Source: Dictyobacter arantiisoli
Lineage (GTDB): Bacteria; Chloroflexota; Ktedonobacteria; Ktedonobacterales; Ktedonobacteraceae
DNA length: 64,000 nucleotides
Reading direction: 5' to 3'
Assembly: GCF_008326305.1 (NCBI RefSeq)
Contig: NZ_BIXY01000020.1
Span: forward strand, 1 to 64,000
Position 1 is the first letter of the stretch. The number at the start of each line of letters is the position of its first letter. Below, one piece after another: positions 1 to 64,000 of this stretch. The position numbers were made by a program, and so were the translations under genes. Below the pieces are notes generated by a model, which was not told where the DNA came from, did not search any database, and worked only from the letters and a program-made list of their open reading frames with translations.

Positions 1-46
1 TTTTTGCCTTTAAATCTGAGCTGTATCGTTTCCGTGGTCCTGCCAT
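1..46 (-). CDS. IS3-type transposase OrfA, N-terminus only (partial)
   Basis: Only the first 15 codons are visible, running off the left edge. The product begins MAGPRKRYSSDLKAK, which resembles the start of the helix-turn-helix OrfA of IS3/IS911-type transposases (typically K-R-R-Y-S-x-E-F-K-A-K). A good ribosome binding site, AAGGAGAAAG, lies directly upstream. The start could equally be the adjacent ATG at 49. OrfA normally binds the IS ends and is joined to OrfB by frameshifting to make the active transposase. Too little is visible to judge whether this copy is intact. Confidence 0.55.
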   Translation of the reverse strand, partial: MAGPRKRYSSDLKAK

Positions 47-118
47 CATCTTTCTCCTTTTGCACTCGTTCTGATACAGCTATTTTATCTTATTGACCTG
101 TCCAGGATTACGGGACCA
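1..118 (-). mobile_element. Left end of an IS3-family insertion sequence, cut by the window edge
   Basis: The segment 1-118 (read on the minus strand) starts at its outer end with TGGTCCCGTAATCCTGGACA. This has the TG start and GGACA-type sequence common at IS3-family termini. A transposase start follows about 70 bases further in. The element abuts a gene that stops abruptly just past the border, which fits an insertion. The other end and the target duplication lie outside the window, so the family assignment and the exact border (118 or nearby) are inferred. Confidence 0.55.
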
Positions 119-473
119 TTATATAGATATGGTTAGCTGTTGATGGCTTGGGAAGATAATAAGAGTATGGAATACCCAATTGAGATAAACCACGTCTGCT
201 TAACCATACATAGCTAGAATGCTCTTTTAATACTTTCCTGGGTGTCTCGATCAACGCAAGTTGTAACCAGCGGTCAATTGCATTACGAGTTGCTGAGATA
301 CTTAACGTTCCTTCTGTCTTCGTTGCTTGTTTCGCGTTTCTACCTAATAATTTTTGAAGTTGATCAAAAGATATACAAAATTGCTCTGATATCCACGTTA
401 AGGTAAAAATATCACGCTCGGTGATTTGCAGTACTCCGGCGTCCCTACGGCGCTTTTTCTCCGTCACCTCCAT
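108..473 (-). pseudogene. Replication-relaxation-like protein, C-terminally truncated by the IS
   Basis: This encodes about 121 residues. I start it at the ATG at 473 because AGGAG lies 6 bases before it; an upstream in-frame ATG (488) lies in front of that site. The product opens with a basic stretch and then ITERDIFTLTWISEQF, followed by a predicted winged-helix fold with SATRNAIDRWLQLALIE and YVWLSRRGLSQLG. This layout resembles the N-terminal DNA-binding half of replication-relaxation family proteins found on plasmids and integrated elements. Full proteins are roughly twice as long, and this one stops a few codons after reaching the presumed IS border (about 118), so the last residues are read from the IS. 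Family assignment is by pattern only. The gene is probably non-functional. Confidence 0.5.
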
Positions 474-488
474 GTATAACTCCTGCAT

Positions 489-859
489 GTATAAATGTTT
501 GTTAATGGCTTAAATTATTGTATAACAAATAGGGCTGTGGGTTCAATATGAAAGGGTAGCATAAAGGGTAGTATAAAGGGTGATAGCTTAAAATAAATAC
601 GTTTGCATCTCCCGGTCTTCATGTGAGTAATAATTTAATACTAACCTGGGCCTTCTCTTGTTTGCTAGTTGAGAGTGACTAGAACTATCAAATAGGCTCT
701 ATTGCGTGGTGTTGATGTGATTGGGCTAAAAGCAGTGGTATTATGTTGGTCTGTATATTTGATGGTGGCAAAAAAAGTAGTTGAGAGGTAGTTAAGATAG
801 TCTGAGGGCACAAAATAAGGCCGTTTAGAGGTAGAAATTGTGTTCTGAATTACTACCCT
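489..859. other. Intergenic segment with repeated AAAGGGTA motifs and inverted repeats
   Basis: No gene is supported here. Near 551-585 a 12-base unit of the form AAAGGGTAGYAT occurs almost three times in tandem. The inverted form TACTACCCTTTATAC occurs at 851-865, reaching into the end of the truncated symporter gene. An 8-base inverted repeat, AAGGCCGT (817-824) and ACGGCCTT (864-871), also spans this border. The arrangement could be the remains of a small mobile element whose arrival truncated the symporter gene, or a set of regulator sites. Nothing in it codes for a recognisable protein. Confidence 0.4.
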
Positions 860-1990
860 TTATACGGCCTTGTTGCTGGCTTTTTGTACTAGTAAATCCA
901 TTCCAAAAATGCTACATTGTGTCCTACCTCTGATAAACGAAGCTAACAAAGCTGTGAGACCCAGACCCAGGAGGCCGTTCGGGAAGTAATGGGCCATCGC
1001 AAAAGGAATAGCCATGTTATAAGAGTTCTCGAAACCACCACCGTGTCCCAGGCCAGGCATGACAGAGATGAAGACCAGGCCAGGAATAATCGCAAGGAAA
1101 GGGAAGAACAACTTCGGAAAGGCTGCAATCAGCGGCGTGCGCTCTGCCGCAGCCTCATCTTCAGCTGCCAGCGCTCGTTGCACTACCAGAAAGTCAGTAC
1201 ACCAGTATCCAAAGCTCAGCACAAATCCAAGCCCCAGAATAATACCAATAAAGTTTACTCCGAAAGGGTTATTATTGGTGGCCGTATTAGCCCAGAGATG
1301 GAAAAATTGGGGATTGGCAATTCTTGCCTTCAAGCCATCCCAACCACCGACACTGGTCAAGCCAATAATCGTGAGCGGTAAGAGACCAGCCACAATCAAG
1401 AAAAACTGCAACGTTTCATTGATGATAGAAGAAGTCAAACCACCAAGCAGGATGTAGACCATAATGAACAGGGCCGCTAACCAGATACAGGTATTGAGGG
1501 ACCAACCCAACAATACATTGAAGACCAGTGCAGCGGCATACATATTGATACCACTCGTCAACAGCGTCAACACGGCAAATGAAAGGGCATTGAAGCCTCG
1601 CGTGGCCTCGTTATACCGCATTTTCAAGAAGCCGGGCACTGAATGAGCCTTACTGCCATAATAGAAGGGCATCATAAAAATTGCCACAAAAATCATGGCT
1701 GGAATGGCACCAATCCAATAAAAATGCGCCTGCATGAATCCGTATTGAGCAGCATTTGCGCCCATACCAAGAATCTCAAGCGCACCCAGATTAGCACCCA
1801 CAAACGCCAACCCAGTTACCCAACTGGGAAGCGAACGGCCAGAAAGCAAGAAGTCCGATGAGGATTTCATACGCCGTCTGAGTGTAAATCCAATCCCCAG
1901 TGTTACTACAAAATAGATGCCAATGATCAAGTAGTCTATCCAGTTCGCATTAGCTGTCACGCGAACTGCAGCAGCGGCATCGATAATCAT
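860..1990 (-). pseudogene. Sodium:solute symporter (SSS family), C-terminally truncated
   Basis: About 376 residues remain; family members usually have 480-570. The start is the ATG at 1990, preceded by AAGGGAGA. The N-terminus carries hydrophobic segments beginning IDYLIIGIYFVVTLGIG, then RRRMKSSSDFLLSGRSLPSW, a typical SSS signature after the first membrane helix. About nine membrane helices can be read. Homology appears to end after LGLGLTALLASF. The family normally continues with a helix around M-S-G, but here about 22 unrelated residues follow before the stop. The lost part includes late helices, so transport activity is doubtful. The substrate cannot be read from sequence. The break lies near 930-937, next to the repeat-bearing segment 541-871. 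Confidence 0.7.
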
Positions 1991-2314
1991 AAACACATCT
2001 CCCTTGACATGGATACAATAGGTAAGAGAGCAGCACACTAATAGTAAAACCTATTAAAAACGTGAGGACAATTACCTATGTAGAGAAAGAATAAGTAAAG
2101 AAGATAGAGATAAAATAATTATCTCAAATGGTAATAAAACTACTCTCTAATCACGAAGTAAGGAAGAATTTAGCTTCACTTGTAGAGCTCAATAGAGTGG
2201 GAGAATTGGGGAACAAACCGGGCATAAAGCCTTGTTTAGGAAAGCAGAGTGATCATTACAATCCCCAGCATCGGGCAGTAGAGCTTAATCAACGAGAAGA
2301 AAGAGAAAAAATTT

Positions 2315-3811
2315 ATGGCAAAGCCTCAGTTTCGAGGTGAAGTACGTGCGCCAGATTTTCCAGTTGGGCTGGATTGGCTCAACAGCGATCATCCTTTGCA
2401 TATCAAGGAATTGCGCGGACAACTGGTTATCCTACATTTTTGGACCTTCTGCTGTATTAATTGCATGCACGCTCTGGCTCAACTACGTGTCATCGCAGAG
2501 GCTTTTCCAGATACATTGACCATTATTAGCGTACACTCACCTAAATTTCCTCGTGAACAATTTACCAATAGTATCCGCGATGCTGTCCTGCGCTATGGCA
2601 TTGATCATCCAGTTGTTAATGATCGGAACATGCATCTCTGGCAGCAATATGCTGTACGCGCATGGCCGACACTCATGTTTATCGATCCAGAAAATCGCGT
2701 CATTGGACGACATGAGGGAGAGATTGTACCAGAGGCGGCGATCGAACAAATTCGTCCCATGCTTGAAGAATTTGAAGAGCGCGGATTATTGACGCATCAA
2801 CCGCTGTACTTCACTCATGAGGTTGCCTCACAATCCTATCTGGCCTTTCCTGGTAAACTCTGCCTGGATGAATCAGCAGATCGTCTGATTATCAGTGATA
2901 GTGGTCATCATCGCCTCATTGAAACCAGCCTCAGTGGTCAGGTGCGTCGAGTGATTGGCACAGGATTAGAGGGCCACGCCGATGGAGCCATTGATGCTGC
3001 GAGCTTTCGCCGTCCGCAAGGAGTAACGCTGGCGGATAACGTACTCTACGTGGCAGATACTGAAAATCATTTGATCCGTCGTGTGGATCTCGATACAGAA
3101 AGAGTTGATACAATCGCTGGTACAGGTGATCAGGCTGGCCTTGTTGAGACGCCGACCAGCGGTCCCGCACACGCTGTAGCCCTGGATTCTCCCTGGGATG
3201 TACAATATAGAGATAAGGCGCTGTACATCGCCATGGCGGGCACTCATCAAATCATGCGCTTCCACCTGGAACGCGAGGAGATCGAGATATTCGCCGGCAA
3301 AGGACCTGAAGGCATTGGAGATGGTCCTTCTAAGGAGGCTTTTTTCGCCCAGCCAAATGGTCTGGCCTTAAGCACACAAAACCTTTATGTCGCTGATAGC
3401 GAAACCAGTGCGATCCGCAGCGTCAATCTGGATGCAACGCGACAGGTACAGACCCTTGTTGGTGAGGGACTCTTTGTATTTGGTGATCAGGATGGTACTG
3501 GTGAACAAGTACGCTTACAACATGTGCAGGGTATCTGTTTTTCTGCTGGCAAGCTTTATCTTACTGATACCTATAATAATCGCATTAAAGTACTCGATCC
3601 ACATACCCGTCAGGTGACAACCTTAGCTGGTACGGGCGAAGCAGGTCTCAGCGATGGGACATTTCAAGGCGCACTCTTTAATGAACCCGCTGGTATTGCC
3701 AGTGCCGCTGGAAAACTCTACGTTGCGGATACCAATAATAATGTGGTACGTATACTAGATCTGCGCACCAGTATGGTAACAACACTAAATATAGAAGCAC
3801 CTCTTAAGTAA
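2315..3811 (+). CDS. Thioredoxin-like / NHL-repeat protein (NHLRC2 type)
   Basis: This protein has 498 residues. Residues 1-165 form a thioredoxin-like domain with the motif FCCINC (C47-x2-C50), the same CCINC active-site form seen in NHLRC2-type proteins. A region around FPREQF and WPTLMFID matches the rest of the fold. From about residue 175 on there are repeated NHL blades, recognisable by [46 protein letters not shown] and [13 protein letters not shown], which should close a beta-propeller. No signal peptide is seen, so it is probably cytosolic. The physiological partner is unknown; a thiol redox role is inferred from the CxxC. It stands alone, divergent from the symporter remnant, with an AGAAAGAG-type ribosome site. 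Confidence 0.85.
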
Positions 3812-3874
3812 ACAAAACACGGAAATGTTCGCTGTGGAAGGTTTTAACAATATAATATGAGGAGGGTAGATAGC

Positions 3875-4339
3875 GTGAAGATTCTTCAAGGAGAGCGCAT
3901 TGGAGCACAAGGAGTACTCAGTGTAAGCAGTTCAGCTGTCATCTATGATCCCAGTGGACAAAAAGTGCTCTTAACACGCCGGAGCGATAATGGCCGCTGG
4001 TGCCTACCGGGAGGACAGATGGAAGTTGGCGAAAGTATCGAGGAATGCTGTGTACGTGAGATTAAAGAGGAGACAGGCCTCGATATTGTCATCACCAGGC
4101 TGGTGGGTATCTACAGTTCCCCGCATATGTTGCTCGTCTATGCGGATGGCAATCGCTATCAGATTGTTAACCTTTGTTTTGAAGCGACAGCCCTCAATCA
4201 AACCCTGAGCTTAAGCGATGAGACGACTGAGGTTGGCTATTTCAGTCGTTCCGAAATGGCTAATCTAGACATTATGCCACACCATCTACAACGCATGCTA
4301 GACGCATTTGCTCAACAAATACTACCGAGACTCCAGTGA
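3875..4339 (+). CDS. Nudix hydrolase
   Basis: About 154 residues. The complete Nudix box is visible: G-x5-E-x7-R-E-x2-E-E-x-G-L, read as GQMEVGE...REIKEETGL. This binds Mg2+ and catalyses cleavage of nucleoside diphosphates linked to another group. I chose the GTG at 3875 (start VKILQGERIG) because AGGAGGG lies 8-9 bases upstream. The earlier in-frame ATG at 3857 overlaps that ribosome site and is less likely. The preceding beta-strand region (SSAVIYDPSGQKVLLTRRSD) is typical of MutT/ADP-ribose-type members. The substrate cannot be assigned. It follows the NHL protein by 63 bases and could be co-transcribed with it. Confidence 0.85.
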   Translation: MKILQGERIGAQGVLSVSSSAVIYDPSGQKVLLTRRSDNGRWCLPGGQMEVGESIEECCVREIKEETGLDIVITRLVGIYSSPHMLLVYADGNRYQIVNLCFEATALNQTLSLSDETTEVGYFSRSEMANLDIMPHHLQRMLDAFAQQILPRLQ

Positions 4340-4502
4340 TATAATTGATAGTAGAAATGCCTCACAAGCATAGTGTGGTTCCAAGATGTCTGACTCAGAC
4401 AATGCTTTCATCCAACTCGCTTTATGAGATACAATGGATGGTATGATCATTTACTCACCCGAGTACACTTACTTTGAACACAGTTAGCGAAGGAGCTTTT
4501 AT

Positions 4503-6080
4503 ATGACTATAACTTTTGAAGATGCCCTATCGCATGCACAAAAACCATTTATAAATGAAGCATTGACTGATTTTTCAAAGGAAGAACTAAGATATGCCCA
4601 GGCAATGGCGCTTGAGCAGGTGAAAAATGAACTTGGTCAAACCTATCCACTGATTATTGGTGGCAAAAAAATTGTGAATGAACGGACCTTTACGTCCTTC
4701 AATCCAGGTCAACCTGATCAGGTCATTGGAAAGTTCTCATCTGCAAACAGCGCCCAGACTCAAGAGGCTATCCAGTCCGCTAAAACAGCCTTTGAAACAT
4801 GGAAACGCGTACCAGCTACGGAGCGCGCAGGATATCTCTTCGCGGCAGCAGCCCTGATGCGTCAACGCCGCTTCACAATGAATGCCTGGATGATTTATGA
4901 GGTTGGCAAAAGCTGGCCGGAAGCTGATGGAGATACCGCCGAGGCCATTGACTTTCTTGAGTTCTATGGCCGTGAAATCTTACGTCTGGCGGATGAACAG
5001 CCAATCACCCATATTGATAGTGAAGACAACGAACTTGTCTATATTCCATTGGGTGTCGCGGCTGTCATTCCTCCCTGGAACTTTCCCTGTGCCATCATGG
5101 CAGGTATGACCAGTGCCGCCTTTGGAGCTGGCAATACTGTTGTGCTCAAACCAGCCAGTACTGCACCGACTATCGCCTATCAATTTATACGCATCCTGGA
5201 AGAGGTTGGCTTACCTGCAGGAGTTGTCAACTATATCACGGGATCAGGTGCCGCAATTGGTGATACTCTGGTAGACAGCCCAGATGTACGGTTCATCTCA
5301 TTTACAGGATCGCGGGAAGTCGGTTTGCATATCTATGCGCACGCCGCACACACCCAAGCAGGACAGCGCTGGCTCAAACGTACAATCCTTGAAATGGGTG
5401 GCAAAGACGCAATCATCGTGGACGACACCGCTGATGTAGAAGCGGCAACCGCAAGCATCGTCTCATCAGCCTTTGGTTTCCAGGGACAAAAATGCTCAGC
5501 AGGGTCACGAGCCATTATCCTCGCCTCCGTTTACGATGAGGTAGTAAAAAGAGTAGTTGAAAAAACACGTAAACTCACTATAGGGGATGTCACGCAACCA
5601 GAGACCTATCTGGGAGCAGTAATTGACCAGCAGGCACATAAAAAGATTATGGAATACATTGAGATTGGCAAAGGCGAAGGAAAACTCGTTCTCGGTGGGC
5701 AATCTCATGGTCCAGGCTATTTTATTGAGCCAACCATTTTTATAGATGTTGATTCCCATGCTCGCATTGCGCAAGAAGAGATCTTTGGACCTGTACTCAC
5801 CATCATTAAAGCAAAAGATTTTGATGATGCTCTCACGATTGCCAATGACACTGAATTTGGCCTGACTGGCTCACTTTACTCGACTGACGCACAACATATT
5901 GACCGTGCGAAAGAAGAGTATCATGTTGGCAATCTCTACTTCAATCGTAAGTGTACAGGAGCACTGGTAGGTGTCCATCCGTTTGGAGGTTTCAATATGT
6001 CTGGCACTGATTCTAAAGCTGGTGGACACGACTATCTTCTCCTCTTCACCCAGGCCAAAGCCATATCTGCGAGCAAATAA
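4503..6080 (+). CDS. pruA: 1-pyrroline-5-carboxylate dehydrogenase
   Basis: This 525-residue protein oxidises glutamate gamma-semialdehyde to glutamate with NAD+, the second step of proline (and arginine/ornithine) breakdown. The aldehyde dehydrogenase fold is complete: PWNFP with the oxyanion Asn (about 193), the general base in LEMGGKD (E297), and the catalytic cysteine in GQKCSAGSR (C331). The N-terminal region with IIGGKKIVNERTFTSFNPGQ, the C-terminal PFGGFNMSGTDSKAGGHDYL and the length of about 515-525 are characteristic of the P5CDH branch (RocA/PruA). A clear AAGGAG precedes the ATG. No proline dehydrogenase gene lies next to it, so this is either a lone catabolic gene or its partner is elsewhere. 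Confidence 0.92.
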   Translation: MTITFEDALSHAQKPFINEALTDFSKEELRYAQAMALEQVKNELGQTYPLIIGGKKIVNERTFTSFNPGQPDQVIGKFSSANSAQTQEAIQSAKTAFETWKRVPATERAGYLFAAAALMRQRRFTMNAWMIYEVGKSWPEADGDTAEAIDFLEFYGREILRLADEQPITHIDSEDNELVYIPLGVAAVIPPWNFPCAIMAGMTSAAFGAGNTVVLKPASTAPTIAYQFIRILEEVGLPAGVVNYITGSGAAIGDTLVDSPDVRFISFTGSREVGLHIYAHAAHTQAGQRWLKRTILEMGGKDAIIVDDTADVEAATASIVSSAFGFQGQKCSAGSRAIILASVYDEVVKRVVEKTRKLTIGDVTQPETYLGAVIDQQAHKKIMEYIEIGKGEGKLVLGGQSHGPGYFIEPTIFIDVDSHARIAQEEIFGPVLTIIKAKDFDDALTIANDTEFGLTGSLYSTDAQHIDRAKEEYHVGNLYFNRKCTGALVGVHPFGGFNMSGTDSKAGGHDYLLLFTQAKAISASK

Positions 6081-6096
6081 AGTGAAGGAGCAACTC

Positions 6097-7032
6097 TTGG
6101 CGACCATTACCAAACTGAGCCCGGGTCTCTGGCATATTTCATTGCCATTTCAAGGAGAACATGATGTCATTGGAGCATACGTACTGGCAGGCAAAGATGA
6201 GGTTGCACTCATTGATCCTGGTCCAGCCACGACAATTGATGCCCTGATCGCCTCATTAGAAGAGATCGAGATTAATCCACAGAAAGTAACTCATATTCTG
6301 CTGACACATATCCATCTGGATCATGCGGGTGGAGTGGGAAGCCTACTCCATCATATGCCAGATGCACGGGTTCTTGTTCATAGCAAGGGAGCCCCTCACA
6401 TTGAAGATCCAGCGAAACTGATCACAAGCGCAACACGCATCTATAAGGATCAGATGGAAGAGCTCTGGGGAAAAATCGAGCCGGTTCCTGTAGAGCATAT
6501 TCAGATACTCGAAGGTGGTGATACACTCAATATCGCTGGTCGTCGCCTGGAAGTTCACTATACGCCAGGGCATGCCAGCCACCATATCGTCTTCTTTGAT
6601 GTTCATTCAGGAGAATTATTCGCAGGCGATGTCGCAGGGGTACGTTTGCCGCAGGTTGATTATGTACGTCCACCGACGCCACCACCAGATTTGGATATTG
6701 AAGCCTGGTCAAGTAGTATTGATCTGCTTAAAAAACTTCATCCAGACGTTTTGTATCTGGCCCACTTTGGACCAATTCACGGCGTCATTCCCTATCTGGA
6801 AAGGTTACGAGCTCAAATTTTTGCCTGGGGAGATATCGTCCTGCAAGCTTTACAGGAGAAAAAGACGGAATCTGAAATAGTCCAGCTCTTGATTACAAAA
6901 ACAAAACCAGAACTACAGCGTAAAGGTGCCAAGGCGGATCTTATGAAACGCTATGATCTGGCCACAAACTATGAGATGACGGCTCAAGGTTACATCCGCT
7001 ACTGGAAAAAAGTACATCCAGATCAAGTTTAA
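6097..7032 (+). CDS. MBL-fold metallo-hydrolase (glyoxalase II-like)
   Basis: About 311 residues. The start is taken at TTG 6097 because GAAGGAG sits 7 bases upstream. A GTG at 6082 is in frame but has no ribosome site. The open frame continues into the 3' end of pruA, which I regard as chance. Metal-binding motifs are THIHLDHAGG (HxHxDH), the later His in TPGHASHH and the Asp in FAGDVAG. The C-terminal region (HPDVLYLAHFGPIHG) supplies another His. The substrate is unknown; glyoxalase II and related thioesterase-type hydrolases share this layout. It follows pruA by 16 bases and probably forms an operon with it. Confidence 0.85.
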   Translation: MATITKLSPGLWHISLPFQGEHDVIGAYVLAGKDEVALIDPGPATTIDALIASLEEIEINPQKVTHILLTHIHLDHAGGVGSLLHHMPDARVLVHSKGAPHIEDPAKLITSATRIYKDQMEELWGKIEPVPVEHIQILEGGDTLNIAGRRLEVHYTPGHASHHIVFFDVHSGELFAGDVAGVRLPQVDYVRPPTPPPDLDIEAWSSSIDLLKKLHPDVLYLAHFGPIHGVIPYLERLRAQIFAWGDIVLQALQEKKTESEIVQLLITKTKPELQRKGAKADLMKRYDLATNYEMTAQGYIRYWKKVHPDQV

Positions 7033-7080
7033 AGCGTACTAACTTGCGATGCCAGTTATCTATCATTTTGCCCGTTACAT

Positions 7081-7103
7081 AAGGCATTTAATTTCCATGC
7101 CTT
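7081..7103 (+). terminator. Hairpin after the MBL-fold gene
   Basis: AAGGCAT (7081-7087) pairs with ATGCCTT (7097-7103) across a 9-base loop, 49 bases after the stop codon. The T-run is short, so it may work together with the larger palindrome at 7151-7211. Confidence 0.45.
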
Positions 7104-7106
7104 TTG

Positions 7107-7258
7107 CGGTCTTTGCTCATAAGTTTTCGCACCTGCGGTGCTCAAAACAGTTTTTAGTGTGTGGTGCAGGACAAGGTGCTGTGCACCTTGTCCTGCACCA
7201 CACACTAAAAAGGAGTGGGTGCTGACGCGCCCACCTGTGGGTGAACCACCAAAGACCG
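7107..7258. repeat. 152-bp nested inverted-repeat element
   Basis: The segment is bounded by CGGTCTTTG (7107-7115) and its exact complement CAAAGACCG (7250-7258). At its core is a 29-base perfect inverted repeat (7151-7179 and 7183-7211) with a 3-base loop. Each flank contains its own small hairpin: GCACC-tgc-GGTGC on the left and CCCAC-ctg-TGGG on the right. No coding content is seen. It lies between two convergent genes, so the core surely can act as a terminator. The symmetric outer ends also fit a small non-autonomous mobile repeat. Confidence 0.55.
7151..7211. terminator. Bidirectional terminator, 29-bp perfect palindrome
   Basis: The arms 7151-7179 and 7183-7211 are perfectly complementary, and the loop is TGT. 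The outermost five base pairs are T:A, so both strands end in a T-run after the stem. It separates the convergent MBL-fold gene (plus) and acetyltransferase gene (minus). Confidence 0.8.
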
Positions 7259-7326
7259 ATGATGGGAATCAAACACTTTGATAAAAGATTTTTTTACGCA
7301 TAATATAATAACGTTTGTTGTAACTG

Positions 7327-7920
7327 CTACCTTTCAAAGGTGCAATATGTCTGACAGGTTTCGCACCAACCAGTATGCTGCCCATCTTGCTCCTGCACGG
7401 CCGTTAAACGTCGCGCACATCGACAGATATATCCATGAAAACGCGCGGGATTCCCAAATACCAGCGCATGAGAGGGAACATCATGTGTCACGACAGAACC
7501 AGCCCCAATCAAGGCAAATGAGCCAATGGTTACACCACAGACAATCACCGAAGCAGCCCCAATCGACGCTCCATAGCAAACGATGGTAGGCGTAACCTCC
7601 CAATCAGTAGCGCCCTTCAATTGTCCAGCAGGTGTAATAGCCCGAGGGAACATATCATTGGTGAAACAGACATGAGGACCAATAAATACACCATCCTCCA
7701 CGGTTACTCCCTCAAAGATCGAGGCATGATTCTGGATTTTTACCCGCGATCCAATTGAAACATGAGATTCGATATAGACACCTTTGCCAATATTGCATTG
7801 CTCACCAATAGTAGCAAAGGTGCGTACATGTGCCTGACGCCAGATGCGTGTTCCAGATCCGACATGTGCGCCAGCTTCAACCTCGGCCTGAGGGTGAACA
7901 TAAAACAATTGCTCTTGCAT
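7327..7920 (-). CDS. Left-handed beta-helix N-acetyltransferase, WbpD/WlbB-like
   Basis: This has 197 residues made of hexapeptide repeats (for example AHVGSGTRIWRQAHV, CNIGKGVYIESHVSIG, IGAGSVVTHDVP), which form the left-handed helix of acyl-CoA-dependent acetyltransferases. The order HPQAEVEAGAHVGSGTRIW with later FEGVTVEDGVFIGPHV and FGNPARFHGYI is typical of WlbB/WbpD, which acetylates the 3-amino group of UDP-GlcNAc(3NH2)A. The C-terminus adds four cysteines (CRC and CETC), perhaps a small metal site. It is the last gene of a minus-strand operon, sharing one base with the stop of the preceding deacetylase (TAATG). The matching dehydrogenase, oxidoreductase and aminotransferase are elsewhere in this window. 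Confidence 0.82.
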   Translation of the reverse strand: MQEQLFYVHPQAEVEAGAHVGSGTRIWRQAHVRTFATIGEQCNIGKGVYIESHVSIGSRVKIQNHASIFEGVTVEDGVFIGPHVCFTNDMFPRAITPAGQLKGATDWEVTPTIVCYGASIGAASVIVCGVTIGSFALIGAGSVVTHDVPSHALVFGNPARFHGYICRCARRLTAVQEQDGQHTGWCETCQTYCTFER

Positions 7921-8996
7921 TATAAACCTTTTTTATAGCTAGCATTAGTGAAATTCTTACGAATAAAAGGGAACCAACGCATGTGCGCGATAAATCCCCA
8001 TAGTCCTGCTGATGCCACCGCAACAATCAACCAGTGTTGATCTACATCGGCTTCAATACGCTTCAAACGATAGGGATCAGTTGCTGGTGTATTGAAGCCA
8101 TAAGTCGTCGTGAGAGCCCAATCATAACCGGCCTCCTGAACAGCCTGCACAACGGCAGTTCCAATATGCTGCTCCTGACCAACAGGGTAGGCAAAAGAAC
8201 GGATTGGGTGACCGAGTTTCTGTTCAAGCACCTGCCGACACTCGGTTACTTCACGCTTGATCTCAGAGGCATCCGAGAGATAGGACAAAATGGGATGGTG
8301 CATGGTATGTGCCCCAAAGGAGATCCAACCACTTTGCTCCATCGCTCGTGCCTGGTCCCAATTGATTGGCAAATGTTCCCGATCCTGTTCACTTTGGGTA
8401 GAGGATGACGATAATTTAAGCAATTCGCGAGCAGTTGTAAGAAATGTTTCACGCTCAGCAACCGACGTTGCATGGCGGGTCCGCTCATCAATAAATTGGG
8501 CCATTGCTACACGTCCATCCTCATGCTGTAGCTGAAAGGTTTGCTTCTCCAATAACACCTCAGGCACCGCTGTATGACGTGCCATATACTTACCTTCAAA
8601 CCACCAGAAACGTTGACCTGAATTGATATAACCGGGGATCAAGTAAATTGACAGAGGCACACAATAATCGTGTGCTAATTGCATTCCATAGCTAAAATTA
8701 TCAGTATATCCATCATCCAGCGTCACAACGAGAGGGGTACGCCGATCTTTTTTGCCCTGACACATAGATAACATAACAGATCCACTATAAAGTTCAGCAA
8801 GGGCTGCCTCGACTGGCATTATCCGATAATGTTTACGTAAGTACAGCAGATGTTGTAAAAAAGCGCCACCAGTAGCAGTATGATAGTTCACAATGATTAC
8901 ACGTTTCCCGGCATGTCTTGTCCACCAGCGAGCCAGAGCGACCAGGCCACTATAATAGAAACAACCAGCGAGATAAATCAATAACCGTCTACGCAT
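7920..8996 (-). CDS. Polysaccharide deacetylase family protein (copy A)
   Basis: This 358-residue protein has the NodB-type carbohydrate esterase 4 fold. Visible motifs are VVTLDDGYTDN (catalytic and metal-binding Asp pair), GAHTMHHPILS (metal-binding histidines) and SFAYPVGQ. The N-terminus has a hydrophobic stretch (LLIYLAGCFYYSGLVAL) that may anchor it to the membrane. Such enzymes remove N-acetyl groups from amino-sugar polymers or precursors; the substrate here is unknown. It is one of three paralogues (7920, 11760, 15443) with the same ends and a conserved LSYLSD segment. It is the only one not followed by an ATP-grasp gene; the acetyltransferase follows with a 1-base overlap. Confidence 0.88.
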   Translation of the reverse strand: MRRRLLIYLAGCFYYSGLVALARWWTRHAGKRVIIVNYHTATGGAFLQHLLYLRKHYRIMPVEAALAELYSGSVMLSMCQGKKDRRTPLVVTLDDGYTDNFSYGMQLAHDYCVPLSIYLIPGYINSGQRFWWFEGKYMARHTAVPEVLLEKQTFQLQHEDGRVAMAQFIDERTRHATSVAERETFLTTARELLKLSSSSTQSEQDREHLPINWDQARAMEQSGWISFGAHTMHHPILSYLSDASEIKREVTECRQVLEQKLGHPIRSFAYPVGQEQHIGTAVVQAVQEAGYDWALTTTYGFNTPATDPYRLKRIEADVDQHWLIVAVASAGLWGFIAHMRWFPFIRKNFTNASYKKGL

Positions 8997-9236
8997 TCAA
9001 TCATGCCCCCCATTACTCCAAACACTGCATCCCATAGCCAGCGTTCCAGATAATCCTTATCTCAAGCTACATATTGTATGATCTATCATTTGAAAAATGA
9101 GAATCTAGACGACATTCATCGTTCCACACTCGACCAGCATTGATCATCCACCTCCCATATTGCTGGAATGGATGATCAAGCGGAAGCACGAAAAAACTGT
9201 GCATTTCATGTAAGGCATATTTGATACGCCAGCAGC

Positions 9237-10463
9237 CTAAAAGGAACGAACAACCTGTTTTGCAATAGCATTGGCTGCGCGTCGTGCTGCCGCCCCGGCG
9301 CCAACCACGAAACGATAGAATGGACCAAAGCTACGTGCGGAGGAAAAACCCAGGAAGTAGAGACCTGGAATATTGGTTTCAAACCAGTTGCTCAAGACAG
9401 GCGAGCCTCGATGTGTGCGCAAGGCATCTTTCAAATCCTGATCGAGCATAGGAAGTTCCTTCACATCAGGACGATAACCAGTACCAAGAATGACATGATC
9501 AAACGACAGAATCTCGCCAGTTGTGAGTGTAATCCGGGCCTGTTCATCGACTGCTGCTATTTTTTCAATCCGGGCATTTTCTTTGATGGTTACCTTATCA
9601 ATGAGGCGTGTTTTCAACCAGACTGATCCAGCAGGTCCATGTGTGGTATCCAATACATGATCGCGACGGCTACGTGGCGCATGCTGGAACACATAAGGAT
9701 ATTTTTCAAGCAGGAAATTCATCCAACCATTCCCCATACCTGCCTGGGGTGCACGTGCCGCTCGAATCAAAGCAGGAATTTTCATATTCTCAACTGGTAA
9801 CCAGCGTATAGAGCGACGGCATAAGACAGTCACATCAGCCCCTTGCTCATGGAGCAGGGCCGCAGATTCTAATGCTCCTTGTCCAGCGCCAATCACGGCT
9901 ACTTTTTTCTGCTTAAAGGCCGTAAAACTGGCGTAATCAGATGAATGTGAAACCAGTGCTTTCGGCATATGCGCATATTCTGCCGGTGAATAGAGATAAT
10001 AATGCAAGCCAGGAGCCATCACAACAGACTTACTCAAGACAACGCGCCCATCTGCTAATGTCACCCGAAACTGTTCATTGGTGCGTTCGATATTGCTAAT
10101 ATAGGTTTCGTCGAGATCAGGGACAGCATGTTCCTGAAACCAGAGCCCATAATCAATAAATGTTTCCCGTGGCAAAGGATTGGATGGCTGAATGCTTTTC
10201 TCGGTGAAATAGCGTGCCATAGTGTATTTGTTTTGCGGATCAGACAAATTAGTTGCCCACCAATAAGAGCGTAAGAGCATTCCATCAGGCATATGATTAC
10301 GCCAGAAATAGATTGGCTTCCCAAATGTCGCAACTTTTAAGCCATGGCCCAATAAATGTGCTGATACCGAAAGCCCATATGGCCCCGCCCCTAATACAAC
10401 GACATCATATTGCGCCGAGGGAGTGGATTCTTGAGACTTTTTTGCATTTAAAGAGACATTCAT
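9237..10463 (-). CDS. FAD-dependent oxidoreductase / monooxygenase-like (module copy A)
   Basis: 408 residues. The first dinucleotide-binding motif is VVLGAGPYGLS near the N-terminus (FAD). A second Rossmann motif, VAVIGAGQGALES, lies mid-protein (NADPH), and the late motif LGTGYRPD is usual in flavin N-monooxygenases and related enzymes. The segment LLRSYWWATNLSDP is conserved in the paralogue at 12859. By layout it is closest to flavin-dependent N-hydroxylating or Baeyer-Villiger-like monooxygenases, but a substrate cannot be named. The ATG overlaps the stop of the ATP-grasp gene by four bases (ATGA), so translation of the two is probably coupled. Confidence 0.82.
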   Translation of the reverse strand: MNVSLNAKKSQESTPSAQYDVVVLGAGPYGLSVSAHLLGHGLKVATFGKPIYFWRNHMPDGMLLRSYWWATNLSDPQNKYTMARYFTEKSIQPSNPLPRETFIDYGLWFQEHAVPDLDETYISNIERTNEQFRVTLADGRVVLSKSVVMAPGLHYYLYSPAEYAHMPKALVSHSSDYASFTAFKQKKVAVIGAGQGALESAALLHEQGADVTVLCRRSIRWLPVENMKIPALIRAARAPQAGMGNGWMNFLLEKYPYVFQHAPRSRRDHVLDTTHGPAGSVWLKTRLIDKVTIKENARIEKIAAVDEQARITLTTGEILSFDHVILGTGYRPDVKELPMLDQDLKDALRTHRGSPVLSNWFETNIPGLYFLGFSSARSFGPFYRFVVGAGAAARRAANAIAKQVVRSF

Positions 10464-11782
10464 TCTTTCGTCCTCCTAAAAGATCGTTGCCCAACCTGTT
10501 TTTTGGCGCGCGAGAGGAAATCCTTCGAGGCGATCCAGGCGGGGGAAAGATCCTGCCAATCAACATAATCATAGCCAGTTGGAATAAAAAAACTGGTGCC
10601 AAAATTGAGGAGCGTCTGTACTGGAGAAGTAACACCCGGTCGTCCACGCGCCTCTAGCGCCTCTACAGTAGAGACAATATCTCCTCCAAGGTAGCGCATC
10701 CAACGTCCTATTTGATATCCTTTAATGGGCTGCAAACGTTCGCCGCTAGCCCATTGATAGAGGAGATAAGGAAAATCAATGCCCGCTCGTACTGCAACCT
10801 CAACAGAGGCAGACAGACGAGGATTGATTTCCATCAGATAAGGCTTACCCCTCGCATCACGACGGAACTCAACTTCAGAATATCCTTCCAGATCGATTTC
10901 ACGTACCAACAATTCCGCTTGAGATCCAATATCTTCTGGCATTGCAATGCTCTGCCGCAGCACAGAAGTACCTCCAAGGGGGGGTTGCGTTCGTTTAGCC
11001 CATTGAGCAAAGCGAGCAGCGATATCCCCACGGGCATACAGAAGACTCACTGCTTCACGTCGACCCGCCAAAAATTGTTGAAACAAGGTCGTGCCACCAG
11101 AACAGGTTAATTTTTCAACTGCCCGACGAGCTTCATCCGGGGTCGTCACAAGTTCACACAGTAAACGTAGCCCTTGTTGTTCTCCCCACAGCCAGGTCTC
11201 AATAGGCTTGATAACAGCTGGCAAACCAATCTCATGGATTGCCTCGCTTACCTCATCAATTCCAGATACGACAACACCCTCTGGCACGCCAATGCCCAGT
11301 CGGCGTGCGACCTCAAGCGTCTGGCCCTTATTCGTTGCCGCCTCCAGGGCGGATTCTTTGGCCAGAGCCAGCCGTGTATGGCGCTCAATAGCAGTGCGGT
11401 ACTCGCGTAGTACAGCCAGAGTGCCATCGGAAGAGGCGAAAACGACACCTGCACCAGTATGCGTCAGTAACTGCTGCAGATAGGTTGTATAAGCTTCAGT
11501 ATGCCGATCATAAACCGGAGCTCGATATGAGTGCGCGCACCATCGTGAAGCAAAAGTTGGGACATACTTTGCATCACGTGTTTCCAGAGCGGCAACATGC
11601 AGACCACGCCGCCCCAGCGAACGGATCGTCACCAGAGATTGCCGCAAATTCGCATCCAGAATCAAAGCATCATAGGTAGCTGGATGTTCTTGCCGAGCCA
11701 TATCAGTAATCTCTGAGGAGGCAACGACAGGTTCAATGGACTTCTCCAGATCAGAAGTATTACTTTTTAAAGAATCTTGCAT
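10460..11782 (-). CDS. ATP-grasp ligase (module copy A)
   Basis: 440 residues. An N-terminal pre-ATP-grasp Rossmann-like part (ALILDANLRQSLVTIRSLGRRG) is followed by the ATP-grasp fold, with AVIKPIETWLWG (ATP-binding Lys), GYSEVEFRRD and LMEINPRLSASVEVAVRAG (Mg2+-binding Glu and Asn). The family couples ATP to joining a carboxylate with an amine or thiol through an acyl-phosphate. It resembles the predicted carboligases of the COG3919 kind often found in polysaccharide clusters. The substrate is unknown. It overlaps the deacetylase upstream by 23 bases, with GAGGAA 6-7 bases before its ATG, and overlaps the oxidoreductase downstream by 4. Confidence 0.82.
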   Translation of the reverse strand: MQDSLKSNTSDLEKSIEPVVASSEITDMARQEHPATYDALILDANLRQSLVTIRSLGRRGLHVAALETRDAKYVPTFASRWCAHSYRAPVYDRHTEAYTTYLQQLLTHTGAGVVFASSDGTLAVLREYRTAIERHTRLALAKESALEAATNKGQTLEVARRLGIGVPEGVVVSGIDEVSEAIHEIGLPAVIKPIETWLWGEQQGLRLLCELVTTPDEARRAVEKLTCSGGTTLFQQFLAGRREAVSLLYARGDIAARFAQWAKRTQPPLGGTSVLRQSIAMPEDIGSQAELLVREIDLEGYSEVEFRRDARGKPYLMEINPRLSASVEVAVRAGIDFPYLLYQWASGERLQPIKGYQIGRWMRYLGGDIVSTVEALEARGRPGVTSPVQTLLNFGTSFFIPTGYDYVDWQDLSPAWIASKDFLSRAKKQVGQRSFRRTKE

Positions 11783-12800
11783 ACTTTTTCCTCACCCGAG
11801 ATACCACACCCAGTAAACCAACGAGTTCGGCAGCCATGACTATCCAATGCACATCGATATTTCCTGGCATTCGAGCCAACCACAAAGGATCGGCCTGGCT
11901 TGCATTTATATCTTCAATCGTTGTCACTGCCCAGCGATAGCCTGCGGTCTGCACTGCCAGCAGACCCTGTTTCCCGATATGTTGAAATTTCCCTATGGGA
12001 TATGCGAAGGAACGGACAGGATGCCCCAGTTGCTCTTCCAGCATTGCGCGCGAAGCCTGGACTTCATACAACACCTCTGCTGGATCAGACAGATAACTAA
12101 GAATGGGATGATTGACCGTATGAGCCCCGAATGAAATCCATCCCGTCGCTTCCATCTCACGAATTTGAGCCCAGGTAAGTGGAAGCAATGGATCAACAGC
12201 CTGACCCGCAATATCAGCCTCACGCACAGGCAACTTCACACCGAGTTGCAACTGTATATCAACGAGTAGCGCTTCCCTTTCTGCGACAGAAGTTGTGTGG
12301 CGGATGCGTTTATCAATCATCTCACTCAAGGCCAGGCGCTGCGTGGGAAGCTGATATGTTTTATTTTCAAAGGAGATATCTTTATCTGGCAGTTGCTGTA
12401 CCAATTGCGCGCTGGCCAACCACCAGAAATACTGTCCACTGGTGATATAGCCAGGAATCACAAAAATGGTTACCGGAATGCGATAGCGCTGTGCTAATCG
12501 AAATCCCTCAGTATAGTTATCCTGATAGCCATCATCGAATGTCAGTACCAGCGGCAAACGTCGATGTTCATGTTCCCGTACAGGCTCTTGAGAATACAAT
12601 TCTGTCAGAGCCTCTTCGAGATGCATGATGCGATAATGCCGCTTAAGATACCTCAACTGGGAAGCTAGATTGCCTCCGGCATTATGATAGTTGAGGATTA
12701 AAAGCCTGGGATCAGAGCGCTCTTTGAACCAGAGCGCGAGTCTGGTAATACCCGTACAGTAAAAAAAGAGTGCAGCTATTATACGCAAACGTTCGTACAT
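11760..12800 (-). CDS. Polysaccharide deacetylase family protein (copy B)
   Basis: 346 residues, paralogous to the genes at 7920 and 15443. NodB motifs: LVLTFDDGYQDN, GAHTVNHPILSYLSDP and SFAYPIGKFQH. The N-terminal hydrophobic segment (IIAALFFYCTGITRLAL) suggests a membrane anchor. The product should hydrolyse an acetamido group, assuming the intact metal site is active. The preceding ribosome site is a G-run, GGGGGGATTT. It is the first gene of the second module (deacetylase, ATP-grasp, oxidoreductase), and its 3' end lies inside the start of the ATP-grasp gene. Confidence 0.87.
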   Translation of the reverse strand: MYERLRIIAALFFYCTGITRLALWFKERSDPRLLILNYHNAGGNLASQLRYLKRHYRIMHLEEALTELYSQEPVREHEHRRLPLVLTFDDGYQDNYTEGFRLAQRYRIPVTIFVIPGYITSGQYFWWLASAQLVQQLPDKDISFENKTYQLPTQRLALSEMIDKRIRHTTSVAEREALLVDIQLQLGVKLPVREADIAGQAVDPLLPLTWAQIREMEATGWISFGAHTVNHPILSYLSDPAEVLYEVQASRAMLEEQLGHPVRSFAYPIGKFQHIGKQGLLAVQTAGYRWAVTTIEDINASQADPLWLARMPGNIDVHWIVMAAELVGLLGVVSRVRKKYARFFKK

Positions 12801-12858
12801 AAATCCCCCCCCATAAAATCCCCCATCTATTCCTCACAATCAAAAAGCATAGCTACCA

Positions 12859-14091
12859 CTACTTTCGACGCGCAGCAAAGCGTGCTGTTGCACTGGCAAC
12901 CCGTCGGCCAGAAGCATGCGCACCAACCACAAAACGATACAAGGGGCCAAAAGAACGAACGGCACTTAAACCCACAAAGTATAAACCCGGCACACTACTT
13001 TCGAACCAGGGATTTAAGATTGGAATATCCTGATCGGATTTGATCTGTTTGGATAGCGCGGGACTAAGCATGGAGAGCTGAGACAGATGCACCTCATAGC
13101 CAGTTCCAAGTAAAACGTGATCCACATGAAGTTTCTGGCCGTCGGAGAGAGTTACATCGATACCATCGTCCTGCGTTTTCATCTCAGTAATCGAGGTTTT
13201 CTCATGTATGTTCACTTTCCCAATAACCCGATCACGCAACCAGGCGGCAGCAGCAGCCTGATAATTGGAGCGGATATAGCGATCTTTCCTGACCTGAGGG
13301 AAACGGTGAAACAGATAGGGCAAATATTCCAATGCCCAGTTGGTCCATCCAGGAGCAATGCCAGCATTTGGCTCAGCAATCTTCTCGCGCCACGAACGCT
13401 CTGCTGAACGATCTCGCTCCAACCAATTGATTTTATGTCGTGCCACCAGATGCACATCCTCAACCCCACCATCTTCTAACAACAAGGCCGCATATTCAAC
13501 CGCGCTTTGCCCTCCACCTACGACCAGTAGATGCTTCCCCTGGAACTGGCTATAATCGCTATGATCAAAGGCATGCGAGACCAGTTCCTTGGGAAAGAGG
13601 CGAAATTCCTCTGGGCGACGCGTATAATAGTAAACGCCGATAGCCATGACCACAGCCGTCGCCTGGACAATGCGACCATCTTCTAATGTCAGCACAAATT
13701 GACCATCTTGCCGATCAACTGAGGCAACATATGTTTCATCCACCTCGGGTACGGCATTTTTTTGAAACCACATGGCGTAATCCAGGAAAACGCTCATCGG
13801 AACAGGATAGGGCTTTTCCAACTTATTCAGTTGAAAATAGCGCTCAAAACTATATTTTTTCCGAGGATCTGAAAGATTGGTTGCCCACCAATGCGAGCGC
13901 AGGTACATACCAACAGGCATATGGTTGCGCCATAGTTCCATGGGCTTGCCGAAAACCCCGACCTTTAATCCTTTCCCGATCAAATGAGCGGCGGTAGTCA
14001 GGCCATAAGGGCCAGCCCCCACAACAACTACATCATATTTTGTTACCAAAGGAGATTGTTGAGATGTTTGTAGATCAGATACGATGCTCAC
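12859..14091 (-). CDS. FAD-dependent oxidoreductase / monooxygenase-like (module copy B)
   Basis: About 410 residues from a GTG at 14091. AAGGAG lies 7-8 bases upstream, and this start overlaps the TAG of the ATP-grasp gene by one base; a longer open frame upstream is disregarded. Motifs: VVVGAGPYGLTTAAHL (FAD), LLVVGGGQSAVEYAALL (NADPH) and LLGTGYEV. The segment YLRSHWWATNLSDPRKKY matches the paralogue at 9237 closely, and the C-termini share SFGPLYRFVVGA. The cofactor sites look intact in both copies. A role in oxidising an amine or ring on a surface-glycan precursor is possible but is inference from the neighbours. Confidence 0.82.
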   Translation of the reverse strand: MSIVSDLQTSQQSPLVTKYDVVVVGAGPYGLTTAAHLIGKGLKVGVFGKPMELWRNHMPVGMYLRSHWWATNLSDPRKKYSFERYFQLNKLEKPYPVPMSVFLDYAMWFQKNAVPEVDETYVASVDRQDGQFVLTLEDGRIVQATAVVMAIGVYYYTRRPEEFRLFPKELVSHAFDHSDYSQFQGKHLLVVGGGQSAVEYAALLLEDGGVEDVHLVARHKINWLERDRSAERSWREKIAEPNAGIAPGWTNWALEYLPYLFHRFPQVRKDRYIRSNYQAAAAAWLRDRVIGKVNIHEKTSITEMKTQDDGIDVTLSDGQKLHVDHVLLGTGYEVHLSQLSMLSPALSKQIKSDQDIPILNPWFESSVPGLYFVGLSAVRSFGPLYRFVVGAHASGRRVASATARFAARRK

Positions 14092-15419
14092 TATAGGCTC
14101 CTTTTTGCATGAGATAATCTCTTGCGAACGGCTCCTTCTACCCACTTACGCGTAAATTCCGCAGTCGCTTTTATAGCAGGAGCAAGATCATGCCAGTCAA
14201 TATAGTCATAACTCATGGGTTGAAAAAATGAGAGGGTAAAACCAAGCACAGCTTGTACTGGCGGCGTTACACCAGGGCGACCACGTCGTTGTAGAGCTTC
14301 AATAGTCGTCATAATGTCACCGCTCAAATAGCGCATCCATGTGCCAGTACGGTAAGATGAGATTTTATTGATAGATGTGCCAGTAGACCACTGGTAGAGC
14401 AAATACGGGAAATCCACGCCCGCACGAACCGCGATCTCGACTGACGCTGAGAGACGTGGATTAATCTCCATCAGATAAGGAACACCAACATGATCACGCC
14501 GGAATTCCACTTCAGAATACCCTTCCAGATCGATTTCGCGGATCAATCGCTCGGCCTGATTGTTAGTATCCAGTGGGAGAGCAATACTCTGTCGTAAGAC
14601 TGAGGTGCCTCCTAACTGAGGCTCGGTACGCTTGGCCCATTGGGCGAAACGTGCATATATTTCATGGTTGGCGTAAAACAAACTGATCGCTTCACGCCGA
14701 CCGGTCAGGAATTGTTGAAAGAGCGTTGTACCACCCAGACGAGTTAAATCCTCGACGGCAATGCGGGCCTCCTCATGAGTGGTAACCAGACGAGATGCGA
14801 AGCGCGCTCCCTCTATCTGGCCTTCACTCCATAACCAGGATTCAACAGGTTTCACTACGGCTGGTAAGCCGATTTCCTTAAGAGCCGCAGCTACATCATT
14901 AACCGCACTGACCGTGACACTACGAGGAATACTCAAACCCAATTGTCTGGCAACCTGCAAGGTCAATTCTTTATTGATAGCTATTTCCAGGGCCGGGTCC
15001 TGCGCCAGGGCAATGGTAGCGTGTTTGCTTAGACGTGTACGGTACTGCCGTAACAAGGCAACGGTACTATCAGAAGATGCCAACAAGACACGGGCACCAG
15101 TACGTTCTAACCATTGCTCAAGCACCTCAAGATAAGCGGGAGTACCGGAGGGGGCTGAGCAGATAATGCCCTGATGGCACCAGTGTGAAGAGAAAGCAGG
15201 AACTGCTTGCCCGGCCTCAAATGCTGCGACCGAGAGCCCCTGTCTCCCCAGTGAACGAATTGATACCAGAGATTGGCGTAATCCCGCATCCAATACCAAT
15301 ACATCATATCTAGAAGCCTTTTTTTCTGAATTTCCAGGTATTCGTTTAGAAACCTCTATTTGGACTTTCTCAGGCAAAATGATATAGGATGAACTATTTA
15401 CCACACGACACCTCAACAA
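14091..15419 (-). CDS. ATP-grasp ligase (module copy B)
   Basis: About 442 residues at most. The longest frame starts at TTG 15419; GTG 15404 has a better spaced TGAGGT and may be the true start. The domain order is the same as in the copy at 10460: VLVLDAGLRQSLVSIRSLGRQG, then AVVKPVESWLWSEG, GYSEVEFRRD and LMEINPRLSASVEIAVRAG. The two copies are clearly paralogous over their whole length, including ARFAQWAKRT and GGTSVLRQSIA. The ATP- and metal-binding residues are present in both, so neither looks decayed. It follows deacetylase copy C by about 25-40 bases and is directly coupled to the oxidoreductase downstream. Confidence 0.82.
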   Translation of the reverse strand: MLRCRVVNSSSYIILPEKVQIEVSKRIPGNSEKKASRYDVLVLDAGLRQSLVSIRSLGRQGLSVAAFEAGQAVPAFSSHWCHQGIICSAPSGTPAYLEVLEQWLERTGARVLLASSDSTVALLRQYRTRLSKHATIALAQDPALEIAINKELTLQVARQLGLSIPRSVTVSAVNDVAAALKEIGLPAVVKPVESWLWSEGQIEGARFASRLVTTHEEARIAVEDLTRLGGTTLFQQFLTGRREAISLFYANHEIYARFAQWAKRTEPQLGGTSVLRQSIALPLDTNNQAERLIREIDLEGYSEVEFRRDHVGVPYLMEINPRLSASVEIAVRAGVDFPYLLYQWSTGTSINKISSYRTGTWMRYLSGDIMTTIEALQRRGRPGVTPPVQAVLGFTLSFFQPMSYDYIDWHDLAPAIKATAEFTRKWVEGAVRKRLSHAKRSL

Positions 15420-15442
15420 ACGATGTATTCACATTTACACTT

Positions 15443-16486
15443 TTATATATCTGCACCCTCATTGATAAATGGTTTCCAGAGAGGAGCCAGTAAACTCCAG
15501 ATGCCCGAGGTCTCCGCCGCAATTAAAAGCCAGTGACGCCGTACATCGACCAGCACACGCTCAAGGCGATAGGGATCGCTTTGAGGTGTTGCTATCCCTT
15601 TCGTAGTTGTCACAGCCCAGGTATACATTGCCTCCCGCACAGCTTTCAAGGCTTCCTCACCAATATGTTCAGTACGCCCAATTGGATATGCAAATGTGCG
15701 AATAGTATTACCCAGACGTGCTTCCAATATTTCACGTGACCGGGCCACTTCATAATGAACCTCTGAGGGATCAGATAGGTAGGATAATACAGGATGATGC
15801 ATCGTGTGTGCTCCAAAACAAACCAAACCACTCTGCTGCATTTTCAACACCTCACACCACGTCAATGGAATATTATCATCTTTTAAATCTGATCTGCAAT
15901 AGTCTTGCTCAGATATGGCTAGTGCCTGCCTGATTTGCGACAAAAACTGGTCACGCCCTGCCACAGAACTGGCTGTTCGTAAACGCATATCAATCAAAGC
16001 TGATAATTGCTGTTGCGCTTCGACTGTTCGCAGATGATAGATATGTCCTTCAAAAAGAATTTCTTCTACCGTTGTTTGCGCGACTAAACGTTTCCCTTCC
16101 CCCCACCAAAAAAAATCGCCGCTATCAAGATAGCCTGGAATCAGAAAAATGGTAATCGGAACCTGCAACTCAACCGCCGCTTTAAATGCATGGGTATAAT
16201 TATCGTGGTATCCATCATCAAAAGTTAGTACCAGTGGCGTACGCAGCAACGATTTTTTATTGCCCTGGGAAACATGATAGAGTTCCTCCAATGCCTCATC
16301 TAAATGCAAGATACGATAATGGCGCTGGAGATAACGCATATGCTGAAGTATAGAGCCCGCGCTGGCGCGATGATAATTAAGAATAAGCAAATGTGGTCCC
16401 TGACGGCGCATTCGCCAGCGACAAAAAGCAACCAATCCACTATAGTAGAAACATGAGGCTAAAATAAGCCTTGCAACCCTGCGCAT
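15443..16486 (-). CDS. Polysaccharide deacetylase family protein (copy C)
   Basis: 347 residues. It has an N-terminal hydrophobic stretch (LILASCFYYSGLVAF), VLTFDDGYHDNYT with the catalytic Asp pair, GAHTMHHPVLSYLSDPSEV with the metal-binding histidines, and TFAYPIGRTEHIGEEAL. AAAGGA precedes the ATG. It is the third paralogue and starts the first of the two complete three-gene modules. The shared LSYLSD extension after the His motif, also found in the two other copies, suggests all three arose by duplication within this locus. Confidence 0.87.
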   Translation of the reverse strand: MRRVARLILASCFYYSGLVAFCRWRMRRQGPHLLILNYHRASAGSILQHMRYLQRHYRILHLDEALEELYHVSQGNKKSLLRTPLVLTFDDGYHDNYTHAFKAAVELQVPITIFLIPGYLDSGDFFWWGEGKRLVAQTTVEEILFEGHIYHLRTVEAQQQLSALIDMRLRTASSVAGRDQFLSQIRQALAISEQDYCRSDLKDDNIPLTWCEVLKMQQSGLVCFGAHTMHHPVLSYLSDPSEVHYEVARSREILEARLGNTIRTFAYPIGRTEHIGEEALKAVREAMYTWAVTTTKGIATPQSDPYRLERVLVDVRRHWLLIAAETSGIWSLLAPLWKPFINEGADI

Positions 16487-16525
16487 AAAATCCTTTCTTC
16501 CACAAATAATTGGATTAGCCTTCGA

Positions 16526-18181
16526 TCAAAAACCATTCGGATTATGCTTGACGACCAACGCACCCATAACGTTCTTCATTAATGCTTGCATACCAGGGAT
16601 AGCAGTATCTTTAAAACCACAATTGATATCCGGGTGTAATCGATATTTATCCAACGATACTTCCCAGTAGAGAGAGCCTGTCGCGAAGACCATTGCTCCA
16701 GATGGGGCAATATAATAAGCGGAATTACTTACATCTGCCAGTTTTGTTTCACTGCTTACAGTCGCAGAAGCGCTGATAATCTGTAAATTCTTAGGTGTGG
16801 TGCTACTATACGAAGGATTGCCTGGTGTGCCATTAGGATTCAGTTGCGCTCGATCCCACTCATATCCCACCAGACCACAGCCATATGCCTGCCCTGGCTG
16901 CAAATTTGTGCCTTTCAATAAAGGCAAATTTCCCGCCTGAGGCGCAACAGTCCAGGAAAATCCGTTCTGATCATGGTTGAGGTTTGAAAACATGATACCC
17001 ACAAGCGCGTTTTCGGGGCGTCCCACCACGGGATCGCGCCAGAAACTCGTGACGACCGAATTGTCCACGTTATACATGGGATCACGCCCCAGATCATTGT
17101 TTGCAGTCTCCACTTTATAACAAACAACCGTGCGGTTTGGTACACCGGCACTATCAGGTTCAAAGCGCATCTGCCAGTAGAGCGCATTCGCTCCCATAAA
17201 GGCCAGTCCCACTCCCTTATTACGTGCGTCCTCCACCTCACTACGCATCGTCTTAGTCCAATACTCATCATGTCCTAGAGAAATATAAGCTTTATGTGTA
17301 TTCAGAAGATGTGGAGTTACCTGCACGTCAATATCACTCGCATAAGAGACATCATAACCCTGTCGCTCCATCCAACGTACCGTCTGTGCAATAAAGACGA
17401 GAACCTGGCTGGAACCATTTTCGATAGCATAGGGCTTATCGAAAGACACCTTGGTAGCCATTTTCGCGACAGCAGTGCCTTGAAAAAGCTGATCAGCATC
17501 ATAGAGACTGGAGCCTCCCCAATTATTATAGGACTCATATGTCGTATCAGGAGTAACCGCAAGGTAAGCAGAATGGAGAGAACCAAGCACATCAAAGGGC
17601 ACATAGGACTGCTTTGCATTGATATCTGTGAACTTCGCCAGATAAACGCCAGAAGTCCAGCCCAGGGGAATTTTTAATGTATACGAAGCTTTCCAATGGG
17701 TTTCAATCAAGCCAGTATCTTTAGCAATAGTGCAAGAAGAACAATTCACCAATTGATTTGAGGCAGCATCAAAATACCCCTGGGCCTGCCCGGGCAGATC
17801 CAGCACAGAATCCATCAAACGACCACCTAGCCCGTTGTACCATCCCATACGAAATATATCTATTCGATAACGCATCTGAGGCACTTGAGTGCTGACATAT
17901 AATACGATAGATTTTCCGGGGCGCACAGAGGTTGCCCCTGCATAGGCTTGAATCTGCGTGGTTGATTCATCTCCCGCAGGAATTTGCCATGATGTTGTCC
18001 CATTGTGCGCATTCTCACGAACAATCTCGTTACCGGTTACAGAGCTGCTCGCATTATCCTGAAACACGGATAATTGATCATTCGATCGAGCTAACAGAGA
18101 TGGTGCGAGGAAATAAAAGCAGATCAATGCCCCTGCAATGATAAAAATTGTCACAATAGTAACAACTGACTTCCCTCTCAT
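16526..18181 (-). CDS. Membrane-anchored DMFase-like beta-subunit-type protein
   Basis: 551 residues with an N-terminal membrane anchor or signal segment (VVTIVTIFIIAGALICFYFLAP), so most of the protein probably faces outwards. The rest resembles the C-terminal domain of the N,N-dimethylformamidase large subunit: an Ig-like region with YRIDIFRMGWYNGLGGRL, then SYNNWGGSSLYD, YDVSYASDIDV, ISLGHDEYWT and GVGLAFMGANALYWQMR. No amidase activity can be claimed. Homologues in surface-polysaccharide contexts are mostly unstudied. It is the first gene of the minus-strand operon, 39 bases before deacetylase copy C, with GGAGG ahead of the ATG. A role in handling the exported glycan is inferred from position only. 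Confidence 0.7.
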   Translation of the reverse strand: MRGKSVVTIVTIFIIAGALICFYFLAPSLLARSNDQLSVFQDNASSSVTGNEIVRENAHNGTTSWQIPAGDESTTQIQAYAGATSVRPGKSIVLYVSTQVPQMRYRIDIFRMGWYNGLGGRLMDSVLDLPGQAQGYFDAASNQLVNCSSCTIAKDTGLIETHWKASYTLKIPLGWTSGVYLAKFTDINAKQSYVPFDVLGSLHSAYLAVTPDTTYESYNNWGGSSLYDADQLFQGTAVAKMATKVSFDKPYAIENGSSQVLVFIAQTVRWMERQGYDVSYASDIDVQVTPHLLNTHKAYISLGHDEYWTKTMRSEVEDARNKGVGLAFMGANALYWQMRFEPDSAGVPNRTVVCYKVETANNDLGRDPMYNVDNSVVTSFWRDPVVGRPENALVGIMFSNLNHDQNGFSWTVAPQAGNLPLLKGTNLQPGQAYGCGLVGYEWDRAQLNPNGTPGNPSYSSTTPKNLQIISASATVSSETKLADVSNSAYYIAPSGAMVFATGSLYWEVSLDKYRLHPDINCGFKDTAIPGMQALMKNVMGALVVKHNPNGF

Positions 18182-18842
18182 GCAGAGACCTCCACAGCTT
18201 GTTTACTCACAATACCCATATTTCTTCATAGTATTCAGCACAGACAATAGAACATATTCGAACAGAATAGATGACCAATCTGGTAAATAGCAACCTGAAG
18301 AATCTTATCCCTACAAAAATACCATAGCTGCTATGTTGAAGAGATGCTCACATTGGTTGAGAATGGGTGATCAAATACCATAACTGTAGAGAAATTTATG
18401 TATAAGAAATGCTTAATATTCTTTGCTAGCGATAAAGATACTTATGTTTCTAGGAATGTTTTCTTCTTCTTGACAGTATTTCATCTTTATAAGCTATATT
18501 ACACAAAGAATGCATAGCGAGCAATGAAGGGAGATTTAGTAGACCTGGGACTCTCAAAAAACCACAAGGGTTACTATCTCAACAAAGGGGTACACATCTA
18601 AACAGTATCTCAACATCTCCGGCAACCAGATTACTAATGCGTTGACAGTACCTTCTAGAAGAGAAGAAAAATAGGTATTGGCGCTGTTACTATAATTCAG
18701 GGGAACTTATGGTTATTGTTTTACAACAGCACGTTATAACAGTTTGATTGTTTGTCCAGCGATTTATGCAAATACAACATTTTATAGAAGGCAGGCATTG
18801 CCAATGTTAACAGTGGAAAAACCTGGTAAGGATGGTATCTAA
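18182..18842. other. Divergent intergenic region of the polysaccharide locus
   Basis: About 660 bases separate the two divergent polysaccharide operons. I see no gene. It is AT-rich and holds a promoter-like TTGACA (18470) with TATATT 19 bases on, a second TTGACA at 18642, and TATAAT at 18691. Regulation of both operons from here is likely. No riboswitch or known operator is recognised. Confidence 0.5.
18470..18500 (+). promoter_or_regulatory. Possible sigma-70-type promoter for the plus-strand operon
   Basis: TTGACA at 18470-18475 and TATATT at 18495-18500, spacer 19 bases, which is longer than ideal. An alternative -10 box, TATAAT, lies at 18691-18696 without a good -35. Either could drive the operon starting at 18843. 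Confidence 0.3.
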
Positions 18843-20279
18843 ATGCAGAGTACGCTCAGTCGCTATATACTACTCATAAAACGTTGGGCATGGGTGCTAA
18901 TACTTGGCATTGTGGTGTGCGGTGGTACAACCTATCTGGTTACCAAACTGCTGATGCAACCGGTTTATGAAGCACAAACACAAATTTTAATTACGCTCGC
19001 CGGCAGCTCACAAAATGATAGCACCACAGCGGCGATTGCTCAGCAACCTACGTATAACCAACTCATCACCAACCCCAATGTCCTTGCCCCGGTTGCCGCC
19101 AGGCATGGAATGACCCAAGCACAACTGAGCGCAATGGTAAAAACAGCGTCCGGAACAAATACGCCTATCATTGGAGTGCTGGTAGATAACAGTGATCCAC
19201 AGGTTGCCGCACAACTCTCACATGAGATCGCTCAAAGCTTTACAAACTATGCCAATACCAACCTCGGCAGTCAGGCCAACTTCAACATCATTGATCCAGT
19301 TGTTCCCAAAACGCCAGCGCAGCCACGTCCAACCCAGGATGCCCTTATTGGTGCCATGATTGGGCTGGGCTTAGGGCTGGCAATCATCATCATATTTGAA
19401 TGGATCGACGATCGCCTGACGGCTCCTGAGGAAGTAAATAAGCTCCTTGGTATTGATGCTCTCACGATCATTCCAGAGCTATCACGCAAACAGCGGTCAA
19501 AAAATGCTGAAGATACCCCCGAGCTGGCTGAAGGCTGCCGTATTCTGTGTGCAAATCTCAGTATGGCTCAGATGATTCGTCCATTTAAATTAGTCATGAT
19601 AACAAGTGCATTAGCAGGCGAAGGGAAAAGCACGATTGCAGCAAACATGGCATCCTTCCTCGCCATGTCTGGGAAACGCGTGCTGCTGGTTGATGCTGAT
19701 TTGCGTCATCCTGTACTGGATCAACACTTCCAGGTCAAAAATCAAAAAGGTCTCTCCAATGCCTTCCTGGAGATGTGGTCACAGGTTGAAGGTGAATTAG
19801 ATGGTCAACCAACTGAAATTCCCACCCTGCGTATATTAACAGCAGGTGTACTCCCATCTAATCCATCAGAGCTATTACAATCTCAATTGGCCAGCCAACT
19901 CTTCAATCATTTCCGTAACATATCCAGGTTTGATTATGTCATTTTCGACTCGCCTCCTTTATTGCCAATTGCAGATGCACAAATCTTAGCGGCATATATG
20001 CAGGTTACCATTCTTGTAGTGGATGCCTCCAAAACAGCGCGGAAAGCCATCATTCGTGCGAAGCAGGCACTCAACCGTACAGGCACGCGTATCCTTGGGG
20101 TCGCGCTGAATAAGAGTCACTGGCCAGAATTTGGCGAGGTCCACGATTATCTGAATAATATCCAGACGCGTCCCCGAGCAGATTTAACCATGGGTATACC
20201 ACCAAATACCCCATCGATTAATCACTCAATAGACGCAACGAATACCGCCATTCTCCCTTCAACCAAGGCGAAACACTGA
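18843..20279 (+). CDS. Polysaccharide co-polymerase fused to a BY-type tyrosine kinase (Wzz/CpsD-like)
   Basis: 478 residues. A Wzz-like part has membrane helices at about 15-35 and 167-187, with the proline-rich motif PKTPAQPRP just before the second. A cytoplasmic P-loop kinase follows: Walker A SALAGEGKST (255-264), A' VLLVDADLRHP (280-290) and Walker B YVIFDSPP (365-372). This protein should control polymer length and export. The usual cluster of C-terminal tyrosines for autophosphorylation is absent; the tail after DYLNNIQT is Thr/Pro/Asn-rich. No partner phosphatase is seen in the window. AAGGATGG precedes the ATG. It is the first gene of the plus-strand operon. Confidence 0.88.
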   Translation: MQSTLSRYILLIKRWAWVLILGIVVCGGTTYLVTKLLMQPVYEAQTQILITLAGSSQNDSTTAAIAQQPTYNQLITNPNVLAPVAARHGMTQAQLSAMVKTASGTNTPIIGVLVDNSDPQVAAQLSHEIAQSFTNYANTNLGSQANFNIIDPVVPKTPAQPRPTQDALIGAMIGLGLGLAIIIIFEWIDDRLTAPEEVNKLLGIDALTIIPELSRKQRSKNAEDTPELAEGCRILCANLSMAQMIRPFKLVMITSALAGEGKSTIAANMASFLAMSGKRVLLVDADLRHPVLDQHFQVKNQKGLSNAFLEMWSQVEGELDGQPTEIPTLRILTAGVLPSNPSELLQSQLASQLFNHFRNISRFDYVIFDSPPLLPIADAQILAAYMQVTILVVDASKTARKAIIRAKQALNRTGTRILGVALNKSHWPEFGEVHDYLNNIQTRPRADLTMGIPPNTPSINHSIDATNTAILPSTKAKH

Positions 20280-20383
20280 CCGGCCAACACATCATGGTCA
20301 CGCTTTTCGCTGTGGGTACAAGGAGGAGATTTCGTGTTGCATGCATACATTGCTGGTAGCAAGCATACAGAAAGCAAGGATGA

Positions 20384-21685
20384 ATGAAAAACCAACTGCT
20401 AGAGAAGATTTCTTCTCGTTCATTGCGTGTTGCAATTATTGGGCTGGGGTATGTGGGACTGCCGTTAGCGACCACCTTTGCTGAGGCGGGCTTTCCTGTC
20501 ACGGGCATTGATATTGACAAGACAAAAGTGGATCTTGCTAATGAAGGACAGAGCTATATTGCCGATATTGAAAGCAGTACATTACAACGCTTGCGAGCAA
20601 CCGAGAAGCTAACCTGTACGACCGATTTCACGGTATTAGATGAGATTGATGCCGTTAGTATATGTGTGCCCACACCTTTACGAAAAACACGTGAACCAGA
20701 TGTCTCTTATATTCTTTCTGCCACACAATATGTACGTGAGCATCTTCATGCAGGGCAGCTGATCATACTTGAAAGTACCACCTATCCAGGGACAACTGAT
20801 GAAGTGTTACTCCCTGAGCTGGAATCCACAGGCTTAAAAGCGGGGGTTGACTTTTTTCTGGCCTTCTCCCCCGAACGCATTGATCCAGGCAATCCACATT
20901 TTGGTACCCAGAATACCCCCAAGATCGTTGGTGGCATTACGCCCCTCTGCACCGAACTGGCACAGGCATATTATGGAGCAGCCATCGAGACAATTGTCCC
21001 GGTGTCTTCGGCACGCGTGGCGGAAATGACCAAGTTATTAGAAAATACTTTCCGCGCAGTCAACATCGGCATGGTCAATGAAATCGCCATCATGTGTGAA
21101 AAACTCGGCGTGAGCTCCTGGGAAGTTATCGATGCCGCTGCCACTAAGCCCTTTGGCTTTATGCGCTTCCAACCGGGCCCCGGGCTGGGAGGACATTGTA
21201 TTCCTGTTGATCCGCACTATCTCTCGTGGAAATTGAAAACCCTCGATTACACAGCGCGTTTTATTGAACTGGCTGCCGAAGTGAACAGCAGTATGCCTCA
21301 TTATGTCGTTGATAAGATTACACATGCGCTCAATGAGCAACGGCGCAGCCTGAATGGTGCAACCATCCTTGTACTGGGCATCACCTATAAACGGGACATC
21401 AATGATGTGCGTGAATCGCCCGCGCTCGATATTATTCAAGATTTGCTCAACCGTAAAGCGGTTGTTCTCTATAATGATGATCATGTGCCTACATTAAAAC
21501 TAAAAGAGCGCACACTCCATTCACAACCTCTCAGCAATGGCCTGCTACAGGCCGCCGATTGTACCGTACTGGTCACCGACCATAGTTATTATGATATTCC
21601 TTTTATCGTCCAGGAAGCACGTGCTATCGTGGATACCCGCAATATGACCAGGGGATTTACAGACAGCAAGATATCTAAGTTATAG
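20384..21685 (+). CDS. UDP-N-acetylglucosamine 6-dehydrogenase, WbpA-like
   Basis: 433 residues. It has the NAD-binding motif IGLGYVGLPLA (about 19-29), the central domain with KLLENTFRAVNIGMVNE, and the catalytic cysteine in GGHCIPVDP (C272). The C-terminal UDP-binding domain has GITYKRDINDVRESPALDI. The KDVGD-like segment and the ESTTYPGTT motif place it in the WbpA/TviB/WecC group, which oxidises UDP-HexNAc at C6 twice to give the uronic acid, rather than with UDP-glucose dehydrogenases proper. With the WbpB-, WbpE- and WbpD-like proteins in this window it would start synthesis of UDP-2,3-diacetamido-glucuronic acid. The substrate is inferred. Confidence 0.87.
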   Translation: MKNQLLEKISSRSLRVAIIGLGYVGLPLATTFAEAGFPVTGIDIDKTKVDLANEGQSYIADIESSTLQRLRATEKLTCTTDFTVLDEIDAVSICVPTPLRKTREPDVSYILSATQYVREHLHAGQLIILESTTYPGTTDEVLLPELESTGLKAGVDFFLAFSPERIDPGNPHFGTQNTPKIVGGITPLCTELAQAYYGAAIETIVPVSSARVAEMTKLLENTFRAVNIGMVNEIAIMCEKLGVSSWEVIDAAATKPFGFMRFQPGPGLGGHCIPVDPHYLSWKLKTLDYTARFIELAAEVNSSMPHYVVDKITHALNEQRRSLNGATILVLGITYKRDINDVRESPALDIIQDLLNRKAVVLYNDDHVPTLKLKERTLHSQPLSNGLLQAADCTVLVTDHSYYDIPFIVQEARAIVDTRNMTRGFTDSKISKL

Positions 21686-21762
21686 CTCTGCACTTTTTAC
21701 GCGCATGTTCGATTATACCGCTGATCTCATATAAATGCGATAGAACGATTGGTAAATAAAAC

Positions 21763-24705
21763 ATGTCTCAATCTTTGGATAACGGCAGAAGTGACAGCCG
21801 ACCATTGACTACAACAAGCGCCCGGCTCATTGCCGTTAAAATAAAATCAGCCAATAAAAATATCTTTCGGGCTTTACTCAGCCTTGCCTCGGCCAATTTA
21901 CTGATTCGCGTGATCGGCCTTTTGAATCAAATCATAGTAAGTGCACGGTTTGGACAAGATATGCATATGGATGCTTACTATGTTGCATCACTGATTCCAA
22001 CCACGGTCGCGCCCATGCTAGCCAGCGCAATGGAGGCTTCAGTCATACCAGTCTATGCACATCTTCGGCAAAAAGGAACAAACGAGCAAGCCTCCAGACT
22101 CTTCAGCACTCTCCTCAATCTTCTGATCATTCTCAGTATATTGCTCACGGCGGCGATGCTGCTCTTTCAGGTTCCACTACTAAGCATCCTGGCGCCGGGA
22201 ATCCGCGTATCAGCACCAGCAACCTTTACGATTGCTCGGAGCCTTGCTCCTTTTATCTTCCCCATCCTGGGTTTAATGGTACTGAACAGTTTCATGGAAT
22301 GCCTGCTTAATGCCGACGGAAAATTTGGCTGGCCAGCTTATGCGGGTATGTTAGTTCCCCTGACGACTGCTACCTGTGTACTGGTCGGGGGGAATTCCAT
22401 CGGTGTGCTGATGCTCTGTATTGGTTCAGTGATTGGACAACTCCTGCAATTGGGTGTCATTATTTATCGCGCACATAAAGCCCACATTGTCTACCACCCG
22501 GTCATGGATTTGCACATTCCCGAATTGAAACCAATTCTGGCTGCAGCCTGGCCAGCATTCTTCGCCGGGCTAATCAGTATGATGAGTCCGCTGGTAGATA
22601 CATTCTTTGGTTCCTATCAACATGAAGGGACTATAGCCGCTTTAAACAATGCATTGAAATTGAATAGTGTCCCAACTGGCGTAATCTTCTCCGCTGTAGG
22701 ACGCGCAGCTTTACCATATTTATCAAATCAGGCCGCAATCAAAGATATGAAAGCCTTCAAGGGAACCCTCCGTCTCTACCTCTGGATTGTGGGTCTGGCA
22801 ACCCTGGCCCTGACCTTCATGATGACGTTCGGTGCCTGGATTATTGTTGCTCTTATCTTTGAACATGGACGCTTTAATGCTCAAGATACCAATCAAACTG
22901 CCTGGATTCTGGCTGGGCTCTCAATTGGTATGTTCCCAACAGCCATTGGTTTTATTGTCTCAAGAGCCTTTAGCGCTTTGGGTCGCACCCGCATCTTGAT
23001 GGGGGTGAGTCTGTTCAGCATGATTGCCAATGCAGCTTTTGATGCAATCTTTGGTCGTTTATGGGGCGGGTTTGGTATTGCTTTTGCAACCTCACTGTAT
23101 TACTTCTGCACCATGATAATACTGATCGTCACACTCCGTATCATGATTGGGAAGCTTCAGCTATTAACACCTCCCAAAGAATTACGAGAGATAGTACGAA
23201 AAATAAGTAGAGGACAGTATCATAGGCAATGGGGAAAGTGGAAGAATACAGTGGGGACAAATATGGGAATAACCTATGCATTACGCAAACAGATGCTACG
23301 CGTAGGTTTTGCGGTATCTGTCTTTGCGCTGGGTACCGCCGGTGCCATCTCAAATGCGACATTAACAGTACGCATCGCATTTGGATCAATTCTTGTACTG
23401 TCTCTCTTTCGCTATCAATACCTGTTATTAATTGCCTGGGCCTGCATCAATGTTTTTATTGGCTCCTCGCTTCCTCTGTTTAATGGGAATAATTTGCTGT
23501 CTGGATTGACGCTACCAACACTGTTACTACTCTTCTATGTACCGACAAAAGAAGCGTTTAAACGCATGCCTTCCTTACCTTTCTGGCTCGCCTACTTTAT
23601 CTGGATACTGCTCAGCCTGAATATCTCACCGGTCCCTCTCCAACAATTTATGACCCTATGGACCACGCAGTTGGACTTTTTTGCAGTCAGCGTACTGGTG
23701 ATTATTCTGATCGATAATCGACAGAAACTCCTGCTCTTTATCGACGCCATGATTGCGCCAGCCATCTTCATAGCACTTTATGGCCTCTGGGGCTTCACGA
23801 CCCATCAACACGGTGTAGTGGATACCACGACAGGCTATTTCCGAATCAGTTCTATCTTTATGGATACACCACCGACCTTAGGGCTTTATCTCTCGGTACT
23901 AATTCCAATTGTCATTTATCGACTCTTTACCCTGCGCGGGCTCATCAAAATCTGTGCTGGCATTGCCGTTCTGCTTTTGTTACTGCTCGCCCTGGGTCTC
24001 ACCTTTAATCGCGGTACATTGCTTGCGGTAGCTGTGGGCCTGGTGATTACGGTTCTCTTCCTACCTTCAAACAAAATCAAAGGACTTGCCATCGGAGGAG
24101 GTACTGCGATCATCGGACTCATTTTTCTGGCAACAACCCTTGCCAATATTCCATTACTCAGTCGCTTTGCCAATAGCGATATCAGCTCATTAAATGGCCG
24201 TACCTATCTGTGGCAAGCCATCATCGACCACTTCGATCCAGCTCAATTGATGGGCAATGGTATGGAGTCTTCAAACGTATTGCTCACAAACTTAAAAGTT
24301 GGCTTTGGAGGCGGCATCATTGCCACTGCGGCCCACAATATTTATCTAGAGTCAATGTATGAGCATGGCATCATTGGTCTGACACTGATGCTGCTTGGCT
24401 TTGCCAGCATTGGCTATCTACTGCTCCGCAAATATAAAGGGGCTGGCTACGAACAAAAAATGCTGATCGCTGGTGCTTTTGGAACCTTTATCAGTATCGT
24501 TATCCAGGGCTACGAATCAAACGATATCTGGAACCAGGCCGTTGGCATCTACTTCTTCATTTTTGTCGCGCTCCCTTTCTGCCGCTACTGGGATAAAGAG
24601 AAACCATTTGTCACTACCGATGCATTGGGGAACGCGGCAGACGCTAGCTCGCTGCGTAATACAGACACACCAGCAAATGAACAAGAAGCGTTGGCGACGG
24701 TATGA
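21763..24705 (+). CDS. Fused lipid-linked glycan flippase and O-antigen polymerase/ligase-like protein
   Basis: 980 residues, nearly all membrane helices. Residues about 30-460 match the MurJ/MviN (MOP) flippase family: ANLLIRVIGLLNQIIVSARFG, MECLLNADGKFGWPAY, ALNNALKLNSVPTGV, AALPYLS and SRAFSALGRTR. A charged linker (about 465-505) leads to a second set of helices of the O-antigen polymerase/ligase type (Wzy_C), with LTFNRGTLLAVAVGL and AAHNIYLESMYEHGIIGL. The first half would flip undecaprenyl-linked repeat units and the second would polymerise or ligate them. These are usually separate proteins. The frame is continuous with no sign of an assembly error. The ribosome site is weak. Confidence 0.85.
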   Translation: MSQSLDNGRSDSRPLTTTSARLIAVKIKSANKNIFRALLSLASANLLIRVIGLLNQIIVSARFGQDMHMDAYYVASLIPTTVAPMLASAMEASVIPVYAHLRQKGTNEQASRLFSTLLNLLIILSILLTAAMLLFQVPLLSILAPGIRVSAPATFTIARSLAPFIFPILGLMVLNSFMECLLNADGKFGWPAYAGMLVPLTTATCVLVGGNSIGVLMLCIGSVIGQLLQLGVIIYRAHKAHIVYHPVMDLHIPELKPILAAAWPAFFAGLISMMSPLVDTFFGSYQHEGTIAALNNALKLNSVPTGVIFSAVGRAALPYLSNQAAIKDMKAFKGTLRLYLWIVGLATLALTFMMTFGAWIIVALIFEHGRFNAQDTNQTAWILAGLSIGMFPTAIGFIVSRAFSALGRTRILMGVSLFSMIANAAFDAIFGRLWGGFGIAFATSLYYFCTMIILIVTLRIMIGKLQLLTPPKELREIVRKISRGQYHRQWGKWKNTVGTNMGITYALRKQMLRVGFAVSVFALGTAGAISNATLTVRIAFGSILVLSLFRYQYLLLIAWACINVFIGSSLPLFNGNNLLSGLTLPTLLLLFYVPTKEAFKRMPSLPFWLAYFIWILLSLNISPVPLQQFMTLWTTQLDFFAVSVLVIILIDNRQKLLLFIDAMIAPAIFIALYGLWGFTTHQHGVVDTTTGYFRISSIFMDTPPTLGLYLSVLIPIVIYRLFTLRGLIKICAGIAVLLLLLLALGLTFNRGTLLAVAVGLVITVLFLPSNKIKGLAIGGGTAIIGLIFLATTLANIPLLSRFANSDISSLNGRTYLWQAIIDHFDPAQLMGNGMESSNVLLTNLKVGFGGGIIATAAHNIYLESMYEHGIIGLTLMLLGFASIGYLLLRKYKGAGYEQKMLIAGAFGTFISIVIQGYESNDIWNQAVGIYFFIFVALPFCRYWDKEKPFVTTDALGNAADASSLRNTDTPANEQEALATV

Positions 24706-24757
24706 GGCACGATTGCCTTGTTGCCCCATACGGATTTGCCAATCAAGGAGAACGATT

Positions 24758-26080
24758 GTGGACAAGCAATTACGCATCTGTATGGTCGCATTTCTCTATG
24801 CTCCTATTATTGGAGGAGCCGAGACACGGGCAGCCAATCAGGCGCACCAACTCCAGGAATTTGGGCATCAGGTGATGATTATTACCCTTCAACGCTATAA
24901 GGACTGGAAAAAGGCGGAAAACATCGATGGGATTCCCGTTATTCGCATTGGAGGTTCATTTAACCAGCATGGACGTTTACGAATTGGTCGTGTGGGTCAT
25001 ATTCCCATTGATATCGTGATGTTCTTCCAACTCTGGCGCATGCGTCATAGCTATGACATCTTACATACCATTCAACTTTCACCGCTCTCAGGGGTGGCAG
25101 CCCTGGTTGGAAAATTAACAGGCAAACCTGTCATTATCAGCATTCCAAGCACCGGACCCGGGAAAAAACCGCGCCCTCAGGATGCGGTCATGATGGCAGA
25201 TACATTGGTAGATCAATCTATTGATACCAGCTTTCTCAAGGTGGCCTACGAGGATACAGTGGTTGGCGATATGACACATATGAAAAAAACGGCGGTTGGA
25301 GGAGATGTTATTCTTCGCTATCTAAAAAAATCTGATGCATTTTATCATGTATTAAGCAATCGTAGTCGTACCTATATGATTTCAAATGGTTTTCGCGCTG
25401 CAAAGATCACCCATATTCCCAATGGTATTGATATTGAAAAATTCGCCCCTGTAGCCGAGTTGCGGCCAGATCCCACTCAGCCTGAGCGCGATATTCTATG
25501 CGTAGCGCGTCTGCAATATCCCAAGGGTGTGGATGTCCTTTTACATGCCTGGAAGCGTTTGATGAGCGCTCCCGCTGAGTGGCGCACCCAGCTCAAACCA
25601 CGTTTGCTGATCGCCGGAACAGGACAATCCGAGGCACAATTGAAACAATTAACACATGCTCTGGCTCTGGATGAAAGCGTGGTCTTTCTTGGATCGTGCA
25701 ATGATGTCATTCCCCTATTGCAGCGAGCATGGGGCTTCGTACTGCCCTCACGCTGGGAAGGCATGCCCAACGCGCTGCTGGAAGCGATGAGTTGTGGTCT
25801 TCCCTGTATTGCCACCAGAGTCAGCGGTAGCGAGGATATTGTAAACGATGGGGATAATGCGCTCCTGGTTGAACCTGAAGATCCAGTTGCATTGGCACTG
25901 GCTCTGCAACGCCTTATCGCTGATACAGAACTTACCCGGCAGCTGGCACTGGCAGGTCGCGCCACTGTTATCAAGGATTATCAATTAACAACTACTGCAG
26001 AACAATTAATTCTTTTCTATCAGCAAACGCTCGGGCAAGCGACACAATCTCCAATACTAGAAAGCGTGGAGAAGAAATAA
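24758..26080 (+). CDS. Glycosyltransferase family 4 (first of a tandem pair)
   Basis: About 440 residues from a GTG at 24758, preceded by AAGGAG. The frame stays open further upstream into the fused flippase gene, which is chance. The N-terminal GT-B domain starts ICMVAFLYAPIIGGAETRAANQ. The sugar-nucleotide domain carries SRWEGMPNALLEAMSCGLPCIATRVSGSEDIV, with the E-x7-E retaining motif. It should add one sugar from a nucleotide donor to the lipid-linked repeat unit at the inner membrane face. Donor and linkage cannot be read. An insertion with many Asp and Lys residues (about 145-200) separates the domains. It ends one base before the next, paralogous gene. Confidence 0.88.
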   Translation: MDKQLRICMVAFLYAPIIGGAETRAANQAHQLQEFGHQVMIITLQRYKDWKKAENIDGIPVIRIGGSFNQHGRLRIGRVGHIPIDIVMFFQLWRMRHSYDILHTIQLSPLSGVAALVGKLTGKPVIISIPSTGPGKKPRPQDAVMMADTLVDQSIDTSFLKVAYEDTVVGDMTHMKKTAVGGDVILRYLKKSDAFYHVLSNRSRTYMISNGFRAAKITHIPNGIDIEKFAPVAELRPDPTQPERDILCVARLQYPKGVDVLLHAWKRLMSAPAEWRTQLKPRLLIAGTGQSEAQLKQLTHALALDESVVFLGSCNDVIPLLQRAWGFVLPSRWEGMPNALLEAMSCGLPCIATRVSGSEDIVNDGDNALLVEPEDPVALALALQRLIADTELTRQLALAGRATVIKDYQLTTTAEQLILFYQQTLGQATQSPILESVEKK

Positions 26081-26081
26081 G

Positions 26082-27413
26082 ATGGAACAAAAACCACGTA
26101 TTTGCGTCGCTATCAGCACTTTTTATCCTCTTGTCGGTGGCGCAGAAACGCAAACACTTGCTCAATGTCAAAAACTCATTGTAGCTGGCTATCAAATCAC
26201 GGTCATTACCTTTCACCACCAAGATTTCTCGCCTGTCCATGATAACGTAGCTGGCGTGCCCGTCTATCGTGTAGCGGGACGCCTGATTGGGAAACGAGGG
26301 AAGTATCCTCGTTTGATCCAGCGGATACTCTATTTCATGGCAATGATTGTCATGACAATCACCATCTGGCGTGAACGTAAAAGTTTTGATCTATTACAGG
26401 TTTGTCAATTCAGCTTACTTGTCTTACCATTATCCTTTGTATGTTACCTCGCAAAAAAGCCGATGACCATTGTGGCAATCAGCGCTGGCGGTGAAAAACC
26501 TGCGAAAACGCACGAACCGGCCAGACTTATCGCTGGCCCCCTTGATCCAGATACCCCCTGGCTATGCGTCGATGGGAAGACATGGATAGATGGCGATCTT
26601 TATGGATTACAAGCAGCTGGCAACCTGGTCGTCAACACCACACGCATACTGCTCAAACGCATTGACGCGGTCGTCATTGTGCTGAGTACACGTATGAAAC
26701 GGTACCTCGCCGCCAATGATTTTGATCTCCCAGGAACCGTGATTATTCCCAACGGGGTTGATACCTCACGCTTTTATCCCATCCCAACGGAAGGGAATCT
26801 TGCCCAACAGGCCAGAACGGTTGTCTGCGTTTCTAAAGCACGCTACGAAAAAGGACTGGATGTTCTCTTGCAAGCCTGGCATATCGTGCAAAAGCAAGCG
26901 CCAGACGCTCGGCTGGTAATTGTAGGAAGTGGACCAGTTCAACCTCAGTTAGAACAAATGGCAACGGCCTTACAAATCACGGCAAGCGTCGAATTCGCAG
27001 GCCTGCAAAACAATGTGCCAGGACAACTTCATCGTGGGCTCATCGGTATCTTGCCTTCGCGCTGGGAGGGCATGCCAAATGCGCTACTTGAGGCTATGGC
27101 CTGCGGCCTCGCCTGTATTGCGACCCGCGTGAGCGGTAGCGAAGATGTCATTCAAACAGGCATCAATGGCCTGCTGGTTGAACCTGAAGATTATCAGGGG
27201 ATGGCTCAGGCGCTGCTCACATTATTAGAAGCTCCAGATTTAGCCCAAAGCTACGGAAAAGCAGCGGCAGCTCTGATCATACAATCCTATACGCTTGAAC
27301 ATGTGTTAAGCCAGTATACAACCTTATATCAAAAGCTAACACATACCTATATACAGCACATCAGCAATCTTACCTATTCAGACGACTGTTCTGTTACGTC
27401 TGAGCGCTCTTGA
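26082..27413 (+). CDS. Glycosyltransferase family 4 (second of a tandem pair)
   Basis: 443 residues, paralogous to the preceding gene. It begins ICVAISTFYPLVGGAETQTLAQ and has SRWEGMPNALLEAMACGLACIATRVSGSEDVI in the donor domain. It shares the same mid-protein insertion (GGEKPAKTHEPARL and DGKTWIDGDLYGLQ) before the acceptor-donor hinge. The stop of the previous gene is TAA, then G, then ATG, with GGAGAAG upstream, so the two are coupled. Tandem duplicates of this kind often add neighbouring sugars of one repeat unit, but specificity is unknown. Confidence 0.88.
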   Translation: MEQKPRICVAISTFYPLVGGAETQTLAQCQKLIVAGYQITVITFHHQDFSPVHDNVAGVPVYRVAGRLIGKRGKYPRLIQRILYFMAMIVMTITIWRERKSFDLLQVCQFSLLVLPLSFVCYLAKKPMTIVAISAGGEKPAKTHEPARLIAGPLDPDTPWLCVDGKTWIDGDLYGLQAAGNLVVNTTRILLKRIDAVVIVLSTRMKRYLAANDFDLPGTVIIPNGVDTSRFYPIPTEGNLAQQARTVVCVSKARYEKGLDVLLQAWHIVQKQAPDARLVIVGSGPVQPQLEQMATALQITASVEFAGLQNNVPGQLHRGLIGILPSRWEGMPNALLEAMACGLACIATRVSGSEDVIQTGINGLLVEPEDYQGMAQALLTLLEAPDLAQSYGKAAAALIIQSYTLEHVLSQYTTLYQKLTHTYIQHISNLTYSDDCSVTSERS

Positions 27414-27428
27414 AAGGATACATATTCC

Positions 27429-29375
27429 ATGTGTGGAATAGCAGGATTTGTCAATTTACATGGTGGATATACGAATGCTGAACAGCTCATCGATACCATG
27501 TGTCAGATCATCCGCCATCGTGGACCCGATGATCAAGGGACATGGATCGGAGAACATCAAGCAAACAGCACAAATGTTGCTCTTGGCATGCGCCGACTGG
27601 CAATTATCGACCTTGTGGGAAGTCATCAACCCATTTTCAACGAAGATAAAAGTAAATTAATCGTCTTTAATGGCGAGATTTATAATTATCGTGAATTACA
27701 ACAGGAGTTGCGTGAACGTGGTCACCAATTTCAAACCGATGGTGATACAGAGACCATTCTCCATGCCTATGAAGAATATGGCGATGATTGTGTAAATTTA
27801 CTGCGTGGTATGTTCACATTCGCAATCTGGGACATCAAGCGACAACGTCTATTTGCCGCACGGGATCGCTTCGGAAAAAAACCGCTAAACTACTATTGGG
27901 ATGGACAACGCCTGATCTTTGGCTCTGAAATCAAATCAATCCTGACCGCTGATATCCCACGGGAAATCAATCCGCTGGCTCTTGATGAATATCTGGTCTA
28001 TCGCTATGTACCATCTCCTCTGACACTCTTTAAAAATGTCATGAAGGTGCCACCAGCCCACGTGCTGGTCTATGAAAATGGGGAAGTCAGTACCAAACGT
28101 TACTGGGATATCTCCTTCGCGCATATCTGTCATGATGATGAGGAGACGGCAATCGCCCGCGCCAGAGCCCTGCTCGAAGAGGCTATCCGTATTCGCCTGA
28201 TGAGTGAGGTTCCTTTGGGGGCTTTTTTGAGCGGGGGGCTGGATTCTAGTATCGTTGTGGGAATGATGAGCAGGATCATGACACAGCCGGTCAAAACCTT
28301 TTCCATCGGTTTTGAGGATGATAAATATAATGAGTTACCTCATGCTCGTAAGGTTGCTCAATACTTCGGGACCGACCATCATGAGTTCTTCGTCAAATAT
28401 GATCTCGTTTCGATACTGCCACAACTTGTCTGGGCATACGATGAGCCATTCGCGGATTCTTCAATGCTGCCGACTTACTATGTCTCCAAACTGGCACGTG
28501 AACATGTGACAGTGGCGTTATCAGGAGATGGTGGGGACGAGATTTTTGGTGGCTATGAGCAATATCGCCGTGAATATCAGATTTATCATGTTCCGCAGTT
28601 ACTACGGGAAACACTGGCACATAGTTCTTCCTTGCTACCTGATGGCATACGTGGCAAGAAACGTCTGCAAACCTGGCTTAAGGATTTTGGCACACGCAAT
28701 ATTGAAGCAATGATGCTCTTCCCAGGATATTCTCGTGCCGCTATCTATAGCAAGGAATTCTTCCAGCAGGTGAAATATCATCAACCCTATGAACGCCATC
28801 TGGAGATTTATCGCAGGGTAGCGCAGCTTGATCCAACAGCCAGAATCCAATACGCCGACACCCTGACCTATCTACCAGATGATATTCTCGTGAAGGTTGA
28901 TAAAGCCAGCATGTTTAATTCCCTCGAAACCCGCGCCCCTTTATTGGATCATAAATTGGCTGAATATGTAGCTTCGCTCGATCCACAGTTACGGGTCAAC
29001 AATGGCAACATTCATAATGGAAGCGGCAAATATCTTTTACAGAAGGTTGCCCAGGATTTATTGCCCTCCGAAATTATTAAACGTCCTAAACGTGGCTTCG
29101 CCGTACCGATTGAGGAATGGTTCCGCAAAGATATGCATAGCTATGCCCACGATATTCTGGGATCAGAAAAAGCGCGTAATCGCGGCATCTTCAATCAGAA
29201 ACTGCTGGAGGAACTGCTCAGGACCGACGGCAGAAGTACCATCACAAACCATAGCCAGGTACTCTGGACCCTGCTCTGCCTTGAATTGTGGTTTCAGACC
29301 TATATGGATGACGCCACCACACAGGCACCACTTGTGGATCACCTTCCACAGCAAGATCCTCTGAGTCGCCGCTGA
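27429..29375 (+). CDS. Glutamine-dependent asparagine-synthase-like amidotransferase (copy 1)
   Basis: 648 residues. The N-terminus MCGIAGF leaves Cys2 as the glutaminase nucleophile. RRLAIIDL, FNGEIYNYRELQ and DTETILHAYEEYG complete the class II amidotransferase domain. The C-terminal PP-loop synthetase domain has LSGGLDSS (ATP), LSGDGGDEIFGGYEQY and ETRAPLLDHKL. The family transfers ammonia from glutamine to an ATP-activated carboxylate. Although it may make asparagine, its place amid glycosyltransferases and a UDP-uronic-acid pathway suggests amidation of a uronic acid, as described for WbpS-type proteins of O-antigen clusters. That role is inference. AAAGGA precedes the ATG. Confidence 0.85.
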   Translation: MCGIAGFVNLHGGYTNAEQLIDTMCQIIRHRGPDDQGTWIGEHQANSTNVALGMRRLAIIDLVGSHQPIFNEDKSKLIVFNGEIYNYRELQQELRERGHQFQTDGDTETILHAYEEYGDDCVNLLRGMFTFAIWDIKRQRLFAARDRFGKKPLNYYWDGQRLIFGSEIKSILTADIPREINPLALDEYLVYRYVPSPLTLFKNVMKVPPAHVLVYENGEVSTKRYWDISFAHICHDDEETAIARARALLEEAIRIRLMSEVPLGAFLSGGLDSSIVVGMMSRIMTQPVKTFSIGFEDDKYNELPHARKVAQYFGTDHHEFFVKYDLVSILPQLVWAYDEPFADSSMLPTYYVSKLAREHVTVALSGDGGDEIFGGYEQYRREYQIYHVPQLLRETLAHSSSLLPDGIRGKKRLQTWLKDFGTRNIEAMMLFPGYSRAAIYSKEFFQQVKYHQPYERHLEIYRRVAQLDPTARIQYADTLTYLPDDILVKVDKASMFNSLETRAPLLDHKLAEYVASLDPQLRVNNGNIHNGSGKYLLQKVAQDLLPSEIIKRPKRGFAVPIEEWFRKDMHSYAHDILGSEKARNRGIFNQKLLEELLRTDGRSTITNHSQVLWTLLCLELWFQTYMDDATTQAPLVDHLPQQDPLSRR

Positions 29376-29413
29376 GCCAGAACCAACGCTAAAGCAAAGA
29401 AAAGGGGAAGTTT

Positions 29414-31354
29414 ATGTGCGGCATTTGTGGAATCTACAACGCACGCAGTGGCGAACCAGTCTCCACAGCCACAATTGACACGATGATCCGCTTGATTGCC
29501 CATCGTGGACCAGATGATCGTGGAGTACACCTTGCTGGCCCGCTGGGGCTGGGATTCGCTCGTCTGAGCATCATTGATCTGAGCGGCGGTCATCAGCCAA
29601 TGTGTAACGAAACTGGCGATGTCTGGATTGTCTTTAATGGCGAAATTTGGAACTATAAAGAACTCCGCAAAGAGCTCCAGGAGCGAGGGCACATCTTCCA
29701 GACAAATAGCGATACAGAAACCATTGTCCATGCTTACGAAGAGTATGGAGTCGACTGTATTGCACGCCTGCATGGGATGTTCGGTCTGGCACTCTGGGAT
29801 GGACCGCGCCACCGTCTCTTATTAGCCCGCGATAAAGCTGGCAAAAAACCACTTTACTATACCAATCTCAATGGCAATATCATCTTTGGCTCAGAGATCA
29901 AAGCGGTTCTGGGTCATCCACAGGTCAAACGCGAGGTGGATGTGCAGGCCATGGCAGATTTTCTCAGTGTGCGCTATGTGCCCGCTCCAGCTACACTGTT
30001 TAAAAATATTGCCAAGATCAAGCCCGGTCATTGGATTCTCTTTGAAAATGGGCAGATGCGCGAGGAGTGCTACTGGGATTTCAGCTTTAAAGCTACTGAG
30101 CAACGTCCCATGGCTGACTATGTGGCAGGCATCAAGCAACATGTGCAGCGCGCCGTTGAAGAACGCATGATGGCCGATGTGCCGGTAGGTGCGATGCTCA
30201 GTGGCGGCGTTGATTCCAGCATTATAGCTGGCATTATGAGTCGCTGCACTAATCAGAAGGTCAAAACGTTCTCAGTTGGTTTTGATCAGCCCGAATATAG
30301 CGAATTACCATACGCCCGTATGGTTGCCAATCATTTTGGCACCGATCACCACGAACTGGTCGTCAGTTCAGCAGATCTCACACAATACTGGCCCCTGCTC
30401 ACCTGGCATCGTGATGAACCAGTCAGTGAGCCCTCAGATCTGGGAGTCTATTTGATTTCCAAACTGGCGCGCCAGCATGTCAAAGTCGTCCTCTCAGGAG
30501 AAGGAGCCGATGAACTCTTCGCTGGTTATCCCAAATATGTAGTTGATTGGATGGCAAGATACTATCATATTCTGCCCGCCGCGCTCCGCGATCAGGCCAT
30601 TCAACCCCTGCTGGAACGTCTGCCATATAGCATGCGTAAGCTTAAAATAGCGGCCCGCAATCTCTCTCAACCGGCCCCACAACGCTGGATGAACTGGTTT
30701 GGCATCTTCAACGGTCCACTCAAAGAACAATTATTGACGCCAGCTACAAAAGCAATGATTGATCTGGATGCCAGCCGCGAATTCCAACACTGGCTTCTCC
30801 ATAATCCACAACGCGATGCTCTCTCATCAATGCTCTATCTGGATACCAAAATCTGGCTGCCAGACAATCTACTCATGAAGGGAGACAAGATGACAATGGC
30901 GGCTTCATTAGAATCGCGTATTCCCATGTTAGATTATAAGCTCATCGAATATGCCGCCAGTATTCCATCCCAGGCTAAGATCAAAGGTCTCAAAACCAAA
31001 TATCTTTTGAAACAGGCCTTTGCGGATTTCTTACCCACAGAGATTTTGACGCGCAAAAAGATGGGTTTTAATGTGCCAACCGGCATCTGGTTTCGCGAGG
31101 GCCAACGCGATCTGATCAGTAACCTGCTCCTCTCGGAGCGTACACACAGCCGAGGATTTTTCCAGCGCGACTATATACAAAAGATCATGCAGGATCATCT
31201 TGCTGGCAAGACAAATTATCAGGCTCAGATCTTCACGCTGGCCAGCCTGGAGTTGTGGTTCCGCGTTTTTATCGATACCCCTACCCTGGAAATGCCACAG
31301 GGATCAATGGAGACATTTCTGGCTGAAGAACAGGCCATTGTTTCTGCTCACTAG
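29414..31354 (+). CDS. Glutamine-dependent asparagine-synthase-like amidotransferase (copy 2)
   Basis: 646 residues, the same architecture as copy 1: MCGICGIYN with Cys2, LSIIDLSGGHQPM, FNGEIWNYKEL, then LSGGVDSS and LSGEGADELFAGYPKY in the synthetase domain and ESRIPMLDYKL. The two are paralogues but differ enough in the synthetase half (SGDGGDEIFGG versus SGEGADELFAG) to have distinct acceptors. It lies 38 bases after copy 1 with GGGGAAG upstream of the ATG. Two amidotransferases could amidate two different uronic acids or two positions; this is not testable from sequence alone. Confidence 0.85.
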   Translation: MCGICGIYNARSGEPVSTATIDTMIRLIAHRGPDDRGVHLAGPLGLGFARLSIIDLSGGHQPMCNETGDVWIVFNGEIWNYKELRKELQERGHIFQTNSDTETIVHAYEEYGVDCIARLHGMFGLALWDGPRHRLLLARDKAGKKPLYYTNLNGNIIFGSEIKAVLGHPQVKREVDVQAMADFLSVRYVPAPATLFKNIAKIKPGHWILFENGQMREECYWDFSFKATEQRPMADYVAGIKQHVQRAVEERMMADVPVGAMLSGGVDSSIIAGIMSRCTNQKVKTFSVGFDQPEYSELPYARMVANHFGTDHHELVVSSADLTQYWPLLTWHRDEPVSEPSDLGVYLISKLARQHVKVVLSGEGADELFAGYPKYVVDWMARYYHILPAALRDQAIQPLLERLPYSMRKLKIAARNLSQPAPQRWMNWFGIFNGPLKEQLLTPATKAMIDLDASREFQHWLLHNPQRDALSSMLYLDTKIWLPDNLLMKGDKMTMAASLESRIPMLDYKLIEYAASIPSQAKIKGLKTKYLLKQAFADFLPTEILTRKKMGFNVPTGIWFREGQRDLISNLLLSERTHSRGFFQRDYIQKIMQDHLAGKTNYQAQIFTLASLELWFRVFIDTPTLEMPQGSMETFLAEEQAIVSAH

Positions 31355-31378
31355 CACTCAGAAAGGATGAGATGTATT

Positions 31379-32452
31379 ATGTCGGAGGCAACAACCTCTA
31401 CACCGTTTCGCGTCCTGATGGTGACAGGCATTTATCCAACCAAAGAACGACCGCACGCGGGCACATTTGTCAAAACACAGGTTGACTCGCTTTGCGATGC
31501 TGGCCTACAGGTGGATGTACTCCATCCCAGCATCGGTCGCCCTTCGCCCATCCGCTACGCCGATGCACTTTTACAAATCTGGCGTATGGCCGGGTGCTAC
31601 GATGTGATCAATGGACAATATGGACTCTGGTGCGTAATTTGTCGACTTCAATGGAAAACCCCAGTTGTCGCCGCCTATCTGGGCGACGATATTCTGGGCA
31701 CAATTACAGAAGAGGGTGGCTATAGCACCAAAGGCAACTTTGTCGTCATGCTCAGTCGCTGGCTTTGTTACTGGGTCGAAGCCGTCACGGTTAAATCCCA
31801 ACAGATGAAAAGAGTTGCCCGTGGGCCGCAGCACAAGATCTATGTCATTCCCGATGGGGTAAACTTCGAACAGTTCCATCCAGTGCCACGCGAAGAGATA
31901 CGCGCCGAACTCGGCTGGGATCAAAAGAAATATTATGTACTTTTCAGCAATAATCCACGCATTCCAGTTAAAAACTATCCTCTGGCCCGGGCAGCAGTAG
32001 AAAAAGTGCGTGCCAGAGGCATAGATATTGAACTCGTCGTGGCTAATGGTTTGCCACATGAGACGGTTGTGAAGTATATGAATGCCAGCAATGCACTGAT
32101 CCTCTCTTCGCATGCTGAAGGCTCACCGAATGTGGTCAGAGAAGCCATGGCCTGCAACGTGCCGGTTGTGGGAACCGATGTAGGCGACGTACGCGATGTT
32201 ATTGGACGCACCGCTGGCTGTACTGTTTGTACACCAAATAATGTTGACGAAATGGCAGCGGGCATCGAGGTGGCCCTGGCGCATACCGAACGCACCACAG
32301 GGCGGCGCGATACCCAGCATCTCTCCAGTAGTAATATCGCCCAACAAATTATCAATCTTTATGAAAAAGTGACCCACAAAAAAATCCAGCGCAAACTAAA
32401 ACCAACAGAGAACATTTCAGCACAGGAGGAAACTGCATATGCGCAGGAATAA
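31379..32452 (+). CDS. Glycosyltransferase family 4
   Basis: About 357 residues from the ATG at 31379 (MSEATT). An in-frame ATG at 31367 directly abuts its ribosome site and is less likely. The N-terminal part starts VLMVTGIYPTKERPHAGTFVKTQ, a form seen in GT4 enzymes of exopolysaccharide clusters. The donor domain has ILSSHAEGSPNVVREAMACNVPVVGTDVGDVRDVI with the E-x7-E motif. There is no membrane segment, and it probably works at the inner face of the membrane. It follows asnB-like copy 2 closely and overlaps the next gene by 14 bases. Confidence 0.85.
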   Translation: MSEATTSTPFRVLMVTGIYPTKERPHAGTFVKTQVDSLCDAGLQVDVLHPSIGRPSPIRYADALLQIWRMAGCYDVINGQYGLWCVICRLQWKTPVVAAYLGDDILGTITEEGGYSTKGNFVVMLSRWLCYWVEAVTVKSQQMKRVARGPQHKIYVIPDGVNFEQFHPVPREEIRAELGWDQKKYYVLFSNNPRIPVKNYPLARAAVEKVRARGIDIELVVANGLPHETVVKYMNASNALILSSHAEGSPNVVREAMACNVPVVGTDVGDVRDVIGRTAGCTVCTPNNVDEMAAGIEVALAHTERTTGRRDTQHLSSSNIAQQIINLYEKVTHKKIQRKLKPTENISAQEETAYAQE

Positions 32453-33815
32453 CAAAGTCTTACTCCTGGTAGAAAATCTGTCTGTCCCGGCTGATCCCCG
32501 TGTCTGGCGTGAAGCCCAAACACTCCGTCAGCACGGTTATCAGGTCAGTATTATCTGTCCGCGCGGCGAGACACGCGATACTGAGCCTTACGTTTGCCTG
32601 GATGATATTCACATCTATCGTTACTATCTGAATACTGAGATAAAAAAATCCAGAGATTATATAAAAGAATATGCCATGGCGATGCTAAAGACATTAAGAT
32701 TAAGCTTTACCGTCTGGAGGCGTCATGGCTTCGATATCATTCATGCAGCTAACCCACCAGATACTTTTTTCACGATTGGCTGGTTTTATCGCCTACTTGG
32801 TAAAAAATATATCTTTGACCAGCATGACCTGGCTGCAGAGATGTTTGCCATTAAATTCAAAGGGAGTATGCGTTGGTTATATGCGTTATTGCAGCTCTGT
32901 GAAAGGCTCTCCTATCGCACAGCAAATCTAGTACTCACTACCAATGAGTCCCAAAAACGTCATGCTATCGTAGAAGGCCATTGTCCCCCAGAAAAAGTAG
33001 TCGTCGTACGCAATGGTCCTGACGATACCCGTTTTACCATCCTTACTCCTGAGCCGGCACTCAAAAGGGGTTACACGTATCTCCTTGTCTACATCGGTGT
33101 TATGGGGATGCAGGATGGCGTTGATTATGTGCTATATGCGCTCAATGAACTGGTCAACAAGCGCAATCGGCAAGATGTAGGACTGGTGCTCATGGGGAAT
33201 GGTGACCAACTCCCCCTCCTCAAAAACCTGACGCAAGATCTCCTGCTAGATCAGTATGTCCATTTTACCGGCTGGCTTGGCAAGCATGATCTCCTACGCT
33301 ATTTAAGTGTGGCCGATATAGGTATCTCACCCGATCCCAGCAATCAGCTCAACGACTATAGCACCATGCTCAAAACCATGGAATATATGGCGATGGGACT
33401 TCCGGTAGTGGCCTTTGATCTGCCAGAAACGCGTTACTCGGCTCAAGAAGCAGCTCTTTATGCCACGCCTAATGAGGTAATAGATTTTGCTAATAAGATA
33501 GAAATATTACTGGAAGACGCCACACTACGTCAAACGCTGGGCACCTATGGTCGACAACGTATTGAGAATGAATTGAGCTGGCGACAAACACAAAAACATC
33601 TGCTATTCGCTTACCAAAAACTCCTGGATACTCCATTCCAGAGCATACAACCAACAGATGGCGAAAGCATGGAAAGCGAACAGGTAGAAAAGATTACAGT
33701 ACCAAATTCAATCACACATGTAGGCACTGATGAAGATAAGCAACCTGAAGTTTTCCAAACAGCAAAGCAAACAGACAATTCAAATTCTTATGAACTTTTT
33801 AACGAGCATGTATAA
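32439..33815 (+). CDS. Glycosyltransferase family 4 (WbuB-like)
   Basis: 458 residues. It begins VLLLVENLSVPADPRVWREAQTL, then IICPRGE, HAANPPDTFFTIGWFYRLLGK and DQHDLAAEMF, a signature of one GT4 subgroup found in capsule clusters. The donor domain has GISPDPSNQLNDYSTMLKTMEYMAMGLPVVAFDLPETRYSA; the first Glu of the usual E-x7-E motif is replaced in the LNDYS-TMLKTMEY segment, as is common in this subgroup. The last 60 residues are acidic and polar, of no known function. A strong AGGAGG precedes the ATG. Confidence 0.84.
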   Translation: MRRNNKVLLLVENLSVPADPRVWREAQTLRQHGYQVSIICPRGETRDTEPYVCLDDIHIYRYYLNTEIKKSRDYIKEYAMAMLKTLRLSFTVWRRHGFDIIHAANPPDTFFTIGWFYRLLGKKYIFDQHDLAAEMFAIKFKGSMRWLYALLQLCERLSYRTANLVLTTNESQKRHAIVEGHCPPEKVVVVRNGPDDTRFTILTPEPALKRGYTYLLVYIGVMGMQDGVDYVLYALNELVNKRNRQDVGLVLMGNGDQLPLLKNLTQDLLLDQYVHFTGWLGKHDLLRYLSVADIGISPDPSNQLNDYSTMLKTMEYMAMGLPVVAFDLPETRYSAQEAALYATPNEVIDFANKIEILLEDATLRQTLGTYGRQRIENELSWRQTQKHLLFAYQKLLDTPFQSIQPTDGESMESEQVEKITVPNSITHVGTDEDKQPEVFQTAKQTDNSNSYELFNEHV

Positions 33816-33840
33816 GTGAGTATTCGTAAAGAAAGGGGAA

Positions 33841-33879
33841 TGACACCTGCATGCTCAGGCTGAGCAGAGAGTGGTGTCA
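33841..33879 (+). promoter_or_regulatory. Nested hairpin ahead of the epimerase gene
   Basis: TGACACC (33841-33847) pairs with GGTGTCA (33873-33879). Inside lies TGCTCAG-G-CTGAGCA (33852-33866), a 7-bp stem with a 1-base loop. It sits 9 bases before the epimerase ATG, where no clear ribosome site is seen. It could reduce or control translation of the epimerase. Confidence 0.4.
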
Positions 33880-33887
33880 GATATTAC

Positions 33888-34853
33888 ATGATGAGGAATT
33901 CACGCTATCTGGTTACAGGTGGGGCAGGCTTTATTGGCTCTCACATTGCTGCTACGCTCCTCAAACAGGGAGAGGCGGTACGTATCATAGATGATTATGC
34001 GACAGGCCGTGTGAACAATCAGAACGCTTTTGAGACCATGCCTGGACAATTCGAGATAATCAATGGTGATATTCGTGATCTGGAAACACTTAAGCAAGCG
34101 GCCCAGGGAGTAGAAGTAATCTTCCATCAGGCGGCGCTCGCCTCGGTACCGCGCTCGATTGCTGATCCCATCAGTTCGCTAGAGGTCAATATCAATGGAA
34201 CGCAGAATGTATTGATTGCTGCGCGAGATTCAAAAGTACGCCGCGTCGTCTTCGCAAGCTCGTCATCAGTATACGGAAATACACCAACCCTCCCCAAACA
34301 TGAAGAAATGCCTACCGCTCCGATGTCTCCTTACGCGGTCCACAAGCTCACAGGCGAACATCTTTGTAGTGTCTTCACACGCATCTATGGTCTGGAGACG
34401 GTCGCGCTACGCTACTTTAACGTCTTCGGACCACGCCAGGACCCAAAATCAGAATATGCTGCTGTAATCCCTCGTTTTCTCACAGCCTTGATCAATAAAA
34501 CACAACCGATTGTCTTCGGGGATGGAGAGCAAACACGCGACTTCACCTACGTCGATAATGTCGTGCAGGCCAACCTGAAAGCCGCCACAGCGCCCCATGC
34601 CAGCGGTCAGGCCATGAATATCGGTTGTGGCGAACGCATCTCACTTAACGAGGTGCTTAAGATAGCAGGGGAATTATTGGAAACAACTATCCACGCCGAC
34701 TATCGAGATGCGCGGCCGGGCGATGTGAGAGATAGCCTTGCCGATATCAGCAAAGCACAACGCCTGCTCGGATTTGATCCTACAGTCAAATTTGCCACAG
34801 GACTGGCTCTCACGCTGGAAGCCCTACGCGCAGGCACCAGCGAAACAAAATAG
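33888..34853 (+). CDS. NAD-dependent sugar epimerase/dehydratase (SDR family)
   Basis: 321 residues. NAD-binding motif VTGGAGFIGSHIA at the N-terminus, FASSSSVYGN with the catalytic Ser/Thr region, and Y-x3-K as SPYAVHKLTGE. Also NVFGPRQDP and TRDFTYVDNVV, typical of UDP-hexose 4-epimerases of the GalE/WbpP/Gne branch. It probably interconverts UDP-GlcNAc and UDP-GalNAc or related uronic forms to supply a sugar for the polymer; the exact substrate is inferred only. ATG 33888 or 33891 could be the start. It is the last plus-strand gene before a convergent terminator. Confidence 0.85.
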   Translation: MMRNSRYLVTGGAGFIGSHIAATLLKQGEAVRIIDDYATGRVNNQNAFETMPGQFEIINGDIRDLETLKQAAQGVEVIFHQAALASVPRSIADPISSLEVNINGTQNVLIAARDSKVRRVVFASSSSVYGNTPTLPKHEEMPTAPMSPYAVHKLTGEHLCSVFTRIYGLETVALRYFNVFGPRQDPKSEYAAVIPRFLTALINKTQPIVFGDGEQTRDFTYVDNVVQANLKAATAPHASGQAMNIGCGERISLNEVLKIAGELLETTIHADYRDARPGDVRDSLADISKAQRLLGFDPTVKFATGLALTLEALRAGTSETK

Positions 34854-34855
34854 TC

Positions 34856-34925
34856 ATCAGAGCCATAAAAGATAGTCATCAATGTAGTGCGCATTACATT
34901 GATGACTATCTTTTATGGCTCTGAT
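34856..34925. terminator. Bidirectional terminator, about 31-bp palindrome
   Basis: The arm 34856-34886 is the exact reverse complement of 34895-34925, with an 8-base loop. It lies 2 bases after the epimerase stop and before the convergent oxidoreductase. It contains internal A/T runs (AAAAGATAG and CTATCTTTT) but no T-run outside the stem. Confidence 0.7.
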
Positions 34926-34957
34926 TGAAAGTATTGGATAAAAAAGAGATCTCGTTC

Positions 34958-35962
34958 TTACAGACCTGCCAGGCTTGTTGCAACCTCTTGACGGGACAAA
35001 GCGGTCTGAGCAGCTTCCAGGACACGTACAACTGCCAGACCGGCATCTCCACTGGCACGTGGCTGCTCACCAGTGCGAATCGCATGTGCGAAATCTTCGC
35101 ACTCCAGGCGAAGCGGCTCTATCCAATCAATATGAGGAATAGTGATCGCGCCATAGCGATAGGAAACGACTGGATCAGCATGCACATCAGCGCCCTTGTT
35201 GTAGACTTTGATCATCTCGGAAGGATTGGTGTCATCGTAAACCACCATGCGCGCATCGCCAATCACCGTTACGCGACGAATCTTACAAGGGTGCAGCCAG
35301 CTTACATGAATATGAGCGGTCATCTCATCAGCAAATTCCAGATCAAGATGGGCGATATCACAAATATGAGATTGTAGATGAGCATGTGCCTGTACCTTCA
35401 CCTGCACGGGCACCTTACCAAACAAATATAACAAGATCGACACGTCGTGCGGCGCAAGATCCCAGATCACATTGGTATCACTACGAAAAAGTCCCAGATT
35501 GACACGCTCAGCCTCAACACAATAGATTCTTCCAAGATCCCCACTCTGTACCAGCTTGCGCAGCTCATTCACAGCGGGACTATATTCAAAAGTATGTCCA
35601 ACCATCAGAGTCAGCTTCCGCTCCTGTGCCAGAGCAATCAATTCTTCAGCTTCAACCACACTCGCCGTCAACGGCTTCTCCACCAGGACATGCTTTCCAT
35701 GTAACAGTGCTTCTTTCGCTAACCGATAATGAGTGCGGACAGGTGCGGCAATTACCACACCATCTACATCAGATTGCCACACATCATTCACATCTGAGGT
35801 AGTTTTAGTCCATGGTTGGCTGACGACCAGGGAAGCCAGACGCTTCTGATCCAGATCAGCTACCATTGTCACCGACGCTTGCGAGAGACCATCAAGATTG
35901 CGAGCGATCTTAGGTCCCCAATAGCCCCAACCAATCACACCAAAACGAAGATCTTTTCTCAT
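34958..35962 (-). CDS. Gfo/Idh/MocA oxidoreductase, WbpB/WlbA-like
   Basis: 334 residues. The N-terminal Rossmann domain starts GVIGWGYWGPKIARNL and carries the EKPLT motif (HVLVEKPLTAS) of the family. The C-terminal substrate domain has VGHTFEYSPAVNELRKL and IWDLAPHDVSILLYL, with the D-x3-H of the catalytic site. This matches enzymes that oxidise UDP-GlcNAc uronate at C3 with NAD+. The aminotransferase gene lies directly upstream, the usual partner that traps the unstable 3-keto product. AGAGGA precedes the ATG. Confidence 0.86.
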   Translation of the reverse strand: MRKDLRFGVIGWGYWGPKIARNLDGLSQASVTMVADLDQKRLASLVVSQPWTKTTSDVNDVWQSDVDGVVIAAPVRTHYRLAKEALLHGKHVLVEKPLTASVVEAEELIALAQERKLTLMVGHTFEYSPAVNELRKLVQSGDLGRIYCVEAERVNLGLFRSDTNVIWDLAPHDVSILLYLFGKVPVQVKVQAHAHLQSHICDIAHLDLEFADEMTAHIHVSWLHPCKIRRVTVIGDARMVVYDDTNPSEMIKVYNKGADVHADPVVSYRYGAITIPHIDWIEPLRLECEDFAHAIRTGEQPRASGDAGLAVVRVLEAAQTALSRQEVATSLAGL

Positions 35963-36027
35963 ACTTCAATCCTCTAAAGTCTTACACAGCATATTATTAC
36001 ATTTATGAGCTCTATAGAGAGGGGTTG

Positions 36028-37158
36028 TTAATGATTTGGAGCCAGGGTGCCAGTTGCATATTTTTGAACCGCTTGAATAACACGCTGAAGTTGATGGGAA
36101 GTAAGCTCTGGATACATTGGCAGAGAAACAATACGTGAAGCAACAGCTTCAGTGACCGGTAGCATACCCCGCTTATATCCATATTGAGCACAGGCAGGCT
36201 GTAAATGAATTGGTGTTGGATAGTGAATATTAGTACCAATGCCCTCATCGGCCAGGACGGCACGAAAACGCTCGCGGTCATCCACCTGCACCACATAATA
36301 ACAATATACATGGGTTGACCAGGAACGGACAACGGGCACAGCCTCGACCAACCCACGTAAATGTTCATTATATGTTTGTGCATGGGCCTGTCGCGCAGCA
36401 TTCCAGTTTGTCAAATGAGGCAGCTTGACCAGTAAAACAGCCGCCTGTAGCTCATCCATGCGCGCATTGTTACCCATTACCTCATGCAGATAACGAACCC
36501 GTGAACCATGATCACGTACCATCCACATCTTTTCAGCTAAAGCAAGATCGTTTGTTGTACAGATGCCAGCTTCGCCAAAAGCACCCAGATTTTTACTAAA
36601 ATAGAGACTGAAACAGGCGATATCCCCAAATGAGCCAACACGTTGTCCTTCATAGGTTGCACCATGAGCTTGAGAAGCATCCTCAATCACCCGCAATCCA
36701 TGAGTATGTGCAAATTCCAACACTGGCTTCATCTCGACAGTATGTCCATAGAGATGGACTGGTAGAATCGCCCGCGTACGGGCAGTCAACACCAGTTCCA
36801 ACTGACGCCAATCCATGACATACGTTTCAGGATCAATATCTACGAAAACTGGAATTGCTCCCACTGCTGCGATAGCTTCCACAGTCGCAATAAAAGTATT
36901 GGATACTGTAATAACTTCATCGCCAGGACCAATATCACAGGCTCGTAACGCTAATTCCAGAGCCGTAGTCCCCGAAGACGTGCCTACACCATAGTTACAA
37001 CCGCAATATGCTGCAAATTCCTGCTCAAACGCGCGCTGCCGTGGTCCCAGGAACAATTGCATACTTTCTAATACTTCTTCAAAAGCCAGCATAATTTCTG
37101 GCTTTAACGCAAGATATTGAGCGCGCAAATCAACCAGAGGTACCTGTTCAGATGACAC
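36028..37158 (-). CDS. DegT/DnrJ/EryC1 aminotransferase, WbpE/WlbC-like
   Basis: 376 residues from GTG 37158, with AGGAG 10 bases upstream. PLP enzyme of the sugar aminotransferase family: GTSSGTTALELALRA, DEVITVSNTFIATVEAI, VEDASQAHGATYEG, and the PLP-binding lysine in YFSKNLGAFGEAG. GNNARMDELQAAVLL and a late HPTPIHLQ-like segment (IHYPTPIHLQPAC) fit the WbpE/WlbC branch, which transfers the amino group of glutamate to the 3-keto sugar. It is transcribed together with the WbpB-like gene, 65 bases apart. Confidence 0.88.
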   Translation of the reverse strand: MSSEQVPLVDLRAQYLALKPEIMLAFEEVLESMQLFLGPRQRAFEQEFAAYCGCNYGVGTSSGTTALELALRACDIGPGDEVITVSNTFIATVEAIAAVGAIPVFVDIDPETYVMDWRQLELVLTARTRAILPVHLYGHTVEMKPVLEFAHTHGLRVIEDASQAHGATYEGQRVGSFGDIACFSLYFSKNLGAFGEAGICTTNDLALAEKMWMVRDHGSRVRYLHEVMGNNARMDELQAAVLLVKLPHLTNWNAARQAHAQTYNEHLRGLVEAVPVVRSWSTHVYCYYVVQVDDRERFRAVLADEGIGTNIHYPTPIHLQPACAQYGYKRGMLPVTEAVASRIVSLPMYPELTSHQLQRVIQAVQKYATGTLAPNH

Positions 37159-37608
37159 CGGATGCTTACTCCTTCAACATTTTAAAAGGCAATCATAGTG
37201 TTATATCTCGCCGATAAAAACAGTAGATCTACCATAGAACAATATTTCGCTGTATTTCAATGAAATGCACATTTTTATTCATATACATCTGCTACTGACC
37301 ATTCATCTGCAATCACGGCCATATAGTCTCATCTCTACAATCATAGCCAGAAAAAGTGGTGATAAGATGCCTGCAAAGGTGTCAGATAGGTTGATCTAGA
37401 ACGAAACAGTGAAGAATACACAACCATAGATGCATCTATAGATAAAGAATGCCTTACGCTTTTACTACTTATTTTGGAACTCTTCACCACATCTCTATAG
37501 AAATACTCACCAATTATACACCTGAGTTACCTAGTATTGTAATCAGAATGAATAGAACAGGGAGAACATTGGAAGTTTTTCCGCAGCATTGCAATTGGGG
37601 AGGATACA
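37159..37608. other. Divergent intergenic region before the sugar transferase gene
   Basis: About 450 AT-rich bases between the divergent aminotransferase and sugar transferase genes. A short open frame at 37449-37649 has no recognisable features. It probably holds promoters for both directions, but I cannot place them with confidence. Confidence 0.45.
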
Positions 37609-38283
37609 ATGGTTGTTCAATCGGCGCCCGTCAGAACGATCAGCTTTAATACGAGCTACTTACGTGCCAAACGAGCGCTTGACATTACTTTTACGCTCCT
37701 TATCGCACCCTTTGTTATCCTGGTTGGTATTGTGGTGGCAATTTGCATTAAAATTGATTCAAGAGGACCCATCTTTTTTCGTCAGAAACGCATCGGACAA
37801 GATGGGCTTGAATTCGAAATGCTTAAATTTCGTTCTATGTATGTAAATAGTAATCAGCTTGCACATCGTGAAAAAATTCTTCATTACATGAATGGAAAAA
37901 AATTGAATGAAGAGAACAGCAGCAATATGTCATACAAAGATGTTCATGATCCACGGATCACAAAAGTGGGACGTTTTATCCGAAAGACCAGCCTGGATGA
38001 AATACCACAATTCTGGAACGTCTTGAAAGGTCAGATGGCTCTGGTCGGACCTCGTCCCCCTTTGACGTATGAGGTAGATCTTTATTCATCCCATGAATGG
38101 CTGCGCATGGTTGGCAAGCCAGGGCTTACCGGCACCTGGCAGGTATATGGCCGCTCCAGGGTGACCTTTCAAAGTATGGTGGAAATGGATATCGAATATC
38201 TTGAACACCAATCGATATGGACCGATATCAAACTCATCGTGTTGACCGTTCCAGTGATGCTTTTCTCTCGCGGTGGCGCATAA
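37609..38283 (+). CDS. Initiating sugar-phosphate transferase (polyprenyl glycosylphosphotransferase)
   Basis: 224 residues. One hydrophobic segment (ALDITFTLLIAPFVILVGIVVAICIKI) is followed by the family core: GPIFFRQKRIGQDGLEFEMLKFRSM, DPRITKVGRFIRKTSLDEIPQFWNVLKGQMALVGPRPP and GKPGLTGTWQVYGRS. This is the catalytic C-terminal half of WbaP/WcaJ-type proteins, here without the extra membrane part, as in the short Bacillus EpsL type. It would transfer a sugar-1-phosphate to undecaprenyl phosphate, the first step of the repeat unit. GGGGAGGA precedes the ATG. Confidence 0.9.
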   Translation: MVVQSAPVRTISFNTSYLRAKRALDITFTLLIAPFVILVGIVVAICIKIDSRGPIFFRQKRIGQDGLEFEMLKFRSMYVNSNQLAHREKILHYMNGKKLNEENSSNMSYKDVHDPRITKVGRFIRKTSLDEIPQFWNVLKGQMALVGPRPPLTYEVDLYSSHEWLRMVGKPGLTGTWQVYGRSRVTFQSMVEMDIEYLEHQSIWTDIKLIVLTVPVMLFSRGGA

Positions 38284-38382
38284 AAAAATCAGCATATGCA
38301 CCTTTAACTATGGTCTTTTTCTTTATCTATGCGTCTCACTACTCTTACATCCATGCCACTTTCCCATATAGGGCAGAATACA

Positions 38383-38439
38383 GTGAAGTTGAGGGTAGAG
38401 GCAGGTACGAACTGCCTCTACCCTCAACTTCACAAAAAA
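38383..38439. terminator. Terminator, 22-bp perfect palindrome
   Basis: The arms 38383-38404 and 38412-38433 are perfectly complementary, with a 7-base loop, followed by AAAAAA on the plus strand. The A-run makes the T-run for minus-strand reads. It lies between the convergent sugar transferase and MshEN-like genes. Confidence 0.75.
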
Positions 38440-38473
38440 CTTGTCGCACAAGGGGAGGGCAACCTGAATTCTG

Positions 38474-38881
38474 TTACGTCACGATTCCAGACATGAAGAG
38501 GTGCTGTAGCAGAGTATGCACTGGAGGAAAACGAAAAGGGGCAGGTAAAAAACGGGCTCGCTCATAACGCTTTCGTATGCGTTCAGCGCGTTCCATACGT
38601 TGCAAAGCAAAGGATATCTGCTTTGGATCGACTAATACGGGGAAGAGTTGACAGCATGTCAGTCGGCTTAGAGCCGAAAAAATGCAGATACTTTTTTGAT
38701 CAGCAATTGCAATGGTCAAAGCGCCACGTGTTTTTCCAATCACAATGCATTGATACCGTTGCATCACACTGAGAGGCAATATAGAGCAATGCTGCAGTGA
38801 AACACGGCGCATTGTAAACAAGCGGGGGATAGGAATAAATTCATCCTCATAAACGCCACAACCCCTTTGATATTGCTGCAT
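38474..38881 (-). CDS. Solo MshEN/GspE N-terminal-like domain protein
   Basis: 135 residues. The start has AGGAG 6-7 bases upstream. The pattern VSLQHCSILPLSVMQRYQCIVIG, then GALTIAIADQ and CCQLFPVLVDPKQISFAL, follows the MshEN fold. In that fold a hydrophobic start, a PxxxA-like helix, the segment L-x-V/I-A-x-A-D, and a late I-x-x-A-L element repeat. In secretion and pilus ATPases this domain binds c-di-GMP. Here no ATPase domain follows, and the usual RLG-type loop is not obvious. The cysteine content is high. A signalling role near a polysaccharide locus would be attractive but is speculative. Confidence 0.5.
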   Translation of the reverse strand: MQQYQRGCGVYEDEFIPIPRLFTMRRVSLQHCSILPLSVMQRYQCIVIGKTRGALTIAIADQKSICIFSALSRLTCCQLFPVLVDPKQISFALQRMERAERIRKRYERARFLPAPFRFPPVHTLLQHLFMSGIVT

Positions 38882-39128
38882 CTCATCTCCTGATTGTATA
38901 ACGCCTTCTTAATAGAATATAGAGGGTCTCTGTAGAAATGAGATGCAGAAAGTATCCAGGATAAGGTACTTAAAGAGCAACAGAGTAGAGGATTCGACAC
39001 TTCCTTACGGCTTCTGCCTACCAAATGGAACATACTCGATCCTCTTCACTGGGGATACACATTGTCTAGCCAGGATCGAGCATATCCATGTCTATGAAAA
39101 AAACGTGGGGATATTCTTCAGGATACCG

Positions 39129-39857
39129 CTAGACAGAAACAACACGCAAAGCACGTGTAGCATCCTCTTCAAGGGAGCGGCGAATCAACGTATAACCGAC
39201 ACCAGGTACGGTCAAAATGTAATGAGGATTGCCTGGCTCTGGCTCGATCTTCTGGCGGAGATGTCGAATATGCGCTTTAATTAAACAGGCATCGCCATCA
39301 CCATCGTATCCCCAGACATGAGCCACAATTTGTCCCGCAGTACAGACATCGTTCGCGTTGATCGCGAGCAAATGAAGCATTTTACTTTCGGTCGGTGTTA
39401 AACGTGCCGTCTTCCCGTTGATCGTCGCTTCATTGTGTAATGAGTCGACACAAAGAGGACCGACATGAATAAGGGAAGAAGGGCGGCTCTCAAGCGTATT
39501 GCGAGACCGACGACTTACAGCATGAATACGTGCGATCAACTGCGATGGATAAAAAGGCTTACGCAAATAATCATCTGCACCCGACTCAAGACAGCGTACT
39601 TCATCATGAACGTCTTTGTCATCCGTAACCACAAGCACCAAAGCATCGTGCTTCATGCGCAAATCACGGCAGAGAGCCAGCATATCAACATCTTTCAATG
39701 CGATATCCATAATAACGAGATCTGGTCGTTGCTCCAACCACTCTGATTTCGCTCGTTCAGCCGTATAGGCGCGGCATACTTCATATCCTAACGTCTTTAA
39801 CCAGCTTGTGAGCATCTCGACCAAATCACGGTCACTGTCAATGACCAGCAATTTCAT
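39129..39857 (-). CDS. OmpR/PhoB-type response regulator
   Basis: About 242 residues from ATG 39857, chosen for the strong GGGAGGAG upstream; a TTG at 39872 precedes that site. The receiver domain has acidic residues near LLVIDSDRDLV, the phospho-acceptor Asp in LVIMDIALKDVD and the Lys in YLRKPFYPSQL. A winged-helix DNA-binding domain follows, with RLTPTESKMLHLL, VAHVWGY and ALIKAHIRHLRQKIE-like residues ending in VPGVGYTL. It stands alone: no histidine kinase gene is seen in the window, so its partner is elsewhere. Targets are unknown; it lies beside the polysaccharide locus. Confidence 0.88.
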   Translation of the reverse strand: MKLLVIDSDRDLVEMLTSWLKTLGYEVCRAYTAERAKSEWLEQRPDLVIMDIALKDVDMLALCRDLRMKHDALVLVVTDDKDVHDEVRCLESGADDYLRKPFYPSQLIARIHAVSRRSRNTLESRPSSLIHVGPLCVDSLHNEATINGKTARLTPTESKMLHLLAINANDVCTAGQIVAHVWGYDGDGDACLIKAHIRHLRQKIEPEPGNPHYILTVPGVGYTLIRRSLEEDATRALRVVSV

Positions 39858-40740
39858 CTTGTCTCCTCCCAACTTTTTACCGTCTGTTTACTCGCAAATA
39901 TCTCTAATAAAAAGCGCTTACATTCAACGCGAACGCAACTTTGCATTCCCGCACGATAAAAGTAATTCCACCTTCTACATGCCACACGACAATATTCGAA
40001 TACATTGGGTATTATACAGCAAATACAATACCCTGATACAACAATGGGGTAAATCGCCTCCCTCTGATAGATGCACATTTGCTATCAAAGCACTATACGT
40101 CATTCTTCCATGCTATCCAATAAACGTCATAGAAATAAGTAATTGTAACCTGGATCTGCTCATTTTCCACCTCACTGCATATAAACGGTAGTACAGGAGA
40201 AAAGTGAACTATTCATAAACACTTGTTTACTCATAGTTGTCTACACAGAATAGGCTGAAGTTGCTGAAACTTATTTATTATTATCAGGGAGAATAATGAA
40301 CAGAATTAGTAATAAATAGACAATTAAATTCAATATAGTGCAGTAAAAAACTGTTCATTGGACTCAAGCTTTGCTTATCATCTGATAAATACTATACAGT
40401 ATACACTTTTAAATTGCAATGAATCTCTATGGTAATTCCTCACAATTTGTAGAGTTTGTGCCCATTTCCACGCCTTTATTGACATTTGCTTAAATAGCCT
40501 TTTTTACACAACTATGTCCATCTAAAGCACCTCAAAAAATGGATATTGAATGTCTTCACATCAAAACTTGAGCAGATACAGTGATAGTACAGACAAAGTT
40601 TCTTACGCTCTCTTTAGCAGAAAAATTTGCCTGTACTATTCAATAGAAGGAGAACGGAATAAAGTGCATGAGGAGATAAAATAAGCCACAAAAAAGAGAG
40701 AAAGATTTACAAACAATCTTTATTTATGCTCTATGTACCA
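39858..40740. other. Long AT-rich intergenic region
   Basis: Nearly 900 bases between the response regulator and the DUF212 gene, with no credible gene on either strand. The open frames present (for instance 39808-40191) lack ribosome sites and recognisable motifs. Only the terminator hairpin near 40690-40721 can be named. Confidence 0.5.
40690..40721 (-). terminator. Rho-independent-type terminator of the xse operon
   Basis: On the minus strand AAAGATT (40721-40715) pairs with AATCTTT (40707-40701) across a 7-base loop. A pyrimidine stretch ending in TTTTTT follows. It lies about 20 bases after the DUF212 stop codon. Confidence 0.6.
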
Positions 40741-41184
40741 TCAAATAGTCATGATAAAACCAACACAAACACCCAGGAGAGCGCCCACAAACACCTGAAT
40801 AGGTGTATGCCCAATCAATTCCCGTAACCGTTTTTCGGCCATAGGACTTCCTTGAAAAGCCTCTTCTAACATCTGGTTCAAGATGCGTGCCTGAATACTT
40901 ACAGCGCGGCGGACGCCAGCGGCATCATACATAACAATGCTTGCCAGGACGAGTGCGATAGCAAACTCAGGTGATGTAACACCAAGGTTGCGACCCACGG
41001 CTGTAGCTAATCCTGTCACCAGGGCAGAATGAGAACTGGGCATCCCTCCCGAAGAAACAAGCCGACTGGGCGTCAATTTGCGTTGCTTAAACAATTCCAG
41101 AATAGTTTTGCTTACTTGAGCAATCGCCCAGGCCAAAAAAGCCGCGATTAAAACGCGATTGTCAAAAATTGATCCATTACTCAT
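40741..41184 (-). CDS. Divergent PAP2-family membrane protein (DUF212)
   Basis: About 147 residues from ATG 41184, the usual family length. A longer frame up to 41274 would overlap xseB. Membrane helices are interrupted by the signature RLVSSGGMPSSHSALVTGLA, ASIVMYDAAGVRRAVSIQARILN and ELIGHTPIQVFVGALLG. The conserved SGGMPSSHSA is reminiscent of the PAP2 phosphatase motif. The function in cells is unknown. It is the last gene of the aroKB to xseB operon. Confidence 0.8.
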   Translation of the reverse strand: MSNGSIFDNRVLIAAFLAWAIAQVSKTILELFKQRKLTPSRLVSSGGMPSSHSALVTGLATAVGRNLGVTSPEFAIALVLASIVMYDAAGVRRAVSIQARILNQMLEEAFQGSPMAEKRLRELIGHTPIQVFVGALLGVCVGFIMTI

Positions 41185-41206
41185 ATATTTTGCAGCCAGG
41201 CTCCCA

Positions 41207-41431
41207 CTACAGATCAAGGGGTAAAACAGAAAGTGTATCAGCACTCTCATCCACATGTAATTGTTGCACCACAAGCTCTGCGTGCTGCAAAAGTTCGTTG
41301 CAATACTGTGCTAATTGCATTCCATCTTGATATTGCTTCAGCGCTTCGTCCAGGGGCATTTTCCCATCTTGCAGGGCTATGATAGCAGCCTCCAGACGCT
41401 CGAAAGACTCTTCAAATGTCAATGGTTCCAT
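41207..41431 (-). CDS. xseB: Exodeoxyribonuclease VII small subunit
   Basis: 74 residues, the normal length. The N-terminus EPLTFEESFERLEAAIIALQDGKMPLDEALKQYQDGMQLAQYC is the XseB helical hairpin that binds the large subunit, in several copies per XseA. The complex degrades single-stranded DNA to oligonucleotides. GGAGG lies 5 bases before the ATG, 15 bases after the xseA stop. The C-terminal ten or so residues are variable. Confidence 0.92.
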   Translation of the reverse strand: MEPLTFEESFERLEAAIIALQDGKMPLDEALKQYQDGMQLAQYCNELLQHAELVVQQLHVDESADTLSVLPLDL

Positions 41432-41446
41432 CTTCGCCTCCAGAAA

Positions 41447-42670
41447 TCAGGGACGGACAACCTCTACCGGTATCAGCCCATCCTGTACTTGAATAGTTAA
41501 AACATCTCCTGCCTGGACCTGCTGGACGCTGGTAACAACCGTTTGATCCGAATGTTGCCGTACGACAGCATAGCCACGAGCAATAGTTAAAAGAGGACTT
41601 AAAGAGTGTAGTTGAAGGCTTGCACTCCGCAAGCGTTCAGCACGCAAGGAAAGCAAATGCTGCATATAAGTGTGCAACCGATCAGTATATTCATCCACTT
41701 GCTGTTTATGTTTTATGACGGTATTTTGCGGGCTGACATGCTCCAGGTCTCGCAAGGCATAGGCAACTTGATCCTGAAGATCTTCAATCCGGGCAGTCAT
41801 CAAATCAGTTAATACTTGCTGCTTCTGCAGAAGGGTACTCTGCCAGTCAGCAATATCGGGCACAGCAGCCGTTGCGGCAGCGGTTGGGGTCGAGGCACGG
41901 TGATCAGCGACAAAATCAGCAATCGTAAAATCTGTCTCATGACCGACACCGCTGATAACCGGGATGCGTGAGCGTGCAATCGCACGTGCGACAACCTCTT
42001 CGTTAAAAGCCCATAGCTCTTCAATCGATCCCCCGCCCCGACCAACAATCACAACATCTGCTTCACCATGTTCATTTAAAAGATCAAGGGCCGCAGCGAT
42101 AGAAGCCGGAGCCTCAACTCCTTGTACCAGCGCAGGCGCTAAAATCACCTGAACCAGGGGATAACGATTACGCAATGTACGTAGCATATCCCGCAAAGCT
42201 GCAGCCTGCAGCGACGTGACAATACCGATAACCGCAGGCTGGACAGGTAATGGACGTTTCCGCTCACTGGCGAAGAGCCCTTCCGCCTCCAACTGCGCCT
42301 TCAAGAGTTCGTAGCGCTGAAAAAGAGCCCCCTCACCCAGCGGTATTACTTCATCAACATAGATCTGTAGCTTGCCATCGCGCTCATAAAAAGCAACGCG
42401 GCCATTGACAGCCAGTGCCATACCATCGCGTAGAGTGGGTGCCGATGTACGCAAGCGGGCAGATTTGAAGAATACACACGGTAATTGAGAGTCGCCCTCC
42501 TTCAACGTAAAATAGCAATGGCCAGAGGGATACGTTTTACAGTTCGAGACCTCGCCGTGGACCCAGATATTTTGCAAGATGTCGTTGATCTCTAGCATCT
42601 CTTTCAAATATAAGGATAATGCGGAGACACTGATTGCGGAATGGGCGCCGAGAGAGTCTAGAAGATGCAT
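41447..42670 (-). CDS. xseA: Exodeoxyribonuclease VII large subunit
   Basis: 407 residues, the usual length. An N-terminal OB-fold (IWVHGEVSNCKTYPSGHCYFTLKEGDSQL) is followed by the catalytic domain with VIGIVTS, VQGVEAPASIAAALDLL, DVVIVGRGGGSIEELWAFNEE and GVGHETDFTIADFVADHRASTPTAAA. A coiled-coil stretch (about 280-365) binds XseB. The motif RGYAVVR near the end is also typical. AGGAGG lies about 10 bases before the ATG. Confidence 0.93.
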   Translation of the reverse strand: MHLLDSLGAHSAISVSALSLYLKEMLEINDILQNIWVHGEVSNCKTYPSGHCYFTLKEGDSQLPCVFFKSARLRTSAPTLRDGMALAVNGRVAFYERDGKLQIYVDEVIPLGEGALFQRYELLKAQLEAEGLFASERKRPLPVQPAVIGIVTSLQAAALRDMLRTLRNRYPLVQVILAPALVQGVEAPASIAAALDLLNEHGEADVVIVGRGGGSIEELWAFNEEVVARAIARSRIPVISGVGHETDFTIADFVADHRASTPTAAATAAVPDIADWQSTLLQKQQVLTDLMTARIEDLQDQVAYALRDLEHVSPQNTVIKHKQQVDEYTDRLHTYMQHLLSLRAERLRSASLQLHSLSPLLTIARGYAVVRQHSDQTVVTSVQQVQAGDVLTIQVQDGLIPVEVVRP

Positions 42671-42675
42671 TACGT

Positions 42676-43215
42676 TTATGCCTCCTCTGAACTATCGATA
42701 ACCACCAGTGGTTGCCCATATTCCACAGGCTGTCCATCTTGTACCAGAATTTCGGCTACGCGGCCTGCAATAGAGCTTTCAACCTCGCTGATGACATTCA
42801 AAGATTGAATTGAACCGACCAATTGTCCAACTTTGACACGATCCCCAACGGCGACCAACGCTTTTCCCTTGGGTTTGCCCCAGGTATGGAAGCTGCCGAC
42901 CAATGGTGCGGTGATACTATGCCTGGCATCAACAGCACCTGTTTCATGTTTTGTTGCGGCGCTATCTGCCACAGGAGGGACATTCTGCACAGCATAAGTA
43001 CCTGTCTCCGTGCTGCTTTGTGCTTTGGCTTTGCGCAACACCAGATGCATGCCTTCCTCAACGCGTTTGACTTCAATTTCCGAAACGTCGCTCTCGTCCA
43101 ACAAACGTACCAGGCGTTGTAATTGTCCTACACTTACCTGTTGAGTTTGAGCTGAAGAACCATCCCCATCGACATGATACTCCAGATCATTGGGATATGG
43201 TTTATTGTAATCCAT
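42676..43215 (-). CDS. AccB-like biotinyl-domain protein lacking the biotin lysine
   Basis: 179 residues with AccB architecture: an N-terminal region with VGQLQRLVRLLDESDVSEIEVKR, a Pro/Ala-type linker, and a C-terminal barrel with ITAPLVGSFHTW, VKVGQLVGSIQSLNVISEVES and GRVAEILVQDGQPVEYGQPLVVI. In true BCCP the turn reads E-A-M-K-x-M/L, with biotin on the lysine. Here it reads Q-S-L-N-V, so the carrier lysine is Asn (AAT codon) and the flanking Met residues are also lost. It cannot be biotinylated there. The accC gene that usually follows is absent; xseA follows after 5 bases. It may be a non-catalytic partner of acetyl-CoA carboxylase or an otherwise repurposed protein. Confidence 0.82.
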   Translation of the reverse strand: MDYNKPYPNDLEYHVDGDGSSAQTQQVSVGQLQRLVRLLDESDVSEIEVKRVEEGMHLVLRKAKAQSSTETGTYAVQNVPPVADSAATKHETGAVDARHSITAPLVGSFHTWGKPKGKALVAVGDRVKVGQLVGSIQSLNVISEVESSIAGRVAEILVQDGQPVEYGQPLVVIDSSEEA

Positions 43216-43313
43216 GTGACGACTCCATATCTGTTACATAATCTTACACAGAGCCATGCAGGTCTGCGAGAAAAGAGGGAAAGGAGCACTTGCGTGCCCC
43301 TATGCACATTCCA

Positions 43314-43871
43314 CTATGCGCGCTCAACATAGCTTCCAGTGGTTGTATTTACGCGAATGAGATCATCAGTTGAGATGAACAGAGGCACCTGAACGACCAG
43401 ACCAGTCTCAGTTGTCGCGGGCTTGGAACCGCCTGTGGCTGTATCGCCTTTATAGCCAGGCTCAGTATATGTCACGCGCAAGACAAGTTTTTCCGGCAGC
43501 TCAACGGACAGTGGCTCTCCATCATAGCTCACAATGTCCAGTTCCAGGTTATCGATCAGATAGTTGTTGGCATCGCCGAGTTGAGCAGAGGTCAACACCA
43601 CGTCATCGTAGGTGCTGGTATCCATAAAATGGTATTGATCGCCCTCCTGATATTGATAGGTCACGGTTGCGCGATCCAGATAAATGCGCTTGAACTTATC
43701 GCCTGCATCACAGGTACGATCAATCGTGGCACCTGTGCGCAAATTGCGCAGCTTTAAACGGACAATGGCACCACCACGGCCAATCTTGACATGCTGCCAC
43801 TCCAAAATCGTAGCCAGCTGGCCCTCAAACTCAATCGTCACACCTTTTTTCAAATCGCCAGTTGAAATCAT
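43314..43871 (-). CDS. efp: Elongation factor P
   Basis: 185 residues, the normal length, with three domains: an N-terminal KOW-like domain with the loop HVKIGRGGAIVRLKLRNLRTG, an OB domain with YQYQEGDQYHFMDTSTYDD, and a C-terminal OB domain ending in TTGSYVERA. EF-P relieves ribosome stalling at proline runs. The loop-tip residue is Arg32 instead of the lysine of the E. coli type. Arg at this place occurs in the rhamnosylated EarP-type EF-P, but no earP gene is seen beside it, so the residue may be unmodified. AAGGAG precedes the ATG. Confidence 0.93.
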   Translation of the reverse strand: MISTGDLKKGVTIEFEGQLATILEWQHVKIGRGGAIVRLKLRNLRTGATIDRTCDAGDKFKRIYLDRATVTYQYQEGDQYHFMDTSTYDDVVLTSAQLGDANNYLIDNLELDIVSYDGEPLSVELPEKLVLRVTYTEPGYKGDTATGGSKPATTETGLVVQVPLFISTDDLIRVNTTTGSYVERA

Positions 43872-43885
43872 TAACCTTTTCTCCT

Positions 43886-44986
43886 TTAGCGTGGAAGTAC
43901 TAACGTCGTCGGTGACTTCGTCAAAACTTCAGCGCCATTTTCTGTAATTAGCACACAATCCTCTACACGCGTCCCGGTCCATCCAGGAATATAAACGCCT
44001 GGCTCAACCGTGACAATACAGCCCACTGGCAACTTGAAATCCTCAGGGGCACGTTGTGAAAGGGAAGGATTCTCATGAATCTCAAGACCAACACCATGTC
44101 CAGTTGAATGAATAAAGTAGTCCGCCAGGCCAGCTTCAGCCAGCACGTTGCGCGCCAGCGCATCAGCTTCACGGCCAGTAACGTGTGAACTTAATCCCTG
44201 CTCACAAATGTTCATAGCATGCAGCACTTTATCATAGACTTCTTGCATGCGTGGCTCAGCCGGCTCACCCAGGCAAATTGTACGCGTCATATCCGCACAA
44301 TAGCCGTGATAACGCGCACCCATATCAATAGTAATTAATTCGCCACGCTGGATACAGCGCTCACCGGGAATGGCATGAGGCATAGAACCATTGGGACCCG
44401 AAGCCACAATCGACGGAAACGAGAGTCCTTCAGCACCCAATTCAATTGTTTTGCGCTGTATTTCCCAGGCTACTTCTTTTTCAGTCATCCCTGGCTGAAT
44501 CCATTGGCAGATATGAGCAAAAGTCTCGTCGGTAATTGCAATGGCTCGACGCAACAACTCCAATTCGTGAGCATCCTTCACGTAGCGCAAGCGCTCAACA
44601 ATATTTTGCTCAAAAGGCTGGAGCGTGAAGATATCAGCACCGGCCTGGCGCAATTGCTCATAATTGGAATAACGCATTACAGGAGCCTCGAAGCCAATCT
44701 TTTTCCAACCATGCTCTTGAGCCAGAGAAGCTATTGTCTTCGCATAATCGCGTCCTGAAGGAAGCATCACCTTCCATCCCGGAGCCGAGCGCTCAGCGAC
44801 CTCCGAGAATAAAGCATTGGTCAACAGAATCTGTTGTTGAGCGCTCACCAATACAGCAATCGCACCTTCTTCATCGTTCAACCAGCCACTCAGATAGGAA
44901 GCACTTTGTGGTAGTGTCACATAAAAAGCATCCAATCCTTGTTCAGCAATCCATGTACGAAATTTTTGTATGCTCTCTTGACTCAT
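43886..44986 (-). CDS. Xaa-Pro aminopeptidase (M24 family)
   Basis: 366 residues with a creatinase-like N-terminal domain and the pita-bread catalytic domain. Metal ligands are visible: DMGARYHGYCADMTRT (two Asp), HSTGHGVGLEIHENP (His), TVEPGVYIPG (Glu) and RVEDCVLI (Glu). The enzyme removes N-terminal residues preceding proline or splits X-Pro dipeptides, in the cytosol. It sits directly upstream of efp, 14 bases apart, the arrangement common in many bacteria. Confidence 0.9.
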   Translation of the reverse strand: MSQESIQKFRTWIAEQGLDAFYVTLPQSASYLSGWLNDEEGAIAVLVSAQQQILLTNALFSEVAERSAPGWKVMLPSGRDYAKTIASLAQEHGWKKIGFEAPVMRYSNYEQLRQAGADIFTLQPFEQNIVERLRYVKDAHELELLRRAIAITDETFAHICQWIQPGMTEKEVAWEIQRKTIELGAEGLSFPSIVASGPNGSMPHAIPGERCIQRGELITIDMGARYHGYCADMTRTICLGEPAEPRMQEVYDKVLHAMNICEQGLSSHVTGREADALARNVLAEAGLADYFIHSTGHGVGLEIHENPSLSQRAPEDFKLPVGCIVTVEPGVYIPGWTGTRVEDCVLITENGAEVLTKSPTTLVLPR

Positions 44987-44998
44987 AGCGATCTCTTT

Positions 44999-45442
44999 CT
45001 ACTTATTCTGTGCCAGAGTTGTCAATGCCTCAAGCGCCAGGATATAGCCCTGCCAACCCAGACCGGCTATCTGTCCACGGCAAACGGGGGCAATCACCGA
45101 GTGGTGTCGAAACTCTTCGCGAGCATAAACATTGCTCAGGTGAACCTCGATTGTGGGTAGCTTCGCATCCGCTACGGCATCCCGTATGGCATAGGAATAA
45201 TGCGTAAAGGCACCAGGATTAATCACAATACCCGCCACGCTATCGCGTTGCTGCTGTATATGATCAATTAAAGCGCCCTCATGATTTGATTGAAAACACT
45301 CAACGCTCACTCCCAATGCTGCCGCGCGTTGGCGTATTGCATCGTGAATTTGCGCTAGCGTCATCGTACCATAAATAGCAGCTTCTCGCGTAGTACCCAG
45401 CATATTCAAGTTCGGGCCACTTAGAATGAGAAATTTGAGCAT
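44999..45442 (-). CDS. aroQ: 3-dehydroquinate dehydratase, type II
   Basis: 147 residues, typical for type II. Signature [20 protein letters not shown] with the active-site Arg/Tyr, [16 protein letters not shown] with the catalytic segment, and [31 protein letters not shown]. It dehydrates 3-dehydroquinate to 3-dehydroshikimate, step 3 of the shikimate pathway. It follows the aroK-aroB fusion by 6 bases, so pathway genes are co-transcribed. The ribosome site is weak. Confidence 0.93.
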
Positions 45443-45448
45443 CTATTC

Positions 45449-47107
45449 TTACTTCTCTCCCATAAATGTCAGGATCACGCGCTCGACCAACTCATCCGGC
45501 AAAGGCATACTGATGACCTCGCCAATCTGCCGTGGCAAGATCCAGCGTACCCGCTTGCCAACCACTTTTTTATCCAACTGCATCGCCGCGAGAATGTCCT
45601 GCGCATGTACTGTACCGGCATACTCAATCGGTAATCCCAATGCGGCGAGCAAATGATTCTGCCGCTCCACAGCACTGGCAGCAAACAAACCGGACTCCTG
45701 TGCCAGCGTGGCCGCTACGACCATACCAATTGAAACTGCTTCACCGTGCAACCATTCTCCATAACCAGACACATTCTCCAGCGCATGACCAAAGGTATGT
45801 CCATAATTCAGGATAGCACGCCGTCCCTGTTCTCGTTCATCCTCCTCAATTACAACCACCTTCAAATCAATACAACGTGCAATAATCTGACAGAGTAGCG
45901 CAACGGGAGGAGGGGAAAATGCTCGCAATGCGCCTGCATTTGCCTCTAATAAGGCAAACAACTCAGCGTCAAGTATGATACCATACTTTACAATTTCTGC
46001 CCATCCCTCGGTTCGGGAACGCTCTGGCAAGGATAGCAAGGTAGAGGGATCGGCCAATACCAGCCGTGGATGATAAAATGAGCCAATCAGATTTTTTCCA
46101 CGTGGATGGTTGATGCCTGTTTTTCCACCAATAGCCGAATCAACTTGCGCCAGGAGAGAGGTAGGAATCTGGATGAGCGGCACACCGCGGAGATAGGTGG
46201 CAGCAACAAAACCAACCAGATCACCGACAACTCCTCCACCCAATGCAATCAGGGCTTCACGTCGTTCCGCATGCAGTTCAAGGAGCCAATCATACAATGC
46301 AAAGAGTTGTTGTTGTGATTTGCTTCCCTCGCCAGCAGGAAGAATGTAGATATGAGGCTCAAAGCCAGCCGCAATCAGGTTTTTAGTAATTGAAGGAATA
46401 TAGATGTCATGAATGTTGCTATCGGTCACAATAAAGACGCGTGAGGGAAGTTGTAATTGCTGAAGATAACCTGGAAGACGCTCAAGCCCTCCCCAATCAA
46501 CAATAGCATCGTAGCCAGCATCCACATGAACATGACGAACAAGCGGTGCGCCTGCTTCGGATTGATGAGGATCGGTAAGCATTGTGATAATCTCCTTGAC
46601 TATCTGCTCTATACTTTTATCCTGTGTAGGGCAGATGAATTCTGCTTCTTTATACCATAGCTCACGGAGAGAAAGCATCTCTTGCAAACGAACCAGCGGG
46701 TCGGGACCTGACAAGAGGGGACGAATCTCAGGGGTGTGCCCTTGTTGCCGCTCAGCAGTCAGTTGAGCCTGCAAACGGGCCAGCGAAATATGAGGTTCTA
46801 CCTGCAAGAAGACACGCACACCGTGCCGAGCCATCAAGGCACGATTCTCAGCATGAACAACGATGCCACCACCGGTAACAATGATGGCATCATCCTGGTG
46901 TTGAGCTGCCTGCGCCAGAATCTGACTCTCAAGAGTGCGAAAATAATCCTCTCCATGTCGGGCAAAGATTGCCGGAATGCGCTCCCCATACTCCTGTTCA
47001 ATGAGCGCGTCGACATCAAATAAAGGACGCCCTAAACGTTGGGCGAGTAACCGCCCCACGCTGCTCTTTCCACTTCCTGATAGCCCTATCAAAAATACAT
47101 GTCGCAT
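45449..47107 (-). CDS. aroKB: Bifunctional shikimate kinase / 3-dehydroquinate synthase
   Basis: 552 residues in one frame. Residues 1-170 are a shikimate kinase with the P-loop IGLSGSGKSSVG, the shikimate-binding segment DVDALIEQEYGERI and VTGGGIVV. From about 190 on is 3-dehydroquinate synthase: LPAGEGSKS, ALGGGVVGDLVGFVAATYLRG, QIPTSLLAQVDSAIGGKTGINHPRGKNLIG, EGWAEIVKYG and NYGHTFGHALE-HGEAV with the metal-binding residues. The two enzymes (steps 5 and 2 of the pathway) are adjacent but separate in most bacteria. There is no sign of a frameshift artefact. It is followed closely by aroQ. Confidence 0.92.
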   Translation of the reverse strand: MRHVFLIGLSGSGKSSVGRLLAQRLGRPLFDVDALIEQEYGERIPAIFARHGEDYFRTLESQILAQAAQHQDDAIIVTGGGIVVHAENRALMARHGVRVFLQVEPHISLARLQAQLTAERQQGHTPEIRPLLSGPDPLVRLQEMLSLRELWYKEAEFICPTQDKSIEQIVKEIITMLTDPHQSEAGAPLVRHVHVDAGYDAIVDWGGLERLPGYLQQLQLPSRVFIVTDSNIHDIYIPSITKNLIAAGFEPHIYILPAGEGSKSQQQLFALYDWLLELHAERREALIALGGGVVGDLVGFVAATYLRGVPLIQIPTSLLAQVDSAIGGKTGINHPRGKNLIGSFYHPRLVLADPSTLLSLPERSRTEGWAEIVKYGIILDAELFALLEANAGALRAFSPPPVALLCQIIARCIDLKVVVIEEDEREQGRRAILNYGHTFGHALENVSGYGEWLHGEAVSIGMVVAATLAQESGLFAASAVERQNHLLAALGLPIEYAGTVHAQDILAAMQLDKKVVGKRVRWILPRQIGEVISMPLPDELVERVILTFMGEK

Positions 47108-47134
47108 AGCCGCTATTGTATCACGATTCTAACC

Positions 47135-49828
47135 TTAATAGAGCTCTTCATTCCTGATATTGGTACTCAGCGAATTGACCAGACTGAATTGTGTTGTATC
47201 AACTGATTTGACCTGCTGTTGCACCGGAATCCCTACCCGTAAAAAGGATTGAATGCGGTTATCATAGACGGTGAACTCGCGACCAAAAGAGAAGATGTAC
47301 TGTGCCAGGTGCCCGCTCTGTCGATTGAGCACCAGGATAGTATCAGACTTTGTACAATCGATGTTCTGGATACAATGAGCCTGATTAATAAAAGATCCTA
47401 CTAAAATCTGCCACTTCTGATCCCAGCTCTGCACCAGATACTGATGCGAGACGTTTAACTTCTGATCAAAGGCAATAAAGGTACTTTGTGCTGCCTGGGC
47501 ATCATAGAGCATGATCCCTAACGACGACATACCGAAATGCCCAACATACAAAACCTGATGCGCACCCATATTGGACACAAGCTTTTGCCTGCTCAACGCG
47601 AGATGCTGGTCAAATTGCAAAAATTGCATATCACCATTTCCTGGATCATAGAGCAAAAGCTGCGCACGACCAGTATTGACAAAGTCACCACTATAGACAA
47701 CCCAGTTGCCGGCCAGATTATGCTGCTCGTGGTAATCTTGCACCATCAAGTTCTGATCAAAATCCATAGTCCGACCTTCCCCTTCGGTCCGGTCATAAAG
47801 AAAAATTCCATCCTGTTGCGCGTTGACAAAACGTCCAACATACACCTCCCAGTTGGCATGCCAGAGCGTATAGGTCTGACGGTGGCGAATGCTAAAATCT
47901 GGATTGAAATCGAGCAGTTGAATATTGGACGAACGTCCCTGCTTTTCCCACGTCGCCAGTGGCATTCCACTGAGATCACTGCTCTGATTGGGGGGTGTAT
48001 CTCCATTTACAGCAGCTGGCAATTGATAACTGTTTTCAATAGTTTTCATTGTGGTTGCCATAGTAGTGGGTGGCATGGTGGCTGTCGACTTCGGTGTCGC
48101 CATCTGAGCAGGTGCTGGCGAAACCGTTGGGGCCGCTGCCGGAGCAGTTGGAGGTACAGGAGTCGGCGCCTGCGTTGGAACGACAATTGGAGATGGAACA
48201 GGGGTCGCCGTAGTAGGTGGCACCGATGTCGTAGTCGGCGTAGGTGTTGGACTGACCGTGGGGGCAGGGGTTGCCGTTGGGGTCACGGTCGGTTTAGGGG
48301 TCGCCGTTGCCGTTGGGGTCACGGTCGCCGTTGGCCTGGGCTTTGGAGTAGCTGTTGCAGTTACCACCGGCTTAGCCGTCGCGGTTGGCGAAGAATGATG
48401 GGTGAATGAGGGAGTGTTTGGCGTCCCAGCAGGGGTAACTGTCACAGAAGGATTGCCTTGCACATTCACGGTGCCTGTATTGGTATCCGAACTTGTGCCT
48501 GGAGCAGGATCATTGCTGGTCGCAAAAGCATAGCGTTTATACATAAATAGACCACTGCTCTTGCCATTAAAGCGTCCAACAGACAATTCCCAACCAGTAC
48601 CAATATCAGGATGCGTGACATGTTTCTTGATCTGTAAATCTGATGTTAAGCTGAGAATTTGAATGGTACCTGCGGCACGGTCATAGAGCAAAATCTCTGA
48701 TGTCTTACCACCAGAGAAATTACCAACATGAATATCTAATGCTGATCCCCAGCTATTGGCAGGCGTGATAGCGTCTCCAAGATCTACCAGAGGAGACGAG
48801 GTGGGCGGAACACGCAACAATACGCCATCCCCATCATCCCCGGCCTGAGGGCGTACTTTCTGCGCGCTGACACGCTGCTGATTCAATTTGTAGATCTGGA
48901 TGCTCCCTTTTTGACGGTTATAGAGCAATAGATTGCTGGACCCTGTGCCAGTAAAATCAGCATTGAACTCCTGATCCGAGGAGGCTGGTGCTAAACCCAG
49001 TGCGATACGATCACTGGTATATGTGTTCTGATGCTGTTGCTGAGTCGTAGTGGTGATGTCAGTGTTACTTGTGGTAGCATTTATGTTCGTTGTGCTTGTG
49101 CTACCAGCATTCTGGTCGCTATTCGCCTGCGCCACGGCTGCAGTAGGATCTCCAAAGCTAGCAATGTCGGGAAGCCTGGAGAAAAGCGTTACATCCACCT
49201 GCTGTGGGAAATAAATAAAACGCAACTGCCCATTCTGATAACGTGGCTCATTGATCACCGACACATTGTATCCCTTATCGGCATACATCGGTGTAGAGTC
49301 GCCATAATTCTGATAGGTCACATCGAAGGTTGAATGATCTGCACTCACCGAAGTGACAAAAGCAACGTGACCCGCCGGCCCTGACGCCCAGGTACCATCC
49401 CCAATGGGGAAAACAGCAATCGAGGCCACACGCGGCGTCGTCCCTACTGAAAAGCCCGCCTGCGTCGCATCAATCGCCCACTCCGCGGCATTGCCCCAAT
49501 TCGTTGGCAAATCATAATTAAGCAGGTGCCATTGCTCCCATGCCCACCAGACACAATTTCCACCGCCAGGATAGGGACCGGGGCAGAGCGCATAAGGATT
49601 GCCATCCGAGGTAAAAGTAAACTGGCTACATCCATAAGAGGCATGCTGGACGTGAGCCGGCTGTGTACTCCGTGCAAAGACAGATGGTGTCACGAAAGGT
49701 GAAAATTCTACAGCGATAATACTACAGAGAAGTACTAATCCTAGGACTTTTACGAACATGTGCTTGTGCAAGTGTATGCACATACTACTTTGACCTTTCA
49801 GCATCCTTCCCTGGGCTGAAAAAAACAT
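47135..49828 (-). CDS. Secreted CHAP-domain protein with beta-propeller-like repeats and a Thr/Pro linker
   Basis: About 897 residues from ATG 49828 (AGGAAGG 8 bases upstream). A signal peptide (FVKVLGLVLLCSIIAV...VFA) leads to a CHAP domain with the catalytic cysteine in GGGNCVWWAWEQ and the histidine in GPAGHVAFVTSV, the fold of cell-wall amidases and endopeptidases. Next come FG-GAP-like repeats (NLLLYNRQKGSIQIY, EILLYDRAAGTIQIL), a linker of some 150 residues rich in Thr, Pro, Ala and Val (about 450-600), and more repeats (GIFLYDRTEGEG, QLLLYDPGNGDMQFL, GIMLYDAQAAQS). A role in wall remodelling or sporulation-like development is possible but inferred. It precedes aroKB by 27 bases. Confidence 0.82.
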   Translation of the reverse strand: MFFSAQGRMLKGQSSMCIHLHKHMFVKVLGLVLLCSIIAVEFSPFVTPSVFARSTQPAHVQHASYGCSQFTFTSDGNPYALCPGPYPGGGNCVWWAWEQWHLLNYDLPTNWGNAAEWAIDATQAGFSVGTTPRVASIAVFPIGDGTWASGPAGHVAFVTSVSADHSTFDVTYQNYGDSTPMYADKGYNVSVINEPRYQNGQLRFIYFPQQVDVTLFSRLPDIASFGDPTAAVAQANSDQNAGSTSTTNINATTSNTDITTTTQQQHQNTYTSDRIALGLAPASSDQEFNADFTGTGSSNLLLYNRQKGSIQIYKLNQQRVSAQKVRPQAGDDGDGVLLRVPPTSSPLVDLGDAITPANSWGSALDIHVGNFSGGKTSEILLYDRAAGTIQILSLTSDLQIKKHVTHPDIGTGWELSVGRFNGKSSGLFMYKRYAFATSNDPAPGTSSDTNTGTVNVQGNPSVTVTPAGTPNTPSFTHHSSPTATAKPVVTATATPKPRPTATVTPTATATPKPTVTPTATPAPTVSPTPTPTTTSVPPTTATPVPSPIVVPTQAPTPVPPTAPAAAPTVSPAPAQMATPKSTATMPPTTMATTMKTIENSYQLPAAVNGDTPPNQSSDLSGMPLATWEKQGRSSNIQLLDFNPDFSIRHRQTYTLWHANWEVYVGRFVNAQQDGIFLYDRTEGEGRTMDFDQNLMVQDYHEQHNLAGNWVVYSGDFVNTGRAQLLLYDPGNGDMQFLQFDQHLALSRQKLVSNMGAHQVLYVGHFGMSSLGIMLYDAQAAQSTFIAFDQKLNVSHQYLVQSWDQKWQILVGSFINQAHCIQNIDCTKSDTILVLNRQSGHLAQYIFSFGREFTVYDNRIQSFLRVGIPVQQQVKSVDTTQFSLVNSLSTNIRNEELY

Positions 49829-50310
49829 GGAGGTCACCTTCCTAAAAGCAAGCGAAATATGGCTATCAATAGATCAAAATATCTTAAAAGATGAATGAAA
49901 ATGCACCAGTAACCCTTCCAGTGTTTTTATACACGGCTGGTTTCACTTCATCTGATTGTATGGAAACAGCGCTCTATGCCGGCACGGGAAACATACAAAA
50001 GCGAACGTGCGCTTATATGTATGGGCATATATAGATAAAAAGGTGGCAACAATTTCATTGCGTTCAGGCAGCTAATGATTCTCAGCACATAAAAAAGTAT
50101 AACATTGTATCCCTCTAGATTCAAGAGACGAGCACTATTTTATAGTACTCAGGGCATTACTATAGTACTTCGAGCACTATCATAAGGACATCAATACGAG
50201 ATGCAAAGCAGGGAGAATGGAAAAAGGGCGCGGAAATTGGCTGGAACAAAAAAAGATCGCGAAAGTGATTGACAAATAACATGCAGGCATGCTATTATTA
50301 CCTCCGTTGA
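49829..50310. other. Intergenic region with short direct repeats and the tRNA promoter
   Basis: About 480 bases between the CHAP-protein gene and the tRNA pair. CGAGCACTAT occurs at 50129-50138 and 50171-50180, and TATAGTACT at 50141-50149 and 50161-50169, so the unit is repeated with partial symmetry. No gene is seen. The tRNA promoter lies at its right end. Confidence 0.45.
50269..50298 (+). promoter_or_regulatory. Sigma-70-type promoter of the tRNA-Val pair
   Basis: TTGACA at 50269-50274, an 18-base spacer and TATTAT at 50293-50298, placing the start about 6 bases before the first tRNA. Both boxes are close to consensus. Confidence 0.7.
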
Positions 50311-50384
<74 letters not shown>

Positions 50385-50432
50385 CCCAGGTTGGAGTTTC
50401 AATTCCACTTGCAACGCCAATTTCTCAATTCA

Positions 50433-50506
<74 letters not shown>

Positions 50507-50511
50507 CCCCA

Positions 50512-50541
50512 AAAGACCATCCAGTCGATGGTCTTTTTTTT
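50512..50541 (+). terminator. Rho-independent terminator after the tRNA pair
   Basis: AAAGACCATC (50512-50521) pairs with GATGGTCTTT (50527-50536) across CAGTC, followed by a run of T. A textbook intrinsic terminator. Confidence 0.88.
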
Positions 50542-50612
50542 GTGTCCTTCAGTATAAGTAATCCAACTAACCTGATGACAAAGCGCTCTTGCTACAGAAC
50601 AATCTTTTTTCA

Positions 50613-50663
50613 TTACTATGAAGCGTGGTGTCAGGTAATGCCTGACACCACGCTTCATAGTAA
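50613..50663. terminator. Terminator-like 23-bp perfect palindrome
   Basis: The arms 50613-50635 and 50641-50663 are exactly complementary, with loop TAATG. It lies between the plus-strand tRNA unit and the convergent ispG gene, flanked by short T- and A-rich stretches. Confidence 0.65.
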
Positions 50664-50699
50664 CTTTTGCGCTTTGTAAAATAGACAGAGTAGAAATGT

Positions 50700-51938
50700 C
50701 TACGCACGAGGTAAAATGGGAAGGTTCATGCCCTCGTCACGGGTGCGGTGTGTACCAGCCACCTCTTTAATACCACCCTCAGGATAGACAACGCTGGCCT
50801 CAGCTGCCGGTAACAGGCTGGCAACCTCTTTCAGAACAGCATCCAAAAACTGATCTTCAGGGACCGTTTTTACAACCTGCCCTTTACGGAAAATCACACC
50901 CTTACCTTTACCACCGGCCAGACCAACATCAGCATCGCGCGACTCACCAGGGCCATTTACGACACATCCCATGACAGCCACCTGAATCGGTGTTTGAACC
51001 TTAGATAGACGCTTTTCAACCTCATTTGCCACACTGATCACGTCAATTTCAACGCGACCACAGGAAGGGCAGGAGACAAACGTCACGCCACGATTACGCA
51101 ATTCCAGCGAACGTAAAATCTCGAAGGCCACTGGAATTTCTTCCTCTGGCTCCGCACTCAGACTGACGCGCAATGTATCGCCAATACCTTCAGCCAGCAA
51201 CAGACCTAATCCCAGAGCGGATTTCACAGAACCAGTAACCAGCGTACCAGCCTCGGTAATACCCAGATGAATGGGATAATCTGAACGCTGTGAGAAACGT
51301 CGATATGCCTCGACCGCGGTTAACACAGTCGAGGATTTCAACGAAACATCAATCTCGTGATAATCCAATTCTTCGCACCAGCTAATATACTCTAACGCAC
51401 GTGTAACCATACGCTCGGCGAGGTTCTCACGCTCAATACGACGCGCCTCAGCGGGATCTGAGCGCTCCAGGGTACCATCATCACGCAAGCGCACCTGTAC
51501 ACGCTGCATCTGCGCTACTTTATCCAGAGCATCAATAGAACCCGAATTCACACCGATACGCATCGCCACGCCGCGCTCTTTAGCGGCCAGCACAATCTTC
51601 TCCATCGACTTGCGACCCAGAAGCAGATTGCCAGGATTAATACGCACTTTATCAACACCCTGACGAATCGCTTCCAATCCCAATTCTGGATTATAGTGAA
51701 TATCAGCAACCAGAGGAATGCTAATACGTTTCTTGATTTCGCCGATCACCAGAGCATCTTCCATCTCAGGGACAGCCACGCGCACGATCTCACAGCCAAC
51801 ATCTTGTAAACGATGAATCTGGGCCACCGTCGATTCTACATCACGTGTATAGGTAGTAGTCATCGATTGAACCGCAATTGGCGCATCACCACCAATCGCA
51901 ACATTTCCTACATGAATTTGTCGTGTTTTTCTTCGCAT
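50700..51938 (-). CDS. ispG: 4-hydroxy-3-methylbut-2-enyl diphosphate synthase
   Basis: About 412 residues from ATG 51938 (MRRKTRQIHVG), which fits the family N-terminus; a longer frame overlaps rseP. It catalyses the reductive ring opening of MEcPP to HMBPP in the MEP isoprenoid pathway. Visible are GGDAPIAVQSMTTT, PLVADIHYNP, RINPGN, IHLGITEAG, and the [4Fe-4S] cysteines in CPSCGR and CVVNGPGESRDAD. It is the last gene of the conserved rpsB to ispG block, 19 bases after rseP. Confidence 0.94.
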   Translation of the reverse strand: MRRKTRQIHVGNVAIGGDAPIAVQSMTTTYTRDVESTVAQIHRLQDVGCEIVRVAVPEMEDALVIGEIKKRISIPLVADIHYNPELGLEAIRQGVDKVRINPGNLLLGRKSMEKIVLAAKERGVAMRIGVNSGSIDALDKVAQMQRVQVRLRDDGTLERSDPAEARRIERENLAERMVTRALEYISWCEELDYHEIDVSLKSSTVLTAVEAYRRFSQRSDYPIHLGITEAGTLVTGSVKSALGLGLLLAEGIGDTLRVSLSAEPEEEIPVAFEILRSLELRNRGVTFVSCPSCGRVEIDVISVANEVEKRLSKVQTPIQVAVMGCVVNGPGESRDADVGLAGGKGKGVIFRKGQVVKTVPEDQFLDAVLKEVASLLPAAEASVVYPEGGIKEVAGTHRTRDEGMNLPILPRA

Positions 51939-51957
51939 AATAGAAAATATACTCCGT

Positions 51958-53163
51958 TTAGCTTCCCCAATGCTGAAGATCACTTACCGTGACAACAACC
52001 ATGAGGACTAGCAATAAAGCAAACCCAATGAGATTTATGAGACCTTCGCGCTCTGGTTTTAGACGCTTGCCACCACGCAATATCTCTACCAATATAAGGA
52101 AGACGCGTCCGCCATCAAGAGCGGGGAATGGTAGTATGTTAAAAATCGCTAAATTGAGACTTAAAGCGGCTGTCAGGCTTAAGATAGGCCACCAACCAAT
52201 CGTCGGTGTCTCCATCGCCACCGTTTGTGTAACCTGTGCAATACCTACCGGACCAGAAAACTGCGGTTGTATGGCACCAATCAACATTTTACCGATCAAC
52301 GACAGGTATTGATGAATAAAATCAAAGGTATGGGCAATACCTCTAAATGGCGCCTGCCATAAAGGATAATGAACCGTTACTATTTGATTGCCAACCCCCA
52401 TTGAACCTTCACCGGCAGCTGGATGCACCCGGGCATTGACCGTCACAGCTACCGGCGTCTGCTCACCCTTATGACGAATCATCAAATGGATTGGCAGCCT
52501 GTCAGCACCATTGGCAGTTTTCAGGGCAGCCGTCACTGCCGTTTGCATGGAAGAAAAGTCGGTAATTGCCTTCCCATTCACAGACACCACGGTATCATCT
52601 GCCCGCAACCCTGCCGCAGCGGCCGGTGAATTAGGCTGAACAGAACCAATCACAGCATTTGTCGTCGGCACCGGCTCACCCAGTCCATAGGCAATGGTAA
52701 ACAACACGATACCTAACAAGAAATTCATGAATACGCCAGCACACAGTACCACGAGACGTTTATGGGCCGGCTTAGCGGCAAAACTACCGGCATCATAGTG
52801 GCCCTTTTCATCATACGCATCCCCGGTCTCACCAGGCATGCGTACAAAACCACCAATCGGCAAGAGGTTAAGCGAATAAATCGTATGTGCTGGACGATCA
52901 GCTTCAGATGAGTCAGGACCACCACTCGTGTTATTGAAGGGATTTTGCACGTTACTAGTATCTACCGTACTTCCCCGTCCCAACCACATCACTTCCCAAC
53001 CACCACGATCACGCTTGCGCAAACTCACGATGGTAGGAGGAATCCCAATACCAAATTCTTCAACACGAATACCAGCCCATTTCGCCGTAAGAAAATGTCC
53101 TAGCTCGTGTACAAACACAAGCACAGCAAAGACTGGAATAACAGCAAGTATATACCAGCTCAT
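51958..53163 (-). CDS. rseP: Site-2 intramembrane metalloprotease (RseP/M50)
   Basis: 401 residues. The zinc motif HELGH (H19-H23) lies in the first membrane helix. A PDZ domain occupies about 165-245 (GSVQPNSPAAAAGLRADDTVVSVNGKAI). The second zinc ligand is in NILPFPALDGGRV, before the final helices. It cleaves membrane-anchored regulators within the bilayer. An insertion of about 45 residues (55-100) rich in Ser and Asn, after the second strand, is longer than usual. It stands between dxr and ispG, the common order. Confidence 0.9.
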   Translation of the reverse strand: MSWYILAVIPVFAVLVFVHELGHFLTAKWAGIRVEEFGIGIPPTIVSLRKRDRGGWEVMWLGRGSTVDTSNVQNPFNNTSGGPDSSEADRPAHTIYSLNLLPIGGFVRMPGETGDAYDEKGHYDAGSFAAKPAHKRLVVLCAGVFMNFLLGIVLFTIAYGLGEPVPTTNAVIGSVQPNSPAAAAGLRADDTVVSVNGKAITDFSSMQTAVTAALKTANGADRLPIHLMIRHKGEQTPVAVTVNARVHPAAGEGSMGVGNQIVTVHYPLWQAPFRGIAHTFDFIHQYLSLIGKMLIGAIQPQFSGPVGIAQVTQTVAMETPTIGWWPILSLTAALSLNLAIFNILPFPALDGGRVFLILVEILRGGKRLKPEREGLINLIGFALLLVLMVVVTVSDLQHWGS

Positions 53164-53236
53164 CCCTTTTTTCCTTTACTCCGCAGAATCTCGTTAAGCA
53201 TGGATTGTTTGAACTCCTCATCACCTATGGATATAG

Positions 53237-54412
53237 CTAAGCGCGTTTCTTCCAAAGCTCGCGTACCGTGCGCCTGCCCCAGGCACAGGCTTCGAGCGTT
53301 GTTGCTACATCCGGCTGCTCAACGGATTGATGACGTTCCAGTACCGCTTCAATCAACTGGGCAATCTCTAAATAACCAATCTTCCCGGCCAGAAACAGCT
53401 CAACCGCCTCTTCATCCGCGCCCACCAGAGCACAAGAATACGTCCCACCACGTTTACCCGCTTCAATAGCGAGGCGGAAACAAGGGAAACGAGACAAATC
53501 GAGATCTTCAAAATGGAGAGAAGCCACATCGGCCCAGCGCAGTTCACGAATAAAATCTGTCTCAGATGCATCCAGACGGTGAGGATATCCCAGAGCATTC
53601 ATAATTGGTAGATGCATGCTCGGCAAACTTGCCTGCATCTTGATCGAACCATCAATAAACTCAACCATTGAATGAATAATACTTTCGGGATGCACCACCA
53701 CATCCATTTTCTCATAGGGAATCCCAAAGAGCCAGTGAGATTCAATGATCTCCAAGCCTTTATTCATCAAGGTTGCGCTGTCAATCGTGATCTTCGGCCC
53801 CATCTGCCAGGTTGGGTGTGCCAGGGCCTGCTTTACCGAGACAGCCTGTAACTCATCAAGCGGCGTCGTACGGAAAGGACCACCGGAAGCGGTCAGCAAT
53901 AAACGCTGAATATCATGCTTTTCTTCGCCCCGCAAACATTGCCAGATCGCACTGTGTTCACTATCAATAGGGTAGATAGGAACTCCGGCGCGTTGGGCAG
54001 CCTGGGTGACAAGGTGACCAGCCATAACCAGTGTCTCTTTATTTGCCAGAGCAATCGTCTTGCCAGCACCAATAGCAGCCAGTGTCGGCACCATGCCAAC
54101 CAGTCCCGAAGTAGCTGCAACCAGGATATCCGCATCTGCATGCGTAGCCACAGCCAGTAGACCTTGCTCTCCCAGGAGTGCCTGGGGCAGGAGCTGTCTG
54201 GCCCGCGCCTCTACTTCTGGCGCGTCAGCGAAGCAGGTCACCAGATCAGGCCGAAACTCCTGCACCTGCTGTGCCAGTAAATCAACATTACTGCGAGCGG
54301 CCAGCGCGACAATGCGAAAATGTTCGGGGAAGCGTCGCACCACATCAAGAGTTTGTCTTCCAATGGAGCCTGTACTTCCGAGTAAAGCAATCCGTTTAGG
54401 GAACGTTGTCAT
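53237..54412 (-). CDS. dxr: 1-deoxy-D-xylulose 5-phosphate reductoisomerase
   Basis: 391 residues. NADPH-binding motif ALLGSTGSIGRQTLDVV, then LANKETLVMAG, PIDSEHSAIWQCL, LTASGGPFR and GPKITIDSATLMNKGLEIIESHWLFG, the metal and substrate site. HPESIIHSMVEFIDGS closes the domain. It converts DXP to MEP, the committed step of the pathway. With the dxs part at the window end and ispG here, three MEP genes lie in 14 kb. Confidence 0.95.
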   Translation of the reverse strand: MTTFPKRIALLGSTGSIGRQTLDVVRRFPEHFRIVALAARSNVDLLAQQVQEFRPDLVTCFADAPEVEARARQLLPQALLGEQGLLAVATHADADILVAATSGLVGMVPTLAAIGAGKTIALANKETLVMAGHLVTQAAQRAGVPIYPIDSEHSAIWQCLRGEEKHDIQRLLLTASGGPFRTTPLDELQAVSVKQALAHPTWQMGPKITIDSATLMNKGLEIIESHWLFGIPYEKMDVVVHPESIIHSMVEFIDGSIKMQASLPSMHLPIMNALGYPHRLDASETDFIRELRWADVASLHFEDLDLSRFPCFRLAIEAGKRGGTYSCALVGADEEAVELFLAGKIGYLEIAQLIEAVLERHQSVEQPDVATTLEACAWGRRTVRELWKKRA

Positions 54413-54573
54413 GAGAATTCAACCCGTTTAATACATATTTATACGTGCTTACATTACATAAGCGACGATTTAATTTAACCATTCATCCTGATTATAACAT
54501 GTACCTATCAGGATGAACCAAAGGAAAGCCATGGCGATGGATGTGACCCATCTGGCAAGCGAAGCTCTGATAC

Positions 54574-55488
54574 TTAGTGAAAAAACAATGAAAACAGATA
54601 TACCACAATCACGGCAAACAGCAAACTATCAATACGATCCAGCATTCCACCATGGCCCGGCATAATCTGACCACTATCCTTCACATGCATCTGGCGCTTA
54701 ATCAATGATTCACCCAGATCTCCTAACGTCGCCGCTACCCCAATTAAAATACCTAAGACAAGTGCCAGATACCAGGGAACCCCCAGAGGTACTACTGTGG
54801 TGAGTAAACTGGCAAGGATCGAAACGACCAATCCACCAGCTACCCCTTCCCAGGTCTTCGCTGGGCTGATATGGGGAGCCATTTTATGTCGTCCCAGATA
54901 GCGTCCGGCAAAAAATGCCGCGCCATCAAATCCCCAGACGCCCAGGAGCGTCGCCAGCAGCCACCAGACCCCATGTGGCAACGTTACCCAGAAACCATTC
55001 ATGGTATGAAGAAGACTAATCTCAGAGCCACGTAAAAGAACAAAATAGCTCATGGACCAACCAAGGTATATGGGAACCGCCAGCGAGAGCGCCCAATCCA
55101 CCAGAGAGCCTTCCAGCGTTTGGCGTCTGAACAGCCAGCAGAAAGAGAGAATCACAAAAGCGCCCAGCCCAATCTGGAGAAACAGGATGCGCTGGGCAGG
55201 AAACATAGCAGAGATGAGAAACAAGCCACTCAGACCAAAGCTCAGCCAGATCAGAGGGCGAAAGCCAGCCTTGAATAGCATAGAATGAAGTTCAAGTGTC
55301 CCCAACACGGTAACCAGCAGGCATGCCGCACACGAAACCCAGCCACCAAACCACACAAAGAGGAGCACTACCGGTATCATCACGCCAGCGGTCAACCAGC
55401 GTTGTCCCACTGATGATGAACCTTTTTTTTCGGGCCCATTGGTACCCATTGTTACATTTTGCTTACTTGTGCCTTGCAAACAATTCAC
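54574..55488 (-). CDS. cdsA: Phosphatidate cytidylyltransferase
   Basis: Up to 304 residues. The start is unsure: GTG 55488, TTG 55479 (GAGGA about 10 bases upstream) or ATG 55449 are possible. Several membrane helices precede the CDP-diglyceride synthase signature, with SPAKTWEGVAGGLVVS and GDLGESLIKRQMHVKDSGQIMPGHGGMLDRIDSL. It makes CDP-diacylglycerol from phosphatidic acid and CTP, the branch point for phospholipids, in the inner membrane. It follows uppS after 210 bases in which a terminator is seen, so it may have its own promoter. Confidence 0.92.
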   Translation of the reverse strand: MNCLQGTSKQNVTMGTNGPEKKGSSSVGQRWLTAGVMIPVVLLFVWFGGWVSCAACLLVTVLGTLELHSMLFKAGFRPLIWLSFGLSGLFLISAMFPAQRILFLQIGLGAFVILSFCWLFRRQTLEGSLVDWALSLAVPIYLGWSMSYFVLLRGSEISLLHTMNGFWVTLPHGVWWLLATLLGVWGFDGAAFFAGRYLGRHKMAPHISPAKTWEGVAGGLVVSILASLLTTVVPLGVPWYLALVLGILIGVAATLGDLGESLIKRQMHVKDSGQIMPGHGGMLDRIDSLLFAVIVVYLFSLFFH

Positions 55489-55697
55489 ATCCTCATAGAG
55501 CTACAGACATTTTATCATACATACAGTAATGCTATCCCACCATCGTCAAATACGCAACACATCAGCATCCCGCATCAGGGCTGTTCATTTCTCTTTTTTT
55601 TTATCCCGCCCTGCGGGCTGGGATGTGTGGAGTGCAGAGGCTCTCCCACTGCACTCCTGCATATGAATACGACTGGCTCCAGGGAAGGCAAAGCACC

Positions 55698-55744
55698 AAA
55701 AAAAAGAATACGTAGAGAGTGATTTTGAGTATCCCTACGTATTC
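55698..55744 (-). terminator. Terminator after uppS
   Basis: On the minus strand GAATACGTAG (55744-55735) pairs with CTACGTATTC (55715-55706) across a 19-base loop, then a run of T. It lies about 20 bases after the uppS stop. A second inverted repeat, GGAGTGCAG (55629-55637) with CTGCACTCC (55649-55657), lies downstream. Confidence 0.65.
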
Positions 55745-55764
55745 CATTCAATCAGTCACATCCC

Positions 55765-56553
55765 TTACTTTGAAGTGGGGACATCCACGCGCCCGAAACG
55801 CCGTGTACGCTGATAATAATTTTCAAGGGCTGCCATTAAATCTTCATGTCCAAAATCAGGCCACAAGGTTGTAGTGGAATAGTATTCGCTATATGCTGAT
55901 TGCCAGAGTAAGAAATTACTCACCCGCATCTCACCAGCCGTACGAATCACCAGATCGGGATCAGGAAGGTCGCGCGTATACAAATAAGAACTAATCAACT
56001 CCTCGTTGATTGACTCTGGATCGCGCCCATCGGCAATAATTTGCCGGACCGCATCCACAAGCTCTGCACGTCCCCCGTAATTAAAACAGACATTCACATT
56101 GATGCGCGTATTATTCTTCGTCAATTCAACTGAATCGTGCATGGCTTTTTGAATATCGGGCGAGAGATCATATAATCGACCAAGATGGCGCAAACGAACT
56201 CCGTCACGGTGGAGCTGTTCCAATTCCGAGCGAACGGTTTCCCATAAGAGACGCATCAGACCGTCAACCTCATGCTGTGGTCGCCCCCAATTCTCGGTTG
56301 AAAAAGCATACACGCTGAGCATTTCAATATTTTCATCGGCAGCCAACTCCACTACGCGCTTCAGCGCCGTAACCCCGGCCTTATGTCCCGCGAGACGAGG
56401 CAAGTGTTTTTGTGTGGCCCAACGCCCATTGCCATCCATAATGATGGCAATGTGGCGAACTGGTTGCTGCTCAGATGCGACAAGGGACTTCTTCTGCGCT
56501 AAATTCTTCTCTTTACCTTTAAAAGATGGAAAGAGTTGTTGCATCTTGGCCAA
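55765..56553 (-). CDS. uppS: Isoprenyl (undecaprenyl) diphosphate synthase
   Basis: 262 residues from TTG 56553, with GGAGG 7 bases upstream; ATG 56544 is an alternative. Cis-prenyltransferase motifs: HIAIIMDGNGRWA with the catalytic Asp, LPRLAGHKAGV, LSVYAFSTENWGRP, NVCFNYGGRAELVDA and the late DLVIRTAGEMRVSNFLLWQSAYSEYY. It makes the C55 carrier used for peptidoglycan and for the polysaccharide built by region 2. The first 30 residues are a variable basic extension. It follows frr after 2 bases. Confidence 0.94.
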   Translation of the reverse strand: MAKMQQLFPSFKGKEKNLAQKKSLVASEQQPVRHIAIIMDGNGRWATQKHLPRLAGHKAGVTALKRVVELAADENIEMLSVYAFSTENWGRPQHEVDGLMRLLWETVRSELEQLHRDGVRLRHLGRLYDLSPDIQKAMHDSVELTKNNTRINVNVCFNYGGRAELVDAVRQIIADGRDPESINEELISSYLYTRDLPDPDLVIRTAGEMRVSNFLLWQSAYSEYYSTTTLWPDFGHEDLMAALENYYQRTRRFGRVDVPTSK

Positions 56554-56555
56554 GA

Positions 56556-57113
56556 TTAGACCTCCAGGATCTCCAGTTCCTTTGCTTTACCGATCTTCTC
56601 CATCTCATCGATGTAGCGATCAGTGAGCTTTTGCAGTCGGTCAGTACTACGTTTAAGCTCATCTTCAGAAACTTCTTTTTTCTTTTCACGGTCGCGTAAT
56701 TTATCCTGTACATCCCGACGGATATTGCGGATCGCAACCTTATGCTCATCAGCTTTTTTGTGAAGGCTTTTCACCAGGTCACGACGACGCTCTTCACTCA
56801 TCGGCGGAATGACCAGACGAATAACCTGTCCATCATTATTCGGGTTAATACCAAGGTCCGATTTTTGAATCGCTTTCTCGATATCAACCAGTAATTTTTT
56901 ATCCCAGGGTTGAATTACCAGTAAGCGAGCCTCAGGAACGGTCACCGAAGAGACCTGACTAATTGGAGTTGGCGCGCCGTAGTAATCCACAGTAATACGT
57001 TCAATCAGGGCCGAACTGGCACGGCCAGCGCGGATTGCATTGAGATCTTGCTTCAGGGCCTCAATGGCCTTTTGCATACGTCGTTCTGCATCCCCAAGTA
57101 AATCTGCTGTCAT
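56556..57113 (-). CDS. frr: Ribosome recycling factor
   Basis: 185 residues, the family length. The motif LKQDLNAIRAGRASSALIERITVDYYGAPTPISQVSSV covers the conserved start, with LLVIQPWDKKL and the domain-II hinge. The C-terminal three-helix bundle has SEERRRDLVKSLHKKADEHKVAIRNIRRD and YIDEMEKIGKAKELEILEV. It splits post-termination ribosomes with EF-G. AAGGAAG precedes the ATG. Confidence 0.95.
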   Translation of the reverse strand: MTADLLGDAERRMQKAIEALKQDLNAIRAGRASSALIERITVDYYGAPTPISQVSSVTVPEARLLVIQPWDKKLLVDIEKAIQKSDLGINPNNDGQVIRLVIPPMSEERRRDLVKSLHKKADEHKVAIRNIRRDVQDKLRDREKKKEVSEDELKRSTDRLQKLTDRYIDEMEKIGKAKELEILEV

Positions 57114-57196
57114 TGCATACTTCCTTTTTCTCTAGGCACCATATGCACCTCAAAAAACGGGACGTGAGGAAAGAAGGAGCGCAACAGTTTGCGCAA

Positions 57197-57997
<801 letters not shown>

Positions 57998-58004
57998 TCA
58001 CCGG

Positions 58005-58030
58005 GGATATCCCCTTTGAAGGGGATATCC
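58005..58030 (-). other. Hairpin between tsf and pyrH
   Basis: GGATATCCCC (58005-58014) and GGGGATATCC (58021-58030) form a 10-bp perfect stem with a 6-base loop. No T-run follows on the minus strand, so it may be an mRNA processing or stabilising hairpin rather than a terminator. Confidence 0.5.
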
Positions 58031-58059
58031 ATCAGAGCCCGCTCTGGCAAGAATAAAAA

Positions 58060-58656
58060 TTACTCACCCAGAGCAAAGCGGCTGAAGCGACGAACGATAA
58101 TGTTTTCGCCTGTTCCAGCAATAACCTTACGCACAAGGTCACTGATGGTGACCGACTCATCCTTGATCCAGGGCTGCATCATCAAGACCTGGGATGCAAA
58201 CTCTTTGTTCAGTTTGCCAGCCAGAACTTCCTCTTTACGAGCCTCAGGCACGCGAGCCATCGAAGGATCTTCAGCAAATTTCTGGCGTGCAGCCTCAATC
58301 ACCTCAGCAGGCACATCCTCAAAGTTTACGTACTTAGGAGCTACACCAACAATCTGCAGAGCCAGATCATTGGCCAGGTCGCGGAAACCATCGCTACGAG
58401 CCACGAAGTCAGTGTTACAGTTCAGTTCAATCAGCACACCAACACGATTGTTGTGGTGAACATACGAAAAGACGCCACCCTCTTTGGTCTCACGGCCGGC
58501 AGTAACCATCTTCTCCGCTTTTTTATCGCGGCGAGCATCCAGATACTTGACGGCATCATCCCATGATTTGGACTCAGTCAAAGCATTTTTACAATCAGCG
58601 AATGTGGCACCTGTCTCTTCGCGCAACTTCTTTACGTCTGCGGCAGCGAATTCCAT
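58060..58656 (-). CDS. tsf: Elongation factor Ts
   Basis: About 198 residues from ATG 58656 (GGAG 9 bases upstream); a longer frame upstream is untranslated. Motifs: VKKLREETGATFADCKNALTES, KKAEKMVTAGRETKEGGV, NNRVGVLIELNCNTDFVARSD with the EF-Tu-binding TDF, and the late ALGE end. This is the short EF-Ts with one core domain, as in Thermus and many Chloroflexota, unlike the 283-residue E. coli form. It exchanges GDP for GTP on EF-Tu. Confidence 0.94.
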   Translation of the reverse strand: MEFAAADVKKLREETGATFADCKNALTESKSWDDAVKYLDARRDKKAEKMVTAGRETKEGGVFSYVHHNNRVGVLIELNCNTDFVARSDGFRDLANDLALQIVGVAPKYVNFEDVPAEVIEAARQKFAEDPSMARVPEARKEEVLAGKLNKEFASQVLMMQPWIKDESVTISDLVRKVIAGTGENIIVRRFSRFALGE

Positions 58657-58878
58657 CTCTGGTTTCTCCTCAATCTTGTATCTATCATACTCAGATCCCA
58701 CAGATAGTACAACAACTGCTGTCCATCTTTTTTGGTCTCTGAGTGCTTGACAAATGTGAAATTTAGTGAATATGCGCTCAGGAAGCGCATTGAAGGGCAC
58801 AGTATATACATAAAAAGGCGGGAGTCAGGAAGCAAAAATGCCCCTTTTCTCCCACCGAAACACGCTATGGATTATTGA

Positions 58879-59778
58879 CTAGTGAGCCTCTTTGGATACG
58901 AGTTCTGGCTCCTCAGCCTGAGCAGGGGCGGCCTCGGCAACTGGCTCTTCAGCCACAGGTGCTGCAGGGGTAGCTTCGGGCTCTGCTACTGCTGGCGCAG
59001 ATGTTGGCTCTGCGGTTACTGCTACAGGTGCTTCAGTTTCTTCGATAGGTGACTCGCTCTCGCCTGCATCGGAATCCTTCTGCTGGGCCTCGAGCTCACG
59101 GCGGCCTTCGACAGCGGCATCAGCGATCTTGGAGCACAGCAAGCGTACAGCACGAATTGCATCATCGTTGGCAGGGATGGGGTAATCCATCTCGTCAGGG
59201 TCGCAGTTTGTGTCAGCCAGCGCAATGATAGGAATCTCTAGACGGCGGGCTTCCATTACAGCGGTGCGCTCTTTGCGAGTATCGATGATAAAGATAGCAC
59301 TTGGTAAACGGCGCATGTCTCTGATTCCGCCCAGGATACGATCCAGGCGCGCAATCTCGTCCTGTATATGCTGGACTTCTTTTTTTGTCAAACGCTCGAA
59401 ATCGCCACGGTCGCGGCGCTCTTCCAGGCTGCGCAGATAGCTAATACGAGATTGAATGGTCTTGAAGTTGGTTAACATACCACCCAACCAGCGCTGATTG
59501 ACAAAGAACATGCCACAACGTTTGGCCTCTTCAGCAACGGCTTCCTGAGCCTGCTTCTTGGTACCAACGAAGAGCAATGTGCCGCCATCAGCAACCAGTT
59601 GCTCGACAAACTTGTACGCATCATTCAGACGCGTCACGGTCTGCTGGAGATCGATAATATGAATGCCATTGCGGTCCATGAAGATGAATTGCTGCATCTT
59701 AGGATTCCAGCGACGTGTCTGGTGACCAAAATGAACACCAGCTTCCAACAACTGTTTCATAGAAATGATATTAGCCAA
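58879..59778 (-). CDS. rpsB: 30S ribosomal protein S2 with acidic C-terminal tail
   Basis: 299 residues from TTG 59778 (GGGAGG 8 bases upstream). Signature [79 protein letters not shown] and [13 protein letters not shown]. The S2 core ends near residue 235. About 65 more residues follow that are mostly Glu, Ala, Pro, Thr and Val, ending in SKEAH, beyond the usual length of 230-250. The tail is probably unstructured, of unknown use. Confidence 0.95.
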
Positions 59779-59965
59779 AAAACGGACCTCCCTTGATCCT
59801 CCGCCCCCACGTCATGGCGTCAGGGTCCCCCAAGGTAAACCTTGCTCGTCCTTAACATACAATGAGTTATGGACCCCAGGGTCAGCGCTTTTCAGAGGGC
59901 GTGTGTAGTTTCTATTTCTGTTTTCTATACAGCAAGCGAGCAGTCCTCGCCCACTCCGACTGTGA
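59779..59965 (-). promoter_or_regulatory. Structured rpsB mRNA leader
   Basis: The predicted leader of about 180 bases contains GACCC-CA-GGGTC (59872-59883) and CAAGG-TAAA-CCTTG (59831-59844) hairpins, and the direct repeat CAGGGTC (59821-59827 and 59877-59883). S2 genes are autoregulated through their leaders in several bacteria, so this could be a binding site for S2; that is inference. Confidence 0.4.
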
Positions 59966-59994
59966 AGTATAGCACAGAGCTACCGAGGACGCAA
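59966..59994 (-). promoter_or_regulatory. Sigma-70-type promoter of the rpsB operon
   Basis: On the minus strand TTGCGT (59994-59989), a 17-base spacer and TATACT (59971-59966). The TTG core and ideal spacing support it. Confidence 0.6.
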
Positions 59995-60514
59995 GAAATA
60001 GAGATCCGGGTTTTTTAAAAGCCTTTCAGATGGTATGCAGGTATCCATCATGAGAAGCTCTTTCTTTTGCGCTTAGCTGCGATGGGCTTACTTTAAAGTA
60101 TGAAGCATCTTTTGCATGTAGGGGTAAATAGCGTATACTATCAAATACGAGCGTTTATAAAGACATTTACTGGCATGATGAATACTGTGGGAGTAGAATA
60201 GCCATGAGGTCATTAACAATGAGCTACAAAACACACTATTATCGTATCCATTTAATTGCCTACTCAAGCTTACCTTATGCTCATTTTTCTTTGCTCTCAC
60301 GCATCCCTACACCCGGCCCTACCCCCCTGGCCCAACGTATACCTGCGCCAAAACGCCTACCCCGCAAGGTTTTCCTCCTAAAAATTGGTGAACACTGTTC
60401 GCTTCTTGAATTCAGGCGTATAGTATAGAGTAAGCGTACATATTTTTAGCTAATGCCCAGTAGAACGCTTATACCATTTTCAGGGGTTGTAGAAGTAGAA
60501 AGGGATTGAAACAG
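59995..60514. other. Intergenic region between rpsB and the response regulator
   Basis: About 520 AT-rich bases with no credible gene. A 74-residue open frame at 60204-60428 lacks a ribosome site and family signs. Promoters for the plus-strand regulator gene should lie at the right end. Confidence 0.45.
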
Positions 60515-61246
60515 ATGGTACATGTTCTCGTTGTTGATGATCATTCATTAATGCGTCGCGTGGTACGCGAGGTAATCGAAAAAGAAATAGATATGGAAGT
60601 GGTGGCCGAGGCAAGTAATGGTCAGGAGGCCGAATTACACGCAGCCCAAACACAACCTGATGTGGTTTTGATGGATGTAGATATGCCTGACTGTACCGGC
60701 TTTGAAGCCACTGAACGCGTACTCGCCTGTTCACCAAACTCACGCGTCATCATTTTCACATCCACACATCATGAACAACTCCTCTTTCAGGCCATCCAAA
60801 AAGGTGCAATGGGGTATATCACCAAAGATATCGAACCGGACGCGCTCATCCATGCGATTCGCTGTGCCGCCCGCAATGATTTATGCATTCCAGGGATCTT
60901 CGCCACGCACGTCCTGAACTATTTGCGCTCCTATTGGAGACAGGGTACTCCCTATGGCGGTATGCTGTCTGGTGGTATTTCCTATCGCACACCACGGCGC
61001 ACTGCCCATGTGCTCCCGGGTGAAGAGGCATTACTGGCTGATCCTAATGCGCACTTACCTCGACCGCTGACCGAGCGTGAAAATCAGATTTTGGATTTGA
61101 TGCGCAAAGGTCGCAAAAATCGCGAAATTGCGCTTGAGCTTTCAATTGCCGAGTCTACTGTCCATAAACATGTACAAAACATCTTTGAAAAACTTCATGC
61201 TCGTAATCGCACTGAAGCCATTTATTTAACCAGTATTGAGGCATGA
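60515..61246 (+). CDS. NarL/FixJ-type response regulator
   Basis: About 243 residues from ATG 60515 (AAAGGGA 9 bases upstream). Receiver domain: VHVLVVDDHSLMRRVV, the phospho-acceptor Asp in DVVLMDVDMPDCTG, the Thr/Ser position in IIFTST and the Lys in YITKDIEPD. A linker of about 50 residues follows. The LuxR-type helix-turn-helix has LTERENQILDLMRKGRKNREIALELSIAESTVHKHVQNIFEKL. No sensor kinase is adjacent, so its signal is unknown. Confidence 0.9.
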   Translation: MVHVLVVDDHSLMRRVVREVIEKEIDMEVVAEASNGQEAELHAAQTQPDVVLMDVDMPDCTGFEATERVLACSPNSRVIIFTSTHHEQLLFQAIQKGAMGYITKDIEPDALIHAIRCAARNDLCIPGIFATHVLNYLRSYWRQGTPYGGMLSGGISYRTPRRTAHVLPGEEALLADPNAHLPRPLTERENQILDLMRKGRKNREIALELSIAESTVHKHVQNIFEKLHARNRTEAIYLTSIEA

Positions 61247-61313
61247 TACCTGACGGCCCTGTATGGTACAATGTGTAGTGTTATCAATAAACACCACAGA
61301 ACAATGATACAGG

Positions 61314-62090
61314 ATGTTGCACGTGCGAGGAAGACAGACAAGTTCGCCGGAAACCGCGCTGACGCCAGGAACACTACCTGCGGAAAAGTCGTCGTTCCTG
61401 GCTCATAATGCGCTCTTTCGACAGCTCAACGCGCAGGATGCCCGCGCTCTCGATCAGATCACAACTTCACTGACCTGTTCGCCTGGACGTATTCTCTATC
61501 GTCCGGGCGAGGCGAACACGGCACTTTTCTTCATTCAAACGGGGAGTATGCAACTCTATCATCTCTCAACCGATGGACGAAAATTGATCACAGCTACGCT
61601 GGGTAGCGGTACCTGCTGTGGGGAACAATGCCTCTGGGGCCAACCTATCTATACCAGTTTTGCAGAAGCAACTACCACTACGATACTCTTTGCCTTAAAC
61701 ACCAGTGACCTTGCCAATCTCTTACTACATCATCCAGCTATTTCCTTTATCCTCATGCAGATGATAGGACAACGGCTAACCTCTCTAGAAACACAATTAG
61801 TCAATACGACCTTCAAAAGCGTTACCGCACGCCTGGCAGATCTGCTACTACAACTTGCCAGTGCGCCTACATCACAAGCCAATCAACCACTGATTGTGAA
61901 TGGCTTGAGCCATGAAGAACTGGCAGATCGTCTGGGCGTCTATCGCGAGACGGTCAGCGCTGCGCTACGCGAACTCAAAGAACTGCAGGCCATCCAACCT
62001 GGTCGCAAACGTATTACTATTCATCGTCCTGATTTGCTGCAACAGGTGGCTCAAACAAGTAGCAAGACAGGTTTACATCGGAGAGAGTGA
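61314..62090 (+). CDS. Crp/Fnr family transcriptional regulator
   Basis: 258 residues. A cyclic-nucleotide-binding-type beta-barrel occupies about 30-150 ([53 protein letters not shown]). A winged-helix domain follows, with the recognition segment [26 protein letters not shown]. The FNR-type cysteine pattern is absent; CCGEQC is in the barrel turn, not the N-terminus. The residues that contact cAMP (R-x-x-S/T after FGE) are not clear, so the ligand is unknown. The ABC ATPase follows within 4 bases and is likely controlled with it. Confidence 0.88.
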
Positions 62091-62094
62091 TTGG

Positions 62095-62766
62095 ATGATT
62101 GTCAAAGCACAACAGATCGGCAAAATCTATCGCAATGGGCCGCTGCGCGTCGAGGCCTTGCGGGATCTTTCACTGGAAATTGCAGAGGGTGAAATAATTG
62201 CGCTGATGGGTCCCAGCGGTTGTGGCAAAACAACCCTCTTAAATTGCCTCTCAGGATTGGATACCATCGATGCGGGAGATATTTATATCCGTGGCGATAA
62301 TTTACGGGATTTAAGTGAGCGTGAACGCACCAATTATCGCGCACAACATATGGGATTTATCTTTCAAGACTTTAATCTGCTCCCTGTACTCTCAGCGATC
62401 GAAAATGTGGAGTTACCATTGCTGGTGACAAAGGTACCTCGAAAGCAAGCGCGCCAGCGCGCCATGGAAATGTTGGCTACCGTGGGTTTGAGCGCACGTG
62501 CTCGCCATCGTCCTGCTGAACTCTCTGGTGGACAGCGACAACGGGTAACGATTGCACGTGCACTGGTGAATAATCCAGATCTCGTCTGGGCGGATGAGCC
62601 AACCGGCAATCTGGATAGTGAGACAGCTGGCGAAATTATGGATCTCTTGCTACAACTCAATCATGAACGGCACCAGACCTTTGTCATCGTCACCCACGCG
62701 CAGGAAATTGGTATGCTGGCCCATCGTGTTATTCATATGCGCGATGGCAAAATAACATTCCTCTGA
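62095..62766 (+). CDS. ABC transporter ATP-binding protein, LolD/MacB type
   Basis: About 223 residues from ATG 62095 (GGAGAGAG upstream). Complete ABC domain: Walker [15 protein letters not shown]-loop [20 protein letters not shown], signature [15 protein letters not shown], Walker [16 protein letters not shown] and the switch His in VIVTHAQE. The phrase ADEPTGNLD and the short length fit the LolD/FtsE/MacB branch, whose permeases have FtsX-type folds. No permease gene is next to it, so the partner lies elsewhere or has been lost. It follows the Crp/Fnr gene within 4 bases. Confidence 0.9.
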
Positions 62767-62781
62767 TCCCAAGAGGAATGT
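62755..62781. terminator. Bidirectional terminator between the ABC ATPase gene and dxs
   Basis: ACATTCCTCT (62755-62764) pairs with AGAGGAATGT (62772-62781) across a 7-base loop. The stem overlaps the ATPase stop codon. The T-runs are weak. Confidence 0.6.
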
Positions 62782-62813
62782 CACACACTCTCCACATTGC
62801 TACGTATACAGAA

Positions 62814-64000
62814 CTATTTTGCCAGTGTATGGGCATTTAGCTGTGCACGCACGACATCTTTGATATGAGCAGACGAGAGTCCATATAATTCTTTCAGGAT
62901 GGTGAGTGCGCCGTGCTCAACAAACTTATCTGGCAGGGCAATTACAGTTACCTCAACATCCTTGATATTGCGCTGTTCCAGCAGTTCCAATACAGCACTC
63001 CCAAAACCACCAGTCGCTACATGATCTTCTATAGTCACCAGATGTTTGGTTCCCTGCGCCAAACGGAGAATCATATCCTCGTCCAGAGGTTTGGCCCAGC
63101 GGGCATTGACTACCGCAGCATGAATACCTTCGTCTGCCAGTTCTTTCGCCGCTAACTCGGCCTGCGCCACCATTGATCCATACGCCAGAATAGCCACATC
63201 CTGTTGTTCAGCAGTCTCTATGGTATCAGGGCTCAGCAATTCAGCCTTGCCAACTTCCAATAGATGGAGATCGTTGGTCATCGGTATTCCTAATCCTTTG
63301 CCACGGGGATAGCGTAATGCTACTGGACCATCCAGAGCGACGGCGGTATATAACATGTTGCGTAGCTCCTCTTCATCTTTGGGAGCCATGACTTTCATAC
63401 CAGGTATCATACGGGTGAAGGCGATATCGAAAACGCCATGCTGCGTCTGACCATCCTCGCCTACCAGACCGGCACGATCCATTGCAAAAACGACATGCAG
63501 GTTTTGCACACAAATATCATGAATAATCTGATCAATTGCACGCTGCATAAAAGTGGAATAAATCGCCACTACAGGAGTCAAACCGCCCACCGCCAGACCA
63601 CCAGCAAAGGTCACTGCATGCTGTTCCGCGATACCCACATCAAAGTATCGCTCGGGGAAACGCTGGCGCAGCTTCTTCAAGCCAGTACCCTCTTCCATCG
63701 CGGCTGTAATACCAACCACCTTTGGATTTTTCTCGGCAATGGAAACCAACGTATTAGCAAACACCTCTGTATACGAAGGTGGATCACCCGCATTCTTCTT
63801 GATAACGCCGGTCTTATAATCATAGGCACCAGGGCCATGCCACGTGGTGGAATCACCCTCGGCGACCTCCCAGCCTTTGCCCTTTTTCGTGACCATCTGT
63901 ACGATCACCGGACCGTCCACCATCTTTACATTCTCAAATACATCCAACATGGTATTGAGATCATGACCATCAAAGGGACCAAAGAATTTAAGGCCAAGCT
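62814..64000 (-). CDS. dxs: 1-deoxy-D-xylulose-5-phosphate synthase, C-terminal part (cut by window)
   Basis: The last 395 or so residues of a protein of about 630; the frame is open to the right edge (reading KFFGPFDGHDLNTM there). The transketolase-like pyrimidine domain has GITAAMEEGTGL, FDVGIAEQHAVTFAGGLAVGG, YSTFMQRAIDQIIHD and FAMDRAGLVGEDGQTQHGVFD. The C-terminal domain has GSMVAQAELAAKEL, DEDMILRLAQ and EDHVATGGFGSAV. It condenses pyruvate and glyceraldehyde 3-phosphate with TPP to form DXP, the first MEP step. The N-terminal TPP-binding part lies outside the window. Confidence 0.95.
   Translation of the reverse strand, partial: LGLKFFGPFDGHDLNTMLDVFENVKMVDGPVIVQMVTKKGKGWEVAEGDSTTWHGPGAYDYKTGVIKKNAGDPPSYTEVFANTLVSIAEKNPKVVGITAAMEEGTGLKKLRQRFPERYFDVGIAEQHAVTFAGGLAVGGLTPVVAIYSTFMQRAIDQIIHDICVQNLHVVFAMDRAGLVGEDGQTQHGVFDIAFTRMIPGMKVMAPKDEEELRNMLYTAVALDGPVALRYPRGKGLGIPMTNDLHLLEVGKAELLSPDTIETAEQQDVAILAYGSMVAQAELAAKELADEGIHAAVVNARWAKPLDEDMILRLAQGTKHLVTIEDHVATGGFGSAVLELLEQRNIKDVEVTVIALPDKFVEHGALTILKELYGLSSAHIKDVVRAQLNAHTLAK

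Follow-up and report, generated by a model that had tools for sequence, protein, structure and literature searches.

The stretch of DNA analyzed here, hereafter the window, comprises the first 64,000 nucleotides of contig NZ_BIXY01000020.1 from Dictyobacter arantiisoli, a member of the Ktedonobacterales (Chloroflexota) with a genome of 7.2 Mb. On its forward strand, positions 21763–24705 form a single ATG-to-stop frame of 980 codons without interruption; the reverse complement of the same segment, read in the same register, contains many stops. Pfam assigns to the encoded protein a MurJ domain (PF03023) at residues 60–459 with an E-value of 3.3e-63 and a Wzy_C domain (PF04932) at residues 736–876 with an E-value of 4.1e-14. 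Flippases and polymerases or ligases of surface polysaccharides are normally separate proteins, a statement of the preliminary description of this DNA which agrees with the literature consulted. The same description claimed that here one continuous frame carries both, and the frame, the two profiles and further genomes bear this out: an uninterrupted, full-length homologous frame was found in 15 other Ktedonobacterales genomes from the same genus, family or order, at 26–75% identity, and both Pfam families are matched by all 16 fused proteins (Wzy_C at an E-value of 0.001).

These genomes include the complete records AP024096 and NZ_CP035758, and in Dictyobacter aurantiacus and D. kobayashii, the closest named relatives judged by the fusion protein (74–75% identity), the gene lies on multi-megabase contigs. 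Where dN/dS could be estimated between pairs, it was about 0.05–0.13 in the flippase half as well as in the polymerase half, and strong purifying selection thus acts on both. The fused frame is neither a chance event nor a sequencing slip. An artefact of sequencing or assembly, by which a missed stop codon or a frameshift would have joined two genes, has a negligible probability, as 15 independent genomes, finished ones among them, show the identical frame and nothing was found in favor of this explanation. The intact frames in these genomes leave no place for a missed stop between the halves, and neither half fails to match its family in profile searches.

The gene is embedded in a polysaccharide cluster. 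Two genes upstream lies a polysaccharide co-polymerase in which a Wzz domain is combined with a BY-kinase-like ATPase (18843–20279, forward strand), and directly upstream a nucleotide-sugar dehydrogenase (TIGR03026; 20384–21685, forward). Downstream, on the same strand, follow a first GT4 glycosyltransferase (24536–26080), whose open reading frame overlaps the 3' end of the fusion and whose homologous part starts near 24750, a second one (26082–27413), two asparagine-synthase-like amidotransferases (27429–31354), two further GT4 glycosyltransferases (31367–33815) encoded by overlapping genes (31367–32452 and 32439–33815) and an NAD-dependent epimerase (33888–34853), for which the nearest named family is TviC-like, below cut-off. 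A Gfo/Idh oxidoreductase and a DegT aminotransferase of amino-sugar synthesis (34958–37158) are encoded on the reverse strand, and a priming sugar-phosphate transferase (PF02397; 37609–38283) again on the forward strand. The sugar enzymes of the cluster point to a repeat unit containing an amino-uronic acid, possibly in amidated form. The two amidotransferases are different proteins in tandem, with XrtA-system amidotransferase models as the nearest ones, below cut-off; perhaps they amidate uronic acids.

A priming transferase, glycosyltransferases and a co-polymerase are thus gathered in one cluster, as is expected of a Wzx/Wzy-type locus, whereas the separate wzx and wzy genes of such loci are replaced by one fused gene. 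No second flippase or Wzy was recognized among the cluster genes scanned, nor as a homologue in the flanks, and among the genes scanned the fusion is the sole predicted flippase and polymerase of a complete Wzx/Wzy-type cluster. The likeness to Wzx/Wzy-dependent assembly (Wzx, Wzy, Wzz/Wzc) extends to the priming transferase, the glycosyltransferases, the flippase, the polymerase, the co-polymerase with its kinase domain and the nucleotide-sugar enzymes. The differences are that flippase and polymerase form one polypeptide and that the flippase is, by Pfam, of the MurJ type and not of the PST/Wzx type. In teichuronic acid synthesis by Bacillus subtilis, the flippase TuaB and the polymerase TuaE are likewise encoded in a cluster with a UDP-sugar dehydrogenase, but by two genes instead of one. 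The association is also retained in evolution. A close homologue of the co-polymerase is present in exactly the 13 genomes of the family (out of 29) which possess the fusion, one gene never occurring without the other; glycosyltransferase genes always adjoin the fusion gene in the genomes carrying it; and the gene order from the co-polymerase to the last GT4 glycosyltransferase is kept in most relatives, with local losses.

The flippase half (residues 30–462; 21850–23148, forward strand) scores 214.3 bits with the Pfam MurJ profile, well above the gathering score of 27.4. In an AlphaFold2 model of the whole protein, built from an alignment of 13 rows, it forms 12 long helices; an unstructured linker separates them from another helical domain (whole model: mean pLDDT 70.3, pTM 0.48). 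Foldseek matched this model, through its N-terminal half, to MurJ structures (E 1.4e-15) and then to MATE transporters and WzxE. Both sequence family and MOP fold are accordingly shared with MurJ, and the preliminary naming of this half as Wzx/MurJ-type holds for fold and family. It probably does not extend to the function of a lipid II flippase. Although MurJ is the best sequence family, which would be in favor of the N-terminal half being the cell's lipid II flippase and of the protein working in peptidoglycan synthesis, the fusion scores 221.5 bits with the MurJ equivalog model TIGR01695 (NCBIfam), below the cut-off of 235.55, which is passed with 289 and 277.5 bits by two further genes in the D. 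arantiisoli genome (loci L003 and L004). The profile match stops at position 400 of 451 (starting at position 2), with nothing present beyond it, whereas the matches of the genome's own MurJ proteins extend to positions 441 and 444. The full MurJ architecture has 14 helices, TM13 and TM14 following a 12-helix core; in the fusion, the model has 12 helices before the linker.

The pyrophosphate triad of MurJ is R24-D25-R255 in the numbering of T. africanus (PMC11706664), and these positions align with N55-Q56-K299 in the fusion. Among the 16 fused proteins, N55 is found in 14, Q56 in 15 and K299 in all, and R49 and D70 of the flippase half are invariant. The triad and cavity residues discriminate weakly, as the two better MurJ proteins of the genome also lack D25, R52 and R255. 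In addition, the gene belongs to a polysaccharide cluster, and many relatives lack it. Taken together, the score below cut-off, the truncated match, the two better MurJ proteins and, with little weight, the triad make a lipid II role very improbable. The N-terminal half is probably derived from a MurJ-like flippase, "MurJ" being a label for fold and family only; the favored role is Wzx-like, with a different lipid-linked glycan as substrate.

The two halves are joined by a linker (residues 463–504; 23149–23274, forward strand) which had been described as basic, a description confirmed by the 12 lysines and arginines against two aspartates and glutamates in the stretch 463–514. Over this aligned stretch, its length is 36–52 residues in all 16 members. 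Reading the 12 preceding helices from a cytoplasmic start would place the linker in the cytoplasm, and its charge is in keeping with this position. The same topology would have the larger loops of the C-terminal half (about 681–704 and 794–860) both facing the outside. The structure prediction called for in the preliminary description delivered the 12 helices, the linker and the second helical domain; the packing of the halves is unreliable, the linker being of low confidence and the overall pTM 0.48. A long linker which evolves fast would also suit a fusion that secures only equal expression and membrane insertion, the halves working independently and the C-terminal half perhaps being produced to some extent on its own from an internal start. 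In the window protein, an ATG (Met501) preceded by a G-rich stretch could provide such a start, but this methionine is unconserved, being leucine or another residue in most other members. Moreover, the fusion has been retained down to 26% identity, and no split version of the cluster was found in the class genomes searched. Independence of the halves has, on this evidence, only a slim chance of being correct.

The C-terminal half (residues 505–945; 23275–24597, forward strand) scores 53.1 bits with the Wzy_C profile, against a gathering score of 31.7. Modeled alone (pLDDT 73.6, pTM 0.76), it adopts a GT-C-type fold with two outer loops. In a Foldseek comparison of this model with the PDB, one match was significant, the O-antigen ligase WaaL (7TPG, E 3.8e-7), with RodA/FtsW weaker; the match is remote, with 16% identity over the structural alignment, TM scores of 0.48–0.56 and an rmsd of 7.6. 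A search of the PDB with the sequence profile of this half gave no relevant match, fold comparison alone giving one. Five arginines (694, 720, 750, 801 and 813) are conserved in all 16 members. The motif H[NSQ]X9GXX[GTY] is a WaaL motif; it occurs in the window protein at H858, as H-N-X9-G-X2-G, and in 14 of the 16 members. In the other two fused proteins (loci L013/L041 and L015/L043), the motif histidine of the Wzy half is replaced by serine, the rest being conserved. RX10G, a Wzy motif of P. aeruginosa, is present in the window protein at R801–G812, although it is not retained in all members. Among the curated NCBIfam models, no Wzy polymerase model matches the C-terminal half of the window protein, which received no label; the labels obtained by single members are scattered, partly ligase-like (PEP_O_lig_1, TfpM) and partly unrelated, and they include IctB.

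With WaaL and Wzy (PF04932), this half thus shares the Wzy_C domain, the fold nearest to 7TPG, the conserved arginines and the histidine motif, and it differs from them in the flippase attached to its N-terminus and in its remote sequence. Several of these features would suit a fusion of flippase and ligase, in which the C-terminal half, without polymerizing, would pass a completed glycan or an individual repeat unit from its lipid carrier to a protein, a cell-wall polymer or a lipid: WaaL is the nearest solved fold, its motif is present in most members, and PEP_O_lig_1 and TfpM are each matched by one member, at 1.6e-14 and 2.3e-6, respectively. However, Wzy_C covers both activities, and neither profile nor fold discriminates between polymerase and ligase. 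It is the gene context which favors a polymerase, namely the co-polymerase/kinase gene two genes upstream, which co-occurs with the fusion, and a cluster in which no other polymerase was recognized. A ligase is accordingly considered unlikely, although it is the most serious of the competing explanations. The anatomy initially proposed, a MOP-type flippase connected through a basic linker to a Wzy/WaaL-type enzyme, is thus fully borne out by the profile matches, the fold comparisons, the conservation and the genomic context.

The same two-domain architecture, for which a search in related genomes had been advised, is present in 16 of the 47 genomes of the class, 13 of them among the 29 genomes of the same family and three in other families of the order. 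Homologues were found with an alignment as query, a single-sequence scan of the genome contigs having found nothing. Of 400 sampled phylum genomes, none outside the order carries the fusion, and the matches there end near residues 460 to 525, where the flippase half ends. No other fusion turned up in plasmids or in 237 genomes from a second phylum, to which a Myxococcales locus (L048) belongs; both results are weak negatives, obtained with a strict E-value and order-specific profiles, and sampling outside Chloroflexota was light.

In a tree of the 16 fused N-terminal halves and 26 stand-alone MurJ-like proteins, the fused ones form one clade with a support of 100/100. The C-terminal halves cluster with a support of 88/93 on long branches; their tree is largely congruent with that of the N-terminal halves, most supported groups being common to both. 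The single N-terminal clade and the shared groups fit one fusion event followed by joint inheritance. Judged on the C-terminal half alone, there is a small residual probability that the three distant members arose from a separate fusion.

Other assembly components have also been fused in the Ktedonobacterales. Eight genomes of the same family encode proteins of 1015–1065 residues in which the order is reversed, Wzy_C being N-terminal and a PST-type Wzx (PF01943/PF13440) C-terminal, with a co-polymerase/kinase gene adjoining; the five loci read are L078:2229–5279, L079:4280–7342, L080:3023–6190, L081:7231–10275 and L082:2969–6163. Pfam confirmed PF01943 in five of these eight proteins, and the remaining three align with the profile of those five along almost its whole length. 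The D. arantiisoli genome itself encodes, on the reverse strand of another contig (G000 contig C4 7895–10822, corresponding to L077:4896–7823), a protein of 976 residues composed of Wzz, a BY-kinase-like ATPase and Wzy_C, the parts of which are separate neighboring genes in D. kobayashii (L083:6197–8020 and 4705–6189). The Wzy part of this protein is homologous to the N-terminal half of the eight Wzy–Wzx fusions, these Wzy parts sharing about 47% identity. A triple fusion of 1426 residues, present in a single genome of the order (L018:1384–5661, also L074:10343–14623), extends the MurJ–Wzy_C protein at its C-terminal end by a GT4 domain homologous to the first downstream glycosyltransferase of the window. 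An apparent frame of 1729 residues in genome G009, combining a co-polymerase with a Wzy–Wzx fusion, was rejected, as three stops separate the two genes.

Flippase and polymerase have thus become joined on at least two occasions, with the order reversed and the flippase drawn from another family. No other argument for the usefulness of having flipping and polymerization close together is as strong as this unexpected convergence, which also lends support to the proposal, made in the preliminary description and plausible on the present data, that flipping and polymerization are directly coupled by the link.

We consider it likely that the protein is the flippase and polymerase of a Wzx/Wzy-dependent surface-polysaccharide pathway, both activities being predicted, with a local hand-over at the exit of the cognate flippase. 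In such a pathway, the neighboring priming transferase and GT4 enzymes would assemble a repeat unit linked to undecaprenyl diphosphate, which the 12-helix N-terminal half would move to the outer face of the membrane and the GT-C-type C-terminal half would join to the growing chain, the adjacent co-polymerase/kinase controlling polymerization and setting chain length. The tether, predicted to be cytoplasmic, would fix a 1:1 ratio and keep the polymerase at the exit of its flippase, and each flipped unit would pass to the polymerase on the spot and not diffuse through a shared pool of lipid carriers. The arrangement might be advantageous through this local hand-over, through the fixed ratio and through the matching of cognate specificities. 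A broader and more speculative explanation, which we regard as doubtful, is that Ktedonobacterales repeatedly fuse these components because flippase, polymerase and co-polymerase constitute one obligate complex through which the repeat unit is passed directly, bypassing the free lipid pool.

A Wzx–Wzy–Wzz super-complex has long been proposed from genetics, experimental evidence for it being "currently lacking" according to a structural study of 2023, in which WzyE occupies the membrane lumen enclosed by eight WzzE subunits (PMC10030265). In R. leguminosarum, PssP was suggested to bridge homologues of Wzx and Wzy (PMC4182512). The fusions support such a complex: a long-conserved natural fusion that arose independently in two arrangements speaks, on comparative grounds, for the proximity of flippase and polymerase, and one long protein in these soil bacteria suggests that two steps usually performed by separate proteins are held physically together. 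It also adds a geometric constraint. Should the polymerase reside, like WzyE, within a ring of eight co-polymerases, its tethered flippase would have to lie outside and reach it from there, unless the ring is built differently; a linker of 36–52 residues could run under a loosely packed ring of co-polymerase helices, the flippase staying outside.

MviN-clan flippases are known from gene neighborhoods of, or fusions with, other envelope-lipid enzymes such as VanZ/lipocone proteins (PMC12419801). These associations resemble the present one in bringing a flippase of this clan together with an envelope-lipid enzyme and differ from it in the partner, VanZ instead of Wzy. No description of a Wzx–Wzy fusion was found in the open-licence literature and, judged against it, the components are of known kinds and the fused architecture is a new arrangement of them. 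With both predicted steps on one chain, the fusion offers a target for structural studies and a means of asking whether flipping is coupled to polymerization.

Two further features lie upstream of the cluster on the reverse strand. A divergent block (7327–16486) encodes polysaccharide deacetylases (three), ATP-grasp proteins (two) and FAD/NAD oxidoreductases (two) and is conserved beside the fusion in several relatives. Next to it, a gene at 16526–18181 encodes a protein with the C-terminal domain of the N,N-dimethylformamidase beta subunit (PF20254, E 8.6e-96), which is likewise conserved by the cluster in several relatives.
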